A DNA stretch of 64,000 bases from Thioalbus denitrificans (GTDB taxonomy: Bacteria > Pseudomonadota > Gammaproteobacteria > DSM-26407): assembly GCF_003337735.1 (NCBI RefSeq), contig NZ_QPJY01000002.1:496001-560000 (forward strand), read 5' to 3'. The translations under genes were made by a program, and so were the position numbers. The notes beneath the pieces were generated by a model. The model saw only the letters and a list, made by a program, of their open reading frames with translations. It made no database searches and had not been told where the DNA came from. This document shows positions 1 to 64,000 of the stretch, one piece after another (within the stretch, counting starts at the first letter, position 1; each line of letters starts with the position of its first letter).

Positions 1-1
1 G

Positions 2-70
2 TTCCCGCTGGATGCCGAGGCGGAGCCGCTCTGGCAGTTCCTCTGGCCCCTGCTGGCGCCGGAGGGCTGA
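2..70 (+). CDS. 3' end of an unidentified protein gene
   Basis: An open frame runs in from the left edge and stops at TGA 68-70. The visible tail, ending LWQFLWPLLAPEG, is too short to assign to a family. It lies 59 bp before the cytochrome gene on the same strand. A real gene end is likely because the frame is open and has the window's G+C bias at third positions, but function cannot be given. Confidence 0.45.
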   Translation, partial: FPLDAEAEPLWQFLWPLLAPEG

Positions 71-94
71 GTATATTTTTTTGCCCCGAATGTG

Positions 95-108
95 AGCAAT
101 TAATTGCT
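95..108. promoter_or_regulatory. Perfect 14-bp palindrome upstream of the cytochrome gene
   Basis: AGCAATTAATTGCT is a perfect palindrome, preceded by TGTG and followed by TTT. It lies 21 bp before the cytochrome start and is AT-rich in a G+C-rich region. It could be an operator or a weak hairpin. It does not match FNR consensus, and only the left half resembles a CRP half-site. Confidence 0.3.
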
Positions 109-129
109 TTTAATCGCCTGGAGACCTGA

Positions 130-573
130 ATGGCCACACGACATCGCGCCTTTCGCACCGCTGCCCCGAGCCGGGTTGCGCTTGGTTTGCTGCTTCTGCT
201 CCAGGGCGTGCCGGCGCTCGCGGGACCTAACCTGCAGGCGGTGATGAAGACCCTCGGGGATGACCTCTGCCGGGCGAGCGGGGCTCTGGTGCAGGAGGAC
301 TACCCCACCCTGGCCGAGGCAGCACGGGCCATCGCCGATCATCCCCGTCCGGGCATGAGCGAGCGGCTGAAGATTCTCGCGGGCCTGGGGACGGATGCCG
401 AGCGCTTCAGGAGTGCCGACAGCGCCGTCCAAGATGCCGCAACGAGCCTCGCCGAGGCGGCGGAGAGAGAGGACGCACTGGCGGCGGCCGCGCACTACAG
501 CCTGCTCGTGGAACAGTGCGTCGACTGTCACGCCGGTTTCCGCCAACGCGTCCGCGCCCTCCTCCACCCGTGA
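130..573 (+). CDS. Cytochrome c'-like periplasmic c-type cytochrome
   Basis: This 147-residue protein has a signal peptide (hydrophobic core about residues 17-30, cleavage near ALAG). A single heme-attachment motif, CVDCH, lies near the C-terminus at about residues 130-134. A C-terminal CxxCH after a helical region of about 100 residues is the layout of cytochrome c'/c-556 four-helix-bundle proteins, which bind heme covalently in the periplasm and often handle NO or respiratory electrons. ATG 130 is chosen because GGAG lies about 8 bases upstream. It stands alone between a gene end and a porin gene. The family subtype (c' versus c-556) is uncertain. Confidence 0.75.
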   Translation: MATRHRAFRTAAPSRVALGLLLLLQGVPALAGPNLQAVMKTLGDDLCRASGALVQEDYPTLAEAARAIADHPRPGMSERLKILAGLGTDAERFRSADSAVQDAATSLAEAAEREDALAAAAHYSLLVEQCVDCHAGFRQRVRALLHP

Positions 574-603
574 TGCACCCATGGACACCGTGTCCCGTTT
601 GCG

Positions 604-630
604 CCAGGTGCACCGTTCCCGGGCGCCTGG
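604..630 (+). terminator. Hairpin downstream of the cytochrome gene
   Basis: CCAGGTGC pairs with GCGCCTGG (one G-U pair) about 30 bp after the cytochrome stop. There is no T-run behind it, so it is a weak or rho-assisted terminator at best. Confidence 0.35.
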
Positions 631-724
631 CTTGAAGGGCCCTCTCAACACGGAGGGCAGCGCAGTCCCGACTGCGTGATTGCAGCCATCAGCATCGAAA
701 CCGTTTTCCCAAGGAGTGAAACCG

Positions 725-1702
725 ATGAAAAAGTTGCTTGGATTTTCCGTAGCCGTGGCCCTGGCGGCGCCCTTGGCCGCCACCGCGAACCCCACTGTCT
801 ACGGGCGGGTGAATGTCAACCTCGTGCAGGAGGACATGGATACGGGGGACAGCGAATCCTGGGACGTGGAAAACAACAGTTCCCGAATCGGCGTGAAGGG
901 TTCCGAGGACCTCGGCAACAGTATGACTGCCATTTACCAACTTGAGTTCGGCGTCGATGCATCCGACTCGGGCAACCTGGACGGAAGACTGGCCTACGCG
1001 GGCATCTCCGGCCAGTTCGGCACGGTGGCCATGGGCCGGCAGTGGACCCCCTACTACGGCAGCGTGGCGAAGACCGACATCATGCAGATCGACACGATGG
1101 ACGACCACTACCTCGGCCTGGCGCGGGTCGGCAACGCCGTGGCCTATGTGACACCCACCTTCAACGGCCTGAGCGGCAAGGCGGCACTGGTCATCGACGG
1201 TGATGGTGCCGGCGAGGATACGGGCGAGGACTTTGCCGACTGGACCAATCTCTCCCTCGACTACGAGAACGGCCCCCTGTCCATCGGTGCCTCATGGCTG
1301 CGCGAGAACAGCGGCGAAGGCGACCAGTTCGGGCTTGCCGGCAAGTTCAATGTCGGCCGCTTCGCGGTGATTGGCCAGTACGAGAACGCCAGCGAGGAGA
1401 TTGCCGAGTACACCTTTTTCAGCGACACGGCGCTGACGCGCGACGACGTGACCTCCTGGGCCGTCGGCGGCGAGGCCTATTTCGGCAACAACACCATCAG
1501 GGCGGTCTACGGCGACGTGGATGCCGGTGCCGGTGGCGAATACAGCAACTGGAGCCTGGGCGCGGAACACATGTTCAGCAAGCGCACCCGTGTCTACGCG
1601 GAGTATGAGGACTCCGAGCACAACAAGGTGAGCTGTGGTGACTCCTGCGTCGAGTACGTCGAGGGTCAGCGTTTTGGTGTCGGCATCCGGCACGACTTTT
1701 AG
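725..1702 (+). CDS. Outer-membrane general porin (Gram-negative porin family)
   Basis: This 325-residue protein starts with a typical signal peptide (MKKLLGFSVAVALAAPLAATA) and continues with NPTVYGRVNVNL, the first strand of trimeric 16-stranded porins. The end, GVGIRHDF, carries the terminal aromatic residue needed for assembly by the Bam machinery. Acidic loops and short alternating strands fill the body, and a Cys pair near residue 300 (CGDSC) could form a loop disulfide. ATG 725 is preferred over upstream starts because AAGGAG lies at 711-716 and the signal peptide begins there. It allows diffusion of small hydrophilic solutes across the outer membrane. Substrate preference cannot be read. 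It appears monocistronic, with hairpins on both sides. Confidence 0.88.
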   Translation: MKKLLGFSVAVALAAPLAATANPTVYGRVNVNLVQEDMDTGDSESWDVENNSSRIGVKGSEDLGNSMTAIYQLEFGVDASDSGNLDGRLAYAGISGQFGTVAMGRQWTPYYGSVAKTDIMQIDTMDDHYLGLARVGNAVAYVTPTFNGLSGKAALVIDGDGAGEDTGEDFADWTNLSLDYENGPLSIGASWLRENSGEGDQFGLAGKFNVGRFAVIGQYENASEEIAEYTFFSDTALTRDDVTSWAVGGEAYFGNNTIRAVYGDVDAGAGGEYSNWSLGAEHMFSKRTRVYAEYEDSEHNKVSCGDSCVEYVEGQRFGVGIRHDF

Positions 1703-1728
1703 ACGTTCTTTCAGCGTTGTGTAACACC

Positions 1729-1750
1729 GTGCGCCCAGGGATGGGCGCAC
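1729..1750 (+). terminator. Stable hairpin after the porin gene
   Basis: GTGCGCCCA, loop GGGA, TGGGCGCAC: a perfect 9-bp stem 27 bp after the porin stop. No T-run follows, so termination may need Rho. It separates the porin from the efflux operon. Confidence 0.5.
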
Positions 1751-1773
1751 AACCCGGCACCAGTTTTCACTAT

Positions 1774-1791
1774 CCGTATTCCGGAGTACGG
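1774..1791. promoter_or_regulatory. 18-bp near-perfect palindrome covering the efflux-operon RBS
   Basis: CCGTATTCCGGAGTACGG is symmetrical except for one base pair and ends one base before ATG 1793. It includes the GGAG that serves as ribosome site. A repressor operator or a translational hairpin are both possible. Confidence 0.35.
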
Positions 1792-1792
1792 C

Positions 1793-2932
1793 ATGACAGA
1801 AACACATACCGCCCCATCAGCATCCCAGAAACGCCGTCAGCGCATGGCGTTGACCGGGCTGGCGCTCCTCCTGGCTCTTGTGACGGCCATGGCGGCGCTG
1901 CGCGTCGGGGAGCGGCTTGAGCCGGTCCCTGTCCTGCCGCGTGCGCCCCTCGCCGTGGATGTTGAACAGCTGCGGCAGGAACCCTTCGTCGTCAGCCATA
2001 AATACACCGGCAGCGTCGAGGCCCACCAGCGGGTGATCCTCTCCGCCCGGGTGACGGCAGTGGTGAAGGAAATTCCGTTCCGCGAGGGCCAGACCGTCGA
2101 AAAGGGCCAGCTGATTGCCCTGCTGGATGACCAGGAGATGACCGAGGATCTGGGTCGCCTCAAGGCCAGCGAGCAGCGTACCCGGTCGGAACTCGATTTC
2201 TGGGAAACCCAGCTCAGGCGCGACGAGAAGCTGTTCAAGGCCGGCACCATCCCCGAGCGCAACCGCGACGAATCACGCCGGATGGTTGCGACCCTGAAGG
2301 CCTCCCTGCGGGAGAACAGCGAGGAGCAGGCGATGGCCCGCACCCGGCGGGACTACACCATCCTCAACGCGCCCTTCGACGGGCGCATTCAGGCCATTTC
2401 CGTCCTGCCGGGCGAGCTGGCCATGCCGGGCAAATCGCTTGTGGAGCTGGTGGCATCCAGACCCCTCAAGGCGGTGGTGAGCGTGCCCCAGTCCGATCTC
2501 CCGGGACTCGGAAAGGGACTGCCGGTCCAGGTCCGCATCCCCGCCGTGAACGCGGCCCTCGCCGGACGGGTGGATCAGCTCTATCCAGCGCTCGAGCCCG
2601 GCACCCGGACGGCCACGCTCGAAACCTTTCTCCGCTCCGACACCGAAGGGCTCCTGCCCGGGATGCAGGCCGATGTGGAAGTGGTTCTCCAGTACGAAGA
2701 GTCGGCCCTGGTGCTCCCGTTCGAGGCGCTCCGGGAGCGGAACGGCGAATCCGGGGTCTACGTCGTCCGCGACCAGACGGCGGTTTGGCGGCCAGTCACC
2801 CCGGGGGCGCGTACGGGACGTCGGATTCGGATCATCGATGGGCTGGAAAATGGCGAGTGGGTCGTGACGACCCCGGACCCCCGGCTGGCTGACGGCCAAC
2901 CGCTCTGGCTCGCCGGAAAGGAGGGGCTCTGA
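1793..2932 (+). CDS. RND efflux periplasmic adaptor (membrane fusion protein)
   Basis: The 379-residue protein has an N-terminal membrane anchor (about residues 18-38) and then the standard adaptor order. The first half of the lipoyl domain (ARVTAVVKEIPFREGQTVEKG) is followed by a coiled-coil hairpin (about residues 115-185), the second lipoyl half (NAPFDGRIQAISVLPGEL), a beta-barrel and a membrane-proximal domain. No lipobox is seen, so the anchor is a transmembrane helix. It bridges the RND pump and an outer-membrane channel. The stop overlaps the pump start (TGATG), so the two are translationally coupled. It is the first gene of an eleven-gene operon. Family is certain; substrate is unknown. 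Confidence 0.92.
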   Translation: MTETHTAPSASQKRRQRMALTGLALLLALVTAMAALRVGERLEPVPVLPRAPLAVDVEQLRQEPFVVSHKYTGSVEAHQRVILSARVTAVVKEIPFREGQTVEKGQLIALLDDQEMTEDLGRLKASEQRTRSELDFWETQLRRDEKLFKAGTIPERNRDESRRMVATLKASLRENSEEQAMARTRRDYTILNAPFDGRIQAISVLPGELAMPGKSLVELVASRPLKAVVSVPQSDLPGLGKGLPVQVRIPAVNAALAGRVDQLYPALEPGTRTATLETFLRSDTEGLLPGMQADVEVVLQYEESALVLPFEALRERNGESGVYVVRDQTAVWRPVTPGARTGRRIRIIDGLENGEWVVTTPDPRLADGQPLWLAGKEGL

Positions 2933-5900
2933 TGAGCTGGCCCCGCTTTTCCCTCACCTATCGCTATACCGTCTTCGCCACCCTCATAGCGGTCGTGGTG
3001 TTCGGCGTGGTGGCCCGTTTCAGCCTGCCGGTTCAGCTCTTCCCCGACACCGATCCGCCGGTGGTGACGGTCATCACCGACTACCCCGGCGTGGCCGCCA
3101 CCGATGTGGGGAAGAACCTGAGCAAGATCCTGGAAGAGGAGTTCGCCGGCATCGATGGCGTCGCCCGCGTCACCTCCACCAGCCAGACCGGCCTGTCGGT
3201 GGTGAAGGTGGAGTTTCACTATGATCGCCGGGTGGGCGAGGCCGCGGTGGATGTCCAGAATGCCATCAGCCGTGTCCGCAGCAACCTGCCCCCGCGCATC
3301 GGTGAGCCCCAGGTCCTGCAGTTCTCCTCCTCCGACAAGCCGATTCTCACCCTGGCCATCAGTTCCGGCAGCCTGTCCCTCGAGGCAGTCCGCGAACTGG
3401 CGGACAACCCCGTCAGCGACCGGTTGCAGCTGGTGCCGGGAGTGGCCGCGGTGGACGTGTTCGGTGGCCACAAGTATGAGTTGCATGTGGCCGTGCAACG
3501 GGACCGCCTGCGGGCCTACGACCTGGAGCTGGGGCAGGTGGCCGAGGCGCTCGCGGGGTGGAACCTCACCGCCTCGGGGGGGCGCATCCAGAGCGGCAGC
3601 CGGGAGGCGGTGGTCCGCTTCGACATGCCGCTGCGTGACACCGGCGACGCCGGGCAACTCATCATCGCCCACCGGCAGGGTCGTGAGATCCGCCTGGCCG
3701 ACGTGGCGGACGTCTCCCTGACCTCTCACGAGGCCCGCAGCGCCTACCATTACAACGGCGAGCCGGCCATCGCCGTGCAAATCCTGAAACGGGACGAGGC
3801 CAACACGGTGAGGGTGGCGGAGCAGGTGCGCGACGCCGTCGCCTCACTGGAGCGGGAGATGCCCCAGCTCCGGTTCACCCTGGCGGACGACGATTCCGCC
3901 TTTACCGAACTGGTCATCGACAACATGACCACGTCGGTGTTCACCGCCATCATACTGGTCATTCTCCTCATCTTTCTGTTCCTGGCCCATCTGCGCCAGG
4001 CCGCCATCATCGCCATCTCCATCCCGGTCTCCTTCCTGATGACCTTCGTCCTCATGTGGATGGCGAACATCGACCTGAACATGGTGACCATGTCCGCCAT
4101 CATCCTGGCCATCGGCCTGCTGGTGGATGACAGCATCGTGGTACTGGAGAACGTTCACCGTCATCTCGCCATGCCGGGCAAGACCCCGTTGCGGGCGGCG
4201 CTTGAGGGCACCGAGGAGATCTTCCTGGCGGACCTCTCCGGCACGGTCACCACCCTGGCGGTGCTAATCCCGCTGGTCTTCCTGGGCGGCTTCGTCGGCA
4301 AGCTGTTCGCCCCCCTGGCCTGGACGCTCGCCTTCGCCCTCGCCTCCTCCTTCGTGGTCTCGGTCACCCTCATCCCGGTGCTCACGGCCCTGTGGCTCCA
4401 TCCCGAGGACAATGGCGAAACCCGCCTGGCCCGTTGGGTCGCGCCCTTCAACAACTTCATGGATGGGCTGAAGGACGGCTACCTGGCCCTGCTGGAGGTG
4501 GCCCTGCGCCGGCCTTGGCGCACCCTTGCCGTGACCCTGCTGCTGCTGGTCGCCAGCGCCCGACTCATGGCCTTCGTCGGCAGCGAGATGCTGCCCAAGT
4601 TCGATGCCGGCAACTTCCGGGTGCAGATCGACACCATCCCCGGCATGCCCCTGGAGCAGACCCTGGAGGCGGTCTCGGCGGTGGAGCAGCTGCTGCTGGC
4701 GGAGCCGGAGGTCATCGGCGTCAGCACCCAGACGGGGTACGAGCCGGGCGGCCACTACCTCGGCAACCGGGGCGCCATGGGTGTGAACCAGGCGGAAATC
4801 ACCGTCAACCTGACGCCGCGAACCGAGCGGACCGACTCCATCTGGACCATCATGGAGCGCACACGGGCCGGGATCGAGCGGGTTCCCGGCATCACCCTGG
4901 CCGTGCTGAAGGAGCAGGGAGGCACCGCCCGCTCCACCACCACGGCGCCCATCGATGTGCGCCTCAGCGGCCCCGACCCGGTGGTCCTGGACCAACTGGG
5001 CAGCGCCGTCCTGGATCGCATCCGCAACGTACCGGGCGTCAGGGATCCCTACAAGAACTGGGCCCTCGACACGCCCGAGGTGAACGTGGTCATCGATCGG
5101 GAACGGGCCGCCGAGCTCGGCCTCAACGGCGAGGCCATCGCCGCACGCGCCTACGAGGCCATGGAGGGCAGCGTGGTAACCCCCTACCGCCAGGACCGGC
5201 ACCGCGACCTGGATGTCTTCCTGCGCTATGCGGACGCGGACCGGGATCATCTCGGCGACCTGGGCGACCTCCACCTGCAGGTGCCCGGCGGCACCCTACC
5301 CCTGCGGGACGTGGCGCAACTGGAAGAGCGCCTGGGCCCCCGTATCGTCACCCGGGAGGATTTCCAGCAGACCCTGGATGTTCTCGGTTATCAGTATGGC
5401 CGCCCCCTGTCGGAGACCATCGCCGATGTGCAGACGGCGCTGGCCGACCTGGAGCTGCCGGCGGACTACAGCCTGGCTATCACCGGTGAACAGAGTGACT
5501 TCCAGGATGCCAGAAAGCGGATGCTGGCGGCACTGGCCGCCGGCCTGCTCGCCGTCTACCTGGTGCTGGTGGCGCAGTTCCGCTCCTTCAAGCATCCCTT
5601 CACCATCATGGCTGCCGTGCCTCTGCAGTTCATCGGCGCGGCCGCCGCCCTGCTGGTGGCCGGCAAATACCTATCCATGCCCGCCCTGCTCGGCATCATC
5701 CTGCTGGTGGGGACGGTGGTGAACAACAGCATCGTGCTCATCGACTACGTCCTGCAGCGCCGCCGGGCGGGCATGGCGATCCGGGCAGCCATCATCGAGT
5801 CGGTTCACGTGCGCTACCGGCCCATCATGATGACCGCGCTGTCGGACGTGGCAGGGATGCTGCCCCTGGCCATGGAGCTGGCCGTGGGCGCCGAACGCTT

Positions 5901-6042
5901 CTCGCCCATCGCCACGGTGGTCATCGGGGGCATCCTCGCCGCCACCCTGCTGACGCTGGTGATCATTCCGGTCCTCATCTTCCTGGTGGAACGGCGTGCA
6001 CCCGATCCCCGCACCGCCGACCCCCTGCTGGAAACCCTCTGA
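2932..6042 (+). CDS. RND efflux pump, inner-membrane permease
   Basis: The 1036-residue protein is the usual size for the AcrB/HAE1 family, with twelve transmembrane helices and two large periplasmic loops. The TM4 signature GLLVDDSIVVLENVHRH carries the paired aspartates of the proton relay, and the C-terminal half repeats the fold (LLGIILLVGTVVNNSIVLID). It exports substrate through a TolC-type channel, driven by proton influx. It overlaps the adaptor gene by one base and is followed 21 bp later by the GGDEF-like gene. The nearest subgroups are the shorter hydrophobe/metal-tolerant RND pumps with one adaptor. Substrate is not readable from sequence. Confidence 0.93.
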   Translation: MSWPRFSLTYRYTVFATLIAVVVFGVVARFSLPVQLFPDTDPPVVTVITDYPGVAATDVGKNLSKILEEEFAGIDGVARVTSTSQTGLSVVKVEFHYDRRVGEAAVDVQNAISRVRSNLPPRIGEPQVLQFSSSDKPILTLAISSGSLSLEAVRELADNPVSDRLQLVPGVAAVDVFGGHKYELHVAVQRDRLRAYDLELGQVAEALAGWNLTASGGRIQSGSREAVVRFDMPLRDTGDAGQLIIAHRQGREIRLADVADVSLTSHEARSAYHYNGEPAIAVQILKRDEANTVRVAEQVRDAVASLEREMPQLRFTLADDDSAFTELVIDNMTTSVFTAIILVILLIFLFLAHLRQAAIIAISIPVSFLMTFVLMWMANIDLNMVTMSAIILAIGLLVDDSIVVLENVHRHLAMPGKTPLRAALEGTEEIFLADLSGTVTTLAVLIPLVFLGGFVGKLFAPLAWTLAFALASSFVVSVTLIPVLTALWLHPEDNGETRLARWVAPFNNFMDGLKDGYLALLEVALRRPWRTLAVTLLLLVASARLMAFVGSEMLPKFDAGNFRVQIDTIPGMPLEQTLEAVSAVEQLLLAEPEVIGVSTQTGYEPGGHYLGNRGAMGVNQAEITVNLTPRTERTDSIWTIMERTRAGIERVPGITLAVLKEQGGTARSTTTAPIDVRLSGPDPVVLDQLGSAVLDRIRNVPGVRDPYKNWALDTPEVNVVIDRERAAELGLNGEAIAARAYEAMEGSVVTPYRQDRHRDLDVFLRYADADRDHLGDLGDLHLQVPGGTLPLRDVAQLEERLGPRIVTREDFQQTLDVLGYQYGRPLSETIADVQTALADLELPADYSLAITGEQSDFQDARKRMLAALAAGLLAVYLVLVAQFRSFKHPFTIMAAVPLQFIGAAAALLVAGKYLSMPALLGIILLVGTVVNNSIVLIDYVLQRRRAGMAIRAAIIESVHVRYRPIMMTALSDVAGMLPLAMELAVGAERFSPIATVVIGGILAATLLTLVIIPVLIFLVERRAPDPRTADPLLETL

Positions 6043-6063
6043 CAGCCAATGGAGATCCCGGCC

Positions 6064-7185
6064 ATGACACACATCCATCCGGAAGAGCGGATTTTCTGCC
6101 CCAGGCACGACTGCGACGGATTCCGGGAGACAATCTCCGGAGAGGTCAGAGTGGCGATTCTCGGCGGAGGTGAAACGGCGCAGGAGCTCGCCGAACAACT
6201 GTGCGTCGTCCCCGGGGTCCGTATCACCGGCCTCTGGTCGGAGCGGCCGTCCGGGCCGCTGCGGTGCTGGGCGGCGGTGCGGGGGCTGGTGGTTCATGAA
6301 AAGCTGGGCACTCTGGCGGAAGAGACGCAGAACGACCTGATTCTCGACACCTGCGAGGGGGAGACCATTGCGGCACGGGTGCAGGCGCTCGGCAGCGAAT
6401 CCTCACCGATCCTGCCCGCCTCCCATGCCAGGTTCCTGGCGACCCTGCTGGCCGACATCAGCCGGCGCATGCAGGTTTCCTCGAGCCGCTATTGCGCCGC
6501 CTATGCCACCCGCCACTGTTTCGGCCACCTGGGGCAGGCCCTGCTGCGGCGCCTGGCCGATCTGGCGGGAGAGGGTTCGGCGTTTCTTCCCATCCTGCCG
6601 CTCGTGGACCCGGACGCGGGACTCTATCACCGGGACATTCTCGTCCACTACCTGGATCAGAGGCTCGCGGCCCTGCGCCACTATGGAGAGCCGGTCATGC
6701 TCCTGCTGGCCGGCATCGCCGGCAGCAAATCCGCACCGACCCAATGGACAGAGACCACTGAGGCCTACCCGCCGGAGAACCTCCGTTCGGCCTCCCGGCA
6801 CCTCTTCCGCCAGATTCAGGGCCTGAGCGAAAACGTGGAACTCGTGGGCTACCTGGGCGGCGGGCGCATCGCCGCGGTGCTGACCCGGCTGACGGGCGAC
6901 GAGGCCGTGCTGCTGGCCGAGGGCTTCCTCATTGACGCCAAAGACGAGGCCACGGACCCCGGGCTTCGGGACGAGGACGGCTCCCGGGCCCCCTGCGCCG
7001 CCCTCGCCGTGCTGGAATCACCCGATTGCATCCCCCCCGGGATGGACGCGCAGGTGCTGCTCGAGCGCATCGAGGAGGAACTCGCCACGTCCATGATGAA
7101 TCAGGACGACCTGGTGGTGTTCGCTCCCGGCTCCGATTCACCGCTGGCCTGCCCGAACCCCCACACCGAGACGACAAGGAGCTGA
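6064..7185 (+). CDS. Rossmann-type domain plus degenerate GGDEF-like domain protein
   Basis: The protein is 373 residues from ATG 6064, chosen because GGAG lies 9 bases upstream; ATG 6049 is an alternative. Residues 28-120 look like a nucleotide-binding Rossmann unit (VRVAILGGGETAQELAEQL, later DLILDTCEGE). From about residue 186 the sequence follows the GGDEF pattern: LYHRDILVHYLDQRLAALRH, then a hydrophobic strand, then GYLGGGRIAAVL where active cyclases have GGDEF. The catalytic Asp-Glu pair is absent, so cyclase activity is not expected; it may be a sensory or nucleotide-binding relic. No membrane segment is seen. It lies between the RND pump and the outer-membrane channel gene. The GGDEF relationship is my inference from pattern. 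Confidence 0.55.
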   Translation: MTHIHPEERIFCPRHDCDGFRETISGEVRVAILGGGETAQELAEQLCVVPGVRITGLWSERPSGPLRCWAAVRGLVVHEKLGTLAEETQNDLILDTCEGETIAARVQALGSESSPILPASHARFLATLLADISRRMQVSSSRYCAAYATRHCFGHLGQALLRRLADLAGEGSAFLPILPLVDPDAGLYHRDILVHYLDQRLAALRHYGEPVMLLLAGIAGSKSAPTQWTETTEAYPPENLRSASRHLFRQIQGLSENVELVGYLGGGRIAAVLTRLTGDEAVLLAEGFLIDAKDEATDPGLRDEDGSRAPCAALAVLESPDCIPPGMDAQVLLERIEEELATSMMNQDDLVVFAPGSDSPLACPNPHTETTRS

Positions 7186-7186
7186 C

Positions 7187-8533
7187 GTGGCACGCAAAGT
7201 CCGATTCGCCGCCCTGCTGGTGCTGGGCCTGGCACTCCCCCTCCCGGGTTCGGCGGCCACGACGGTCGCGCTGACCCTCGACACCGGGCGTCTGACCCTG
7301 GACCAGGCCATTCAGTGGGCACTGGTGGAGAACCCCAATCTCTCCGGCCTGCACCGGGACCTGCAGGCCGAGGCACTGGAGCGGGAGGTGGCCCGCGGCA
7401 AGCGGATGCCCGAGTTGACCCTCGAGGGGGACTACACCCACCACTCCGAGCCCACGCTGACCCACTCCATCCATGACCCGGGAAGCTTTCCACCCCTGGA
7501 CGAGGATACGGCCAGCCTGGGCGTGGGCCTCACCCTGCCCCTCTATGCGGGGGGAAGGCTGGTGGCGGGCGAACGCCGTGCGGAACACGGCCTGCAGGCG
7601 AAGTCCCAAGCGCTGGCGGGCTCCCGTCAGCAACTCATCTTCGATGTGGTGACCGCGTATACCGCGGCACTGCAACACAGCGAGGTGGTGACCGCGCTGG
7701 AACACCGGATACGTGGACTGGAGGCAGAGGATGCCGACCTGGCACTGAAAATCAAGCAGGGCACCGCGGCGCCGCTGGAGCGGATGCGGATCCAGTCCCA
7801 GATTTCCGAAGCGCGCTATGACCTCGCGACGGAACGCCAGAGTGCCGGGGACGCCCGCGATCAACTGGCGCGACTGCTGGGCAGCACCGATCCGCTTCCG
7901 CCGCTGGCCGATATCCGCGGCCTGGAATTGCCCCTGCCGGAGGACCGGGATGCCGCCCTGGCCCAGGCCCTGGCAGGCCATCCCGATTTGCAACGCTCCC
8001 GGGCCGAGCAGCTCACCGCGCTCGATGATCTCCACATCGCCCGGGGGGAGCGGCTGCCCGAGGTCCGGCTCCAGGCACGGCTGAACGGAAACTCCGGCGG
8101 TGATCTGGAACTGGAGGACGAGTGGCAGATGGGGGTGAACATCTCGGTGCCGCTGTTCGATGGCGCCGTGCGCAGCACCCGGGTCCGCCAGGCGGCCCTG
8201 CGCCGGGAGCGCGCCCAGCTCGGCATCCAGTCCAGCCGGGACGCGGTCACCCTCGGGGTGCGTGAATCCTGGGGTGGGCTCACCACCCGCCGGGCCCAGC
8301 TGGAGGCGGCACAAGCCGGCGAGCGGGAAGCTGGTGAGGCGTTGCGGGTGGAAACCTTCAAGTTCCGCAACGGCGCCAGTACGGTCACCGACCTACTGGC
8401 GGCCGAAGCCGCCCTGTGGAGCGCCACGGCCAGCCGCATCGAGGCCGAGTACAGCATCGTAGTGGAGCAGGCGCGACTGCTCCTGGCCGTCGGCCATCTT
8501 GAATCGGACCGGTTCGGAGGAACCAGACCATGA
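7187..8533 (+). CDS. TolC-family outer-membrane efflux channel
   Basis: This 448-residue protein starts with GTG at 7187, one base after the previous stop and behind AAGGAG. A signal peptide (LLVLGLALPLPGSAA) is followed by two repeats of the outer-membrane efflux family, with long amphipathic helices (EALEREVARGKRMPELTLEG; ERMRIQSQISEARYDLATER). It is expected to be a trimer forming the trans-periplasmic channel. Being the only such channel gene in the operon, it probably serves both the RND pump before it and the ABC exporter after it. Its stop overlaps the next start (ATGATGA). Confidence 0.9.
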   Translation: MARKVRFAALLVLGLALPLPGSAATTVALTLDTGRLTLDQAIQWALVENPNLSGLHRDLQAEALEREVARGKRMPELTLEGDYTHHSEPTLTHSIHDPGSFPPLDEDTASLGVGLTLPLYAGGRLVAGERRAEHGLQAKSQALAGSRQQLIFDVVTAYTAALQHSEVVTALEHRIRGLEAEDADLALKIKQGTAAPLERMRIQSQISEARYDLATERQSAGDARDQLARLLGSTDPLPPLADIRGLELPLPEDRDAALAQALAGHPDLQRSRAEQLTALDDLHIARGERLPEVRLQARLNGNSGGDLELEDEWQMGVNISVPLFDGAVRSTRVRQAALRRERAQLGIQSSRDAVTLGVRESWGGLTTRRAQLEAAQAGEREAGEALRVETFKFRNGASTVTDLLAAEAALWSATASRIEAEYSIVVEQARLLLAVGHLESDRFGGTRP

Positions 8534-9549
8534 TGAAAGTGATTCCCCTGCTGTTATCCGCCCTGGCCCTCATCCTCAATCCCGGCGCCGCGGACGCCTG
8601 GGAGTGGCCCTGGTCAGCGAAGGAGGATCCGGACCGGATTCTCGCCTCCGGCACGGTCGAAGTCACCGAGGTGCTGATCTCCTTTCCCGTGGCCGGCACC
8701 CTGGACCAGCGACTCATGGACGAAGGGGATGCGGTCCGTCGGGGCTACCCGCTGGCCTCGCTGGACACCCGTGAGGCCGTGCTCTCCACCATCCAGGCCC
8801 AGGCCTCCCTCTCCGCGGCTTCAGCACGGTTGAAGGAACTGCAGGCCGGTTACCGGCGTGAGGAGATCGCCCAGGCGGAGGCGGCAGTGGCCGAGGCACG
8901 GGCCGACCTGCAATATCGCCGAGCCGAGGCCCGCCGCGCCGAAGCCCTGTTCGAGGCGGACGCCATCAGCCGGCAGAAGCTCGAACTGGAACAGACCGCA
9001 GCCGACACCGCGGCCCAGCGCTACCAGAGCGCCCGTGAAAAGCTGGCCATGCTCAAAGCCGGCTACCGGCCCGAGCAGATCGCCGCGGCCCAGGCGGCAA
9101 TGGAGGAGGCGACGGCCGCGGCACTGGCCGCGCGGGTACGCCTCTCCGATCTCGAAGCGGTCAGCCCCATTGACGGCGTCGTGCTGCGCACCCATGCCGA
9201 GCCGGGCGAAAACCTCGCCGCCGGACGGCCCGTCCTCACTGTGGGGGACCTGGCCAGTCCCTGGGTGCGGGTCTACATCCCGGAGACGCACATCGGCCGC
9301 ATCCGGCTCGGGAGCGATGCGGAAGTGACCGTGGACTCCCACCCCGACCGGCGCTTCAGCGGCCGGGTCACCTACGTGGCCTCGGAGGCCGAGTTCACCC
9401 CGAAGAACGTGCAGACCCAGGAGGAGCGGGTGAAGCTGGTCTTCGCCGTGGATGTCCGGGTGGAGAACCCCGAGGGGATTCTCAAGCCCGGCATGCCCGC
9501 GGATGTGGTCATCCATTCCCCCGCGAATCCGGTGACGGTGGTCAACTGA
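8530..9549 (+). CDS. HlyD-family adaptor for the ABC exporter (YbhG-like)
   Basis: The 339-residue protein has a signal peptide or anchor at residues 3-23 and an early lipoyl half (GTVEVTEVLISFPVAGTLDQ). A long coiled coil rich in Ala, Glu and Arg follows (about residues 85-195), then the second lipoyl half (AVSPIDGVVLRTHAEPGENL) and a barrel domain. This layout, beside two ABC ATPases and two ABC-2 permeases, matches the YbhG adaptor of the YbhFSR exporter. It links the inner-membrane ABC complex to the TolC channel. ATG 8530 overlaps the previous stop; ATG 8533 is an equally possible start. GGAGG lies at 8516-8520. Confidence 0.88.
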   Translation: MMKVIPLLLSALALILNPGAADAWEWPWSAKEDPDRILASGTVEVTEVLISFPVAGTLDQRLMDEGDAVRRGYPLASLDTREAVLSTIQAQASLSAASARLKELQAGYRREEIAQAEAAVAEARADLQYRRAEARRAEALFEADAISRQKLELEQTAADTAAQRYQSAREKLAMLKAGYRPEQIAAAQAAMEEATAAALAARVRLSDLEAVSPIDGVVLRTHAEPGENLAAGRPVLTVGDLASPWVRVYIPETHIGRIRLGSDAEVTVDSHPDRRFSGRVTYVASEAEFTPKNVQTQEERVKLVFAVDVRVENPEGILKPGMPADVVIHSPANPVTVVN

Positions 9550-9550
9550 C

Positions 9551-10396
9551 ATGACCAGCACCGCCGCTGCCGATCGACGCCTGCTGGCAGGACTGGCCCG
9601 CCAGCACCGGGCCGCGCTGGGGGTCTACCTGGCGGTCAGCCTGGTGGTCATCGGCGCCGGGGAGCTGGCGGCCCTGCGCTTCGGGTTTCCGGAGCGCTTC
9701 GGCCTCGCCCCGGTCCTGCTCCGGCTGGCCCTCTATATCGGCGGCAGCACCCTGCTCTGGTCGTTGCTGCTGGGCTGGAGCCGCGAACTGGTGGCCCGGC
9801 TCCTGGGCGAGCGCCGGCGCCACTACGAGGCGATCCTTACGGCCTTCAACCAGGCCCTCGGCCTCAAGGATGCCTACTCCGCGGGCCATGGCCGCCGGGT
9901 GGCGCGCTACGTGGTCATTCTTGCCGAGGCGCTTCAGCGCCCCGCGGAGGAGGTGGAGACCATCCGCCAGGCCGCGCTGCTGCACGACCTCGGCAAGCTC
10001 GGCATACCCGACGGCATCCTGACCAAGCCGGGCGAGCTGGAGGGCCCCGAATGGGCCGCCGTCCTGCGCCACCCCGACCAGGGGGCCGACATTCTCGCCG
10101 CCAGCCCGCAACTGCGGCACCTGGCCCCCATCGTCCGCGCCCACCATGAACGGCTCGACGGGAGCGGCTACCCCCTCGGCCTGGTGGCCGGGGCCATCCC
10201 CCTGCCGGCGCGCATCATTGCCGTGGCCGATGTCTTCGACGCCCTCACCAGCGACCGCGCCTACCGCATGGCCATCACCCCGGCCGAGGCGGCGGTGGTC
10301 ATCCGGGCCGCGGCGGGGAGTCATTTCGACGCGGAAGTGGTGGCCGTGGCGACCCGCGCCGACATCCTCGAACAATTCGCACGGAGCCGGTCATGA
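9551..10396 (+). CDS. Membrane-anchored HD-GYP domain protein (putative c-di-GMP phosphodiesterase)
   Basis: Two predicted membrane helices (about residues 21-42 and 58-75) precede a complete HD-GYP domain. Visible motifs are H113 in AGHGRR, HD at 145-146 in LLHDLGKLGIPDG, HHE at 198-200 and DGSGYP at 203-208, then PARIIAVADVFDALTSDRAY. All metal and substrate motifs of active HD-GYP phosphodiesterases are present. These enzymes hydrolyse cyclic di-GMP, or related dinucleotides, to GMP. It begins one base after the HlyD stop and overlaps the next ATPase start by four bases, so it is a built-in member of the exporter operon. Its role there is unknown; controlling export through nucleotide level or contact is a guess. 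Confidence 0.88.
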   Translation: MTSTAAADRRLLAGLARQHRAALGVYLAVSLVVIGAGELAALRFGFPERFGLAPVLLRLALYIGGSTLLWSLLLGWSRELVARLLGERRRHYEAILTAFNQALGLKDAYSAGHGRRVARYVVILAEALQRPAEEVETIRQAALLHDLGKLGIPDGILTKPGELEGPEWAAVLRHPDQGADILAASPQLRHLAPIVRAHHERLDGSGYPLGLVAGAIPLPARIIAVADVFDALTSDRAYRMAITPAEAAVVIRAAAGSHFDAEVVAVATRADILEQFARSRS

Positions 10397-11358
10397 ATTC
10401 CGCTGTATCAACCGCCATTCGCTGCGAGGGGCTGGGCCGGACCTTCGACGCCCTGTGGGCGGTGCGCGGACTCGATCTCTCGGTCGCACGGGGCGAGGTA
10501 TTCGGCCTCGTGGGGCCCGACGGCGCCGGCAAGACCACCACCCTGCGCATGCTGACCGGCATCCTCGCCCTCTCGGAGGGCAGCGCCCGGGTGAGCGGCC
10601 AGCCGCTGCCCGGCGGCGAGGAGGCCATCAAGAACCGCATCGGCTATATGTCCCAGCGCTTCGGCCTCTATCCCGACCTGACCGTGGAGGAGAATCTGCG
10701 CTTCTACGCCGATCTCTACCGCGTGCCCCGCCGGACCCGGCTGGCGATGGAGGAGCGGCTGCTGGGATTCAGCAACCTCACGCCGTTCCGCCGGCGCCTG
10801 GCGCGTAACCTCTCCGGGGGGATGAAGCAGAAGCTGGGTCTGGCCTGCGCCCTCATCCACAAGCCCGAGGTGCTGTTCCTGGACGAGCCCACCAACGGGG
10901 TCGACCCGGTCTCGCGGCGGGATTTCTGGCGCATTCTCTACAGCATGGTCAAGGAGGGGGTCACCATCTTCGTCTCCACCGCCTACCTGGACGAGGCGGA
11001 GCGCTGCAGCCGGGTGGGGCTCATGCACCAGGGTCGCCTGATCCGCTGCGACACCCCGAAGCGCCTCCGGGAGACGCTGAGCGGCCAGTTGCTGGAGCTG
11101 GAGACGGATGCTCCGCGGCAGGCCCGCGAGTTGCTGGTGGAGCGGCTGGGGTCGCAGCGGGTGAGCCTGTTCGGCGGCCACCTGCACCTGTTCGCCGATG
11201 ACCCCGGGACACTGGCCACCGCCCGCTCGGCGCTGAGCCGGGCGGGCATCGCCCTGCGCGCGGCACGACCCATCCCCGCCTCCCTGGAGGACGTGTTCAT
11301 CCGCGAGCTGGCCCTGGCGGACCGTGACGAGGCCGATGGCGGAGCCGGCCATGAGTGA
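10393..11358 (+). CDS. ABC transporter ATPase, first of pair (YbhF N-half-like)
   Basis: This 321-residue protein contains one complete ATP-binding cassette: Walker A GPDGAGKTT at residues 41-49, Q-loop YMSQRFGLYPDL, signature LSGGMKQKLG and Walker B VLFLDEPTNGVD. An ABC-2-type extension follows. In the E. coli YbhFSR exporter two such cassettes are fused in YbhF; here they are separate genes overlapping by 8 bases. It powers the two ABC-2 permeases downstream. The start overlaps the HD-GYP stop (ATGA). Confidence 0.92.
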   Translation: MNSAVSTAIRCEGLGRTFDALWAVRGLDLSVARGEVFGLVGPDGAGKTTTLRMLTGILALSEGSARVSGQPLPGGEEAIKNRIGYMSQRFGLYPDLTVEENLRFYADLYRVPRRTRLAMEERLLGFSNLTPFRRRLARNLSGGMKQKLGLACALIHKPEVLFLDEPTNGVDPVSRRDFWRILYSMVKEGVTIFVSTAYLDEAERCSRVGLMHQGRLIRCDTPKRLRETLSGQLLELETDAPRQARELLVERLGSQRVSLFGGHLHLFADDPGTLATARSALSRAGIALRAARPIPASLEDVFIRELALADRDEADGGAGHE

Positions 11359-12301
11359 TGAACTGGCGGTGACGGTGCGCGATCTCACCCGGGTGTTCGG
11401 CGACTTCGTGGCCGTCGACCACATCTCCCTGGAGGTGCCGCGCGGCAGCATCTTCGGCTTCCTGGGGCCCAACGGCTCGGGCAAGTCCACCACCATCCGC
11501 ATGCTCTGCGGCCTGCTGCTGCCCTCCGGCGGCAGCGGCCGGGTACTCGGCTTCGACGTCCTGCGGGAGCCGGAGTCCATCAAGCGCCGGGTGGGCTACA
11601 TGTCGCAGAAGTTCTCCCTCTACGATGATCTGCGGGTGGAGGAGAACATCGACTTCTTCGCCGGCCTCTACAATGTCCCGCGGGCGCAGCGCGCCGCGCG
11701 CAAGGCCTGGGTGCTGGAGATGGCGGGGCTCGGGGACAAGCGCCGCGCCCTCACCCGCGATCTGGCCGCCGGCTGGAAGCAGCGCCTGGCCCTGGGCTGC
11801 GCCGTGCTCCACGAACCGCCCCTGCTGTTCCTGGACGAGCCCACCTCGGGGGTGGATCCCCTCTCGCGCCGGCGGTTCTGGGATCTCATCGCCCGCATGG
11901 CCCATGCCGGCACCACGGTCTTCGTCACCACCCACTACATGGAGGAGGCGGAGTACTGCGACGCCCTGGCGCTCATCTACCGCGGCCGGCTCATCGCTGA
12001 GGGCGCCCCGGAACGCCTGAAGCGCGAGGCGGTGACGCGCACGGTCCTGGAGGTGCGGGTGGACCAGCCCTACGCCGCCCTCGAGGCCCTGGAAGCCCTG
12101 CCCCAGGCCGCCGAGGCCGCCCTGTTCGGCGACACCCTGCACGTGAGCGTGGATGACGCGGATCTGGCCACCGCCGCCATCCGCCGCCAGCTCACGCTGG
12201 AGAACATCCACCTGGCCTCCATCGAGCCCATCGTCCCGTCCATGGAAGACGCCTTCGTGTCCCTGATCGAGGCCGACGATGCCCTCAGGAGCGCCCCATG
12301 A
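11351..12301 (+). CDS. ABC transporter ATPase, second of pair (YbhF C-half-like)
   Basis: The protein has 316 residues from ATG 11351, preferred because GGAG sits 6 bases upstream and the cassette begins at DELAVTVRDL. Walker A is GPNGSGKST and Walker B is LLFLDEPTSGVD. The signature is unusual: LAAGWKQRLA in place of LSGGQ. YbhF-like proteins are known to carry a GWKQ-type signature in one half, so one ATP site of the heterodimer is probably non-canonical. It pairs with the preceding ATPase. The stop overlaps the next start by four bases. Confidence 0.9.
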   Translation: MSDELAVTVRDLTRVFGDFVAVDHISLEVPRGSIFGFLGPNGSGKSTTIRMLCGLLLPSGGSGRVLGFDVLREPESIKRRVGYMSQKFSLYDDLRVEENIDFFAGLYNVPRAQRAARKAWVLEMAGLGDKRRALTRDLAAGWKQRLALGCAVLHEPPLLFLDEPTSGVDPLSRRRFWDLIARMAHAGTTVFVTTHYMEEAEYCDALALIYRGRLIAEGAPERLKREAVTRTVLEVRVDQPYAALEALEALPQAAEAALFGDTLHVSVDDADLATAAIRRQLTLENIHLASIEPIVPSMEDAFVSLIEADDALRSAP

Positions 12302-13425
12302 ATGTCACCCGGACCCGCTTCAGCGGCCGGCGCTACCTGGCGCTGGTGCGCAAGGAGTCACTGCACATCCGCCGCGACCCGCGCAGCCTCGCCATGGCCT
12401 TCCTCATGCCGGTCCTGCTGCTGGTGCTGTTCGGCTACGCCATCACCCTGGACGTGAACAACCTGGATCTGGCCGTCTACGACCAGGATCGCAGTGCCGC
12501 CAGCCGCGACTACATCCGCGCGTTCCCCGCCTCGAACTACTTCACCGTGGTCACCGATGCCGCGACCTACGCCGAGGCGGAGGCTGCGGTCGTCTCGGGA
12601 CGGGCGCACCTGGCACTGGTGATCCCGACCGATTTTTCCGAACGCCTGGACCAGCGGCGCACGGCGGCGGTGCAGGTGCTGGTGGACGGCAGCGACGCCA
12701 ACACCGCCACCATCGCCATCGACTACGCCGAGGGGGTGACGGAGGGATTTTCCGCCGATCTCAGGGGGCAGGTGGAACTCGCCGTGGAGAACCGCCTGCG
12801 GGTCTGGTACAACCCCGAGCTGAAGAGCCGCTGGTTCATCATCCCGGGTCTCATTGCCGTCATCATGACGGTCATCACCGCGCTGCTCACCTCGCTCACC
12901 GTCGCCCGGGAGTGGGAATCCGGCACCATGGAGCAGCTCATCGCCACCCCCATCCAGCCCCTGGAGCTGCTGCTGGGAAAGATGACCCCCTACTTTCTCA
13001 TCGGGGTCTTCGACGTGCTGCTCTCCATCGCCATGGCCGTGTGGGTCTTCGATGTCCCGCTGCGCGGCAGCCTCGCCTTCCTCCTCGGCTCGGGGGCCCT
13101 GTTCATGCTCGGCGGCCTGGGACTCGGCATCCTCATCTCCACCGCGGCCCGCTCCCAGCTGGTGGCCAGCCAGGTGGCCATGGTGGCCACCTTCATTCCG
13201 GCCTTCCTGCTGTCGGGGTTCCTCTACTCCATCGACAACATGCCGCGCTTCCTCCAGGTCATCACCCACGCGGTGCAGGCCCGCTACTACGTGACCATTC
13301 TCAAGGCGGTATTCCTCAAGGCCAGCCCCCCCGCCCTGCTGGTGAACGAGCTGGCCTTCCTGTCGCTGTTCGCCCTGGTGGTCCTGGGCGTGGCGCTGCG
13401 CAAGTTCAAGAAGAGACTCGACTGA
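12298..13425 (+). CDS. ABC-2 type permease, first of pair (YbhS/YbhR-like)
   Basis: This 375-residue protein has one N-terminal membrane helix (SLAMAFLMPVLLLVLFGYAI), a periplasmic domain of about 150 residues, and five C-terminal helices starting near residue 175. The ABC-2 signature WESGTMEQLIATPIQPLELL links helices. It forms the translocation path together with the next permease. The family exports drugs, lipids or polymers. It overlaps the ATPase gene by four bases and precedes its paralogue by 13 bp. Confidence 0.9.
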   Translation: MNVTRTRFSGRRYLALVRKESLHIRRDPRSLAMAFLMPVLLLVLFGYAITLDVNNLDLAVYDQDRSAASRDYIRAFPASNYFTVVTDAATYAEAEAAVVSGRAHLALVIPTDFSERLDQRRTAAVQVLVDGSDANTATIAIDYAEGVTEGFSADLRGQVELAVENRLRVWYNPELKSRWFIIPGLIAVIMTVITALLTSLTVAREWESGTMEQLIATPIQPLELLLGKMTPYFLIGVFDVLLSIAMAVWVFDVPLRGSLAFLLGSGALFMLGGLGLGILISTAARSQLVASQVAMVATFIPAFLLSGFLYSIDNMPRFLQVITHAVQARYYVTILKAVFLKASPPALLVNELAFLSLFALVVLGVALRKFKKRLD

Positions 13426-13438
13426 GGCGCGACACGTC

Positions 13439-14542
13439 ATGTGGGAACGAATCTACCGGATGCTGATCAAGGAGTTCATCCAGGTGCTGCGGGATCCGCG
13501 CATGCGCTTCCTGGTGTTCGTCACGCCCGTGGTCCAGCTCATCATCTTCGGCTACGCCGTGACCACCGACGTGGAGCACATCAAGACCGTGGTGCTGGAC
13601 CAGGACCGCAGCAGTCACAGCCGTGCCCTGGAGCAGCGTTTCACCAGCTCCCGCTATTTCGATGTGCTGGCCCGGGTGGAGTCGCCGACACGCCTGCAGG
13701 AGTGGCTCGACCGGGGCGAGGCGATCATGGCGCTGCACATCGAGCGGGGATTCGGCGAGGACCTGGAGCGTGGGCGCCCGACCGCCGTCCAGACCCTCGT
13801 CGACGGTACCGACTCCAACACCGGCACCGTCGCCATGGCCTACGCCCAGCGCATCATCGCCGACTACTCCATGAGCCAGGGCGGAGAGGCCGTCGCCCCG
13901 CCCATCGATCTGCGCAGCCGCGCCTGGTACAACCCCGACCTCAAGAGCCGCTACTACAACGTGCCCGGGGTCATCGGTGTGCTGCTGCTGCTCACCTCGC
14001 TGCTGCTCACCTCCATGGCGGTGGTGCGGGAACGGGAGATCGGCACCATGGAGCAGCTCATGGTCACCCCCATCCGGCCACTGGAGCTGATCCTGGGCAA
14101 GACGCTGCCCTTCGTGGTGATCTCCTACGTGGACGTGGTGCTGGTGACCGTGATCGGGGTCTACTGGTTCGACGTGCCCATCCGTGGGAGCCTGCCGTTG
14201 CTGTTCCTCGGCGCCGGCCTCTACCTCATGTCCACCATCGGGGTGGGACTGTTCATCTCCACCATCTCCCAGACCCAGCAGCAGGCACTCATGTCCGCCT
14301 TTTTCTTCTACCTGCCGGCGGTGCTCCTCTCCGGGTTCATGTTCCCCATCGAGAACATGCCCGGGCCGGCCCAGTGGATCACCTACCTCAACCCGCTGCG
14401 CTACTTCCTGGTGATCATCCGTGACCTGTTCCTCAAGGGCGTGGGTCTGGAGGTGCTGTGGCCGGAGTACCTGGCCCAGGCCCTGCTCGGATTGCTGCTG
14501 CTCGGCTTCAGCGCGGCGCGCTTCCGCAAGCGGATGGACTGA
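13439..14542 (+). CDS. ABC-2 type permease, second of pair (YbhR/YbhS-like)
   Basis: This 367-residue paralogue of the preceding permease has the same layout: an N-terminal helix (FLVFVTPVVQLIIFGYAVTT), a periplasmic domain, then five helices with REREIGTMEQLMVTPIRPLE. Two different half-permeases with two different ATPases suggest a heterodimeric exporter. The stop is followed 25 bp later by the patatin lipoprotein gene. Confidence 0.9.
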   Translation: MWERIYRMLIKEFIQVLRDPRMRFLVFVTPVVQLIIFGYAVTTDVEHIKTVVLDQDRSSHSRALEQRFTSSRYFDVLARVESPTRLQEWLDRGEAIMALHIERGFGEDLERGRPTAVQTLVDGTDSNTGTVAMAYAQRIIADYSMSQGGEAVAPPIDLRSRAWYNPDLKSRYYNVPGVIGVLLLLTSLLLTSMAVVREREIGTMEQLMVTPIRPLELILGKTLPFVVISYVDVVLVTVIGVYWFDVPIRGSLPLLFLGAGLYLMSTIGVGLFISTISQTQQQALMSAFFFYLPAVLLSGFMFPIENMPGPAQWITYLNPLRYFLVIIRDLFLKGVGLEVLWPEYLAQALLGLLLLGFSAARFRKRMD

Positions 14543-14567
14543 ACGGACCCAGGACAGGAAGCCCGTC

Positions 14568-15989
14568 ATGGAAATGTGGAACCGATGCATGGGGCGGTGG
14601 AAACCGGTGGCGCTGATCCTGCTGGAGCTCGCCCTCCCCGCCTGCAGCGTCTACCCGGTCAATTCACCCGCCACGCACCCACCCGGCGAGGAAAACCTGT
14701 ACGAGGAGTCGTCCCACGACCGTTCCGACTCCCTGCAGGTGATCCTCACCTTCTCCGGCGGCGGCACCCGGGCGGCCGCCTTCAGCTACGGGGTGCTGGA
14801 GGCCCTGCGGGATACCGAAATCCAGTGGGAGGGACGCCGGCGCCGGCTGCTGGACGAGGTGGATCTCATCTCCTCGGTCTCCGGCGGCAGTTTCACCGCC
14901 GCCTACTACGGACTCTACGGTGAGCGCATCTTCACCGACTTCGAGCCAGCCTTCCTGAAGCGCGATGTCCAGGGCAGCCTCACCCGGCGCCTGCTCAACC
15001 CCTGGAACTGGATCCGTCTCGGCTCGCCGCTCTACGGCAAGAGCGAACTGGCCGCCGATCTCTACGACCGGCTGCTGTTCCAGGGGGCCACCTTCGCCGA
15101 CATGAATCGGCCCGGAGCGCCCCGGGTGCGCATCAACGCCACGGACATGACCCTGGGCACGGGTTTCAGCTTCACCCAGGGCCAGTTCGACTGGATCTGC
15201 TCCGATCTCTCCCGCTTCTCCGTGGCCCGGGCCGTGGCGGCCTCATCCGCCGTACCGGTGCTGTTCTCGCCGGTGGCCCTGCACAACCATGCCGGCACCT
15301 GCGGCTTCACCCCCCCGGCCTGGGTCACCGAAGCCCTGGAGAATCCCGGGATCTCTGCCCGGCGCTACCGTCAGGCCCGCTGGCAGGTTTCCTACCTGGA
15401 CACCGCCCAGCGCCCCTACCTGCACCTGCTGGATGGCGGACTGGCGGACAACCTGGGGGTACGTGGCGCACTGGACCAGCTCATCCTGGAAGGGGGCATC
15501 TGGGGGCGGATGCAGCGGGAGGGGCTCAATTCCATCCGCCAGGTGGTCTTCATCGTCGTCAACGCCGAACCAGGGCTCGACCTGCGCTGGGATCGCAACC
15601 CCGGCGACCTGGCCCTCAGCTCCATCGTCAATTCGGCCACCACGGTTCCCATCAACCGCTACAGCTTCGAGACCCTCGAGCTGTTGCGCTCCCACATGGA
15701 ACTGTGGCGCCGGGAGGTCATCCAGCAGCGTTGCGGCGCCCGGCCGGAGCCCGGTTGCGCAGAGATCGACTTCCACCTGGTGGAGGTCAACCTGGGGTCC
15801 ATATCGGATCCCGCCGAGCGCGCCCGTCTGCAGGGCCTGCCCACCTCCTTCCGGCTCCCGGCGCAGGATGTTGATGCCCTGCGCCTGGCCGCCCGCAGCG
15901 TGCTCGAGCACTCCCCGGCCTACCGGCAACTGCTGCACGCCCTTGGTGGCGCGTCCCCAGCGGGCAGCCGCCGCACTTCCACCCCCTGA
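14568..15989 (+). CDS. Patatin-like phospholipase, predicted lipoprotein
   Basis: The 473-residue protein starts at ATG 14568. A lipoprotein signal ends with LALPAC, so the mature protein would begin with a lipidated Cys (about residue 26). The patatin core is visible: glycine-rich oxyanion motif SGGGTRAAAFSYG, the nucleophile region SSVSGGSFTAAYYG, and the DGG motif (LLDGGLADNLGVRG) giving the Asp of the Ser-Asp dyad. The nucleophile elbow reads S-x-S-G-G rather than the usual G-x-S-x-G. It is expected to hydrolyse acyl esters at an envelope membrane. It is the last gene of the operon, only 25 bp after the permease, which suggests its lipid substrate relates to the exporter. Confidence 0.85.
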   Translation: MEMWNRCMGRWKPVALILLELALPACSVYPVNSPATHPPGEENLYEESSHDRSDSLQVILTFSGGGTRAAAFSYGVLEALRDTEIQWEGRRRRLLDEVDLISSVSGGSFTAAYYGLYGERIFTDFEPAFLKRDVQGSLTRRLLNPWNWIRLGSPLYGKSELAADLYDRLLFQGATFADMNRPGAPRVRINATDMTLGTGFSFTQGQFDWICSDLSRFSVARAVAASSAVPVLFSPVALHNHAGTCGFTPPAWVTEALENPGISARRYRQARWQVSYLDTAQRPYLHLLDGGLADNLGVRGALDQLILEGGIWGRMQREGLNSIRQVVFIVVNAEPGLDLRWDRNPGDLALSSIVNSATTVPINRYSFETLELLRSHMELWRREVIQQRCGARPEPGCAEIDFHLVEVNLGSISDPAERARLQGLPTSFRLPAQDVDALRLAARSVLEHSPAYRQLLHALGGASPAGSRRTSTP

Positions 15990-16086
15990 CCTGGCGTCCC
16001 CCACCCCGGCGTACCGGATCACAACGGCCCGGCAACCCCGCCGGTATTGCCCGTGCCCCCCATGCAGGGTCCTCCCGTGATCGCCC

Positions 16087-16115
16087 TTGCCCAAGGCGGG
16101 CGCCGGGACTAGAAT
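16087..16115 (+). promoter_or_regulatory. Promoter of the tetR-family gene
   Basis: TTGCCC (16087-16092), a 17-bp spacer and TAGAAT (16110-16115) form a good sigma-70 promoter. The start would fall near 16122, at the edge of the palindromic operator. Confidence 0.6.
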
Positions 16116-16120
16116 GTCCA

Positions 16121-16142
16121 CCTGTCCGACCGGTCGGTCAGG
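16121..16142. promoter_or_regulatory. TetR-type palindromic operator
   Basis: A 22-bp palindrome with core GTCCGACCGGTCGGTC and arms CCTG/CAGG has one asymmetric pair. It sits at the predicted transcription start and 15 bp before ATG 16158, as expected for an autorepressed TetR gene. Confidence 0.7.
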
Positions 16143-16157
16143 CCATTCGAGAGCGCC

Positions 16158-16850
16158 ATGCACCCATCAGAACACCCGCGCGGCGAATCCGGCAGCGCCG
16201 GTTCCTGCCCCGCCGCCGAGTCCATTCTCGCCGTGGCCGAACAGCTGTTCGCCGAGCGAGGCTACGAGGCCACCTCGATGAGCGAGCTGGCGCAGCGGGC
16301 GGGCGTGAGCAAGGCCAACATCTTTCATCACTTCCACTCCAAGCGCGAACTCTACCTGGCGGTGATGCAGGCCGCCTGCAAGGACAGCCGCCAGGCGCTG
16401 CTGGAGATACGGGCCGGCAACGGCACCACCCGGGAGCGGCTGGCAGGATTCATGCGCCGGCACCTGCGCAACCTGCTCGACAACGAGGAGGTCTCGCGCC
16501 TGGTGCTGCGCGAAGTGCTGGAGTCGGGACCGGAGCGCGGCCGCGAGCTCGCCGAGCGGGTCTTCGCCGAGGGTTTCCGGCAGCTCGTGGAGACGGTCCG
16601 CGAGGGACAGGAGCATGGCGAGCTGCGGCCCGACATCGACCCCGCGCTGGTGGCGCATCTCGTCATCAGCACCGGCGTCTTCTTCTTCCAGGGCCGGTCG
16701 GTGGCCCGCCACCTGCACGGGGCCGGGTTCATCGACGATCCGGACGACTATGCCGCCCAGGTGGCGGACGTGCTGTTCGCCGGCTGCCTCGCCGTCCCCG
16801 GGGAGAACCGTTCGGATCCCCGTCGCGCGGCCCGGGACGCGGACAAGTGA
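16158..16850 (+). CDS. TetR/AcrR-family transcriptional repressor
   Basis: This 230-residue protein has a TetR N-terminal helix-turn-helix at about residues 20-70 (ILAVAEQLFAERGYEATSMS, then AQRAGVSKANIFHHF) and a helical ligand domain. Such repressors release DNA on binding a drug or fatty-acid-like ligand. It lies 116 bp before an RND adaptor/pump pair on the same strand, so that pump is the likely target, along with its own promoter through the palindrome at 16121-16142. No strong Shine-Dalgarno is seen before ATG 16158. Confidence 0.9.
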   Translation: MHPSEHPRGESGSAGSCPAAESILAVAEQLFAERGYEATSMSELAQRAGVSKANIFHHFHSKRELYLAVMQAACKDSRQALLEIRAGNGTTRERLAGFMRRHLRNLLDNEEVSRLVLREVLESGPERGRELAERVFAEGFRQLVETVREGQEHGELRPDIDPALVAHLVISTGVFFFQGRSVARHLHGAGFIDDPDDYAAQVADVLFAGCLAVPGENRSDPRRAARDADK

Positions 16851-16966
16851 GTCCACGACCGGGGCGTCGCACGGAACCGTCACAAACCGACAACGTCTAT
16901 CATTTATCTTCGCTGCCGGCCTGTCGCGCAGCGGCCTGACAAACAGCGACCATCAGGAAGAAGACC

Positions 16967-18070
16967 ATGTTCAAGCGGCTTATCCTCGTCCTTCTCTTCC
17001 TCGCCCTCGTGTTCGGCGGCATCGGCTACTGGAAGTACCGCCAATTCCAGCAGATGACCGCCCAGCTGACCGCCCCCCGCCCGCCGGCGACCATCGCCTC
17101 GGTGGAGGCGAAGCGGGAGAGCTGGCAGCCCACCCTGCGCTCGGTCGGCAGCCTGGTGGCCGCCAACGGCATCGCCGTGACCAACGAGGTGGCCGGCATC
17201 GTCCAGGAAATCACCTTCGAGTCGGGCCAGCGGGTGGAGGAAGGCGCCGTGCTGCTGCGGTTCGAGGATTCCGTCGAGCGGGCCACCCTGGAATCCCTGC
17301 GCGCCGACCGGCAGCTGGCCCAGGCGCAGTACAAGCGCGCCGCCGAGCTCATTCCCAAGCAGGCGGTCTCCAAGTCGGAGTTCGATATCGCCAAGGCGAC
17401 CTTCGACGCCGCCCAGGCCCGGGTCGCGGAGCAGGAGGCGGTCATCCGCAAGAAAACCGTCCGCGCCCCCTTCTCCGGCCTGCTCGGCATCCGCCAGGTG
17501 GATACGGGCGAGTTCCTGCAGGTGGGCACGCCCATCGTCGAGCTGCAGGCGCTGAATCCGCTCTATGTGGACTACGCCCTGCCCGAGCGCAATTTCCGCG
17601 AGCTCGCCGTGGGCCAGGAGGTCCAGCTGCGCATGGACGCCTATCCCGGCGAGGCGTTCAGCGGCCGGGTCAGCGCCATCGACGCCCGCGTCGACGAGGG
17701 CACCCGCTCCATCTCGGTGCGGGCCACGGTGCCCAACCCGGACGGCCGCCTGCGCCCCGGCATGTTCGCCGAGGTCCAGACCCTGCTCCCGCAGCGGGAC
17801 GATGTGGTCAGCGTGCCGCGCACCGCCATCAGCTACAACACCTACGGCGATTTCGCCTATGTCATCGCCAAGGGGGAGAACGACGCCCTCACGGTGCAGC
17901 GGCGCCAGGTGACCACCGGCCGGGTCCGGGAGGGCTGGGTGGAGATCATGAAGGGGCTGGACGCGGGCGAGACGGTGGTCCGCGCCGGGCTGGTGAAATT
18001 GCGTGACGGCCAGCCGGTGACCATCGACAACTCCGTCGAGCTCAAGGACGCGGAGGTCGGCAAGCAATGA
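16967..18070 (+). CDS. RND efflux periplasmic adaptor, second system
   Basis: The 367-residue protein is anchored by an N-terminal helix (LILVLLFLALVFGGIGYW). Lipoyl halves surround a short coiled coil: NEVAGIVQEITFESGQRVEE before it and RAPFSGLLGIRQVDTGEFLQ after it. Barrel and membrane-proximal domains follow. It is typical of adaptors for MexF/MdtB-like pumps. The stop and the pump start overlap as ATGA. It is probably controlled by the TetR protein just upstream. Confidence 0.92.
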   Translation: MFKRLILVLLFLALVFGGIGYWKYRQFQQMTAQLTAPRPPATIASVEAKRESWQPTLRSVGSLVAANGIAVTNEVAGIVQEITFESGQRVEEGAVLLRFEDSVERATLESLRADRQLAQAQYKRAAELIPKQAVSKSEFDIAKATFDAAQARVAEQEAVIRKKTVRAPFSGLLGIRQVDTGEFLQVGTPIVELQALNPLYVDYALPERNFRELAVGQEVQLRMDAYPGEAFSGRVSAIDARVDEGTRSISVRATVPNPDGRLRPGMFAEVQTLLPQRDDVVSVPRTAISYNTYGDFAYVIAKGENDALTVQRRQVTTGRVREGWVEIMKGLDAGETVVRAGLVKLRDGQPVTIDNSVELKDAEVGKQ

Positions 18071-21000
18071 AATTCACCGACCTCTTCATCAAGCGCCCGG
18101 TCCTGGCGACGGTGATCAGCCTGCTGATCCTCATCGCCGGTGTGCGCTCGCTGGGCATGCTCGAGGTGCGCCAGTACCCGGTCATCGAGAGCACGGTGGT
18201 GAAGGTGACCACCAGCTACCCCGGCGCGAGCTCGGACCTGGTCAAGGGCTTCGTCACCACGCCCCTGCAGCAGGCCATCGCCGAGGCCAACGGCATCGAC
18301 TACCTGTTCTCCTCCAGCACCCAGGGGACCTCCACCATCGAGGCCCACATGGTGCTGAACTACGACGCCAACGCCGCGGTGGCGGAGATCCAGGCCAAGG
18401 TGGCCAGCCAGCGCAACGTGCTGCCCGCCGACGCCCAGGACCCGGTCATCGAGTCCAGCACCGGCGACTCCACCGCGCTGATGTACGTGGCCTTCTTCAG
18501 CGAGGACATTCCCCGCGCGAAGCTCGCCGATTACGTGATCCGCGTGGTGCAGCCGCAGCTGCAGGCCCTGCCCGGTGTGGCCAAGGCGCGCATGTTCGGC
18601 CAGCAGTTCGCCATGCGCATCTGGCTCGATCCCCAGCGCATGGCGGCGCTCGGCGTCACCGCCGACGACGTGGCCAACGTACTGCGGGCCAACAACTACC
18701 TGGCGGGCGTGGGCTCCACCAAGGGCAAGTACGTGGCGGTGGATCTCACCGCCAGCACCGATGTCAGCGAACCGGAGGACTTCCGCCGGCTGGTGGTCCG
18801 CGGCAGCAACGGCACCCTGGTGCGCCTGGACGACATCGCCCGGACCGAGCTCGGCGCCGAGAACTACGACTCCACCGCCTGGTACAAGGGCATCCCCGCG
18901 GTGTTCATCGCCGTGGAGCAGGCGCCCGGCGCCAACCCGCTGACGGTGGCCGGGCTGGTGAACGACGAGATCCCGAAGATCCGCGAACAGCTGCCGGAGG
19001 GAATGCAGGTCCAGATTCCCTACGACGCCAGCGCCTTCATCCAGGACTCCATCAACGAGGTCTACCGCACCATCATCGAGGCCGTGGTCATTGTGCTGTT
19101 CGTGGTCTACCTGACCCTGGGCTCGTTCCGCGCCGCGGCGGTGCCGGCGGTGGCCGTGCCCCTGTCGCTCATCGGCGGCGCCTTCGTGATGCTGCTGCTG
19201 GGCTACTCGCTCAACCTGCTCACCCTGCTCTCCATGGTACTGGCCATCGGGCTGGTGGTGGATGACGCCATCATCGTGGTGGAGAACGTCCACCGCCACA
19301 TCGAGCACGGCGAGTCCAAGTTCCAGGCCGCCATCAACGGCGCCCGCGAGATGGCGGTGCCCATCATCGCCATGACCACCACCCTGCTCGCGGTCTATGC
19401 GCCCATCGGCTTCATGGGCGGCCTGGTGGGCACGCTGTTCACCGAGTTCGCCTTCACCCTCACCGGGGCGGTGATCATATCGGGCATCGTGGCGCTGACC
19501 CTCTCCCCGGTGCTCTCCTCCCATGTGCTCAAGCCCCACGGCAGCCAGGGCCGCTTCGAGCAGCGGGTGGAGGCCTTCTTCAACTGGCTCTCCAACGGCT
19601 ACCGGCGGCTGCTCCACAGCTCGCTGTCCACGGTGTCGGTGAGCGTGGTCTTCGCCGTGCTCACCCTGCCCGCCATCTACCTGATGTTCATCACCAGCCA
19701 GAACGAGCTGGCGCCCACCGAGGACCAGGGCATCATCTTCTTCCAGGCCACCGGCCCGCGCACGGCCACCCTCGACTACCACGAGGCCTACGCCCGGCAG
19801 ATCCAGGAGCAGTTCCAGCAGTTTCCCGAGTACAACGACAGCTTCTACATCCTCGGCATGACCCAGGACACGGTCTTCGGCGGCTTCAAGATGAAATCCA
19901 TCAGCAAGCGCGAGCGCACCCAGATGGAGATCCAGCCCCAGGTCCAGGGCGCCCTGGACAAGGTGGCCGGGTTCCAGACCGTGGCCTTTCCGCGCCCCAG
20001 CCTGCCCGGATCCGCCGGCGGCCTGCCGGTGCAGTTCGTCATCACCAGCGACCGCAGCTACGAGGAGATCGCGGCCCTGGCCGACCAGCTCATCGGCCGC
20101 GGCATGGGCAGCGGCAACTTCATGTTCCTGAAGAAGTCGGTGGACATCGACCGGCCCGTCACCCGGCTGCTGGTGGACCGCGACCGGGCTGGCGATCTCG
20201 GCATCACCATGGACGAGATCGGACGCAACCTCGCCAACCTGCTGGGCGGCGGCTACGTCAACCGCTTCAGCCTCGAGGGCCGCAGCTACAAGGTGATCCC
20301 CCAGGTGGAGCGGGAGTTCCGCCTCGACGAGCGGATGCTCGACGACTACTACATCCGCACCGGCGGCGGCGACCTGGTGCCGCTGGCCAGCGTGATCTCC
20401 ATGGAGCGGAGCGTGGAGCCCTCCAAGCGCACCCAGTTCCAGCAGCTCAACTCGGTGTCGGTGGAGGGAGTGATGTTCCCGGGCGTGAAGCTCGGCGACG
20501 CGCTCAATTACCTGGAGACCCAGGCCAGGGAGCTCTTCCCCAAGGGCTACAGCTACGACTACGCGGGCGACTCGCGCCAGTACGCCCAGCAGGGCAGCGG
20601 CCTCATCGTCACCTTCTTCCTGTCGCTGCTGGTCATCTACCTGGTTCTGGCGGCCCAGTTCGAGAGCTGGAAGGATCCCCTCATCATCCTCATCTCGGTG
20701 CCGCTGTCCATCGCCGGGGCGATGGTCTTCATCACCCTCGGTCTGGCCTCGGTGAACATCTACACCCAGGTGGGGCTCATCACCCTCATCGGCGTGGTGG
20801 CCAAGAACGGCATCCTCATCGTGGAGTTCGCCAACCAGCTGCAGATCCGGGAGGGGCTCTCCAAGCGCGAGGCGGTGGAGCGCGCCGCCAGCATCCGCCT
20901 GCGTCCCATCCTGATGACCGCCGTGGCCCTGATCGTCGCCATGTTCCCGCTGCTCACCGCCAGCGGCCCCGGCGCCGTGAGCCGCTTCGACATCGGCCTC

Positions 21001-21129
21001 ACCATCACCACGGGCCTCGGCATCGGCACCTTCTTCACCCTGTTCGTGCTGCCGGCCTTCTACCTGCTGCTGGCCCGCGACCACGCCAAGGCGGAAGAGA
21101 AGCTCCACGCCGAGGAGCAGCGCGCCTGA
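18067..21129 (+). CDS. RND efflux pump permease, second system
   Basis: This 1020-residue HAE1-type pump has two six-helix halves and porter domains. TM4 carries GLVVDDAIIVVENVHRH with the proton-relay aspartates. The C-terminal half has GVVAKNGILIVEFANQL and LRPILMTAVALIVAMFPLL. It extrudes lipophilic or amphiphilic compounds with the adaptor encoded just before it. No outer-membrane channel gene accompanies this pair, so a channel encoded elsewhere, perhaps 7187-8533, must serve it. The gene ends 26 bp before a palindromic repeat element. Confidence 0.93.
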   Translation: MKFTDLFIKRPVLATVISLLILIAGVRSLGMLEVRQYPVIESTVVKVTTSYPGASSDLVKGFVTTPLQQAIAEANGIDYLFSSSTQGTSTIEAHMVLNYDANAAVAEIQAKVASQRNVLPADAQDPVIESSTGDSTALMYVAFFSEDIPRAKLADYVIRVVQPQLQALPGVAKARMFGQQFAMRIWLDPQRMAALGVTADDVANVLRANNYLAGVGSTKGKYVAVDLTASTDVSEPEDFRRLVVRGSNGTLVRLDDIARTELGAENYDSTAWYKGIPAVFIAVEQAPGANPLTVAGLVNDEIPKIREQLPEGMQVQIPYDASAFIQDSINEVYRTIIEAVVIVLFVVYLTLGSFRAAAVPAVAVPLSLIGGAFVMLLLGYSLNLLTLLSMVLAIGLVVDDAIIVVENVHRHIEHGESKFQAAINGAREMAVPIIAMTTTLLAVYAPIGFMGGLVGTLFTEFAFTLTGAVIISGIVALTLSPVLSSHVLKPHGSQGRFEQRVEAFFNWLSNGYRRLLHSSLSTVSVSVVFAVLTLPAIYLMFITSQNELAPTEDQGIIFFQATGPRTATLDYHEAYARQIQEQFQQFPEYNDSFYILGMTQDTVFGGFKMKSISKRERTQMEIQPQVQGALDKVAGFQTVAFPRPSLPGSAGGLPVQFVITSDRSYEEIAALADQLIGRGMGSGNFMFLKKSVDIDRPVTRLLVDRDRAGDLGITMDEIGRNLANLLGGGYVNRFSLEGRSYKVIPQVEREFRLDERMLDDYYIRTGGGDLVPLASVISMERSVEPSKRTQFQQLNSVSVEGVMFPGVKLGDALNYLETQARELFPKGYSYDYAGDSRQYAQQGSGLIVTFFLSLLVIYLVLAAQFESWKDPLIILISVPLSIAGAMVFITLGLASVNIYTQVGLITLIGVVAKNGILIVEFANQLQIREGLSKREAVERAASIRLRPILMTAVALIVAMFPLLTASGPGAVSRFDIGLTITTGLGIGTFFTLFVLPAFYLLLARDHAKAEEKLHAEEQRA

Positions 21130-21154
21130 GGCTTTGCCCCGGCGTGACGCTGTC

Positions 21155-21431
21155 ATTCACCACGAAGGCACGAAGGACACGAAGAAAAGACAGAAAGAGG
21201 AAACTATCCGCAGATTACACAGATTACGCAGATTGGGTTCCATGTCGGATACGGCCCAGGATGGTTGCCCGGTCGCGGGTGATCCGCCTGGCTCCAGATA
21301 GGACGGATACACCTGCACCCGGTTCGTTCATCGGTTCCTGGGCGACCCGGAAAAAATCTGCGTAAATCAGCGTAATCTGCGGTTAACCCGTCTTTGCCTT
21401 TCTTCGTGTCCTTCGTGCCTTCGTGGTGAAT
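21155..21431. repeat. Palindromic intergenic element A (277 bp)
   Basis: Perfect 33-bp terminal inverted repeats lie at 21155-21187 and 21399-21431. They start ATTCACCACGAAGG and contain 9-base units of the form CACGAAGGA. Inside, a second pair of arms (21208-21234 and 21355-21382) is built from CGCAGATTA-type units. The core of about 100 bp is nearly identical, in reverse orientation, to element B at 24816-25105. No open frame is conserved between the two. It looks like a non-autonomous MITE-like element filling the gap between the RND pump and the leu leader. Confidence 0.85.
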
Positions 21432-21454
21432 CGTTTCTCTCAGGGGCTGGGCGG

Positions 21455-21483
21455 TTGACCCGTGGCGGTCGTTCCGCTAGATT
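21455..21483 (+). promoter_or_regulatory. Promoter of the leu leader and leuA
   Basis: TTGACC (21455-21460), a 17-bp spacer and TAGATT (21478-21483) match sigma-70 well. The start would fall at about 21489-21491, at the ATG of the leader peptide, which would then be leaderless. Confidence 0.65.
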
Positions 21484-21490
21484 CATCTCC

Positions 21491-21583
21491 ATGAACATTC
21501 AGCAGACCCGACTCCTTCCGAGCCCGCTTCGCCAGTCCCTCCTGCCGGGCCTGGGTCTGCTGCTGCGCCTCGCGCGCACATAA
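21491..21583 (+). CDS. leuL: Leucine-rich leader peptide upstream of leuA (leuL-like)
   Basis: A 30-codon frame reads MNIQQTRLLPSPLRQSLLPG and continues LGLLLRLART before TAA. Ten of 30 residues are leucine, including a run of three. Leucine-rich leader peptides that sense charged tRNA-Leu control leu operons by attenuation in enteric bacteria. It lies 234 bp before leuA on the same strand, behind a good promoter. No Shine-Dalgarno precedes it, in keeping with a leaderless start. No clear T-tailed terminator follows, so the mechanism (attenuation or coupling) is open. Confidence 0.6.
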   Translation: MNIQQTRLLPSPLRQSLLPGLGLLLRLART

Positions 21584-21725
21584 CCTCGACACACACATCC
21601 CCGTAGTACCGACCAGCCGCCCACCGCACCCGCGGGGCGACGGCCTGTTGCCATCCTCGCCAGAGGTGTTCCGTTCATGCACATGATTGAAGCCAACTCG
21701 CTGCGTCTGCGACTGCGCACCGGTT

Positions 21726-21754
21726 GCCGGGCCATGGATCCGTGGCAGCCCGGC
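21726..21754 (+). promoter_or_regulatory. Hairpin in the leuA leader
   Basis: GCCGGGC pairs with GCCCGGC, with an inner CATG/CGTG stem around loop GATC. It lies in the untranslated region between the leader peptide and leuA. It has no T-run; a candidate pause or anti-terminator element. Confidence 0.4.
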
Positions 21755-21816
21755 AGCCGTCCTTCCGCCATCCGCAACCCGCGCCAGTCGAAACCGGACC
21801 CACGAGGAACACGACG

Positions 21817-23544
21817 ATGTTGAAACGACCCGAACAGAAGTACCGCGCCTTCGCCCCGATCCCCCTTGCCGACCGCACCTGGCCCGACCGGGTCATCACC
21901 GCGCCACCGGTGTGGATGAGCACCGACCTGCGTGACGGCAACCAGGCGCTGTTCGAGCCCATGGATCCCGAGCGCAAGCTGCGCATGTTCCGGATGCTCA
22001 CCGAAATCGGCTTCAAGGAGATCGAGGTGGCCTTTCCCTCCGCCTCCCAGACCGATTTCGATTTCGTGCGCCGCCTCATCGAGGAGGACCACATTCCGGA
22101 GGATGTCACCATCGAGGTGCTCACCCAGTCCCGCGAGCATCTCATCCGCCGCACCTTCGAGTCCCTCGCCGGCGCCCGGCGGGCCATCGTGCATCTCTAC
22201 AACGCCACCGCGCCGACCTTCCGCCGCACCGTGTTCAACATGTCGAAGGAGGAGGTGCTGGCGCTCGCCGTGAGCGGGACCCACCTCATCCGGGAGCTGG
22301 CGGAGGCCCGTCCCGAGACCGAGTGGGTGCTCCAGTACAGCCCCGAGACCTTCAGCGCCACCGAGCTCGACTATGCCCTCGAGGTGTGCGACGCCGTCTC
22401 CGCCGCGTGGGAGCCCACGCCGGAGCGGAAGATGATCTTCAACCTCCCGGCCACGGTGGAGATGGCCACACCCAACATCTTCGCCGACCAGGTGGAGTGG
22501 ATGCACCGGCGCCTCGCCCGGCGCGATGCCATCGTGCTCAGCGTCCACCCCCACAATGACCGCGGCACCGCCGTGGCGGCATCCGAACTGGCCCTGATGG
22601 CCGGCGCCGACCGGGTGGAAGGCTGCCTGTTCGGCAACGGCGAACGTACCGGCAACGTGGACATCGTGACCCTGGCGCTCAACCTCTACAGCCAGGGCGT
22701 CCATCCCGGTCTCGATCTCTCCGACGTCAGCCGCGTGGCGCGCACCGTGGAGGACTGCACCCAGCTCCCCATCCACCCGCGCCATCCCTACGTGGGCGAC
22801 CTGGTCTTCACCGCCTTCTCCGGCTCCCACCAGGATGCCATCCGCAAGGGCATGGCGGTGCAGAGGGCCGGGGAGCACTGGGAGGTGCCCTACCTGCCGG
22901 TGGACCCCCACGACCTGGGCCGCACCTACGACTCCATCATCCGCGTCAACAGCCAGTCGGGTAAGGGCGGCGTGGCCTACCTGCTCGAGCACAGCTACGG
23001 CCTCGCGCTGCCGCGCCGGCTGCAGGTGGAGTTCAGCGGCGCGGTGCAGCGGCTCACCGACGCCACCGGGCACGAGGTGAGCGCCGGGGACATCTGGCGC
23101 TGCTTCGAGGCCGAGTATCTCGCCGCCGACGATCCGCTCACCTTCGTGGGGCATCACCTGAGTGAGCACGGCGACCAGCAGGGTATCGCGCTGGACATTC
23201 GCATCGACGGCCGGGAGATGACCCTGCACGGTGTGGGCAACGGCCCCATCGACGCCGCCGTGCATGCCCTGGGCGCCGAGGTGAAGGTGCTGAGCTATGC
23301 CGAGCACGCCCTCTCCCAGGGCTCCGACGCGAGCGCCGTGGCCATCGTGGAGCTGTCCGCCGAGGGGCTGCCCGGCTCCATCCACGGGGTCGGGATGCAC
23401 GCCAACATCGTCACCGCGTCCCTGCGGGCGCTGGTGTCGGGCATCAACCGGGCCCATGCCCGGATCGCCGGGCCGGATCGCCGGCGCCTGGTGCCCGTGG
23501 ACCCGCACATGCCGGAACGGGATCAGGCCGCGGCTGCCAGGTAG
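21817..23544 (+). CDS. leuA: 2-isopropylmalate synthase (LeuA, long Pseudomonas-type)
   Basis: This 575-residue enzyme condenses acetyl-CoA with 2-oxoisovalerate, the first committed step of leucine synthesis. The N-terminus [12 protein letters not shown] and the motif [16 protein letters not shown] (metal-binding Asp and catalytic Arg) match the long LeuA form of about 560 residues found in Pseudomonas. HPHNDRGTA carries the metal-binding histidines. The C-terminal allosteric dimer domain spans about residues 430-560, so leucine feedback is likely. ATG 21817 is chosen from homology and because GAGG precedes it. A leucine-rich leader peptide upstream suggests transcriptional control. No other leu genes adjoin it; a strong terminator follows. 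Confidence 0.93.
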
Positions 23545-23552
23545 TCGTCCGA

Positions 23553-23586
23553 CACGTGCCCGGCCCGGGCGGCCGGGCACGTGTTT
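23553..23586 (+). terminator. Rho-independent terminator of leuA
   Basis: Perfect 13-bp stem: CACGTGCCCGGCC at 23553-23565, loop CGGGC, and its exact complement at 23571-23583, followed by TTT. It starts 8 bp after the leuA stop and separates leuA from the aminotransferase gene. Confidence 0.85.
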
Positions 23587-23660
23587 CGGTCCCGCTCTGC
23601 GGCTATGATGGCCGGACAACCACACCGTCAATCCCGGCTGACCCCCAGCGGAGGCACCCC

Positions 23661-24791
23661 ATGCCCGTCGACCTGGCCTTCGAGTTCCCCCAGCAGTCCG
23701 GTCTGGTCTACCTGAACCACGCGGCGGTGGCGCCCTGGCCGCGCCGCACCTACGAGGCGGTGCGCGACTTCGCCGCCGAGAACATGAGCCAGGGTGCGCG
23801 CGACTACCCCGAATGGATGCGGGTGGAGGCCCGTCTGCGCGAGGAGCTGCGCACGCTCATCAATGCCGGGTCCGCCGCCGACATCGCCCTGCTGAAGAAC
23901 ACCTCCGAGGGCCTCTCCCTGGTGGCCCACGGACTGGAGTGGCGACCCGGCGACAACGTGGTCACCAGCGACCAGGAGTTTCCTTCCAACCGCATCCCCT
24001 GGCAGTCCCTCTCCCGCCGCGGCGTCACCCTGCGCGAGGCCGACCTCCATGCCGGCCCGAGCCCCGAGGAGGCCCTGCTGGCCCTCGTGGACGAACGCAC
24101 CCGCCTGCTCACCATCAGCTCGGTTCAGTATGCCAGCGGACTGCGGCTCGACCTGGAGCGCCTCGGCGCCGCCTGCCGGGAGCGCGGCGTGCTCTTCTGC
24201 GTGGATGCCATCCAGAGCGTCGGCGCACTGGTCACCGACGTGCAGGCCATCCAGGCGGACTTCCTGGTGGCGGATGGACACAAGTGGATGCTGGGACCGG
24301 AAGGGGTGGCCCTGTTCTGGTGCCGGCCGGAGCTGCGCGAGCGGCTGACCCTGCACGAGTACGGCTGGCACATGGTGGCCCACCCCGGCGACTACACGCG
24401 CCACGACTGGGACATCGCGGCGGACGCCCGCCGCTTCGAGTGCGGCAGCCCCAACATGCTGGGCATCCACGCCCTGGCCGCCAGCGTCTCGCTGCTGCTG
24501 GATCACGGCATGGAAAGCGTGGAGCGGGAGCTGCTCGCCAACAGCTGCTACCTGGCCGAACGGATCCAGGCCATGGACCGCTACCGGCTCCTCACCGGCA
24601 TCTCGCCCAAGTGCCGCTCCGGCATCCTCACCTTCGCGCCGGTGGACGGCGACCCGGCGCAGCTGCACCGCCACCTCATGGACCAGGGGGTCATCTGCGC
24701 CCAGCGCGGCGGCGGCGTGCGCTTCTCCCCCCACTTCTACACCCCCCGCCCCGTCCTTGACCGCGCCCTCGAACTGCTCGCGGAGTATTGA
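23661..24791 (+). CDS. Class V aminotransferase (PLP-dependent, CsdA/isopenicillin-epimerase-like)
   Basis: This 376-residue PLP enzyme shows the class V landmarks: YLNHAAVAP near the N-terminus, VDAIQSVGAL with the Asp that holds the pyridine nitrogen, and DGHKWMLGPEGVA with the Schiff-base Lys. There is no obvious desulfurase Cys loop near the C-terminus, so cysteine desulfurase activity is uncertain. Family members also include kynureninase-like and epimerase-like enzymes. GGAGG at 23650-23654 sets ATG 23661. It lies between a strong terminator and palindromic element B and is probably a single-gene unit. Substrate unknown. Confidence 0.8.
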   Translation: MPVDLAFEFPQQSGLVYLNHAAVAPWPRRTYEAVRDFAAENMSQGARDYPEWMRVEARLREELRTLINAGSAADIALLKNTSEGLSLVAHGLEWRPGDNVVTSDQEFPSNRIPWQSLSRRGVTLREADLHAGPSPEEALLALVDERTRLLTISSVQYASGLRLDLERLGAACRERGVLFCVDAIQSVGALVTDVQAIQADFLVADGHKWMLGPEGVALFWCRPELRERLTLHEYGWHMVAHPGDYTRHDWDIAADARRFECGSPNMLGIHALAASVSLLLDHGMESVERELLANSCYLAERIQAMDRYRLLTGISPKCRSGILTFAPVDGDPAQLHRHLMDQGVICAQRGGGVRFSPHFYTPRPVLDRALELLAEY

Positions 24792-24815
24792 GACTTTCTC
24801 ACCACTGAAAAAACT

Positions 24816-25105
24816 TTCACCACGAAGACACGAAGGACACGAAGGACACGAAGGACACGAAGAAAGGCAAAGACAGGTTAACCGCAGATTACGCTGATTT
24901 ACGCAGATTTTTTTCGGGTAACTTTGGAACCGATGAACGAACCGGGTGCAGGTGTATCCGTCCTATCTGGAGCCGGGCGGATCCCGCGACCGGGCAACCA
25001 TCCGGGGCCGTAGCCGACATGGAATCCAATCTGCGTAATCTGTGTAATCTGCGGATAGTTTTTCTTTCTGTTCTTTCTTCGTGTCCTTCGTGCCTTCGTG
25101 GTGAA
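24816..25105. repeat. Palindromic intergenic element B (about 290 bp), inverted relative to element A
   Basis: The left arm begins TTCACCACGAAG and holds four tandem CACGAAGGA-type units; the right arm is its complement with fewer units. Inner arms of CGCAGATTA units lie near 24882-24909 and 25027-25053. The core, read on the minus strand, closely matches element A, with a few substitutions and a 2-base deletion. It fills the gap between convergent genes (aminotransferase and tatD), where a terminator would be useful. Confidence 0.85.
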
Positions 25106-25138
25106 TATTCTTGTTCTTGTGCTGAATAGAGGCAGTGC

Positions 25139-25954
25139 TCAGTCGGGCACCGGCAGGCCGGCGGCGCGGCGCTTGGCGGCGGCGGCGGGGAACAGGGTGT
25201 AGAAGTTGCGGGTGGTCTGCTCGGTCAGCGCCTCGACGCTCATCCCCTGCAGATCGGCCACGCAGGCGGCGACGTGGGCCACGAAGGCGGGCTGGTTGGG
25301 CTTGCCGCGGTGGGGCACCGGGGCCAGGTAGGGGGCGTCGGTCTCCACCAGGATCCGGTCGCGGGGGACGCGGCGGGCCACCTCGCGCAGCGCCTCGGCG
25401 CTGCGGAAGGTGACGATGCCGGAGAACGAGATGTAGAAGCCGATGTCCAGCGCCCGGCGGGCGGTGTCCCAGTCCTCCACGAAGCAGTGCATGACCCCGC
25501 CCGCCGTCCCGGCGTCCTCCTCCTCCAGGATGCGCAGGGTGTCCTCGCGCGCATCGCGGGTGTGGATGATGAGCGGCTTGCCCGCCTCGCGGGCGGCGCG
25601 GATGTGGGTGCGGAAGCGGTCCTGCTGCCAGCCCAGATCGCCCTCGCTGCGGAAGTAGTCGAGGCCGGTCTCGCCGATGGCCACCACCTCCGGATCGGCG
25701 GCATGGCGCACCAGTGCCGCCACCGTGGGCTCCTCGCCCCCGTCATGGTTCGGGTGCACGCCCACCGAGGCGGAGACCATGGGATGGCTCCGGGCCAGCT
25801 CCAGCACCGTGCCCCGCTCCTCCAGGCTGAGGCAGACACAGAGGACGTGGCCGATGCCGGCCGAACGGGCGGCCTCCAGCACCGCGTCCATGCGCCCGTC
25901 GAAAGGCGCCAGGTCGATGAGATCCAGGTGGCAATGGGAATCCACAAGGTGCAT
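25139..25954 (-). CDS. tatD: TatD-family metal-dependent hydrolase/DNase
   Basis: This 271-residue TIM-barrel hydrolase has the metal ligands of the family: DSHCHLD at the N-terminus, GETGLDYF, IIHTRD, MHCFVE and ETDAPYL. Members are exo-nucleases or amidohydrolases of two-metal type. It is the last gene of tmk-holB-pilZ-tatD, an arrangement standard in Pseudomonas-like bacteria, here on the minus strand 96 bp after pilZ. E. coli has paralogues (TatD, YcfH, YjjV); context next to holB points to the YcfH type. Confidence 0.9.
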   Translation of the reverse strand: MHLVDSHCHLDLIDLAPFDGRMDAVLEAARSAGIGHVLCVCLSLEERGTVLELARSHPMVSASVGVHPNHDGGEEPTVAALVRHAADPEVVAIGETGLDYFRSEGDLGWQQDRFRTHIRAAREAGKPLIIHTRDAREDTLRILEEEDAGTAGGVMHCFVEDWDTARRALDIGFYISFSGIVTFRSAEALREVARRVPRDRILVETDAPYLAPVPHRGKPNQPAFVAHVAACVADLQGMSVEALTEQTTRNFYTLFPAAAAKRRAAGLPVPD

Positions 25955-26050
25955 TGGTTCGTATCCGTAAGTCAGGCAGGGGGCCGGGACGACAGGGCGC
26001 AGTCCGGTACCGCCGCGGAGGGCGCGACCGGCATCGGCCGGGTGACGGCG

Positions 26051-26413
26051 CTACATGGTATAGGTGGGGCGTTCGGACTGCAGTGCGCCGGCCAGGTAGG
26101 TTTCGATCTTGTTGCGGGCGATGCTGCCGTCCTGCTCGTTGAACTGCACGCCGATACCGGCGGCCCGGTTGCCCTGGGCGCCGCTGGGCGTGATCCAGAC
26201 GATGCGGCCCACCACCGGAATCTTCTCCACCTCGTCCATGAGGTTGAGGAGCATGAACACCTCGTCGCCCAGCCGGTAGCGCTTCTTGGTGGGGATGAAC
26301 AGACCGCCGTTTTTCACGAACGGCATGTAGGCGGCATACAGCGCCGCCTTGTCCTTGATGGACAGGGACAGGATGCCGTGATGGGCGCTGCGCCCCTCGC
26401 CTTGGCCTTGCAT
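26051..26413 (-). CDS. pilZ: Type IV pilus assembly protein PilZ
   Basis: A 120-residue single PilZ domain. The segment DKAALYAAYMPFVKNGGLFI and the end GNRAAGIGVQF are nearly identical to Pseudomonas PilZ, the founding member required for type IV pilus biogenesis. The RxxxR motif needed for cyclic-di-GMP binding is missing, as in authentic PilZ, so it acts through protein partners (PilB/FimX in known systems). ATG 26413 gives the family's usual length. It lies 23 bp after holB. Confidence 0.92.
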   Translation of the reverse strand: MQGQGEGRSAHHGILSLSIKDKAALYAAYMPFVKNGGLFIPTKKRYRLGDEVFMLLNLMDEVEKIPVVGRIVWITPSGAQGNRAAGIGVQFNEQDGSIARNKIETYLAGALQSERPTYTM

Positions 26414-26436
26414 CGGTCTCAGCCCCGCTCGTCTGT

Positions 26437-27483
26437 TCAGCGCCGGTCGGTGCCGGCGGAAAGATGGGTCCAGTCGATGAGCAGGTCCTCGATCACCAGC
26501 TGCGGATTCAGGTTGGCCTGACCCGACACCTGGCGCCGGTAGGTCTCCACCGACTCCAGCAGCCGCTGGATTTCGAGCACCGCCGCACGCCCCACCCAAC
26601 GCTGCATCACCGCCACCTGATCGCGGTTCATGATATGGCGGTCCGTTGCGGAAAGCTTCAACCGAATCATATCCATAAGCGCCAGCGATAGCCAGTGCAG
26701 GGCTTCCGGCAGGCCGGGTCCGCCGTGCCAGCGCGCGGCCACCGCCACCGGCTCGTCGCGTCCCGACCACAGGGCGTCGAGGTCGGCGAACAACCGGCTG
26801 CGCTGTTCCAGGCGCTCCCCATCGGCCATCGCCGCGGCCGCCAGCGGCGCCCCGCCGGCGAGGTCGAGCAGCAGGCCTGGCTCCGCCGCGCCGGTCTCCT
26901 CGCGCAGCCAGGCCAGCGCCTGCTCCCGGGCCGGGAGGCGGAACTCGATCCGCTGGCAGCGGCTGCGGATGGTGGCCGGAAGAGCGGCGGGCCGATCGCT
27001 CACCAGCAGCAATACGGCACCGCCGGAGGGCTCCTCCAGGGTTTTCAGCAGGCTGTTGGCCGCGCCCATGGTCATGGCGTCGGCCGGGTCGATGAGCGAC
27101 ACCCTGTGGCCCCGGTACTGGGCGGTCAGGGAGAGGAACTCATTGTGGGCGCGCACCTGCTCGATCTTGATGGCCCGGCCGCCCTCCTCCGGGACCAGGC
27201 GCAGGAAGTCGGGATGGCTGCCGCCGGCGAACAGGCGGCAACCCCCGCACTGTCCGCATGCGCTCCCGTCCGGGTGCGGCTCGCGGCACAGCAGCGCGGC
27301 GGCGAGGGCCTCGGCAAAGCGCCGCTTGCCCAACCCGGCCGGACCGCTGAGGAGCAACGCGTGGGGCAGGCGCTCGCGGCGGCGGCGCCCGACGAGGTTG
27401 CTCCAGTTTTCCTGCGTCCAGGGGGGCGGCCTGGCGGCGTTGCCCCCGGGACTGGCCTGCGTCTGCCGTTCGCCGTCTGCCAT
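26437..27483 (-). CDS. holB: DNA polymerase III delta' subunit
   Basis: This 348-residue clamp-loader subunit has an AAA+ domain with a P-loop-like GPAGLGKRRF near residue 45. A zinc module has four Cys (LCREPHPDGSACGQCGGCRL). Then come the sensor region SLIDPADAMTMGAANSLLKT with LEEPS, and a C-terminal collar domain. Delta' acts as stator of the clamp loader that places the beta sliding clamp on primed DNA. ATG 27483 begins 5 bases after the tmk stop, so the two are coupled. Confidence 0.93.
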   Translation of the reverse strand: MADGERQTQASPGGNAARPPPWTQENWSNLVGRRRRERLPHALLLSGPAGLGKRRFAEALAAALLCREPHPDGSACGQCGGCRLFAGGSHPDFLRLVPEEGGRAIKIEQVRAHNEFLSLTAQYRGHRVSLIDPADAMTMGAANSLLKTLEEPSGGAVLLLVSDRPAALPATIRSRCQRIEFRLPAREQALAWLREETGAAEPGLLLDLAGGAPLAAAAMADGERLEQRSRLFADLDALWSGRDEPVAVAARWHGGPGLPEALHWLSLALMDMIRLKLSATDRHIMNRDQVAVMQRWVGRAAVLEIQRLLESVETYRRQVSGQANLNPQLVIEDLLIDWTHLSAGTDRR

Positions 27484-27488
27484 GGGCC

Positions 27489-29170
<1,682 letters not shown>

Positions 29171-29189
29171 GTCACCGCCTGCCGGTTGC

Positions 29190-29211
29190 AGCCCCCGCCA
29201 CGGCGGGGGCT
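29190..29211. terminator. GC-rich hairpin between fabF and mltG
   Basis: AGCCCCCGC pairs perfectly with GCGGGGGCT around a 4-base loop, 5 bp past the fabF stop. No T-run follows on the minus strand, so it probably only attenuates or protects the fabF 3' end. Confidence 0.45.
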
Positions 29212-29215
29212 TTCG

Positions 29216-30457
29216 CTAATCAGGTTTGCGGAAGATCAGGGTTCCGTTGGTGCCGCCGAAACCGAAGGAGTTCGACAGCGCCACGTCGATCTTCATCTCC
29301 CGGGCGGTGTGGGCAACGTAGTCCAGGTCGCATTCCGCATCGGGGTTGTCGAGGTTGATGGTCGGCGGAGAGACCTGGTCGCGGATGGCGAGGATGGAGA
29401 AGATGGCCTCCACCGCCCCGGCCGCGCCGAGCAGGTGTCCGGTCATCGACTTCGTGGAGTTCACCACCAGCTTGCGGGCGTGTTCACCGAAGGTGGTCTT
29501 CACCGCCCGGGTCTCGGCCACATCGCCGGCCGGGGTGGAGGTCCCATGGGCGTTGACATAGTGCACCGCGTCGGGGTTCATCCCGGCATCGCGCAGGGCA
29601 TTGGCCATGCAGGTGGCGGCACCCTCGCCCTCCGCCGGCGGCAGGGTCATGTGGTAGGCATCGCCGCTCATGCCGAAGCCCACCAGTTCGGCATAGATGG
29701 TGGCGCCGCGGCGCTTGGCGTGCTCGTACTCCTCCAGCACCACCACGCCGCCGCCGTCGCTGAGCACGAAGCCGTCGCGGTCGCGATCCCACGGGCGGCT
29801 GGCCTGCTCCGGGGCATCGTTGCGGGTGGAGAGCGCCCGGGCGGAGCCGAAGCCGCCGAGCCCCAGTGGTGAGGTGGCCATCTCCGCGCCGCCCGCGATC
29901 ATCACGTCGGCATCACCGTAGGCGATGATGCGCCCGGCCTCGCCGATGTTGTGGGTACCGGTGGTGCAGGCGGTGACGATGGCGATGTTCGGCCCCTTGA
30001 ACCCGTACATGATGGACAGGTTGCCGGAGATCATGTTGATGATGGCGCTGGGCACGAAGAACGGCGAGATGCGGCGCGGGCCGCTCTTCATGTAGGTTTC
30101 GTGATTGCGCTCGATGGCCGGCAGACCGCCGATGCCCGAACCGATGGCCACGCCGATGCGGTGGGCGTTCTCCTCGGTCACCTCGAGCCCGGAGTCACGG
30201 ACCGCCTGGACGCCGGCCGCAATGCCGTAATGGATGAACGCATCCATCTTCTTGGCTTCCTTCGGCGGCAGGTACTCCTCAACATTGAAGTTCCTGATCG
30301 AACCCCCGAAACGGGTGCTGAAAGCCGAGGTGTCGAAGTGCTCGATGGGGCCGATGCCACTCTTGCCGGCGAGCGCATTCTCCCAGGACTCCGCGACACT
30401 GAGACCAAGGGGAGAGACCATGCCGAGGCCGGTGACAACAACACGCTTCCTAGCCAA
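29216..30457 (-). CDS. fabF: 3-oxoacyl-ACP synthase II
   Basis: This 413-residue condensing enzyme elongates acyl-ACP with malonyl-ACP in type II fatty-acid synthesis. The catalytic Cys is in [14 protein letters not shown], and the two His are in [11 protein letters not shown] and [14 protein letters not shown]. The start is TTG at 30457, behind GAGGG. It lies 217 bp downstream of acpP, with two hairpins in between. Confidence 0.95.
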
Positions 30458-30570
30458 AGGTAAACCCTCTATGCCGATGGCGGCCCGGAAGCCGCATTCT
30501 GGATGGTCCGCCTGGACAGCGGCCGGACGAACCGCCCGCGTGACGAATAAGGCTGATGGACGGGCACAAA

Positions 30571-30605
30571 CAGAGAAAGGCCGCCGACCGCTATGGCCGG
30601 CGGCC
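30571..30605 (-). terminator. Terminator-like hairpin between acpP and fabF
   Basis: On the minus strand GGCCGCCG and CGGCGGCC form an 8-bp stem followed by TTTCTCTG. It is the second of two hairpins after acpP and probably ends a share of acpP transcripts before fabF. Confidence 0.6.
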
Positions 30606-30612
30606 CATTCCA

Positions 30613-30659
30613 GCGCGCTGCTTCACTCTGAAAGTGCCTCCCGGAGTGAAGCAGCGCGC
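30613..30659 (-). promoter_or_regulatory. 16-bp perfect inverted repeat downstream of acpP
   Basis: GCGCGCTGCTTCACTC at 30613-30628 is the exact complement of 30644-30659, with a 15-base loop. It begins 15 bp after the acpP stop. The mRNA hairpin may protect the abundant acpP message or attenuate read-through to fabF. Confidence 0.6.
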
Positions 30660-30674
30660 CAGCTGCATCCCGAC

Positions 30675-30908
30675 TCAGCTATGAGCTTCGATGTAGTCGA
30701 TAGCCTGCTGGACAGTGGTGATCTTCTCGGCCTCCTCATCGGGGATTTCGCACTCGAACTCCTCCTCGAGAGCCATGACCAGCTCAACAGTGTCCAGCGA
30801 ATCAGCACCCAGGTCGTCGACGAACGAGGCCTCGCGGGTGACCTCCTCTTCCTTCACCCCCAGCTGCTCGACCACGATCTTCTTGACGCGCTCTTCAATA
30901 GTGCTCAT
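30675..30908 (-). CDS. acpP: Acyl carrier protein
   Basis: This 77-residue acidic four-helix protein carries the 4'-phosphopantetheine attachment Ser in [18 protein letters not shown]. It shuttles acyl chains between Fab enzymes. AGGAGG lies 11 bases before ATG 30908, and a good promoter lies just upstream (30962-30989). Confidence 0.97.
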
Positions 30909-30961
30909 GACAGGATTGTCCTCCTAAACGCACAGGATGCAGCTCGATAACTGCGGTTGGT

Positions 30962-30989
30962 AGTTTATAAAAACGCCGATAAGTTGCAA
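30962..30989 (-). promoter_or_regulatory. Promoter directly upstream of acpP
   Basis: On the minus strand TTGCAA (30984-30989), a 16-bp spacer and TAAACT (30962-30967) precede acpP by about 50 bp. A dedicated acpP promoter is known in other gammaproteobacteria. Confidence 0.55.
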
Positions 30990-31100
30990 GGCGATTTGCC
31001 CGTCCATCCTGGATTGATGCCCGCTTCCCGGGGTGTCCCAAGCACCTGGCCCGGCAGACCGGCTGCTCGCCTATTTTGTTGATTTCTGGTTGTTTTGCTC

Positions 31101-31847
31101 TCAACCCATGTACATCCCGCCATTCACATGGAGGGTCTCGCCGGTGATATAGCCGGCACCCGGAGATGCCAGGAATGCCACCGCGGAGGCGATCTCCCCG
31201 GGCTGTCCCAGGCGGGCGAGCGGTATCTGGCCCAGCAGGGCGGTGCGCTGATCATCGGGCAGCGCGCGGGTCATGTCGGTGTCGATGAAGCCGGGCGCAA
31301 CGGTGTTCACGGTCACGTTCCGGCTTCCCACCTCGCGGGCCAGCGCCCGGGTGAAGCCCATCACGCCGGCCTTGGCGGCGGCGTAGTTGGTCTGCCCGGC
31401 GTTGCCCATGGCTCCCACCACCGAGGCGATGCTGATGATGCGGCCCCAGCGCGCCTTCATCATGCCGCGCAGGCAGGCCTTGCTCATGCGGTAGACCGAG
31501 GTGAGGTTGGTGTTCAGAATTGCCTCCCACTCCTCGTCCTTCATGCGCATGAGAAGGTTGTCGCGGGTGATTCCGGCGTTGTTGACCAGGATGTCGGGGG
31601 TGCCCGGTTCCTTGCCCAGGGCCTCGAGCAGGGCGCTGACCGAACCGGCGTCGGAGACATCCAGCGTCATTCCGCGCCCCTCGACGCCCTGCTCCGCCAG
31701 GGCCGCGGTGATGGCCTCGGCGCCCCGGTCGGAGGTGGCCGTACCGACGACCATCGCGCCCTGCCGTCCCAGCTCCAGGGCAATGGCCTGTCCGATCCCG
31801 CGGCTGGCGCCGGTGACCAGAGCGATTTTTCCTTCCAGCATCGTCAT
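31101..31847 (-). CDS. fabG: 3-oxoacyl-ACP reductase
   Basis: This 248-residue short-chain dehydrogenase has the nucleotide-binding TGASRGIGQA, NNAGITRDNLL, and the catalytic Ser-Tyr-Lys set (IISIASVVGA, then TNYAAAKAGVMG). It reduces 3-oxoacyl-ACP with NADPH. Starts at 31847 (MTMLEGK) and 31841 (MLEGK) are both possible; the former is used. It follows fabH by 73 bp. The usual fabD between them is absent. Confidence 0.95.
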   Translation of the reverse strand: MTMLEGKIALVTGASRGIGQAIALELGRQGAMVVGTATSDRGAEAITAALAEQGVEGRGMTLDVSDAGSVSALLEALGKEPGTPDILVNNAGITRDNLLMRMKDEEWEAILNTNLTSVYRMSKACLRGMMKARWGRIISIASVVGAMGNAGQTNYAAAKAGVMGFTRALAREVGSRNVTVNTVAPGFIDTDMTRALPDDQRTALLGQIPLARLGQPGEIASAVAFLASPGAGYITGETLHVNGGMYMG

Positions 31848-31920
31848 GGTTGAGTTCCCGGTTGGTGGCGTGCCGCCGGCGCGGGGCGTTGCCCGCCGCC
31901 CTGCGGCCCGGTAGCGGGGT

Positions 31921-32886
31921 TCAGAATCTGACCAGCGCCGAACCCCAGGTGAATCCGCCGCCGAAGGCCTCCAGCAGCACCACATCGCCCGCCTTGATGC
32001 GGCCGTCGCGCACTGCCTCGTCCAGCGCCAGGGGCACCGAGGCGCCGGAGGTGTTGCCCTGGTCCTCGATGGTCACCACCACCCGCTCCATGGGCATGCG
32101 CAGCTTCCTGGCGGTGGCCTGGATGATGCGGATGTTGGCCTGGTGCGGAACCAGCCAGTCCACGTCGGCGCGGGTCATGCCGTTCGCCTCGAGGGTCTCG
32201 TCGACGATCCGGCCCAGCGTGTTGACGGCCACCTTGAACACTTCGCTGCCGAACATGCGCATGTGCGGCTTGCGCCCGTCGGCCTCCTGCCCCTCCAGCG
32301 GGTTCGGCACGTAGAGCAGATCCTTGTAGCTGCCGTCGGCGTGGATGTGGGTGGAGAGGACGCCCGGCTCCTCCGAGGCCCCCAGCAGCACGGCGCCGGC
32401 GCCGTCGCCGAAGATGATGCAGGTGCCGCGGTCGGTCCAGTCGAGGATGCGGGAATTCGCCTCGCTGCCGATCACCAGCGCGGTAGCGGCCGCTCCGGTG
32501 CGGATGAACTGGTCGGCGATGCTGAGCCCGTAGGCGAAACCGGCGCAGGCGGCCTGCACGTCGAAGGCCGGGCAGCCGTTCCTGATGCCGAGCCGCTGCT
32601 GCACCAGGCAGGCGGTGCTGGGGAAGATGCGGTCGGGGGAGCTGGTGGCCACGATGATGAGCCCCACATCCTCCGGCGTCTTGCCGGCCGCCTCAAGCGC
32701 CCGCCGGGCGGCGATCTCGGCCATGCTGGAGGCGGTCTCGTCGGCTCCGGCCACATGGCGGCGGCGGATGCCGGTGCGCTCCACGATCCACTGGTCGGTG
32801 GTATCCACCAGCTTCTCCAGGTCCGCGTTGGTCCGGACCTGTTCCGGCAGGTAGCCGCCGGTGCCGATTATCCGTGAGTATTTCAA
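31921..32886 (-). CDS. fabH: 3-oxoacyl-ACP synthase III
   Basis: This 321-residue enzyme starts fatty-acid synthesis by condensing acetyl-CoA with malonyl-ACP. The catalytic Cys is in [12 protein letters not shown], the His in [10 protein letters not shown] and the Asn in [12 protein letters not shown]. The start is TTG at 32886, overlapping the plsX stop (TTGA), so translation is coupled. Confidence 0.95.
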
Positions 32887-33911
32887 ACCGCCCGCCTTTC
32901 CAGTAGCAGTGAACTGAGTTGATGGCTGATGCGTTCCGGAACGTTCTTCTGCGCCTCGCGCCGGGCCACCTGGATGGCGTTGGCGAAGGACAGCTCATCG
33001 GCGCTGCCATGGCTCTTCACCACGATGCCCTGCAGCCCCACCAGGCTGGCGCCGTTGTAGCGGCGCGGATCGACCCGGTGGCGGAATGCCCGCAGCACCG
33101 GCAGGGCCAGCAGGCCGGCAATCCGGGTCAGCCAGTTCCGGGTAAACTCCTGGCGCATGAAGTGGCTGATCATCCTGGCCACCCCCTCGCTGGTCTTCAG
33201 GGCCACGTTGCCGACAAAGCCGTCGCAGACCACCACGTCCGCGCTGCCCTTGTAGATATCGTCCCCCTCCACGTAGCCGATGTAGTTGACGGCATCGGAT
33301 CGGGACAGCAGCGTGGCGGCCTCCTTGACCTGCTCGTTGCCCTTGATGGCCTCCTCACCGATGTTGAGCAGGCCCACCCGCGGCCGGGCATTGCCGTCCA
33401 CCGCCGCCACCAGCACCGAGCCCATGACCGCGAACTGGAACAGGTGCTCGGCGCTGCAGTCGACGTTGGCCCCCAGGTCCAGCACATGGGTATGTCCCGT
33501 GATGGTGGGCAGGGCGGTGATGATGGCCGGCCTGTCCACACCCGGCAGGGTCTTGAGGACATAACGGGCCGTCGCCATCAGGGCGCCGGTGTTGCCCGCG
33601 CTGACACAGGCGCCGGCCTCCCCCTGCTTGACCAGGTTGATGGCCACGCGCATGGAGGAGTCCTTCTTGTTGCGCAGCGCCTGGGCCGGCGGCTCGTCCA
33701 TCTCCACCTTCTGCGAGGCGTGATGAACCCGCAGGCGATCGTCTCCGAGACGCCCGCACGACTTGAGCTCGCGCTCGAGAACCTCGCGATCACCCACCAG
33801 GATGATGCGCAGTTCCGGTTCCCTGTCCAGCTGCTTCAGCGCAGCCGGAACCACCACGGATGGCCCGTGGTCGCCACCCATGGCGTCCAGGGCGATCGTC
33901 GTGGGGCTCAA
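32883..33911 (-). CDS. plsX: Phosphate acyltransferase PlsX
   Basis: This 342-residue enzyme makes acyl-phosphate from acyl-ACP for phospholipid synthesis. The family motif [19 protein letters not shown] opens the protein, and [19 protein letters not shown] is also typical. The start must be TTG 33911, because a stop lies two codons upstream in the same frame. It begins 3 bp after rpmF, as in most gammaproteobacteria. Confidence 0.95.
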
Positions 33912-33914
33912 CGC

Positions 33915-34094
33915 TTACTCGGCCTTGCCGGTATCGATCTTGCGGCCACGGTAGTAGCCATCGGGGCTCACGTGGTGGCGCAGATGGGTCTCGCCGCTGG
34001 TGGGCTCGATGGACAGAGCCTTGCTGGTCAGGGCGTCGTGGGCGCGGCGCATGCCACGCTTGGAACGGGTCTTTCGATTCTGCTGAACGGCCAT
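33915..34094 (-). CDS. rpmF: 50S ribosomal protein L32
   Basis: The 59-residue frame reads [20 protein letters not shown] and ends [15 protein letters not shown]. This is the conserved basic L32 sequence without zinc-binding Cys pairs (zinc-independent form). It lies between yceD and plsX, the standard order. GGGAG stands upstream of ATG 34094. Confidence 0.96.
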
Positions 34095-34117
34095 TACCGG
34101 GTCACTCCCGAAAAATA

Positions 34118-34651
34118 TCAGTCACGGTCTTTCTTCAGTGCCGCCAGAACGCTGAACGGATTCTCCCGCTCCGGCGCGGCACCGGGCTCAACTTCTTCCT
34201 CTGTCTCGTGCGGCTCGCCGGCGGCGGGGCACGCATCGAGTTCATGCATGGGCGCAAACGGCAGCGCCAGCAGCAGTTCATCCTCGACGAGGGTGGCCAG
34301 GTCAAGGGGCTCACCGGTGGCCACGAGGGGATCGCGATCGCCGTGCAGCGACCGCGCCGCCTCGTCGCTGGGGACTATCTCCAGCTCGACCGGCTGCTCC
34401 AGCTCAAGCTCCATGGGCTGAAGGCAGCGCTGGCAGATGAGCGACACCCGGGCCCGCAGCCTGCCGCGCACGTAGCGCAACCGGCCCTCTCCGGTGCCGA
34501 ACTCCAGCACGACATCCACCACACCCGCGTCGTCCGTCAGACAGCCGCACAGCCGGGTGAGGTCCGCCAGCGGCAGATCGCCCTCCACCCGCGTACCGGC
34601 TCGCGCCAGCGCGACAGGGTCGATCAGCTTCGGCAGCGGCCCACGCAACAT
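34118..34651 (-). CDS. yceD: YceD / DUF177 family protein (23S rRNA accumulation protein)
   Basis: This 177-residue protein has the family hallmarks: [11 protein letters not shown] at the start, the Cys pair in [23 protein letters not shown] in the middle and [12 protein letters not shown] at the end. YceD supports 23S rRNA accumulation and is nearly always followed by rpmF, as here. A consensus promoter lies so close that the mRNA would have almost no 5' leader. Confidence 0.93.
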
Positions 34652-34660
34652 AAGCCGGCA

Positions 34661-34689
34661 ATTTTATTGCATGGTGCAAGGGTAGTCAA
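34661..34689 (-). promoter_or_regulatory. Promoter of the yceD-rpmF-plsX-fab operon
   Basis: Minus strand: TTGACT (34684-34689), a 17-bp spacer and TAAAAT (34661-34666), a near-consensus sigma-70 promoter. The start would be about 34654-34655, only 3-4 bases before ATG 34651. Confidence 0.7.
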
Positions 34690-34758
34690 AAGCGCTGTAC
34701 GCAGGACGGATCCTGATCACCGGCCCGACCCCGGCTAAGCCTCCGCCGACGCGGCGGG

Positions 34759-37700
34759 CTAGTCGACGCATTCCAGCTCCGCCCACCGGTTGCGCAGCCG
34801 TTTCAGCGAGACCGGCTGGGCGGTTTTGAGCTCCTGGGCGAACAGGGAGACCCGCAGCTCCTCCAGCGCCCAGCGGAACGCCACCAGCGCCGGATCGCAG
34901 CGCCCCTCGCCCGCCACGACCTCGGCCCGCCGGCGCCAGGCCTCCCACAGGGGGCGGATCTCGGCCATGGACTGGTCGTCCCGCGCCGGGTTGAGCGCCC
35001 GCTTCTCCAGCCGGCGCTCCATGGCGGCCAGGTAGCGCGGCAGGTGGCGCAGCGACTCGGCCGGGGTGACGGCGGCAAAGCCGCGGTAGACCAAGGCGCC
35101 GAGCTGCTCGCGCAGGTCGGCCCAGGCCGGAGCGTCGGCCGGACCGGGCTCCCGTGCGAGCCGCCCCGCGACCCCGTGGTAGGTTTCCAGGGCCCGCTCG
35201 GTGCTGGCCGCGAGTCGGTTGGCCGTCTCGACCAGGCGCCGCCGCCCCTCCTCCAGCCGGCGCTCGAAGGCCTGCCGGTCCCGCGCCAGGGGGGCGTCGC
35301 CCAGAAAGACCTCCACCGCCGCGGCCCGCAACAGGTCCCGCCGCAGCGCCTCGCACGGCGCTAGATCCGGGTCGTCGGCGGGCAGCATCACCGTCGCCGG
35401 CGGCTCCGCGCGCACCGCCAGCGTGTAGTGCAGGCACATGGCGCGGCTCACCGGCAGTCCCTTGGCCAGGCGCCGGGCATCGGTGCCCAGGGCCAGCAGG
35501 AACAGGCGCGTGAGCCCGTGCCGGCTGGCCGTCTCCGCTTTCTGCGGCGTGTCGAACAGGCGCAGGTCGACCGCCTCGCCCCGGTCCACCAGTCCCGGGT
35601 AGCCACTCAGGCCGCCGCGGGAATCGAGCACCACCTGCTCGGGCAGGTCGCCGAAGTCCCAGGAGCGGATCCCTTCCCGCTCGAACCGACGGTCGGAGGC
35701 CTTGCGGAAGCTCTGCCGCGCGACCCCCTGGAGCTGGTCCCGCAGGGCGGGGAGATCGCGGCCGCTGGCCAGTTCCCGCTTCCCTTCGAGCACCCGGAAC
35801 CGCATCCGCAGGTGATCGGGCAGCGCCGCCTCCCGCCACGCCTCGGCCGGCACCCTGATCCCGGTCATCTGCGCCAGCGCCGTACCCAGCGCCACGGTCA
35901 GCTCGCCGGCCCCCGCCTCCATCCGCTCCAGGCAGGCATCGGCGAAATCCGGCACCGGGACGAAGCTGCGCCGCAGCGACTTGGGCAGGGACTTGATCAG
36001 CGCGATCACCTTGTCCCGCAGCAGCCCCGGCACCAGCCAGCCGAACGCCTCCGGTCGCAACTGGTTGAGCGCCGCCGCCGGCACACTGACGGTGACACCG
36101 TCCGCTTCATGCCCGGGCTCGAAGTGGTAGTCGAGGGGCAGGGTGAGCCCCTCCACTTCCAGCGTCCCGGGGAAACTGTCCTCGGTGATCCCGGCGGCGC
36201 CATGCTGCATCAGGTACTCGCGGCTGAGATGCAGCAGGTCCGGCCGCTCCCGGCCGGCCTGGCGCAGCCACTTCTCGAACTGGGCGCCGCTGTGGATTCC
36301 GGCCGGGACCTGCCGATCGTAGAACTCGTAGAGCACCGCCTCGTCCACGAGAATGTCCCGCCGGCGGGACTTGGACTCCAGCCCCTCCACCTCTTCGATG
36401 AGCGCGCGGTTGTGGGCGAAGAACTCCGCGTCGGTACGGTAATCGCCCCGGACCAGGGCCGCGCGGATGAAGATTTCGCGCGCCTCATCCGGCGCAACGG
36501 GTCCGTAGTGCACCGGGCGCTTCGGCTGCAGGACCAGGCCGTAGAGGGAGACCCGCTCATAGGCCATCACCCGGGCCGGACGCTTCTCCCAGTGGGGATC
36601 GAAGAGGTTGCGACGGACCAGGTGGGCGCCCACCTCCTCCACCCATTCCGGCTCCACCCGCGCCACCCCGCGGGCGTAGACCCGCTGGGTCTCCACCAGC
36701 TCCGCGGCCACGATCCACCGCGGCTTGCGGGCCGCCAGGGAGGAACCGGGAAAGATCTGGAGGCGGGTGCCGCGGGCGCCCTGGTACTGGGTGGGCGGCC
36801 GCCGGCGGCCGCTCTTCTCCGCGCCCTCCCCCTCCCCGCCATCGATGCGCAGGGCCACGTTGTCCAGCAACCCGGACAGCAGCGCCTTGTGCACCGCGTC
36901 GTACTCGGCCGGCACCTGGTTGGGACGCATCCCCATCTCCCGCACCAGGGTGAAAATCTGGGTATGGATGTCCTCCCATTCGCGCATGCGCAGGAAGGAG
37001 AGGAAATGGTCCCGGCACCAGCGGCGCAGCTTGTTCTGGGACAGGTGCTGCTTCTGTTCCTGGTAGACGCGCCACAGGTTAACGTGGCCCAGGAAGTCGG
37101 ATTCCGGATGGCGGAACGCCTTGTGCGCCTCGTCCGCCGCCTGCTGCGCCTCCAGCGGGCGTTCGCGGGGATCCTGGATGCTCAGGGCGCTGGCGATGAT
37201 CAGCACCTCCTCCAGGCAATGGCGCTCGGCGCCGGCGAGGACCATGCGCCCGATGCGCGGATCCACCGGCAGACGCGCCAGCTGGCGCCCCAGCGGGGTC
37301 AGCCCGCGGTGTCCGTCCAGCGCTCCGAGCTCGCCCAGCAGGCGGAAGCCATCGTTGACGGCCCGCGCATCGGGGGCGTCGAGGAAGGGGAACCGCTCCA
37401 CGTCGCCGAGCCCCAGCGCCTGCATGCGCAGGATCACCGCGGCGAGGTTGGTGCGCAGGATCTCGGGATCGGTGAACTCCGGACGGGAGAGGAAATCCTC
37501 CTCTGCATAGAGGCGGAAACAGAGCCCGGCGCTGATGCGTCCGCAGCGTCCCTTGCGCTGGTTGGCGCTGGCCTGGGAGATCGGCTCGATGAGCAGCCCC
37601 TGCACCTTGCTGCGCACGCTGTAGCGGCTGATGCGGGCGGTGCCCGGGTCCACCACGTAGCGGATGCCCGGGACCGTCAGGGAGGTTTCCGCCACGTTGG

Positions 37701-38730
37701 TGGCGAGCACGATGCGACGCCCGCCGTGGGGCGCGAACACGCGCTGCTGCTCGGCCGCCGAGAGGCGCGCGAACAGGGGCAGGATCTGGGTATGGGGGGG
37801 ATGGTGCTTGCGCAGCGCCTCGGCGGTCTCCCGGATTTCGCGCTCGCCGGCCAGGAATACCAGCGTGTCGCCCGGGCCGTGCCGGGCCGCCTCGTCCACC
37901 GCATCCAGGATTCCCTGCAGCTGGTCCCGGTCCCCGTCGGCGCCTTCGCCGCTGTAGAGGGGCCGGTAGCGGACCTCCACCGGGTAGGTGCGGCCCGACA
38001 CCTCCAGCACCGGCGCGCCGCCGAAAAAGCGCGAGAAACGCTGGGGATCGATGGTGGCCGAGGTGATGATCACCTTCAGATCGGGACGCCGCGGCAGCAG
38101 CTGCCGGATGTAGCCGAGCAGGAAGTCGATGTTGAGGCTGCGCTCGTGGGCCTCGTCGATGATGAGGGTGTCGTACTGCTCCAGGCGGCGGTCGCCCTGG
38201 GTCTCCGCCAGCAGGATGCCGTCGGTCATCAGCTTGATGTGGGTGTCGCCGCCGCCACGGTCGGTGAAGCGCACCTTGTAGCCCACCGCCTGCCCGAGCG
38301 GTGTGCCCAATTCGTCGGCAATCCGCTGGGCGACGTTGCGGGCGGCGATGCGGCGGGGCTGGGTGTGGCCTATCAGGCCGTCGACGCCGCGCCCCAGCTC
38401 GAGGCATATCTTCGGCAGCTGGGTGGTCTTGCCCGAGCCGGTCTCGCCGGCGATCACCACCACCTGGTGGTCGCGGATGGCGTCGGCGATGACGTCCCGC
38501 TGGGCGGATACCGGGAGTTCAGGGGGAAATTCGGGGACGGGCAGCGCGGCGCGGCGGCGTTCCCGGCGCGCCGCGGAGGCCCGGACCTCGGCTTCCAGCA
38601 CCGCCAGCTTGTCCATGCCCTCGCCCCGCTCCAGGAGCCTGCGGAGGCGGCCGCGCAGGCGGCGGCGGTCGGCGAGCATGCACCCATGCAGCTCCGCCTG
38701 CAGGATCTTGACGGCGTGGTGGAGGGTCAT
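34759..38730 (-). CDS. hrpA: ATP-dependent RNA helicase HrpA
   Basis: This 1323-residue DEAH-box helicase is close to the roughly 1300 residues of E. coli HrpA. The P-loop is in GETGSGKTTQLPK, the DEAH box in LIIDEAHERSLN, motif III in SATI, then the helicase C domain, HA2/OB-fold region and a long C-terminal extension (DUF3418). HrpA unwinds RNA and rescues stalled or collided ribosomes. ATG 38730 begins MTLHHAVK. It stands between yceD and ppiD on the minus strand. Confidence 0.95.
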   Translation of the reverse strand: MTLHHAVKILQAELHGCMLADRRRLRGRLRRLLERGEGMDKLAVLEAEVRASAARRERRRAALPVPEFPPELPVSAQRDVIADAIRDHQVVVIAGETGSGKTTQLPKICLELGRGVDGLIGHTQPRRIAARNVAQRIADELGTPLGQAVGYKVRFTDRGGGDTHIKLMTDGILLAETQGDRRLEQYDTLIIDEAHERSLNIDFLLGYIRQLLPRRPDLKVIITSATIDPQRFSRFFGGAPVLEVSGRTYPVEVRYRPLYSGEGADGDRDQLQGILDAVDEAARHGPGDTLVFLAGEREIRETAEALRKHHPPHTQILPLFARLSAAEQQRVFAPHGGRRIVLATNVAETSLTVPGIRYVVDPGTARISRYSVRSKVQGLLIEPISQASANQRKGRCGRISAGLCFRLYAEEDFLSRPEFTDPEILRTNLAAVILRMQALGLGDVERFPFLDAPDARAVNDGFRLLGELGALDGHRGLTPLGRQLARLPVDPRIGRMVLAGAERHCLEEVLIIASALSIQDPRERPLEAQQAADEAHKAFRHPESDFLGHVNLWRVYQEQKQHLSQNKLRRWCRDHFLSFLRMREWEDIHTQIFTLVREMGMRPNQVPAEYDAVHKALLSGLLDNVALRIDGGEGEGAEKSGRRRPPTQYQGARGTRLQIFPGSSLAARKPRWIVAAELVETQRVYARGVARVEPEWVEEVGAHLVRRNLFDPHWEKRPARVMAYERVSLYGLVLQPKRPVHYGPVAPDEAREIFIRAALVRGDYRTDAEFFAHNRALIEEVEGLESKSRRRDILVDEAVLYEFYDRQVPAGIHSGAQFEKWLRQAGRERPDLLHLSREYLMQHGAAGITEDSFPGTLEVEGLTLPLDYHFEPGHEADGVTVSVPAAALNQLRPEAFGWLVPGLLRDKVIALIKSLPKSLRRSFVPVPDFADACLERMEAGAGELTVALGTALAQMTGIRVPAEAWREAALPDHLRMRFRVLEGKRELASGRDLPALRDQLQGVARQSFRKASDRRFEREGIRSWDFGDLPEQVVLDSRGGLSGYPGLVDRGEAVDLRLFDTPQKAETASRHGLTRLFLLALGTDARRLAKGLPVSRAMCLHYTLAVRAEPPATVMLPADDPDLAPCEALRRDLLRAAAVEVFLGDAPLARDRQAFERRLEEGRRRLVETANRLAASTERALETYHGVAGRLAREPGPADAPAWADLREQLGALVYRGFAAVTPAESLRHLPRYLAAMERRLEKRALNPARDDQSMAEIRPLWEAWRRRAEVVAGEGRCDPALVAFRWALEELRVSLFAQELKTAQPVSLKRLRNRWAELECVD

Positions 38731-38807
38731 TTCAGGACGTGGACACCGGAACGGAACGGGCCGCCGGGCGGTCAGCGCGGCGGCCCGTCACGGCTGCGGC
38801 CCGTCGA

Positions 38808-40706
38808 TCAGAGATTGTCGCGCCGGATGACCACCTCGGCGTCGGCGCGAAGGGTTTCGTTGTAGTAGAGATAATCGTTGTCACCGAATCCACGCACCAG
38901 CTGCTGGGTGATCCGGCGCCGCTGCCCGGCGTCGGCGGCGGCCGGATCCCCGTCAACCACCCCGGTGAGCACCACCACGGCATAGTCGCCGTCGGGCAGG
39001 GGGACGCCATCGGTGGCCGAGGCGCCCGGCTGCGGACGGGGCATGGCGAACGCGGTGCGCAGGACGGCGGGATCCAGCTCCGGGGCGTTGCGGCCCACAG
39101 TGGCCGGAGGCTGCCACTTCAGCGAGTGCTCCGCGGCCGCGGCCTCCGGCGCCTGGCCGTCACGGATGGCGGTGAGCACCTGCTGTCCCAGCTCGCGTGC
39201 ACGCTCCTCGGCCCGCGCCTGCACCAGGGTCGCGCGGATATCCTCACGCACCGTCTCCAGGGGCTGGGGCGCGGAAGGACGGTGTTCCTGGACCCGGAGC
39301 ACGAGGTAGCGGTTGGCATCGAGCTCCAGCACCTCGCTGTTGTTTCCGTTCAGCACCTCGTCGCTGAAGGCGGCCTCGACTACCCGCGGATTCCCGGCGA
39401 TGCCGGTACCGCCCTCGCGCCCGAACCAGTCGGTGCCCTGCACGGACATGCCGAGCGCATCCGCCGCCGGCTGCAGGGAATCGGGCTGTTCATAGGCGAG
39501 GTTGGTCAGGGTTTCCGCCTTCTCGTAGAACTCGGTCTCGGCCTCGTGGCGCGCATAGTCGCGACGCACCTGGTCGAGCGCATCCTCGAAACTCTTGGTC
39601 GCGCCGGGGCGCACGTCCAGGAGCTTGATGATGTGGACACCAAAGGCGGTCTCCACGGGCTCCGAGATCTCGTCCGGCTGCAGGCCGTAGACCGCCTCCT
39701 CGAACGCCGGGTCCATGACACCGCGGCCGAAGAAACCGAGATCGCCCCCCTGGCCTGCGGAGCCGGGATCATCGGAGTTCGCCTGGGCCAGCGCGCCGAA
39801 ATCGGCGCCATCGCGCAGCTGTGCCAGCAGGTCCCCGGCCTTCTGCCGCGCCGCCGCCATGGCCTCCTCGTCTTTCGGGTCCGCCTGGATCAGGATATGG
39901 GCGGCACGGCGTGCGCCCTCGGTCCGGTAGCTGTCGAGGTGGGCCTCGTAGTACGCCTTCAGGGCCGCTTCGGTGGGCTGCAACTGCGCGGCGATGGAGT
40001 CGACCGACAGGTCCAGGTAACTCACCTTCACCTGTTCCTCGGTCACGTAACGATCGCGGTTGTCGTTGTAGTACTGCTCGATGTCCCCATCGCTGACGGT
40101 GATCCGGTCGGTGAAGCTGCCGGCGGCAACGGTCAGGAAACCCACCTGGCGCCGCTGATCGCGCAGACGCAGCGCGTCGTCCACCTCCAGCGGCGTGGCA
40201 AATTCGGTCACGGTGATTCCGGTCTCCACCTGGTCGGTGAGCATCCCGCTGCGCAGGCTCGCCTCGAAACCGGCCGGACTGTAGCCGCCGCCGCGCAGGC
40301 GCGACTCGTAGAGGGACTTGTTGAAGGCGCCGTTGCTCTGGAACTCGGACATGGCGTGGATCCGCGCCGCGAGCTGCTCGTCGCCGATGCGGAACCCGGC
40401 ATCGGCGGCGCCCTGCAGGAGCAGCTGGTTGCGGATGATGCCCTCGAGCACGCTCTCCCGCAGCATCTCCTCGCTCACCTGGCCCGAGTTGTTGCCGAGC
40501 AGAGCCTCGAACTGGCGGCGCTGCTGCTGGTAGAGCTGCTGGAACTCCCCCCGCTCCACTTCGGTGCCATTGATCTCCATCACGGTCACGGAGGCCCCGG
40601 AACCGAAATAGGAGTTGATACCCCAGAGCGCGAAGGGAATGCTGATCAAGATGACGATGGCCCAGGCGATCCAACCCTGCGCCTTCTCCCTGATATCCTG
40701 CAGCAT
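38808..40706 (-). CDS. ppiD: Membrane-anchored periplasmic peptidyl-prolyl isomerase PpiD
   Basis: The 632-residue protein has an N-terminal inner-membrane helix (IAWAIVILISIPFALWGINS) followed by a SurA-like N-terminal chaperone domain. A parvulin domain spans about residues 265-360 (RRAAHILIQAD, then QGGDLGFFGRG). PpiD assists folding of proteins leaving the Sec translocon. It follows hupB and two tRNA genes, the same lon-hup-ppiD order as in E. coli. Confidence 0.93.
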   Translation of the reverse strand: MLQDIREKAQGWIAWAIVILISIPFALWGINSYFGSGASVTVMEINGTEVERGEFQQLYQQQRRQFEALLGNNSGQVSEEMLRESVLEGIIRNQLLLQGAADAGFRIGDEQLAARIHAMSEFQSNGAFNKSLYESRLRGGGYSPAGFEASLRSGMLTDQVETGITVTEFATPLEVDDALRLRDQRRQVGFLTVAAGSFTDRITVSDGDIEQYYNDNRDRYVTEEQVKVSYLDLSVDSIAAQLQPTEAALKAYYEAHLDSYRTEGARRAAHILIQADPKDEEAMAAARQKAGDLLAQLRDGADFGALAQANSDDPGSAGQGGDLGFFGRGVMDPAFEEAVYGLQPDEISEPVETAFGVHIIKLLDVRPGATKSFEDALDQVRRDYARHEAETEFYEKAETLTNLAYEQPDSLQPAADALGMSVQGTDWFGREGGTGIAGNPRVVEAAFSDEVLNGNNSEVLELDANRYLVLRVQEHRPSAPQPLETVREDIRATLVQARAEERARELGQQVLTAIRDGQAPEAAAAEHSLKWQPPATVGRNAPELDPAVLRTAFAMPRPQPGASATDGVPLPDGDYAVVVLTGVVDGDPAAADAGQRRRITQQLVRGFGDNDYLYYNETLRADAEVVIRRDNL

Positions 40707-40796
40707 CTGATTATCCTCGTCCGGTCACAAGCGGCTCAGCGTAGCCAATTCGGGCGCCGGTGACAAACCGGCCAAACGCCAAGCAGGTGATGAAAT

Positions 40797-40830
40797 AAAA
40801 AAAGGGCGCACCCTCGCGGGTGCACCCTTT
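40797..40830 (-). terminator. Rho-independent terminator after tRNA-Asp
   Basis: Minus strand: a 13-bp stem (AAAGGGTGCACCC with GGGTGCGCCCTTT, one G-U pair) around GCGA, then a run of seven T. It closes the hupB-tRNA-Val-tRNA-Asp transcript before ppiD. Confidence 0.9.
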
Positions 40831-40837
40831 TCAGTGT

Positions 40838-40914
40838 TGGCGGAGTGGACGGGACTCGAACCCGCGACCCCCGGCGTGACAGGCCGGTATTCTAACCAAC
40901 TGAACTACCACTCC
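40838..40914 (-). tRNA. tRNA-Asp (anticodon GTC)
   Basis: A 77-base cloverleaf on the minus strand begins GGAGTGGTAGTTCAGTTGG, has anticodon loop CTGTCAC and ends with encoded CCA. It is close to E. coli tRNA-Asp. Confidence 0.96.
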
Positions 40915-40920
40915 GTAGAC

Positions 40921-40996
40921 TGGTGGGTGCTGAGGGGCTTGAACCCCCGACCCTCGCCTTGTAAGGGCGATGCTCTCCCAGCTGAGCTAAGCACCC
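40921..40996 (-). tRNA. tRNA-Val (anticodon TAC)
   Basis: A 76-base tRNA on the minus strand begins GGGTGCTTAGCTCAGCTGG, with anticodon loop CTTACAA and encoded CCA. It starts 12 bp after hupB and is probably cotranscribed with hupB and tRNA-Asp. Confidence 0.96.
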
Positions 40997-41008
40997 AAGG
41001 AAGGCGCG

Positions 41009-41281
41009 TTAGTTTACTGCATCCTTGAGTGCCTTGCCAGCCTTGAAAGCCGGAATCCGCGCGGCCTGGATCTCGATATTCTCGCCGGTCTGCGGGTTGC
41101 GGCCGGTCCGCGCGGCGCGTTCGCGCACGGAGAAGGTACCGAAGCCAACCAGACTGACCTGCTCACCCCGCTGCAGAGCGGTGGTGATGGCGGAGACCAT
41201 GGCATCCACTGCACGACCGGCGGCGGCTTTGGAGACGTCGGCTTCAGCGGCGATCGCATCAACGAGTTCGGACTTGTTCAC
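41009..41281 (-). CDS. hupB: DNA-binding protein HU (HupB type)
   Basis: This 90-residue nucleoid protein contains [19 protein letters not shown], the beta-arm that wraps and bends DNA. The start is GTG 41281, behind GAGGGGGG and matching the MNKSEL start of other HU proteins. A strong promoter lies upstream (41348-41377). It follows lon as in E. coli but with an unusually long gap. Confidence 0.96.
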
Positions 41282-41347
41282 AGGTGTTCCCCCCCTCAAG
41301 TTCGTCGTGCTTTCCGGCGGTGTGGGATGCCTCCGCGGGAGGCGCAA

Positions 41348-41377
41348 TTTATACCAACAGGCCCACAAAGCCGTCAA
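41348..41377 (-). promoter_or_regulatory. hupB promoter
   Basis: Minus strand: TTGACG (41372-41377), an 18-bp spacer and TATAAA (41348-41353), about 65 bp before the GTG start. Confidence 0.7.
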
Positions 41378-41974
41378 GCGGATAGTCGAAAATATTTCAC
41401 TCAGACCCGGAAAAACACGGGGTGGCGCGAATAGCGGACCACTCCGCGGCAACCGATCCTGGGCAGCAGACCGTTTACCCTGCAGGAAATGCAAGACTGC
41501 GAGCCTCGGGTACGGCACCTGCTGCTACTGCACCGGCGGCAACCGCCCCTGGTTCAGAATCCACTGATTCGGAAGCACGACGCGCGAGCCACCGCTGATG
41601 GCTTGCCCGTGGAAGTACTGTGACGCCGTACCGATGAACCTGTGGAACTCGTGCTGTCGAAGCGCCGGACGGCTGCCCACCCGGACAGCGGCACACCGGG
41701 TGATACTACGTCAGCGGAACGCACCTGTTAAGGTCCGATCGCCTCTTTTGTGAATTTCGGCTCTCAATGAACCGCCGACAGGCTTCCCGGCGACCGTTCC
41801 GGCAGTCGGAAAACCCGTTGCCGCACCGGGAGCCGGCCTGCGCCCTGGCCGCGCCACCGGACATGACAGGGCCGTGCGCTCACGCGCGGCCGACCGGATC
41901 CGCCGGCGACCGACACGGGATCGCCTGTTGACGGCGTGAGAGACCCTTCCCCAAACGCGGAACCAGCCGCACAG
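41378..41974 (-). other. Unassigned 600-bp region between lon and the hupB promoter
   Basis: No recognisable gene, terminator or tRNA is seen. A protein-like frame at 41525-41680 (minus) is listed separately. The stretch is G+C-rich but lacks the strong codon bias of its neighbours. It might hold a small RNA or a decayed gene. Confidence 0.4.
41525..41680 (-). CDS. Possible small protein or gene remnant, 51 residues
   Basis: A GTG-started frame reads VGSRPALRQHEF, then FIGTASQYFHGQAISGG and NQWILNQGRLPPVQ before TAG. The composition is varied and protein-like, unlike the Ala/Arg-rich chance frames around it. No Shine-Dalgarno is evident, and I do not recognise the family. It could be the tail of a decayed gene. 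Confidence 0.25.
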   Translation of the reverse strand: MGSRPALRQHEFHRFIGTASQYFHGQAISGGSRVVLPNQWILNQGRLPPVQ

Positions 41975-44407
<2,433 letters not shown>

Positions 44408-44485
44408 ATTGGAGTACCTCGTTGGCTGGGGACCTGACGGGCCCGAATCTGCGTCCCAGGAAACACCCTAGTGTCGCACTGGGTT

Positions 44486-44517
44486 ATTATATGCGGACCG
44501 CGGTAGTGGATTTCAAG
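44486..44517 (-). promoter_or_regulatory. lon promoter with sigma-32 and sigma-70-like elements
   Basis: Minus strand: CTTGAAA (44511-44517), 14 bases, then CCGCATAT (44489-44496), matching the sigma-32 consensus CTTGAAA/CCCCATNT at all but one defined position. An overlapping TATAAT (44486-44491) stands 19 bases from TTGAAA and could serve sigma-70 at low level. Confidence 0.75.
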
Positions 44518-44582
44518 TACAGCGGGAGGATATTTCTGCCCGGAACCGGTTGTTGGCCGTTCCGGCCCGGGCGAACCCGCGT

Positions 44583-44611
44583 GCCGGGCGGGAGGACCCT
44601 CCCCGCCCGGC
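44583..44611 (-). terminator. Hairpin after clpX
   Basis: GCCGGGCGGG pairs perfectly with CCCGCCCGGC around a 9-base loop, 9 bp past the clpX stop on the minus strand. No T-run is present, so termination may be partial. Confidence 0.5.
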
Positions 44612-44620
44612 CCGCCGGTC

Positions 44621-45907
44621 TCAGCTCTTGTCGGATGCGAGGCGCTGGGGTGTCTCGGTGTTCTCGTAGATCAGCAGGGGTTCCGACTCACCCTGGATGA
44701 CCGACTCGTCCAGCACCACCTTGGTCAACCCTTCCACGGAGGGAATGTCGTACATGGTGTCGAGGAGTGCGCCTTCCACGATGGAGCGCAGGCCGCGGGC
44801 ACCGGTCTTGCGCTCCATGGCCTTGCGGGCAATGGCGCGCAGGGCATCCTCGCGGAACTCCAGCTCCACGTCGTCCATCTCGAACAGGCGTGAATACTGC
44901 TTGGTCAGGGCGTTCTTGGGCTCGGTGAGAATCTTCATCAGCGCCGCCTCGTCCAGCTCCTCCAGGGTCGCCACCACCGGCAGGCGGCCGACGAACTCCG
45001 GAATGAGGCCGTACTTGATGAGGTCCTCCGGCTCCACGTCGCGGAGCGTCTCGCTGATGCTGCGCTTGTCGTCCCGCGGCCGCACTTCGGCGGAGAAACC
45101 GATCCCGCCCTTCTCCGACCGGCCGCGGATAATCTTCTCCAGGCCGGCGAAGGCCCCGCCGCAGATGAACAGGATGTTGGAGGTGTCCACCTGCAGGAAC
45201 TCCTGCTGGGGATGCTTGCGCCCCCCCTGGGGCGGCACCGAGGCCACCGTGCCCTCGATGAGCTTCAGCAGCGCCTGCTGCACCCCCTCGCCCGAGACGT
45301 CGCGGGTGATGGAGGGGTTGTCCGACTTGCGCGAGATCTTGTCGATCTCGTCTATATAGACAATGCCGGTCTGGGCCTTGTCCACATCGTAGTCGCACTT
45401 CTGCAGCAGCTTCTGGATGATGTTCTCGACGTCCTCACCCACGTAGCCGGCCTCGGTGAGGGTGGTTGCGTCGGCGATGGTGAAGGGCACGTTGAGCAGC
45501 CGGGCGAGGGTCTCCGCCAGCAGCGTCTTGCCGCAGCCGGTGGGGCCGATGAGCAGGATGTTGCTCTTGGCCAGTTCCACGTCCTCGCGATTGACCTTCG
45601 TGCGCAGGCGCTTGTAGTGGTTGTAGACCGCCACGGAAAGAACGCGCTTCGCATGCCCCTGGCCGATCACGTACTCGTCCAGGATCGTGTGGATTTCGTG
45701 GGGGGTGGGCAGCTTGTCGCCCTTGCCCTGGGTGGCGTGCTCCTGCACCTCCTCGCGGATGATGTCGTTGCACAGCTCCACGCACTCATCGCAGATGAAC
45801 ACGGAAGGACCGGCGATCAGCTTACGCACCTCGTGCTGACTTTTGCCGCAGAACGAGCAGTACAGAAGCTTTCCGCCGTCGTCCCGGGTGTTCTGATCGT
45901 TACTCAT
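44621..45907 (-). CDS. clpX: Clp protease ATPase subunit ClpX
   Basis: The 428-residue unfoldase has an N-terminal four-Cys zinc finger (CSFCGKSQ and CDECVELC), Walker [13 protein letters not shown], and Walker B in [10 protein letters not shown]. It recognises tagged proteins and feeds them to ClpP. It lies 150 bp after clpP. A TTGACA element about 45 bp upstream of the ATG may give it its own promoter. Confidence 0.97.
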
Positions 45908-45917
45908 AACCCCACCT

Positions 45918-45945
45918 CACCTGGTAATGCGCATCCTTCCAGGTG
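45918..45945 (-). promoter_or_regulatory. Inverted repeat just upstream of clpX
   Basis: CACCTGG and CCAGGTG flank 14 bases, ending 10 bp before the clpX ATG. TTGACA overlaps its upstream side. It may be an operator or an mRNA hairpin near the ribosome site. Confidence 0.3.
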
Positions 45946-46057
45946 TCAAGATGCAGACAAATGCGCAGATTTGCAACCCTACGGAGCCTGGGTGCTCAAG
46001 CCGACGGCCGAGGCCCGGAATGTATCAGACATCGGCCGTGTTTCGTGGTTCCGGCGT

Positions 46058-46684
46058 CTACTCGTCCTTGCCCCTGGCCGGGGTCCCGCGCTGGGTCAGG
46101 ACCGAGTCGATCAGGCCGTAGGCGACGGCATCATCCCCGCTCATGAAATTGTCGCGATCGGTATCCACGCGAATCTTGTCCAGGGGCTGCCCGGTGTGGT
46201 TGGCAAGAATCTTGTTCAGGCGGTCCCGGGTCTGGAGCATCTCGCGGGCATGGATCTCGATATCCGAGGCCTGGCCCTGCACCCCGCCCAGGGGCTGGTG
46301 GATCATGATGCGCGAATGCGGCAGGGCGTGGCGCTTGCCCGCCGCTCCCGCGGTGAGCAGCAGCGCCCCCATGCTCGCCGCCTGCCCGATGCACATGGTG
46401 CTCACGTCGGGCTTGATGAACTGCATGGTGTCATAGATGGCCAGCCCGGCGCTGACGGAGCCCCCCGGCGAATTGATGTAGAGGTGGATATCCTTGTCCG
46501 GATTCTCCGACTCGAGAAACAGGAGCTGGGCCACCACCAGGTTGGCCATGTAGTCCTCCACCGGCCCCACCAGGAACACCACCCGCTCCTTCAGCAGGCG
46601 CGAGTAGATATCGTAGGCCCGTTCACCGCGGGCCGACTGCTCCACCACCATGGGCACCAGGTTCAGGGCTTGAATGTCGGACAT
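46058..46684 (-). CDS. clpP: ATP-dependent Clp protease proteolytic subunit
   Basis: This 208-residue serine protease has the catalytic Ser in [11 protein letters not shown], the His in [12 protein letters not shown] and an Asp near [12 protein letters not shown] 46684 gives the typical [15 protein letters not shown] start without a long propeptide. It forms the barrel that degrades substrates unfolded by ClpX, encoded next. Confidence 0.97.
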
Positions 46685-46796
46685 GTAAGTTCCTCTGTGC
46701 GGACTGTGCGAAGCGGCCTGTGAATCGACCCGGAGCCCCTGCAACGGTGGCTGCCGGTATGCTGCGCCACCCCCGAGGGTGGCCAGCACCAGCTTA

Positions 46797-48095
46797 TCAG
46801 GCCCCTTCACCCACTTTCATCAACTCGTTGAACGGGGTTTCTTTCTCCGTGACCTGGGCCTGGCCCAGGATCCAGTCCACCACCTGGTCCTCGAGCACCA
46901 CCGACTCCAGCTCGGACATCTGGTCCTTGCGGCTGTAGTACCACTTGACCACCTGCTCCGGGTCCTCGTAGGCCGCCGCGATGTTCTCGATGGTGCTGCG
47001 CAGGCGCTCCGGATCCACCTTCATCTGGTTGGCCTGGATGATTTCGGCCAGGATGAGCCCCAGCTTGATGCGCCGCTCCGCCTGGTCGGTGAACATCTCG
47101 TCGGGGAGCTTCATGTCCGCGCCACCGCCGAACTGCATCCGCGCCTGCTCCTGGAGACGGCTGATCTCCTCGGTGATCAGCGCCTTCGGAATCTCGATGG
47201 GATTGGCCTCGATGAGTCCGTCCATCACCTGGTTCTTGACCGTGTTCTTGATCGTCTGGTCCAGTTCGCGCTGCATGTTCTCGCGCACCTGCTCGCGCAG
47301 GCTGTCCAGATCGCCGTCGGCGACCCCGAAGGACCTGGCGAACTCCGCGTCGACCTCCGGCAGTTTCGGCTCCTCCACGGCGGTGAGCCTGACCTTGAAC
47401 CGGACCGGCTTGCCCGCCACTTCCTGGGCCGGATAATCCTCGGGGAACTGGAGATCCAGGGTGCGCTCCTCGCCGGCCGCGGCGCCCAGCATCCCCTCCT
47501 CGAACCCGGGGATGAAGCGGCCGCTGCCGAGCACCAGCCTGGCGCCCTCGGCCTTGTTGCCCTGGAAACCCTCGCCGTCGATGGTGCCCTCGAAATCCAT
47601 CACCAGCTGATCACCATCCTGCGCCGGACGCTCCACGGCCTCCCAGGTGGTGCGCTGCTTGCGCAGGGTCTCGATCATGCGGTCGACGTCGGCCGCCTCG
47701 ATGCCGGTGACGGGACGCTCGACCTTGATCTGGTCCATGCCGGCCAGCGTGAGCTCGGGATAGACCTCGAACACCGCCGTGTAGGCCAGCGACTTGCCCG
47801 GCTCCATGCTGGTGGGCTCGATCTCGGGACGGCCGGCGGGGCGGAGCTTCTCCTGGCTGATGGCCTCGTAGAAGCTCGACTGCAGCACCTCGCCGATGAC
47901 CTCGTGCCGGATCTGCTCCCCGAAGCGGTTCTGGACCACCTTCATGGGCACCTTGCCGGGACGGAAGCCATCCAGGCGCACGCTGCCGGCCATTTTCTTC
48001 AGGCGCTGCTGCACTTCGCTGTCGATCCGCTCCGCGGGAACCTCCACGGACAGGCGACGTTCAAGACCCTCGGTCGTTTCCACTGAAACCTGCAT
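46797..48095 (-). CDS. tig: Trigger factor
   Basis: The 432-residue ribosome-bound chaperone starts [20 protein letters not shown]. The ribosome signature is seen as [12 protein letters not shown] near residue 40; the FKBP-type isomerase domain (about 160-240) and C-terminal arms follow. It is first of the tig-clpP-clpX-lon series. ATG 48095 is preferred over an upstream TTG because it gives the canonical N-terminus. Confidence 0.96.
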
Positions 48096-48207
48096 GTCTC
48101 CACTCCAATCAACGGCATGGCCGGCACACCGTGTCGTTCTCAAAGATTCATGGGGAGGCCGTCCGGATCCACGGCGGCCGCTGGCCGCGCGCCCATCAGG
48201 CCTGAAC

Positions 48208-48292
<85 letters not shown>

Positions 48293-48485
48293 CTGATTTC
48301 CACGGCAATCGCGATAGTATACTAACGCAGACCCTGCCAAAGCCACCTTCAGAAACCACCGGCCGGCCCGGCCTCCGGGCGCGCCGCGCCATGATCCGCA
48401 GCCGCCGTGAAGCCACCCCGACGCGGCTCCGCCAGCGCCCGTTTCTGCCGCAATGGGACCGCGACGGGCACAACCCGGCCATGGC

Positions 48486-48514
48486 AAAAAAAAACCCGGC
48501 GAGTGGCCGGGTTT
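48486..48514 (-). terminator. Rho-independent terminator of the tRNA operon
   Basis: Minus strand: AAACCCGGC, loop CACTC, GCCGGGTTT, then a long T-run (nine A on the plus strand at 48486-48494). It starts 11 bp after tRNA-Lys. Confidence 0.93.
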
Positions 48515-48524
48515 GCGGTCTGTT

Positions 48525-48600
<76 letters not shown>

Positions 48601-48668
48601 GCGGAACACTATTGCAACAGTTTTTCACAACCGGGTGCCCTACTCAACACCCTCGCACTGCAAACAAC

Positions 48669-48745
48669 TGGGGTGAGCGATGGGGCTCGAACCCACGACC
48701 ACCGGATCCACAATCCGGGGCTCTGCCAACTGAGCTACGCTCACC
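48669..48745 (-). tRNA. tRNA-His (anticodon GTG)
   Basis: A tRNA on the minus strand, GGTGAGCGTAGCTCAGTTGG, with anticodon loop TTGTGGA. The extra 5' G (G-1) opposite a discriminator C, the identity element for HisRS, is encoded at 48745. CCA is encoded. Confidence 0.95.
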
Positions 48746-48780
48746 ATAAAACCTGTCGTCACACCAGCCGGCCAGTTGTC

Positions 48781-48857
48781 TGGCACGCCCGGCAGGACTC
48801 GAACCTGCTACCCTCGGCTTAGAAGGCCGATGCTCTATCCGGATGAGCTACGGGCGC
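48781..48857 (-). tRNA. tRNA-Arg (anticodon TCT)
   Basis: A 77-base tRNA on the minus strand begins GCGCCCGTAGCTCATCCGG, with anticodon loop CTTCTAA and encoded CCA. It reads the AGA/AGG codons. Confidence 0.95.
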
Positions 48858-48916
48858 ATGGTTGAAACCTTCTGTACACACCACCACGCGACCGCCGGTG
48901 CGCCTGCACAGGAAAC

Positions 48917-48993
48917 TGGTCGGGGTAGAGGGATTTGAACCCCCGACTCCCTGCTCCCAAAGCAGGTGCGCTACCAGGCTGCGCTATACCCCG
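48917..48993 (-). tRNA. tRNA-Pro (anticodon TGG)
   Basis: A 77-base tRNA on the minus strand begins CGGGGTATAGCGCAGCCTGG, with anticodon loop TTTGGGA and encoded CCA. It is first of the tRNA operon. Confidence 0.95.
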
Positions 48994-49059
48994 TGAACAC
49001 ACCGCAACCAGAGCGTTCTGCGGGACCGTACCAACCGACCCCGCTCAGGAAGGTTGCGA

Positions 49060-49088
49060 ATGATACGCGCCACGAACGGCCCCGTCAA
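49060..49088 (-). promoter_or_regulatory. Promoter of the Pro-Arg-His-Lys tRNA operon
   Basis: Minus strand: TTGACG (49083-49088), a 17-bp spacer and TATCAT (49060-49065), about 66 bp before tRNA-Pro. Confidence 0.7.
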
Positions 49089-49219
49089 TCATTCTGCCAC
49101 CAACCCGCCGCCGGCGGGGGGCACCCCGACCTGGCGTGACGAAACCCCGTCTTGCGTGAGATAATTTTAAACTTTTCTTGTCCACGAATACACAACCATC
49201 CACCACGAATATTGCTTCG

Positions 49220-50077
49220 ATGAGCGCACAGATACTTGACGGCAGAGCGGTGGCCGCGGAAGTCCGCAGCCAGGTAAAGACGGGCGTGGAACAGCGGGTG
49301 GCCGCGGGCCGGCGGCCGCCGGGCCTCGCCGTGGTGCTGGTGGGCGAGAGCCCCGCCTCCCAGGTCTACGTACGCGGCAAGCGCAATGCCTGCCATGAGG
49401 TGGGCTTCGTCTCGGTGAGCCACGATCTGCCGGCCGACACGCCCGAGGCGGAAATCCTGGCGCTGGTGGATGAACTGAATGCCGATCCCGGCGTGGACGG
49501 AATCCTGGTCCAGCTGCCGCTGCCGGACCACGTCGATCCGAAAAAGGTCATCGAACGCATCCGCCCGGACAAGGACGTGGACGGCTTCCATCCCTACAAC
49601 ATGGGGCGGCTGGCCGTGCGCATGCCGTTGCTCTGCCCCTGCACCCCCCACGGCGTGATGACCCTGCTCTCCCGCACCGGGGTCGAGCTGGCGGGCCTCG
49701 ACGCGGTGATCGTGGGTGCCTCCAACATCGTCGGGCGGCCGATGGCCCTGGAGCTGCTCGGCGCCGGCTGCACCGTGACCGTCTGCCACAGCCGCACCCG
49801 GGACCTGTCCGCCCACATCGCCCGCGCCGACCTGGTGGTGGCCGCCGTGGGCCGCCCCGGCCTCATCCGCGGCGCGTGGATCAAGCCCGGGGCCATCGTC
49901 ATCGACGTGGGCATGAACCGCCTGGACAACGGCAAGCTGGCCGGCGACGTGGAATTCGACGCCGCCCGCGAGCGCGCCGCCTGGATCACCCCCGTCCCCG
50001 GCGGCGTCGGCCCCATGACCATCGCCACCCTGCTCGAAAACACCCTCTACGCCGCCAACGAGCTCCATCCTGACTGA
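49220..50077 (+). CDS. folD: Methylenetetrahydrofolate dehydrogenase/cyclohydrolase FolD
   Basis: This 285-residue bifunctional enzyme interconverts 5,10-methylene-, methenyl- and 10-formyl-THF. It contains the catalytic Lys in [22 protein letters not shown], the folate motif [14 protein letters not shown], and the NADP site [20 protein letters not shown] 49220 gives the normal MSAQILDG start; no good Shine-Dalgarno is seen. Repeat element C follows, converging on cysS. Confidence 0.95.
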
Positions 50078-50094
50078 TGGTTGGAATAGACCGG

Positions 50095-50374
50095 AACAAC
50101 AGGACCAAAGCACTTTGTTATCCGCAGATTACGCAGATTACGCAGATTAAAAATAACAAAGGGTTGAAAGTGCCAAAGCGGTGGAGGTCGTAGGCAGTCA
50201 CCGGGGACCTGTGCCCTCAATAGGTTCAAAGGCACCAGCTTGACAGGTGGCAGCAGTCCCTGAACGACGCGTAAGTGGATCCATCCCTTGTTTATTTACC
50301 AATCTGCGTAATCTGCGTAATCTGCGGTTAAAAATCTTTTTGTCCTGTTGTTTCTAATCCTGTAAATCCTGTCC
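50095..50374. repeat. Palindromic intergenic element C (about 280 bp)
   Basis: Inner arms at 50122-50148 and 50301-50327 are perfect 27-bp complements, each three 9-base units (CCGCAGATT, ACGCAGATT, ACGCAGATT). Outer arms share AACAACAGGAC (50095-50105 and 50342-50352), and the right side continues with AATCCTGT-type 9-base units. The 150-bp core differs from that of elements A/B. It fills the gap between convergent folD and cysS. Confidence 0.85.
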
Positions 50375-50385
50375 ATTGAAAAAAC

Positions 50386-51771
50386 CTACCCCCGCCGCCA
50401 GGTGGTCCCCCCGGCGCCGTCCTCGAGGATGACGCCGGCGTCCTGGAGCTGGTCGCGGATGCGGTCGGCCTCGGCCCAGTCGCGCGCCTTGCGCGCCCGG
50501 GTGCGGGCGTCGATGAGCGCGTCGATGTCGCTGTCGCCCAGGCCGCCCTCCTCCGTCGCCGGCGCGCCCTTGAGGTAGCCCTCGGGGTCGTCCTGCAGCA
50601 GGCCGAGAAGGCCGCCCAGGCGGCGCAGCTCGGCGCCGAGCGCCGCGGCCTGCGCCGGGTCGCTCTCGCGGGCGCGGTTCACGGCCGTCACCAGGTCGAA
50701 CAGCACCGCCAGCGCCTCGGGGGTGTTGAAGTCGTCGTCCATCGCTGCGGCGAAGCGGGCGGCGAAATCGCCTGTGGCGGGGGCCGCCTCCGGGAGGCCA
50801 CGCAGGGCCGTGTAGAGGCGGGTCAGCGCGGCGCGGGCCTTGTCCAGCTGGTCGTCGGCATAGTTCAGCGGGCTGCGGTACTGGCTGGTGAGGATGAAGT
50901 AGCGCACCTCCTCGGGGCGGTAGCGCGCCAGGATCTCGCGCACGGTGAAGAAGTTGCCCAGGGACTTGGACATCTTCTCCTCGTTCACCCGCACGAAGCC
51001 GTTGTGCAGCCAGTAGTTGACGAAGGGCTCGCCGGTGGCGCCCTCGCTCTGGGCGATCTCGTTCTCGTGGTGGGGGAACTGCAGGTCCTGGCCGCCGCCG
51101 TGGATGTCGAAATGGTTGCCGAGGCAGCAGGTGGACATGGCCGAGCACTCGATGTGCCAGCCGGGCCGCCCCGGGCCCCAGGGGGAATCCCACGCCGGCT
51201 CGCCCGGCTTGGCCGCCTTCCACAGGGCGAAGTCCAGCGGGTCGTCCTTCTGCTCGCCCACCGCCACCCGTTCCCCGGCGCGCAGCTCGTCCACCTTCTT
51301 GCCCGAGAGCCTGCCGTAGTCGGGGAAGCGGCTCACGTCGTAGTAGACATCACCGTTGGCGGCCACGTAGGCGTGGCCGTTCTCCACCAGCCGGCCGATG
51401 AGGTGGAGGATATCGGGCATGGAGTCGGTGGCCCGCGGCTCGTGGTCCGGGCGCAGCACGCCGAGGGCATCGGCATCCTCGTGCATGGCGTCGATGAAGC
51501 GCCGGGTCAGGGCGCGGAAATCCTCGCCGCGCTCGTTGGCCCGCTGGATGATCTTGTCGTCGATGTCGGTGATGTTGCGGACGTAGTTGACCTCGAAGCC
51601 GCTCGCGCGCAGCCAGCGCACGATGACGTCGAACACCACCATGACCCGGGCATGCCCCAGGTGGCAGTAGTCGTACACGGTCATGCCGCACACGTACATG
51701 CGCACCTTGCCGGGCTCGAGGGGCCGGAACGGCTCCTTCTTTCGGGTCAGGGTGTTGTAGACCTGAAGCAT
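50386..51771 (-). CDS. cysS: Cysteinyl-tRNA synthetase
   Basis: This 461-residue class I synthetase starts [15 protein letters not shown]. The HIGH-type motif is in [10 protein letters not shown], the zinc site includes [10 protein letters not shown] and [10 protein letters not shown], and KMSKS is in [11 protein letters not shown]. It charges tRNA-Cys. ATG 51771 matches the family start better than the upstream ATG. It lies 17 bp after gltX on the minus strand, a common pairing. Confidence 0.96.
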
Positions 51772-51788
51772 CGCGATTCCCTGTGGTT

Positions 51789-53216
51789 TCAATGAGTCGA
51801 TGAGGAGACGCCCGCCGCCAGCAGCCCGGCCCGGCGCAACCGCTCCGTCACCCGGGCCGTGCCCAGCAGCGGGATCAGGCGGCCGAGCTCCGGGCCGTCC
51901 GCCTCGCCGGTGAGCGCCACCCGCAGCGGGTGGAACAGGCTCCGGCCCTTGTGCCCGGTGGCCTGGCGCAGGCGGGTGGTGAAAGCCCCGGGGTCACCCG
52001 CGGACCAGGCCGCGGCGGCGGCGTGGAAGAATTCCGGCCCCGCCTCGCGCAGCACCGCCTCGGCGTCCGGGTTCACCGGCAGGGGGTCCCGGAACAGGAT
52101 GGTGGCCCAGTAGCGGGCATCCTCCGGCAGCACCACGTTGGGACGGATGGCCGCGATGAAGTCCATCGCCGCGCCATCCGGCACCAGTGCCCGCACGCCC
52201 GCCCCCAGCCACTCCCACAGCGCCGCCCCGGAGCTGGCGCCGACGGCCGCCCGCTGCCAGTGGCGGAGCTGGTCCACGTCGAACCTGGCCGGGGCGTGGC
52301 CCAGCGCGGCGAGTCCGAAAGCCCGGCCGAGGCCGGCGAGGTCGTGCAGGTTCTCGTCGGGCAGGTGGTGGCCCAGCCGGGCGAGGTAGTTGATCACCGC
52401 CCCGGGCAGGTAGCCCTCAGCACGCAGATCCCGCATCGAGAGGCTGCCGTGACGCTTGGACAGGGGCGCCCCGTCCTGGCCCACGATGAGGGGCAGGTGG
52501 CCATAGAGTGGGTGCGCCAGCCCCAGTGCCCGCTGCACCAGCAGCTGGCGCGGGGTATTGGAGAGGTGATCCTCGCCCCGCAGCACGTGGGTCACGCCCA
52601 TCAGCGCATCGTCCACCCCATTGCCGAACAGGAACGCCGCCGTGCCGTCGCTGCGGCGGATGACGAAGTCACCCAGGTCGTCGCTGGCGAAGGACTGGGG
52701 ACCGCGCACCAGGTCGTCGAAGCGGAGTGTCTCCCCCGCCGGCACCCGGAAGCGGAGGCTGGCCGGTTCGCCCCGATCCAGGCGTTGGGCTACCGTCTCC
52801 GGGTCCAGGTGGCGGCAGGTGCCGGGGTAGCGGGGCGGCCGTCCGGCGGCGAGTTGTTCCTGGCGGACGCGGTCCAGGTCCGTCCCGGTGCAGAAGCAGG
52901 GATAGGCGTCACCCTGCTCGAGCAGGCGGGCGAAGAGATCCGAATACAGCGCCGCACGCTCCGACTGGCGGTAGAAACCGTCCGCGTGCCCCGGCGCCGG
53001 ATCCCAGGCCAGCCCCAGCCAGCGGAGGTCCTCCAGCAGCGAGGTCTCGAACGCCGCCTCCGAGCGGTCCCGGTCGGTGTCCTCCACCCGCAGCAGGAAG
53101 CGGCCGCCGCCGGCGCGCGCCAGCAGGGCGTTGAACAGCGCCGTGCGGGCGTTGCCCAGGTGCATGTGCCCGGTGGGACTGGGTGCGAAGCGGGTGACGG
53201 GAGCGTGGTCGGCCAT
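51789..53216 (-). CDS. gltX: Glutamyl-tRNA synthetase
   Basis: This 475-residue class I synthetase has the HIGH-type motif in [19 protein letters not shown], the zinc-region Cys pair in YPCFCTGT, and the KMSKS counterpart [10 protein letters not shown]. The anticodon-binding helical domain follows to the C-terminus. It charges tRNA-Glu; whether it also acts on tRNA-Gln cannot be judged here. It is full length, unlike the shorter GluQ-type paralogue, and precedes cysS. Confidence 0.93.
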
Positions 53217-53281
53217 AGGCAGCGAATGTTACCGCCCCCCAACCCTTCAAGGCCACCTCGGATGGTGAATGAAAGGCCGTG

Positions 53282-53502
53282 TTAACCGCAGATTTGCGTT
53301 GATTCTCGTGAATTGCGTGTCGGATCCGGATATCCAGGCGTCCATCGTGGGACAGGTGACGGAAGGAAGGCCCCCCATGGCGCCCACGGAACCAGTGGCG
53401 CCTTGTCCGTCTGCCCACATCATGGCGACATGTATGGGCAACGGTGGCCCCCGTTATACCGGGCCAGAAAATCCACGCCAATCAACGCGAATCTGCGGTT
53501 AA
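53282..53502. repeat. Palindromic intergenic element D (221 bp)
   Basis: The ends are TTAACCGCAGATT and its complement. The arms continue with diverged 10-base steps (GCGTTGATT, then CGTGAATT or CGTGGATT on the other side). The core of about 150 bp is unlike A/B or C. It lies between the divergent gltX and cyclophilin genes, so it may carry or sit beside promoters; none is clear. Confidence 0.75.
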
Positions 53503-53578
53503 TCCGTTTTTTTTACCTTTATCCGCCTGGAGTGATGGTCGTATCATCCCTGCCCATCGGACAACCGGAGGAAGCGTC

Positions 53579-54175
53579 ATGCCCACACGCCGTCATCTGC
53601 TCACCGTCCTGCTGCTCCTGCCGCTGCTTGCCGGTGGCGCGTTCACCGCCGCGGCCGCGGACGCCCCGCAGGTGAAGCTCCAGACCAGCCTCGGCGACAT
53701 CGTCCTGGAGCTCGATGCCGCAAAGGCGCCCGCCACGGTAGAGAACTTCCTCGCCTATGTCCGGGACGGCTTCTACGACGGGACGCTCTTCCATCGCGTC
53801 ATCGAGGATTTCATGATCCAGGGCGGGGGCTTCAGCGCGGACTACGAGCGCCGGGAAACCCGGGCGCCCATCCGCAACGAGGCGGACAACGGCCTGCAGA
53901 ACCTGCGCGGAACCATCGCCATGGCCCGCACCGGCGACCCCCACTCCGCCACCGCCCAGTTCTTCATCAACGTGAAGGACAACACCTTCCTCGATCACAC
54001 CGCACCGACTCCCCGCGGCTGGGGCTACTGCGTCTTCGGCCGCGTGGTCGAGGGGATGGAGACCGTGGACCGGATCCGCGCCGTGGCCACCGGCGCCGGC
54101 GGTCCCTTCCCCAGGGACGCCCCCCTGGAGGCGGTGGTGATCGAGCGGGCCAGCGTGGTCGACAGCGCGGAGTAG
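53579..54175 (+). CDS. ppiA: Periplasmic peptidyl-prolyl cis-trans isomerase (cyclophilin)
   Basis: This 198-residue protein has a Sec signal peptide ([20 protein letters not shown], residues 6-25) and a cyclophilin domain with [15 protein letters not shown] (active Arg), [20 protein letters not shown] and a catalytic Trp region ([15 protein letters not shown]). It speeds proline isomerisation in exported proteins. GGAGGA lies before ATG 53579. It is followed 8 bp later by lpxH; in E. coli lpxH follows the cytoplasmic ppiB, so this orthologue differs by having a signal sequence. Confidence 0.92.
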
Positions 54176-54183
54176 CCCGCGCA

Positions 54184-54924
54184 ATGGCCGTTCTGTTCAT
54201 CGCCGACCTGCACCTGGAACCGGCCCGCCCGGCGCTCACCCGGCTGCTGCTGGAATTTCTCGCCGGCGACGCCCGCCGGGGCGATTCCCTCTACATCCTC
54301 GGCGACCTGTTCGAGGCCTGGGTCGGGGACGACGACGACTCCCCCCTGGCGGCCGAGGTCACCGCCGCCCTGCGCCGCCTCGTCGCCGGCGGCGTCCCGG
54401 TCCAGGTCCAGCACGGCAACCGCGACTTCCTCCTCGGCGGGGACTTCGCCGCCGCCACCGGCTGCTCGCTGCTGCCCGAGCACGTCGTCATCGACCTCGA
54501 CGGGGTCCCCACCCTGCTCATGCACGGCGACCTGCTCTGCACCGGCGACACCGAGTACCTCGCCTTCCGCGCCCAGGTGACCCGGCCCGAGTGGAAGGCC
54601 GCCATGCTCGGCCGCTCCCTGGCGGAACGCCGGGCCATCGCCGCCAACCTGCGCGCCGAGAGCCAGATCGCCACCACGGCGAAGGACTACGCCGCCATGG
54701 ACGCCGCCCCGGACGCCGTGCTCGCCGCCCTGCGCGAACACGGCGCCCGCCGCCTCATCCACGGCCACACCCACCGTCCCGGCATCCATCCCCTGCCCGA
54801 AATCGCCCCCGACGCCGAACGCATCGTCCTCGGCGACTGGCGCGACGACCGCGGCAGCGTGCTGGTCTGCGACGCCGACGGTTGCCGCCTGCGCGACGTG
54901 GTCAGCGGGGGAAGGATTGTTTAA
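54184..54924 (+). CDS. lpxH: UDP-2,3-diacylglucosamine diphosphatase
   Basis: This 246-residue metallophosphoesterase makes lipid X in lipid A synthesis. The metal motifs are ADLHLEPARP, GDLFEAWVGDD, HGNRDFLLG, LMHGDLLC and HGHTHRPGIH, in the order typical of LpxH. It begins 8 bp after the cyclophilin gene. Repeat element E begins at its stop codon. Confidence 0.94.
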   Translation: MAVLFIADLHLEPARPALTRLLLEFLAGDARRGDSLYILGDLFEAWVGDDDDSPLAAEVTAALRRLVAGGVPVQVQHGNRDFLLGGDFAAATGCSLLPEHVVIDLDGVPTLLMHGDLLCTGDTEYLAFRAQVTRPEWKAAMLGRSLAERRAIAANLRAESQIATTAKDYAAMDAAPDAVLAALREHGARRLIHGHTHRPGIHPLPEIAPDAERIVLGDWRDDRGSVLVCDADGCRLRDVVSGGRIV

Positions 54925-55296
54925 TGGACAGGATTGACAGGATCAAAGACAACCCTGTTTTGACCGCAGATTACGCAGATTACGCAGATTGAAATAAAAC
55001 AATTGGCTGCTGCGGATATTCAGTGCCACGGCCATCCCGGCTTCCGGTCCATGCCTCCGCACCTGCTTAGTACCTGAAACCTAACCCCAACATTTCATAA
55101 ATCTCTCGCCAAGACGCCAAGAACGCCAGGAAAAGAAGGGATTAACGGTCTTATACTGCAGTGGCCCTCGTACGAGACCATGCTTGATGCTCCATTCATA
55201 TGGTCTTGATCATTTTATCCTTGGCGTCTTGGCGTCTTGGCGAGAATAATCCGGGCTACAATAACAATCCCGTTAATCCTGTAAATCCTGTCTATT
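54923..55296. repeat. Composite palindromic element E (about 370 bp)
   Basis: The outer arms are AATGGACAGGATTGACAGG at the left and the complement of AATAGACAGGATTTACAGG at the right (ending 55296). A left inner arm at 54964-54990 repeats the 27-bp CGCAGATTA array of element C, but no right inner partner exists. A second palindromic element (55105-55244) lies inside it. It fills the space between convergent lpxH and the DUF455 gene, touching both stop codons. Confidence 0.75.
55105..55244. repeat. Nested palindromic element E2 (140 bp)
   Basis: The ends read CTCGCCAAGACGCCAAG and its complement, made of AAGACGCC/ACGCCAAG-type 9-base units, around a core of about 90 bp. It sits inside element E and appears to be a separate insertion or module. 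Confidence 0.7.
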
Positions 55297-56115
55297 TCAA
55301 TCTTTTTCTTCAGCCAGCTGCTCAAGCGCCTCCAACTCGGCCTCGGTGAAGCCGGCGGCGAGGCGGTGTTCGCGCAGGAAGGGGCCGCGCAGGCCGCCCT
55401 TGAGGTGGCGGCGGACGAGTCCGGCGAAGGTGGCCCAGGGGTCGAGGCCGCGCTCCCGGCAGAGGTGATGGAACCAGCGGTTGCCGACGGCCACGTGGCC
55501 CACTTCGTCACGCAGGATGATGTCGAGAATCGCCGCCGCCTCCCCGTCGCCCGCCCCGGCCAGGCGGGCGCGCATGGCCGGGTTCACGTCCAGGCCGCGG
55601 GCCTCCAGCACCCGCGGCACGAGGGCCATGCGCACCAGGGGATCATGGGCGGTGGCCCGCGCCGTCTCCCACAGCCCGTCATGGGCCGGGAAGTCCCCAT
55701 AGGCATAGCCCAGCGACTCGAGGTGCGCCGACACCAGGCCGAAGTGGTAGACCTCCTCCGCCGCCACCCGGACCCAGTCGTCGTAGAAGCCGCGCGGCAG
55801 ATCCCGGAAGCGGTAGACCGCGTCCAGCGCCAGGTTGATGGCATTGAACTCGATGTGGGCCACGGCATGGAGGAGGATGGCGCGGCCTTCCAGCGTGCCG
55901 TGACCGCGCCGGCGCAACCGGCGGGGGGAGACCAGCACCGGGCGGTCCGGGCGCCCGGGCGCGGCGATGGTCACCGCCGGCTCCGCGCCTTCCAGCCCCA
56001 ACAGCCCGCTGTTCCACGCCGCCGCCAGCGCCCGTGTCGCGGCGCACTTCTCCGCCACCCCGGGCTCCATCAGGCAGGCATATGCCGCTTCGTGCAGATT
56101 GCGTTCCGGATGCAT
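55297..56115 (-). CDS. DUF455 family ferritin-like protein
   Basis: The protein is 272 residues from ATG 56115; a TTG at 56130 is an alternative. It has ferritin-like diiron motifs in helices: AHIEFNAINLALDAVYRF, AEEVYHFGLVSAHLESLGY and DEVGHVAVGNRWF (repeated E/ExxH). DUF455 proteins are predicted diiron oxygenases or oxidases related to MiaE-like enzymes; the reaction is unknown. The gene is bracketed by repeat elements E and F and has no operon partner. Confidence 0.8.
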   Translation of the reverse strand: MHPERNLHEAAYACLMEPGVAEKCAATRALAAAWNSGLLGLEGAEPAVTIAAPGRPDRPVLVSPRRLRRRGHGTLEGRAILLHAVAHIEFNAINLALDAVYRFRDLPRGFYDDWVRVAAEEVYHFGLVSAHLESLGYAYGDFPAHDGLWETARATAHDPLVRMALVPRVLEARGLDVNPAMRARLAGAGDGEAAAILDIILRDEVGHVAVGNRWFHHLCRERGLDPWATFAGLVRRHLKGGLRGPFLREHRLAAGFTEAELEALEQLAEEKD

Positions 56116-56136
56116 ATTCGCAAGAGTCAAAGGATT

Positions 56137-56370
56137 ATTGGACAGGATTTACAGGATTTTTCAGGATTAACAGGATGTAGCATTAAGTATCAGGTAATAA
56201 GTTGTTCTACGTGCTTGAGGGGCAGAACCGTGGCCCGGACGGCAGTCACGAACTGGTTCCGGGCCAGCACTACGTGACTGTTTGTTTTATTTAAATCTGC
56301 GTAATCTGCGTAATCTGCGGTTAAAACAGGTTTTTCTTTGATCCTGTTAATCCTGTCAATCCTGTCTATT
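56137..56370. repeat. Composite palindromic element F (about 235 bp)
   Basis: The left arm has GACAGGATTTACAGGATT units. The right arm (complement) has GACAGGATTGACAGGATTAAC, then CAAAG, then the 27-bp CGCAGATTA array (56294-56320). The right half is close to the left half of element E in reverse orientation. It lies between the DUF455 start and the end of the transglutaminase gene, both on the minus strand. Confidence 0.75.
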
Positions 56371-56389
56371 TTTCTTTTTATCGTTCCGG

Positions 56390-58351
56390 TTACCCGGAAA
56401 CGCGGAACATCCGCACCAGGCGCTTCAGCTCGTGGGTGGCTGCCTCCGTGGGCCGGGGGCCGTAGCGCAGGGACTCGTACAGGCTCGTGATCCGGGCGAC
56501 GGGTTCCGCCAGGTCGGGACGCGCCTGCGCCACCCGCCCGGCGAAGGTGCGCGGGGCCTCGCCGGTCTCCCGGGCCAGTCCCGCCCGGGCCAGCCTGGCG
56601 CAGAAGCGGGCGTAGCTCCGCACCACGGGATCGCGAACCCCATCGCCGCGGCGCAGCAGCCACAGGGAGATGAGCAGGACCAGTATCCCCGCGCCGGCGA
56701 TGCCGGCCAGTCCCAGGCCGAGCCAGCCCAGGCCGGCCAGGCCCAGCAGGGCCAGGAAATCGCGCTGCAGCTCCGGGCCGTAGCCGAGGACGTAGGCGTT
56801 CCAGCGGCTGTTCAGGGTGTCCCACGCCAGGCGCAGATCCCGCAGCCACTGCTGATCGGTACGCCGGAACACCGGCAGCGGCTCGCCTTCCGCGACGGCG
56901 GCCTGGAGCCCTCTCTCCACCCGCTGGGGAGCGACGGCGGCGGTGGGATCCACCCGCACCCAGCCCTGCTCCGGCAGCCAGACCTCCGCCCAGGCATGGG
57001 CGTCGGACTGGCGCACGATGTAGTAGTCGGACAGGGTGTTGGCCTCCCCGCCCAGGTAACCGGTCACCACCCGGGCCGGGATTCCCGCCGCCCGCATCAG
57101 GAACACGAAGGCGCCCGCGTAGTGTTCGCAGAATCCGCGCCGGGTCTCGAACAGGAAGCCGTCCACCGGATCCTGCCCCAGCAGCGGCGGGGTCAGGGTA
57201 TAGACGAAGGGCTGCTCGCGGAACCGGGCCAGGGCCCGCCGCACCAGGTCCGGATCGTTGCTGGAGGCCGAGCGCAGCTCCCGCGCCAGCGCCCGGGTCC
57301 GGGGATCCCCGGACTCCGGCAGGCGCAGGGCCATGGCCCGCTCGAGGACGAGCAGGCGCGTCCCGGCGCGGTACTCGGTGTAGGAGGTGGCCCGGTAGCG
57401 GAGACGTTCGGTGACGGGACGCCGGCTCTGCAGGCGCAGGTCGGCGGTCAGCCGCGCCCGCTCCGGCGCCGCGGCCGGGACATCGAGCGCCAGCAGCCAG
57501 GGCTGATTGTGCGGCTCGAGGGTCAGGGTGTAGCTCACCGCCCCGCCCAGGGGCTGCAGTTCATCCCCGCTGGCGCCACGGCTGGAGATCCAGCCCGGGG
57601 TCCAGGCGCGGCCGTCGTAGCTCCACAGCACGGGACCGCGCCAGTAGCGCTCGCCCGGTGGCGGTGCGGCGCCCTCGAAGGCCACCCGGAACGCCACCGC
57701 GTCGGACTGGCTCAGCCGGCTGATGCTGCCCGGTTCCATGCGATCGCTCAGCCCGGTCTGGCCGCCGTGGGCGTCCCGCGGCAGCGACCAGAGCGGACCC
57801 GGCACCCGGGGAAAGAGCAGGAACAGCACCAGCATCAGCGGGAGCGCCTGCAGCAGCAGCCGGCCGGCGATGCGGGCGGGTTCCCAGGGATCGCCGGAAC
57901 GCCCCTCCCGGTTCAGCGCCACCAGGGCCCCGGTCACCATGAACACCGCGGCGAACAGGTAGGCCGCCATGGGGATTTCCTGGGAGAAGAGGAACTGGGT
58001 GACGATGAGAAAGTAGGCCAGGAAGATCACCAGCATCGCGTCCCGGCGCGAGCGCAGCTCCAGCAGCTTCAGGCCCGCCATGACCACCAGCAGGGAGACG
58101 CCCGCATCGCGCCCGAACAGGGTGTGCTGGGTGGCGTAGACCGCGGCGGCGGCGCCCAGCGCCAGGATCGCCCGCAGCCAGGCCGGCGGCAGGCGGTGAT
58201 CGCCCAACGCCGCCCAGCCGTACCACGCCACCCCGCCGAGCGACAGCAGCAGGACCCAGGGCGGCAGGTGCAGCACATGGGGAAGGAGCACCGTGGCCAG
58301 TGCCGCCGCCAGCCAGGCGAGGACGCGGGGGCCGGGGCGCCAGGGTTTCAC
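56390..58351 (-). CDS. TgpA-like membrane transglutaminase
   Basis: This 653-residue inner-membrane protein has about six N-terminal helices. A periplasmic transglutaminase domain has the Cys-His-Asp triad in RRGFCEHYAGAFVFLMRAAG, QSDAHAWAEVWLPE and VRVDPTAAV. One further helix (GLGWLGLGLAGIAGAGILVL) and a cytoplasmic tail (DUF4129-like) complete the TgpA layout. GTG 58351 overlaps the DUF58 stop (GTGA). With DUF58 and MoxR it forms the moxR-DUF58-transglutaminase cluster, essential in Pseudomonas; its substrate remains unclear. Confidence 0.92.
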   Translation of the reverse strand: MKPWRPGPRVLAWLAAALATVLLPHVLHLPPWVLLLSLGGVAWYGWAALGDHRLPPAWLRAILALGAAAAVYATQHTLFGRDAGVSLLVVMAGLKLLELRSRRDAMLVIFLAYFLIVTQFLFSQEIPMAAYLFAAVFMVTGALVALNREGRSGDPWEPARIAGRLLLQALPLMLVLFLLFPRVPGPLWSLPRDAHGGQTGLSDRMEPGSISRLSQSDAVAFRVAFEGAAPPPGERYWRGPVLWSYDGRAWTPGWISSRGASGDELQPLGGAVSYTLTLEPHNQPWLLALDVPAAAPERARLTADLRLQSRRPVTERLRYRATSYTEYRAGTRLLVLERAMALRLPESGDPRTRALARELRSASSNDPDLVRRALARFREQPFVYTLTPPLLGQDPVDGFLFETRRGFCEHYAGAFVFLMRAAGIPARVVTGYLGGEANTLSDYYIVRQSDAHAWAEVWLPEQGWVRVDPTAAVAPQRVERGLQAAVAEGEPLPVFRRTDQQWLRDLRLAWDTLNSRWNAYVLGYGPELQRDFLALLGLAGLGWLGLGLAGIAGAGILVLLISLWLLRRGDGVRDPVVRSYARFCARLARAGLARETGEAPRTFAGRVAQARPDLAEPVARITSLYESLRYGPRPTEAATHELKRLVRMFRVSG

Positions 58352-59316
58352 GGGGCCGCGCCGAACAGGGCCAGCGCCTCCAGGCAGGCGCGGCGGTGTC
58401 CCGCGCCGCGGTCGGGCCCCAGTTCGCGCCCGGGCAGGCGCAGCCCCCAGGTGGCGCCGGCGGCGGCCAGCTCCGTCACCCGCGCGGCGAGCCGCGACAG
58501 GCGCGCCTCGCCGTCCAGCCCGGCGAGGGCCTCGTAGTCGAGCCAGAGGGTCTCCTCCGCCCGCTCCTCGAACTGCTTGGTGTGGAGCGGCTGGCCCCGG
58601 GCCACCGCCTTCCAGGCCACGTGACGGGGGGAGTCCCCGGTCCGGAAGGCGCGCAGGTTGGCGAAATCCTCGTGGCCGTCCACCGCCGCGCCCTCCGTCC
58701 CCCCGGGACTGTCCACCCCGCCGGCACCGCTCGCCGGTCCGGCGAGCGGCCGCGGATAGACCAGGACCCGCAGGTCCAGCTCCACCCACGACCAGGCGCG
58801 GAACAGCCCCAGGGGGTGGGCCGTGGCGACCACGAACCGGCCCGGGTGCAGCCAGCCCCGGCGCGGCGCCGGCAGCTCCAGCCGGGTTTCCACCGCGCCC
58901 CCGCCCGGCACATCCACCCGCGCCCCCTCCTCCGCCTTGCGCCAGGCCACCGTCACGTCCACCCGGGCGGCGGCATCCGACTCCAGCACGACGGCGAGCC
59001 GCGCGCTGCCCCCGGCGAAGACCTCGCCGTGGTGACCGGCCCGCAAGCGCAGGCCGGCGAGATTGCGGTAGGTGTAGAGGATGGAGATGACCGCCTGGCT
59101 GCCCAGCACGAAGGTGAGCACGAAGGCGAGGTTGTTGCTGTAGTTGATGGCCCCGAGCAGCATCACCACCAGCAGCGCGCCGAACAGCAGCCCCTGCCGG
59201 GTGGGAAGGATATAGATGCGGTGGCGATCCAGGATCGCCGCCTCGGCGCCGCGGGGACGCCGGGTGGCCAGGCGCTGCCACACCCGGCGGTAGATCGCGG
59301 TGGATGTCGCCGTCAT
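58348..59316 (-). CDS. DUF58 domain protein
   Basis: This 322-residue protein has two N-terminal membrane helices (GLLFGALLVVMLLGAI and AFVLTFVLGSQAVISILY). The DUF58 core includes the characteristic RTGDSPRHVAWKAVARGQ followed by KQFEERAEETLWLDYE. It is a von Willebrand-A-like protein that partners MoxR ATPases and TgpA. It begins 13 bp after moxR. Start at ATG 59316. Confidence 0.9.
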   Translation of the reverse strand: MTATSTAIYRRVWQRLATRRPRGAEAAILDRHRIYILPTRQGLLFGALLVVMLLGAINYSNNLAFVLTFVLGSQAVISILYTYRNLAGLRLRAGHHGEVFAGGSARLAVVLESDAAARVDVTVAWRKAEEGARVDVPGGGAVETRLELPAPRRGWLHPGRFVVATAHPLGLFRAWSWVELDLRVLVYPRPLAGPASGAGGVDSPGGTEGAAVDGHEDFANLRAFRTGDSPRHVAWKAVARGQPLHTKQFEERAEETLWLDYEALAGLDGEARLSRLAARVTELAAAGATWGLRLPGRELGPDRGAGHRRACLEALALFGAAP

Positions 59317-59329
59317 CGCGCGGCGCTCC

Positions 59330-60268
59330 TCAGGGAACGGGCACGCTGTCCAGCAGCCTGGCCGCCAGCATGTCTCCCGGACGGCCCAGCCACTCCCCGG
59401 CACCGGTGAGCCGGTGCCCGGCGACGGCCGCGAACACGGCCTGCACGTCCTCCGGCTGCACATGCTCCCGCCCCGCGAGCAGGGCCCAGCCCCGGGCGGC
59501 GTGCAGCAGCGCGAGCCCGCCCCGGGGCGACAGGCCCGAGTGCAGCGCCGGATCGGTGCGGCTGCGCTCGATCAGCGCCTGGAGATAGTCGAGCAGCGCA
59601 GCTGAGACATGCACCCCTGACACCTCGGACTGCAGGGCGGGCAGTGCGCCGGGGTCCAGGCAGGGCTCGAGGCCCGCCATCACCAGCCGGCGATCCCGTC
59701 CCGCCAGCAGGGCCCGCTCGGCCCGCGCGTCGGGGTAGCCGAGCCCGATGCGCATCAGGAACCGGTCCAGCTGGGATTCGGGCAGGGGGAAGGTTCCCAC
59801 CTGCTGGGACGGGTTCTGGGTGGCGATGACGAAGAAGGGCTCCGGCAATGGGCGGGTCTCCCCCTCGACCGTCACCTGCCGCTCCTCCATCGCCTCCAGC
59901 AGGGCGCTCTGGGTCTTGGGGGTGGCGCGGTTCACCTCGTCGGCCAGCACCAGCTGGGTGAAGATGGGGCCGGGATGGAAGGTGAAGCCGCCGCGTTCGC
60001 GCTCGAACACCGACACGCCGAGAATGTCCGCCGGCAGCAGATCGCTGGTGAACTGGATGCGGTTGAACCGCAACCCCAGCACCCGCGCCAATACATGGGC
60101 CAGGGTGGTCTTGCCGACGCCGGGCAGGTCCTCGATCAGGAGATGTCCGCGGGCGAGCAGGCAGACCAGCGCCAGCCGCACCTGCCGCTCCTTGCCCAGC
60201 ACCACCTCGCCCACGCTGTCGATGACCCGGGCCAGCAGCTCCCGTGGCGGTCGTACCGAATCGTTCAT
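59330..60268 (-). CDS. MoxR-family AAA+ ATPase
   Basis: This 312-residue ATPase has Walker A LPGVGKTTLAHVLA near residue 45, Walker B LADEVNRATPKTQSALLEAM and the sensor ATQNPSQQVGTFPLPE. MoxR ATPases act as chaperones that mature metal- or VWA-domain complexes. It is first of the three-gene moxR-DUF58-TgpA unit and follows the glycerate kinase by 7 bp, so the four may share a transcript. Confidence 0.94.
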   Translation of the reverse strand: MNDSVRPPRELLARVIDSVGEVVLGKERQVRLALVCLLARGHLLIEDLPGVGKTTLAHVLARVLGLRFNRIQFTSDLLPADILGVSVFERERGGFTFHPGPIFTQLVLADEVNRATPKTQSALLEAMEERQVTVEGETRPLPEPFFVIATQNPSQQVGTFPLPESQLDRFLMRIGLGYPDARAERALLAGRDRRLVMAGLEPCLDPGALPALQSEVSGVHVSAALLDYLQALIERSRTDPALHSGLSPRGGLALLHAARGWALLAGREHVQPEDVQAVFAAVAGHRLTGAGEWLGRPGDMLAARLLDSVPVP

Positions 60269-60275
60269 GCCAACC

Positions 60276-61493
60276 TCATTCCTTCAGTCCGAGCATCAGG
60301 TCCATCACGTTGGTTCCGGTGGGCCCCGTCTGCAACAGGTCGCCGCTCGCCTCCAGGAAGCTGCCGGCATCGGCGCGGGCGAGACAATCATCGACGTCCA
60401 GGCCTTCGAGCCGCCCGCGGGCCACGCTGTCGCCGTCCACCAGGGCGCCGGCATCCTCGCCGGGACCGTCGCTGCCGTCGGTGCCGGCCGCCAGGAAGCT
60501 GACACCCTTCCGCCCCGCCAGTTCCCCCGCCGCCGCCAGGGCCAGCTGCTGACAGCGGCCGCCCCGCCCCGGATCGGCCGGCAGGCGCACGGTGGTCTCG
60601 CCGCCCCAGAGGTGCAGCCCCGACGGCCCGGCACACAGGGCCCGGGCCAGTCTGCGGCCCGCCGCTGCGGCGTCTCCGGCGACGAACTCCCGGTGCCGGT
60701 GCACCGCCAGGCCGAGCTCCCGGGCGGTCCGCTCCGCGGCATCGAGAGCATCCTCGAGACGGGCCGCCAACACCGTCTCCACCGAGGCCCAGGCGGGATC
60801 CCCGGGCGCCGGACCCGGTGGCGCCAGGCCCACCCAGGGCCGCAGCCACGGGGGCAGGTCCTCCGGATCCGGCGCTCCGGCGCGATCCGCGACCAGGGGC
60901 CCCGAACCGATGACCGCCGGATCGTCGCCCGCCACGTCGGAGATCAGCAGCTGCCAGGCCCGCCGCCCCTGCAGGCGGGTCGCGAGACGCCCCCCCTTGA
61001 TGAGGGACAGCGACTTGCGCACCCGGTTCATGGCGTGGATATCCAGCCCCGAACCCAGCAGCCAGTCGTTCACCCGCACCAGCGACTCCAGCTCCAGCGG
61101 CGCCGGCAACGCCTCCAGCACCGCCGAGGCGCCCCCGGAGACGAGGAAGAGAAAGCAGGCATCCCCGGGCGCCTCGCGCAGGAACGCCAGCAGGCGCTCG
61201 CCCGCCGCCAGGCTGCCCGCGTCAGGCAGCGGATGACCGCCCTCGAGGCAGGGCCAGGGCAGCGGCTCGCAATGGCCGCGCTTGGTGATCACCAGCCCCG
61301 CCACGATGCCCTCCCCCAGGGCCGCCCGGGCGCCCCGGGCCATGGCCGGCGCCGCCTTGCCGATGGCCACCAGCCACAGCGGCCCGGCAAGCCGGAGACG
61401 ACCGAGCGCATCCGCCACGCAACGCTCTCCCGCGACGGCCTCCAGGGCGCTCCGATAGCAGCGCAGCAACAGCTGGCGCGATGGAATGTTCAC
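60276..61493 (-). CDS. Glycerate 2-kinase (GckA/MOFRL family)
   Basis: This 405-residue type II glycerate kinase phosphorylates D-glycerate at O2. It has VAIGKAAPAMARGARAALG, LFLVSGGASAVLEALP, the linker region NRVRKSLSLIKGGRLA and the C-terminal MOFRL domain (FLAAGTDGSDGPGEDAGALV, then GPTGTNVMDLMLG). The GTG start at 61493 is chosen from the usual N-terminus. It lies divergent from the molybdoenzyme gene and 7 bp upstream of moxR. Confidence 0.9.
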   Translation of the reverse strand: MNIPSRQLLLRCYRSALEAVAGERCVADALGRLRLAGPLWLVAIGKAAPAMARGARAALGEGIVAGLVITKRGHCEPLPWPCLEGGHPLPDAGSLAAGERLLAFLREAPGDACFLFLVSGGASAVLEALPAPLELESLVRVNDWLLGSGLDIHAMNRVRKSLSLIKGGRLATRLQGRRAWQLLISDVAGDDPAVIGSGPLVADRAGAPDPEDLPPWLRPWVGLAPPGPAPGDPAWASVETVLAARLEDALDAAERTARELGLAVHRHREFVAGDAAAAGRRLARALCAGPSGLHLWGGETTVRLPADPGRGGRCQQLALAAAGELAGRKGVSFLAAGTDGSDGPGEDAGALVDGDSVARGRLEGLDVDDCLARADAGSFLEASGDLLQTGPTGTNVMDLMLGLKE

Positions 61494-61599
61494 GGGACTG
61501 CCGCGCCTGTGGCCAAACCGCCGGGGAGCGGAATCGCGCCACCCATGGATATTTTTCCAGGTCGGGCGGCATGTTGCGCTGCAACGATACGTAAATTCT

Positions 61600-61609
61600 G
61601 ACATATGTC
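61600..61609. promoter_or_regulatory. Palindrome in the divergent 61494-61853 region
   Basis: GACATATGTC is a perfect 10-bp palindrome in an unusually AT-rich stretch between the divergent glycerate kinase and molybdoenzyme genes. It may be a regulator site. The rest of this 360-bp gap holds the promoter at 61663-61691 and a long G+C-rich leader with small hairpins. No gene is seen. Confidence 0.3.
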
Positions 61610-61662
61610 CATAAGTGTTTGTTAATAAGCTACTTTTTATGGCGGCATTATTAAAGTTTTGT

Positions 61663-61691
61663 TTGATTCCCGGCTCCCGGCCCGGTATAAC
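61663..61691 (+). promoter_or_regulatory. Promoter of the molybdopterin oxidoreductase gene
   Basis: TTGATT (61663-61668), a 17-bp spacer and TATAAC (61686-61691). It predicts a 5' leader of about 155 bases before ATG 61854. Confidence 0.6.
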
Positions 61692-61853
61692 CCATGCCTC
61701 CAGTGTGGAAAAGCATCCCGTGCCGACCCACTGGCCCCGAAAACATAAAATCCGCAGGGCATAACGACCCTGTACCGGGGACGCCGATGGACTTCAGGGC
61801 CGGGCCGATAACGGTTCCGGCATGTGTCACCTCTTCCCATGAGGAGATGGTTG

Positions 61854-64000
61854 ATGGCCTGGAAGTTTCCACGGCTGACCCGGCGTGCATTTCTGCAGAC
61901 CACCGGGGCCGGCGCCGCCGGCCTGGGCCTGCTCCAGCCCCTGGAGCTGCTCGGGCGCGATGCCGCACCCGCTGCCGATGCCGGCGAATCCCACAGCTAC
62001 AGTATCTGCAATTTCTGCTCGTCGCTCTGCAACATCCGCGTCACCACCCGTGAACAGGACGGGGTGAAGCGCATCGTCAAGCTCGACGGCAACCCCCACT
62101 CCACCCTCAACCGGGGCAAGATCTGCTCCCGCGGCCAGTCGGGACTGCGCCAGACCTACGACAGTGACCGCATCAAGACCCCGCTGATCCGGGTCGAGGG
62201 CAGCCGCCGGGGCGAGAACGCCTTCCGCAGCGCCACCTGGGAAGAGGCCTGGGCCTATATCGAGCGGCGCACCCGGGAGGCCGACATCCGCCCCTGGGAG
62301 TGGACCCTGGTGGGCGGCTGGACCTCCTGCATCTTCTACATGAACTGGGCGGTGCCCTTCGCCATGGCCAACGGCATCCCCAACATCATCGCCTCGCCCA
62401 TGCAGCACTGCGTGGCCACCGGCCACCTGGGCACCGACACGGTGACCGGCAACTTCAACATCCATGACGAGGTGCTGCCGGACTACGACAACGCCCGCTA
62501 CATCCTGCTGGTGGCCAACAATGCCTCCATCGGCGCGGTCTCCACCTGCCGCATGGTGCGCTTCGCCCAGGGCAAGAAGAACGGTGCGCGCGTGGTGGCG
62601 CTGGACTCGCGCCTCTCCGAGACCGCCGCCAAGGCCGACGAATGGGTCGCCATCCGCCCCGGCACCGATCTCGACTTCCTGCTGGCCATGCTGCGGGAAA
62701 TGCTGGTGAAAGGCTACTACGACGAGCAGTTCGTGCGCCTGCACAGCAACCTGCCGTTCCTGATGCAGCGGGATGCCGGGGGCCAGTGGCGGCTGGCGCT
62801 GGATGCCGAGGGACGGCCGCAGGTAGTGCAGGAGGGCACCGACCGGGTACGCAGCGTGCCGGCGTTCAGCAACAGCAACGAGCGCGACAGCGAGGGCGAA
62901 GCCTTCTATCCGGCCCTGGCCGCCCCGGCGGGGCTGACGCTGGATGGGCGGCCCGCGCTGACCGTGCTGCAGGCGCAGGTGGAGGAGATCGACCACTGCA
63001 CGCCGGAGTGGGCCGAACGCACCACCGGCGTGGCGGCCGAGGTCATCCGCCGCATCGCGCGGGAGTTCGGCACCACGCGCCCGGCCATCGTCGATCCGGG
63101 CTGGCACGGCGCCCGCTACGGCAACCTGATGATGCTGCGCCGGGTGCAGGCGATGATCCAGGGACTCACCGGCGGCATCGACAAGGCCGGCGGCTGGATC
63201 ATGAGCGGCGAGTTCCACCACAAGGCCGCGCGCATGTTCGAGGCCCGCGCCGCGGGCCACGACCCGGGTCCCGCCTTCGCGGCGCTGGCCGGCCTGCCCT
63301 TCGCCCATACCGTCATCGAGGCGCTCTCGAAGGGCGAGAACTTCCCCCATGGCCGGCCCGGCTGGGCCTGGGCCTGGAGCGCCCAGCAGAAGGCCGCGGG
63401 CGAGGAGTGGGTGGCGCTTCCGGTGCTGGCCGACGTGGGCCTGAAGGAGTCGGTGGAGGGCAAGGTGGAGTGGAAGGGCGAACCCTACCGCACCCGCGCG
63501 ATCATGCTCAACGCCGCCAACCCCGTGCGCCACTACTATCCCGACACCCGCTGGAAGGAGGTGCTTGGGCACGAGAACATGGAGCTGGTCATCGCCATCG
63601 ACGTGCTGCCCTCGGACACCGCCGCCTGGGCCGATGTCATCCTCCCCAACTCCACCTACCTGGAGCGGGACGAGCCGACGCTCTACGGCAACGGCGTGAA
63701 CCACGACCTGGCCCTCACCACCCGCTATGCCGCCATCGATCCCCTCTTCGACACCGAGGAGATACCGGACATCCTGCTGGAGATGACCCGCATCCTGAGC
63801 GGCGATCCGGATCGGCTGCTGGAGTGGGTGGAGGCGATGACCGGCATGCCGGCCGCGCCGGTACGGGCCGCCTGGGAGCGGCTGCGGGCCGAGGGGGCGC
63901 CCAGCCCATTCACCCACGCCTGCCGCGAAGTCTCCTTCCGTCTCAGCGCCGAGCGCGCCGGCACCACCAGCGCGGAGCTGGACCGGGTGCTGCGCGAGCG
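61854..64000 (+). CDS. Tat-exported molybdopterin oxidoreductase, PsrA/PhsA-like, partial
   Basis: The frame is open from ATG 61854 (behind GAGGAG at 61841-61846) to the window edge, at least 715 residues. It starts with a Tat signal (LTRRAFLQTTGAGAAGLGLL). A 4Fe-4S site follows at C52, C55, C59 and C91, then the molybdopterin domains. Cys186 (SPMQHCVATGHLG) is the likely Mo ligand, as in polysulfide, thiosulfate and related periplasmic reductases. GLTGGIDKAGGWIMSGEF and ANPVRHYYPDTRW are typical of the PsrA/PhsA branch. Partner genes (FeS and membrane subunits) would lie beyond the edge. The exact substrate cannot be set; arsenate and tetrathionate enzymes are relatives. Confidence 0.88.
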   Translation, partial: MAWKFPRLTRRAFLQTTGAGAAGLGLLQPLELLGRDAAPAADAGESHSYSICNFCSSLCNIRVTTREQDGVKRIVKLDGNPHSTLNRGKICSRGQSGLRQTYDSDRIKTPLIRVEGSRRGENAFRSATWEEAWAYIERRTREADIRPWEWTLVGGWTSCIFYMNWAVPFAMANGIPNIIASPMQHCVATGHLGTDTVTGNFNIHDEVLPDYDNARYILLVANNASIGAVSTCRMVRFAQGKKNGARVVALDSRLSETAAKADEWVAIRPGTDLDFLLAMLREMLVKGYYDEQFVRLHSNLPFLMQRDAGGQWRLALDAEGRPQVVQEGTDRVRSVPAFSNSNERDSEGEAFYPALAAPAGLTLDGRPALTVLQAQVEEIDHCTPEWAERTTGVAAEVIRRIAREFGTTRPAIVDPGWHGARYGNLMMLRRVQAMIQGLTGGIDKAGGWIMSGEFHHKAARMFEARAAGHDPGPAFAALAGLPFAHTVIEALSKGENFPHGRPGWAWAWSAQQKAAGEEWVALPVLADVGLKESVEGKVEWKGEPYRTRAIMLNAANPVRHYYPDTRWKEVLGHENMELVIAIDVLPSDTAAWADVILPNSTYLERDEPTLYGNGVNHDLALTTRYAAIDPLFDTEEIPDILLEMTRILSGDPDRLLEWVEAMTGMPAAPVRAAWERLRAEGAPSPFTHACREVSFRLSAERAGTTSAELDRVLRE

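Follow-up and report, generated by a model that had tools for sequence, protein, structure and literature searches.

A pseudo-diguanylate cyclase with a Rossmann-type input half in an efflux operon of Thioalbus denitrificans: a possible non-catalytic regulatory adaptor

Active diguanylate cyclases carry a metal-binding Asp pair, the GG(D/E)EF signature, a guanine-site Asn and a C-terminal Lys/Arg, and GGDEF domains that are catalytically dead are already known. Among the described systems, RpfG offers a precedent for a GGDEF protein working beside an HD-GYP phosphodiesterase. The part of PMC3749722 used here reports that the docking of two GGDEF proteins to the HD-GYP of RpfG is independent of cyclase activity, names a DxD docking motif in these partners, and gives the HD-GYP consensus as HDxGK and HHExxDGxGYP; WspR also binds RpfG according to PMC9758175. 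A second precedent comes from operons for mercury resistance, in which urf2/mrp encodes an EAL phosphodiesterase (PMC6629876). The locus presented here is like urf2/mrp in that a gene of c-di-GMP type is embedded in an operon for export of, or resistance to, toxic substances; urf2/mrp has an active EAL enzyme, whereas the present operon has a dead GGDEF domain and a separate HD-GYP protein.

In the present study, we analysed the window, that is, the whole stretch of 64,000 nucleotides, in which the gene of the 373-residue protein P0001 lies at 6064..7185 on the forward strand, as do its parts and the genes of the run described next. The gene has an orthologue in the same genus that is 82% identical. 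Its ATG at 6064 is preceded, at a distance of 9 nt, by a ribosome-binding-like GGAG (6051..6054) found by direct reading, and an alternative longer start is possible at 6049. An earlier note on this DNA had claimed a degenerate GGDEF-like domain fused to a Rossmann unit inside an efflux operon; the open reading frame at 6064-7185 and its GGGETA and GGGRI motifs are present in the sequence, and the efflux setting was confirmed by an RND permease upstream and a TolC-family protein downstream. The same-strand run extends to 14542 and consists of a porin, an RND periplasmic adaptor (1793..2932; TIGR01730), the RND permease (2932..6042; ACR_tran, E 1.9e-249), P0001, the TolC-family outer membrane protein (7187..8533; OEP, E 2.2e-49), an HlyD-type adaptor belonging to the ABC part of the operon (8530..9549; NF002939, E 1.4e-74, under the cut-off of the model), an HD-GYP phosphodiesterase (9551..10396; HD_5, E 1.8e-36), and two ABC ATPase and two ABC-2 type permease genes (10393..14542), which were named by eye and form a block conserved in the sampled genomes G335 and G333. 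The tripartite RND efflux set of adaptor, permease and TolC-type genes is complete, and P0001 sits tightly within it, the RND stop lying 21 nt ahead of its gene and the GTG start of the TolC-type gene 1 nt past its stop. Neither terminator-like nor sigma-70-like sites were found in 1-14700, an absence that gives a weak indication that the run may form a single transcript.

Several further features of the locus were observed. Over 1793-14542 of the window, a tripartite RND pump and an ABC-2 type exporter are joined around one TolC-type gene. At the head of the gene run, 130-573 encodes a small exported-looking protein, possibly cytochrome c'-like, with CVDCH near its C terminus. A TetR-type regulator gene (by eye) stands just upstream of the operon, at 7474-8067 of locus L101 with its end near window position 67, and in G333 (L090) the orthologous block has similar genes at its flanks. 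Directly 3' of the ABC permease genes, the frame 14415-15986 encodes a patatin-like phospholipase (by eye, FSGGGTRAAAFSYG).

By ordinary searches P0001 is silent. It gave no matches in Pfam, NCBIfam and PHROG at E up to 1 and none among PDB chains by sequence at E up to 10, no relatives were found in plasmid and viral collections, and PF00990 does not recognise it: at E up to 0.1 the model has 32 GGDEF matches in the genome of the window, and P0001 is not one of them. Matches at E up to 0.01 were obtained in 15 of the 369 sampled genomes of the class. Two of these are of the same genus and two others, G012 and G164, hold proteins that match P0001 residues 25-311 and 26-286, respectively, at 19% identity. 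Both are intact Rossmann-GGDEF proteins, with PF00990 at E 5.2e-43 and 1.1e-42 and with PF01408 (Gfo/Idh/MocA Rossmann) just over the cut-off at E 5.8e-5 and 6.2e-6. The pairwise comparison of P0001 with the G012 protein gave E 9e-11 over residues 21-324, and hhalign of the two-species P0001 profile against a profile of four intact proteins put the probability at 96.8 and E at 2.2e-10, the aligned columns 26-290 taking in both halves and the linker. The four-protein profile scored P0001 at 31.6 bits (residues 27-288) and its orthologue at 30.7, compared with 2.5 for the best of 1000 P0001 shuffles; the C-terminal half by itself reached 18.9 bits against a best shuffle of 4.6, the N-terminal half 7.0 bits (E 0.35) against 3.2, and a reversed P0001 copy was absent from the top-scoring rows listed in this test. 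Chance resemblance to Rossmann-GGDEF proteins was ruled out by the shuffles and the profile comparison.

When the C-terminal half was searched separately, its best matches were L005 and L014, which are not Rossmann-GGDEF proteins, followed by L003, in a set enriched for loci retrieved using P0001, so that these rankings are not an unbiased sample. Because of these matches, the Rossmann-GGDEF layout rests on the whole-length score and not on the C-terminal half. Of the loci classed in the other 11 matching genomes, L005, L006, L009 and L014 carry GGDEF proteins or frames resembling them, nothing of this kind is seen in L007 and L013, and L010 and L016 are fragments of Rossmann genes in a single genome; beyond the genus and G012 and G164, we judged the matching genomes to hold ordinary GGDEF proteins or chance matches. 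The fragment at about 1468-1830 of L010 (G341) comes from a Rossmann gene of this family that is truncated and has a broken reading frame; an lgt-like gene lies downstream of it. The comparisons show P0001, as far as alignment can tell, to be collinearly homologous to a Rossmann-GGDEF subfamily through Rossmann domain, linker and GGDEF domain. The GGGETA and GGGRI motifs by themselves are weak evidence, whereas the aligned whole-length homology is not, and the idea of a fusion in the earlier note can be refined, since by alignment other genomes have proteins of the same Rossmann-GGDEF architecture in intact form.

The intact proteins of this architecture (L003, L004, L030 and L043, together with L095-L100, which come from Mariprofundus and a Zetaproteobacterium) have, like P0001, a short Gfo/Idh/MocA-like Rossmann domain followed by a GGDEF domain, with no other domain found. 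The helical linker of P0001 (residues about 119-175; 6418..6588), which is of low confidence in the model, has in the joint alignment the length of that in L003. These proteins keep GGEEF, DxDxFKxxND and RxxD, whereas P0001 does not. A first scan of contigs for relatives found none and a second gave six loci, five from Mariprofundus and one from a Zetaproteobacteria bacterium. The N-terminal profile matches 240 of 398 genomes, with up to five matches per genome in family f207, and many of the weak matches are probably plain NAD(P) enzymes; f207 was taken as Mariprofundaceae because the L058 frame is the Mariprofundus erugo frame (L097). Among the 29 loci L030-L058 that were analysed, 25 have a GGDEF domain, three have a histidine kinase and L039 ends at a contig edge. 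In its N-terminal position, and often in f207, the Rossmann module leads into a GGDEF, a GAF-GGDEF, a GAF-histidine kinase or a PAS-histidine kinase part. As an observation in its own right, the Gfo/Idh/MocA-like Rossmann domain is a recurrent N-terminal input domain (L003, L004, L019, L022, L026, L030-L058 and L095-L100). In the part of the open-licence literature surveyed, we found no description of proteins with such an input on a GGDEF domain or kinase; in its excerpted text, PMC8250860 mentions GGDEF proteins of Zetaproteobacteria and not Rossmann domains.

The GGDEF-fold domain of P0001, which lacks the catalytic residues, spans residues about 176-356 (6589..7131) by alignments, profile and model. 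The AlphaFold2 model, for which the alignment rows were six intact Rossmann-GGDEF proteins (five Mariprofundus and one Zetaproteobacteria bacterium), has a mean pLDDT of 59.7 and a pTM of 0.49. By blocks, residues 31-80 average 70-84, residues 81-90 average 65, and 191-220, 241-290 and 311-350 average 69-91; values under 50 occur in residues 1-25, 97-186, 222-236, 299-306 and 357-373. The order of strands and helices in the modelled C-terminal half is that of a GGDEF domain. Model residues 178-354 fit 5euh with Z 17.5, 156 residues superposing at 2.6 A. The 50 entries listed in the fold comparison, with Z 14.9-17.5, are all proteins that we take, in part from their titles, to have GGDEF domains. 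A single-sequence run (pLDDT 41.7) gave a similar order of elements wherever elements were given, which proves little. The C-terminal half is accordingly modelled with a GGDEF fold, a prediction that intact-GGDEF alignment rows can pull. This relation of folds is what the earlier note had proposed to look for by structure prediction, and its degenerate GGDEF-like half is upheld by Z 17.5, by the 18.9 bits of the C-half profile and by the change of GGDEF to GGGRI. The predicted fold is like that of the PF00990 GGDEF domains of WspR, PleD and GcbC; P0001 differs from them in that no catalytic or inhibitory-site residue is left and the Pfam model misses it.

Since living Rossmann-GGDEF relatives share the layout of P0001, its losses and retentions can be read residue by residue. 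On alignment with the intact relatives, Gly217-Ile-Ala219 (6712..6720) replaces the metal-binding Asp-x-Asp, Pro225 replaces the guanine-site Asn, GGGRI at residues 265-269 (6856..6870) replaces GG(D/E)EF, and the C-terminal Lys/Arg motif is gone at 343-349. Counting back from GGGRI, ENVE (256-259) replaces the RxxD of the I-site in both species, at a place where the alignment has a 7-residue gap. The loop 217-226 itself differs between the species, being GIAGSKSAPT in one and GVAGTEPDPA in the other. GG(D/E)EF, RxxD and DxDx(F/L)KxxND are kept in all 36 GGDEF-bearing relatives examined, a count in which two genes appear twice, each having been obtained from two sources (L056/L095 and L058/L097); these were drawn from 41 relatives, of which five were without a GGDEF domain in the frame read, namely four kinases and L039, cut by its contig edge. 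The only dead copies among those examined are the two of P0001's genus. In the genome of the window (G000), plain GG(D/E)EF is missing in seven of the 32 PF00990 stretches (L104, L127 and L131-L135), so that a changed signature alone is not unusual there; among the GGDEF domains of this genome, joint loss of every site was assessed for P0001 only. Further non-canonical GGDEF domains may exist in G000. The alignments show P0001 to have lost its GTP, metal and c-di-GMP sites and, if the known chemistry holds, it should not be a cyclase; the earlier note had expected as much, and the loss of the metal, guanine, signature and RxxD sites agrees with it. We rejected an active cyclase, the known catalytic residues of the GGDEF half being gone. 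P0001 is a pseudo-diguanylate cyclase with an input of Rossmann type, known to date from two species of a single genus.

The HD-GYP phosphodiesterase of the operon, encoded by the third gene downstream of P0001, agrees with the HD-GYP consensus in its motifs HDLGK and HHERLDGSGYP, and its hydrophobic N-terminal segments, judged by eye, suggest that it is membrane-anchored. In G333 an HD-GYP orthologue, 45% identical over residues 5-272, adjoins the orthologous RND gene. As this pump is without a P0001 gene, the link between HD-GYP and pump is independent of P0001 and the two are not obligate partners; judging from these gene orders, the link may be older than the P0001 gene. Four of the six Mariprofundus and Zetaproteobacterium loci have an HD-GYP frame some 3 kb ahead of the Rossmann-GGDEF gene and in its orientation (L095 5371-7008, L096 5147-6793, L097 4719-6440 and L098 4715-6391), the remaining two loci holding 4.9 and 15.1 kb. 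Such proximity hints weakly at an association, HD-GYP genes being common and the species related. The partners of RpfG offer a likeness, since their GGDEF domain acts by contact and without need of cyclase activity; in the same part of PMC3749722 they are active cyclases in vitro, whereas the activity of P0001 is expected from its residues to be nil and its input is the Rossmann unit. The DxD motif of those partners (PMC3749722, in part) may perhaps be the Asp-x-Asp that is Gly-Ile-Ala in P0001. Another stretch of DxD type, DPD, is found in P0001 at 182-184.

Our best explanation, to which we give an even chance on the evidence of sequence, is that P0001 is a pseudo-diguanylate cyclase kept as a non-catalytic regulatory adaptor of its efflux operon. 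The N-terminal Rossmann domain would receive an input, conceivably an NADP(H)-type dinucleotide or a derived ligand, and the resulting shape change would reach the GGDEF-fold half by way of the helical linker; this half would serve as a protein-docking module. The most economical partner would be another protein that the operon encodes, with the HD-GYP phosphodiesterase (9551-10396) as first candidate, and docking would adjust pump expression and local c-di-GMP breakdown together. Against this adaptor reading we counted, from the sequence comparisons, the degraded Rossmann site, the possible loss of the DxD docking motif, the HD-GYP gene standing by the G333 pump where P0001 is absent, the highest dN/dS of five genes, the record of the gene from only two species, and the several GGDEF domains of the genome that lack the signature (7 of 32).

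Distribution and selection bear on whether the gene is kept for a function at all. The gene of P0001 occurs in both genomes of its order in the collection. In the two species it has identical pump genes on either side, and in each the reading frame runs through 373 codons without a break. In the two-species comparison its dN/dS is 0.43 (bootstrap 0.29-0.62), the highest of five genes, the neighbours giving 0.08 for the porin (332 aligned codons), 0.11 for the RND permease, 0.17 for the adaptor and 0.21 for the TolC-type protein (362 aligned codons); P0001 is therefore under purifying constraint, less than these four neighbours. A search for RND orthologues in 369 genomes, in which scoring was confined to the top two candidates of each genome and orthologues may thus be missed, found them at 60-69% identity in at least four other genomes (G335, G333, G065 and G020), the next best having 37% or less. 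The order from RND to permeases is kept in G335, where the RND gene is followed by TolC-type, HlyD-type, small membrane protein and ABC genes, and in G333 the RND gene is followed by the HD-GYP gene with the TolC-to-ABC block nearby on the opposite strand; no P0001 homologue was found beside the pump in either. A small membrane protein follows the RND gene in G065, with no P0001 homologue and with the contig ending soon after RND, and the 19 kb around RND in G020 gave no homologue of P0001 or of the downstream operon genes among the matches listed. None of the four genomes has a whole-protein match to P0001, a search that a strongly diverged copy could escape. Close homologues of the operon's RND, adaptor, TolC-type and ABC genes were likewise absent from ten loci of intact relatives (L102, L103, L146, L147 and L095-L100; 4.9-20 kb), where the only RND matches, in L102 and L103, were distant and to SecD/SecF-like frames. 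Because the gene is absent in G335 and G333 and the loci of its relatives are without the pump genes, P0001 looks, from these comparisons, like an addition to a pre-existing pump locus in one lineage.

These data also speak to a different explanation, in which P0001 is a passenger in decay, a former cyclase inserted in the operon, now inactive and kept in frame mainly by translational coupling of its neighbours. The dN/dS at the top of five genes, the lack of the gene at the orthologous pump loci of G335 and G333 and the divergence of loop 217-226 between the two species are what such decay would leave, whereas the lack of any stop or indel over 373 codons in either species, a bootstrap interval wholly below 1 and a ribosome-binding-like site of its own argue against it, and we consider it rather unlikely.

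The N-terminal half of P0001 (residues about 27-118; 6142..6417) is a Rossmann-type domain by alignments, by the model and by the family profile against PDB. This profile, of seven rows including P0001 and its orthologue, found acetaldehyde dehydrogenase as best match (E 8.5e-9), then DapB (3.6e-4), Gfo/Idh/MocA enzymes and Rex (0.014); the Rossmann unit proposed in the earlier note thereby gains support from NAD(P) Rossmann domains of known structure. The dinucleotide loop is degraded, GGGETA at residues 34-39 (6163..6180) standing where many relatives have GAGRGG. Compared with the intact relatives, the third Gly of the loop is changed to Ala, giving GxGxxA, and the Asp after strand 2 is changed to Ser59, followed by Glu and Arg61; Ser59-x-Arg61 is common to both species. 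A GxGxxA loop with Ser59-x-Arg61 after strand 2 is a pattern of NADP binders. An ordinary oxidoreductase was ruled out, as the Rossmann half has no oxidoreductase catalytic domain after it. Sensing of a cofactor by P0001, which the earlier note had suggested for a nucleotide or redox cofactor, would be plausible from its sequence, with the Rossmann site itself degraded and the GTP and c-di-GMP sites of the GGDEF half lost. In the linker, Cys144, His151, Cys152 and His155 (6493-6528 of the window) are conserved in both species. These residues could be a candidate metal site, in a region of low model confidence and in two close species, which prove little.

If the Rossmann half were the whole of the function, P0001 would be a pure NAD(P)(H) redox sensor, binding NADP(H) through this domain while the dead GGDEF half only dimerises, with the upstream TetR-type repressor or the pump as output. 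The grouping of its relatives with NAD(P) Rossmann domains, the NADP-binder pattern shared by both species and the TetR-type gene just upstream of the operon are in keeping with such a sensor; the loop and the acidic position differ from those of the intact relatives and P0001 itself is matched by no Pfam Rossmann model, and we regard this explanation as decidedly unlikely. That the GGDEF-fold half binds a nucleotide (GTP, c-di-GMP or other) in a remodelled pocket and reports to the pump is very improbable, for although degenerate GGDEF domains can be receptors and the fold is retained in the model, the metal Asp pair, guanine-site Asn, GG(D/E)EF and RxxD are all replaced and the former guanine-site loop differs between the two species.

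Returning to the adaptor reading, a bolder form of it has the pseudo-cyclase gated by redox state or NADP(H) and binding, at the membrane, the HD-GYP protein that its operon encodes, so that the state of the cofactor would set both local c-di-GMP breakdown and RND/ABC export. We hold this form, conceived from the gene content and motifs, to be quite doubtful; if it is true, metabolism, second messenger and efflux would be wired directly within one operon. Should P0001 sense a cofactor, the metabolic state would be tied to an efflux pump. P0001 also points to a signalling class in which a Gfo/Idh/MocA-like Rossmann input is fused to GGDEF, GAF-GGDEF or histidine kinase.
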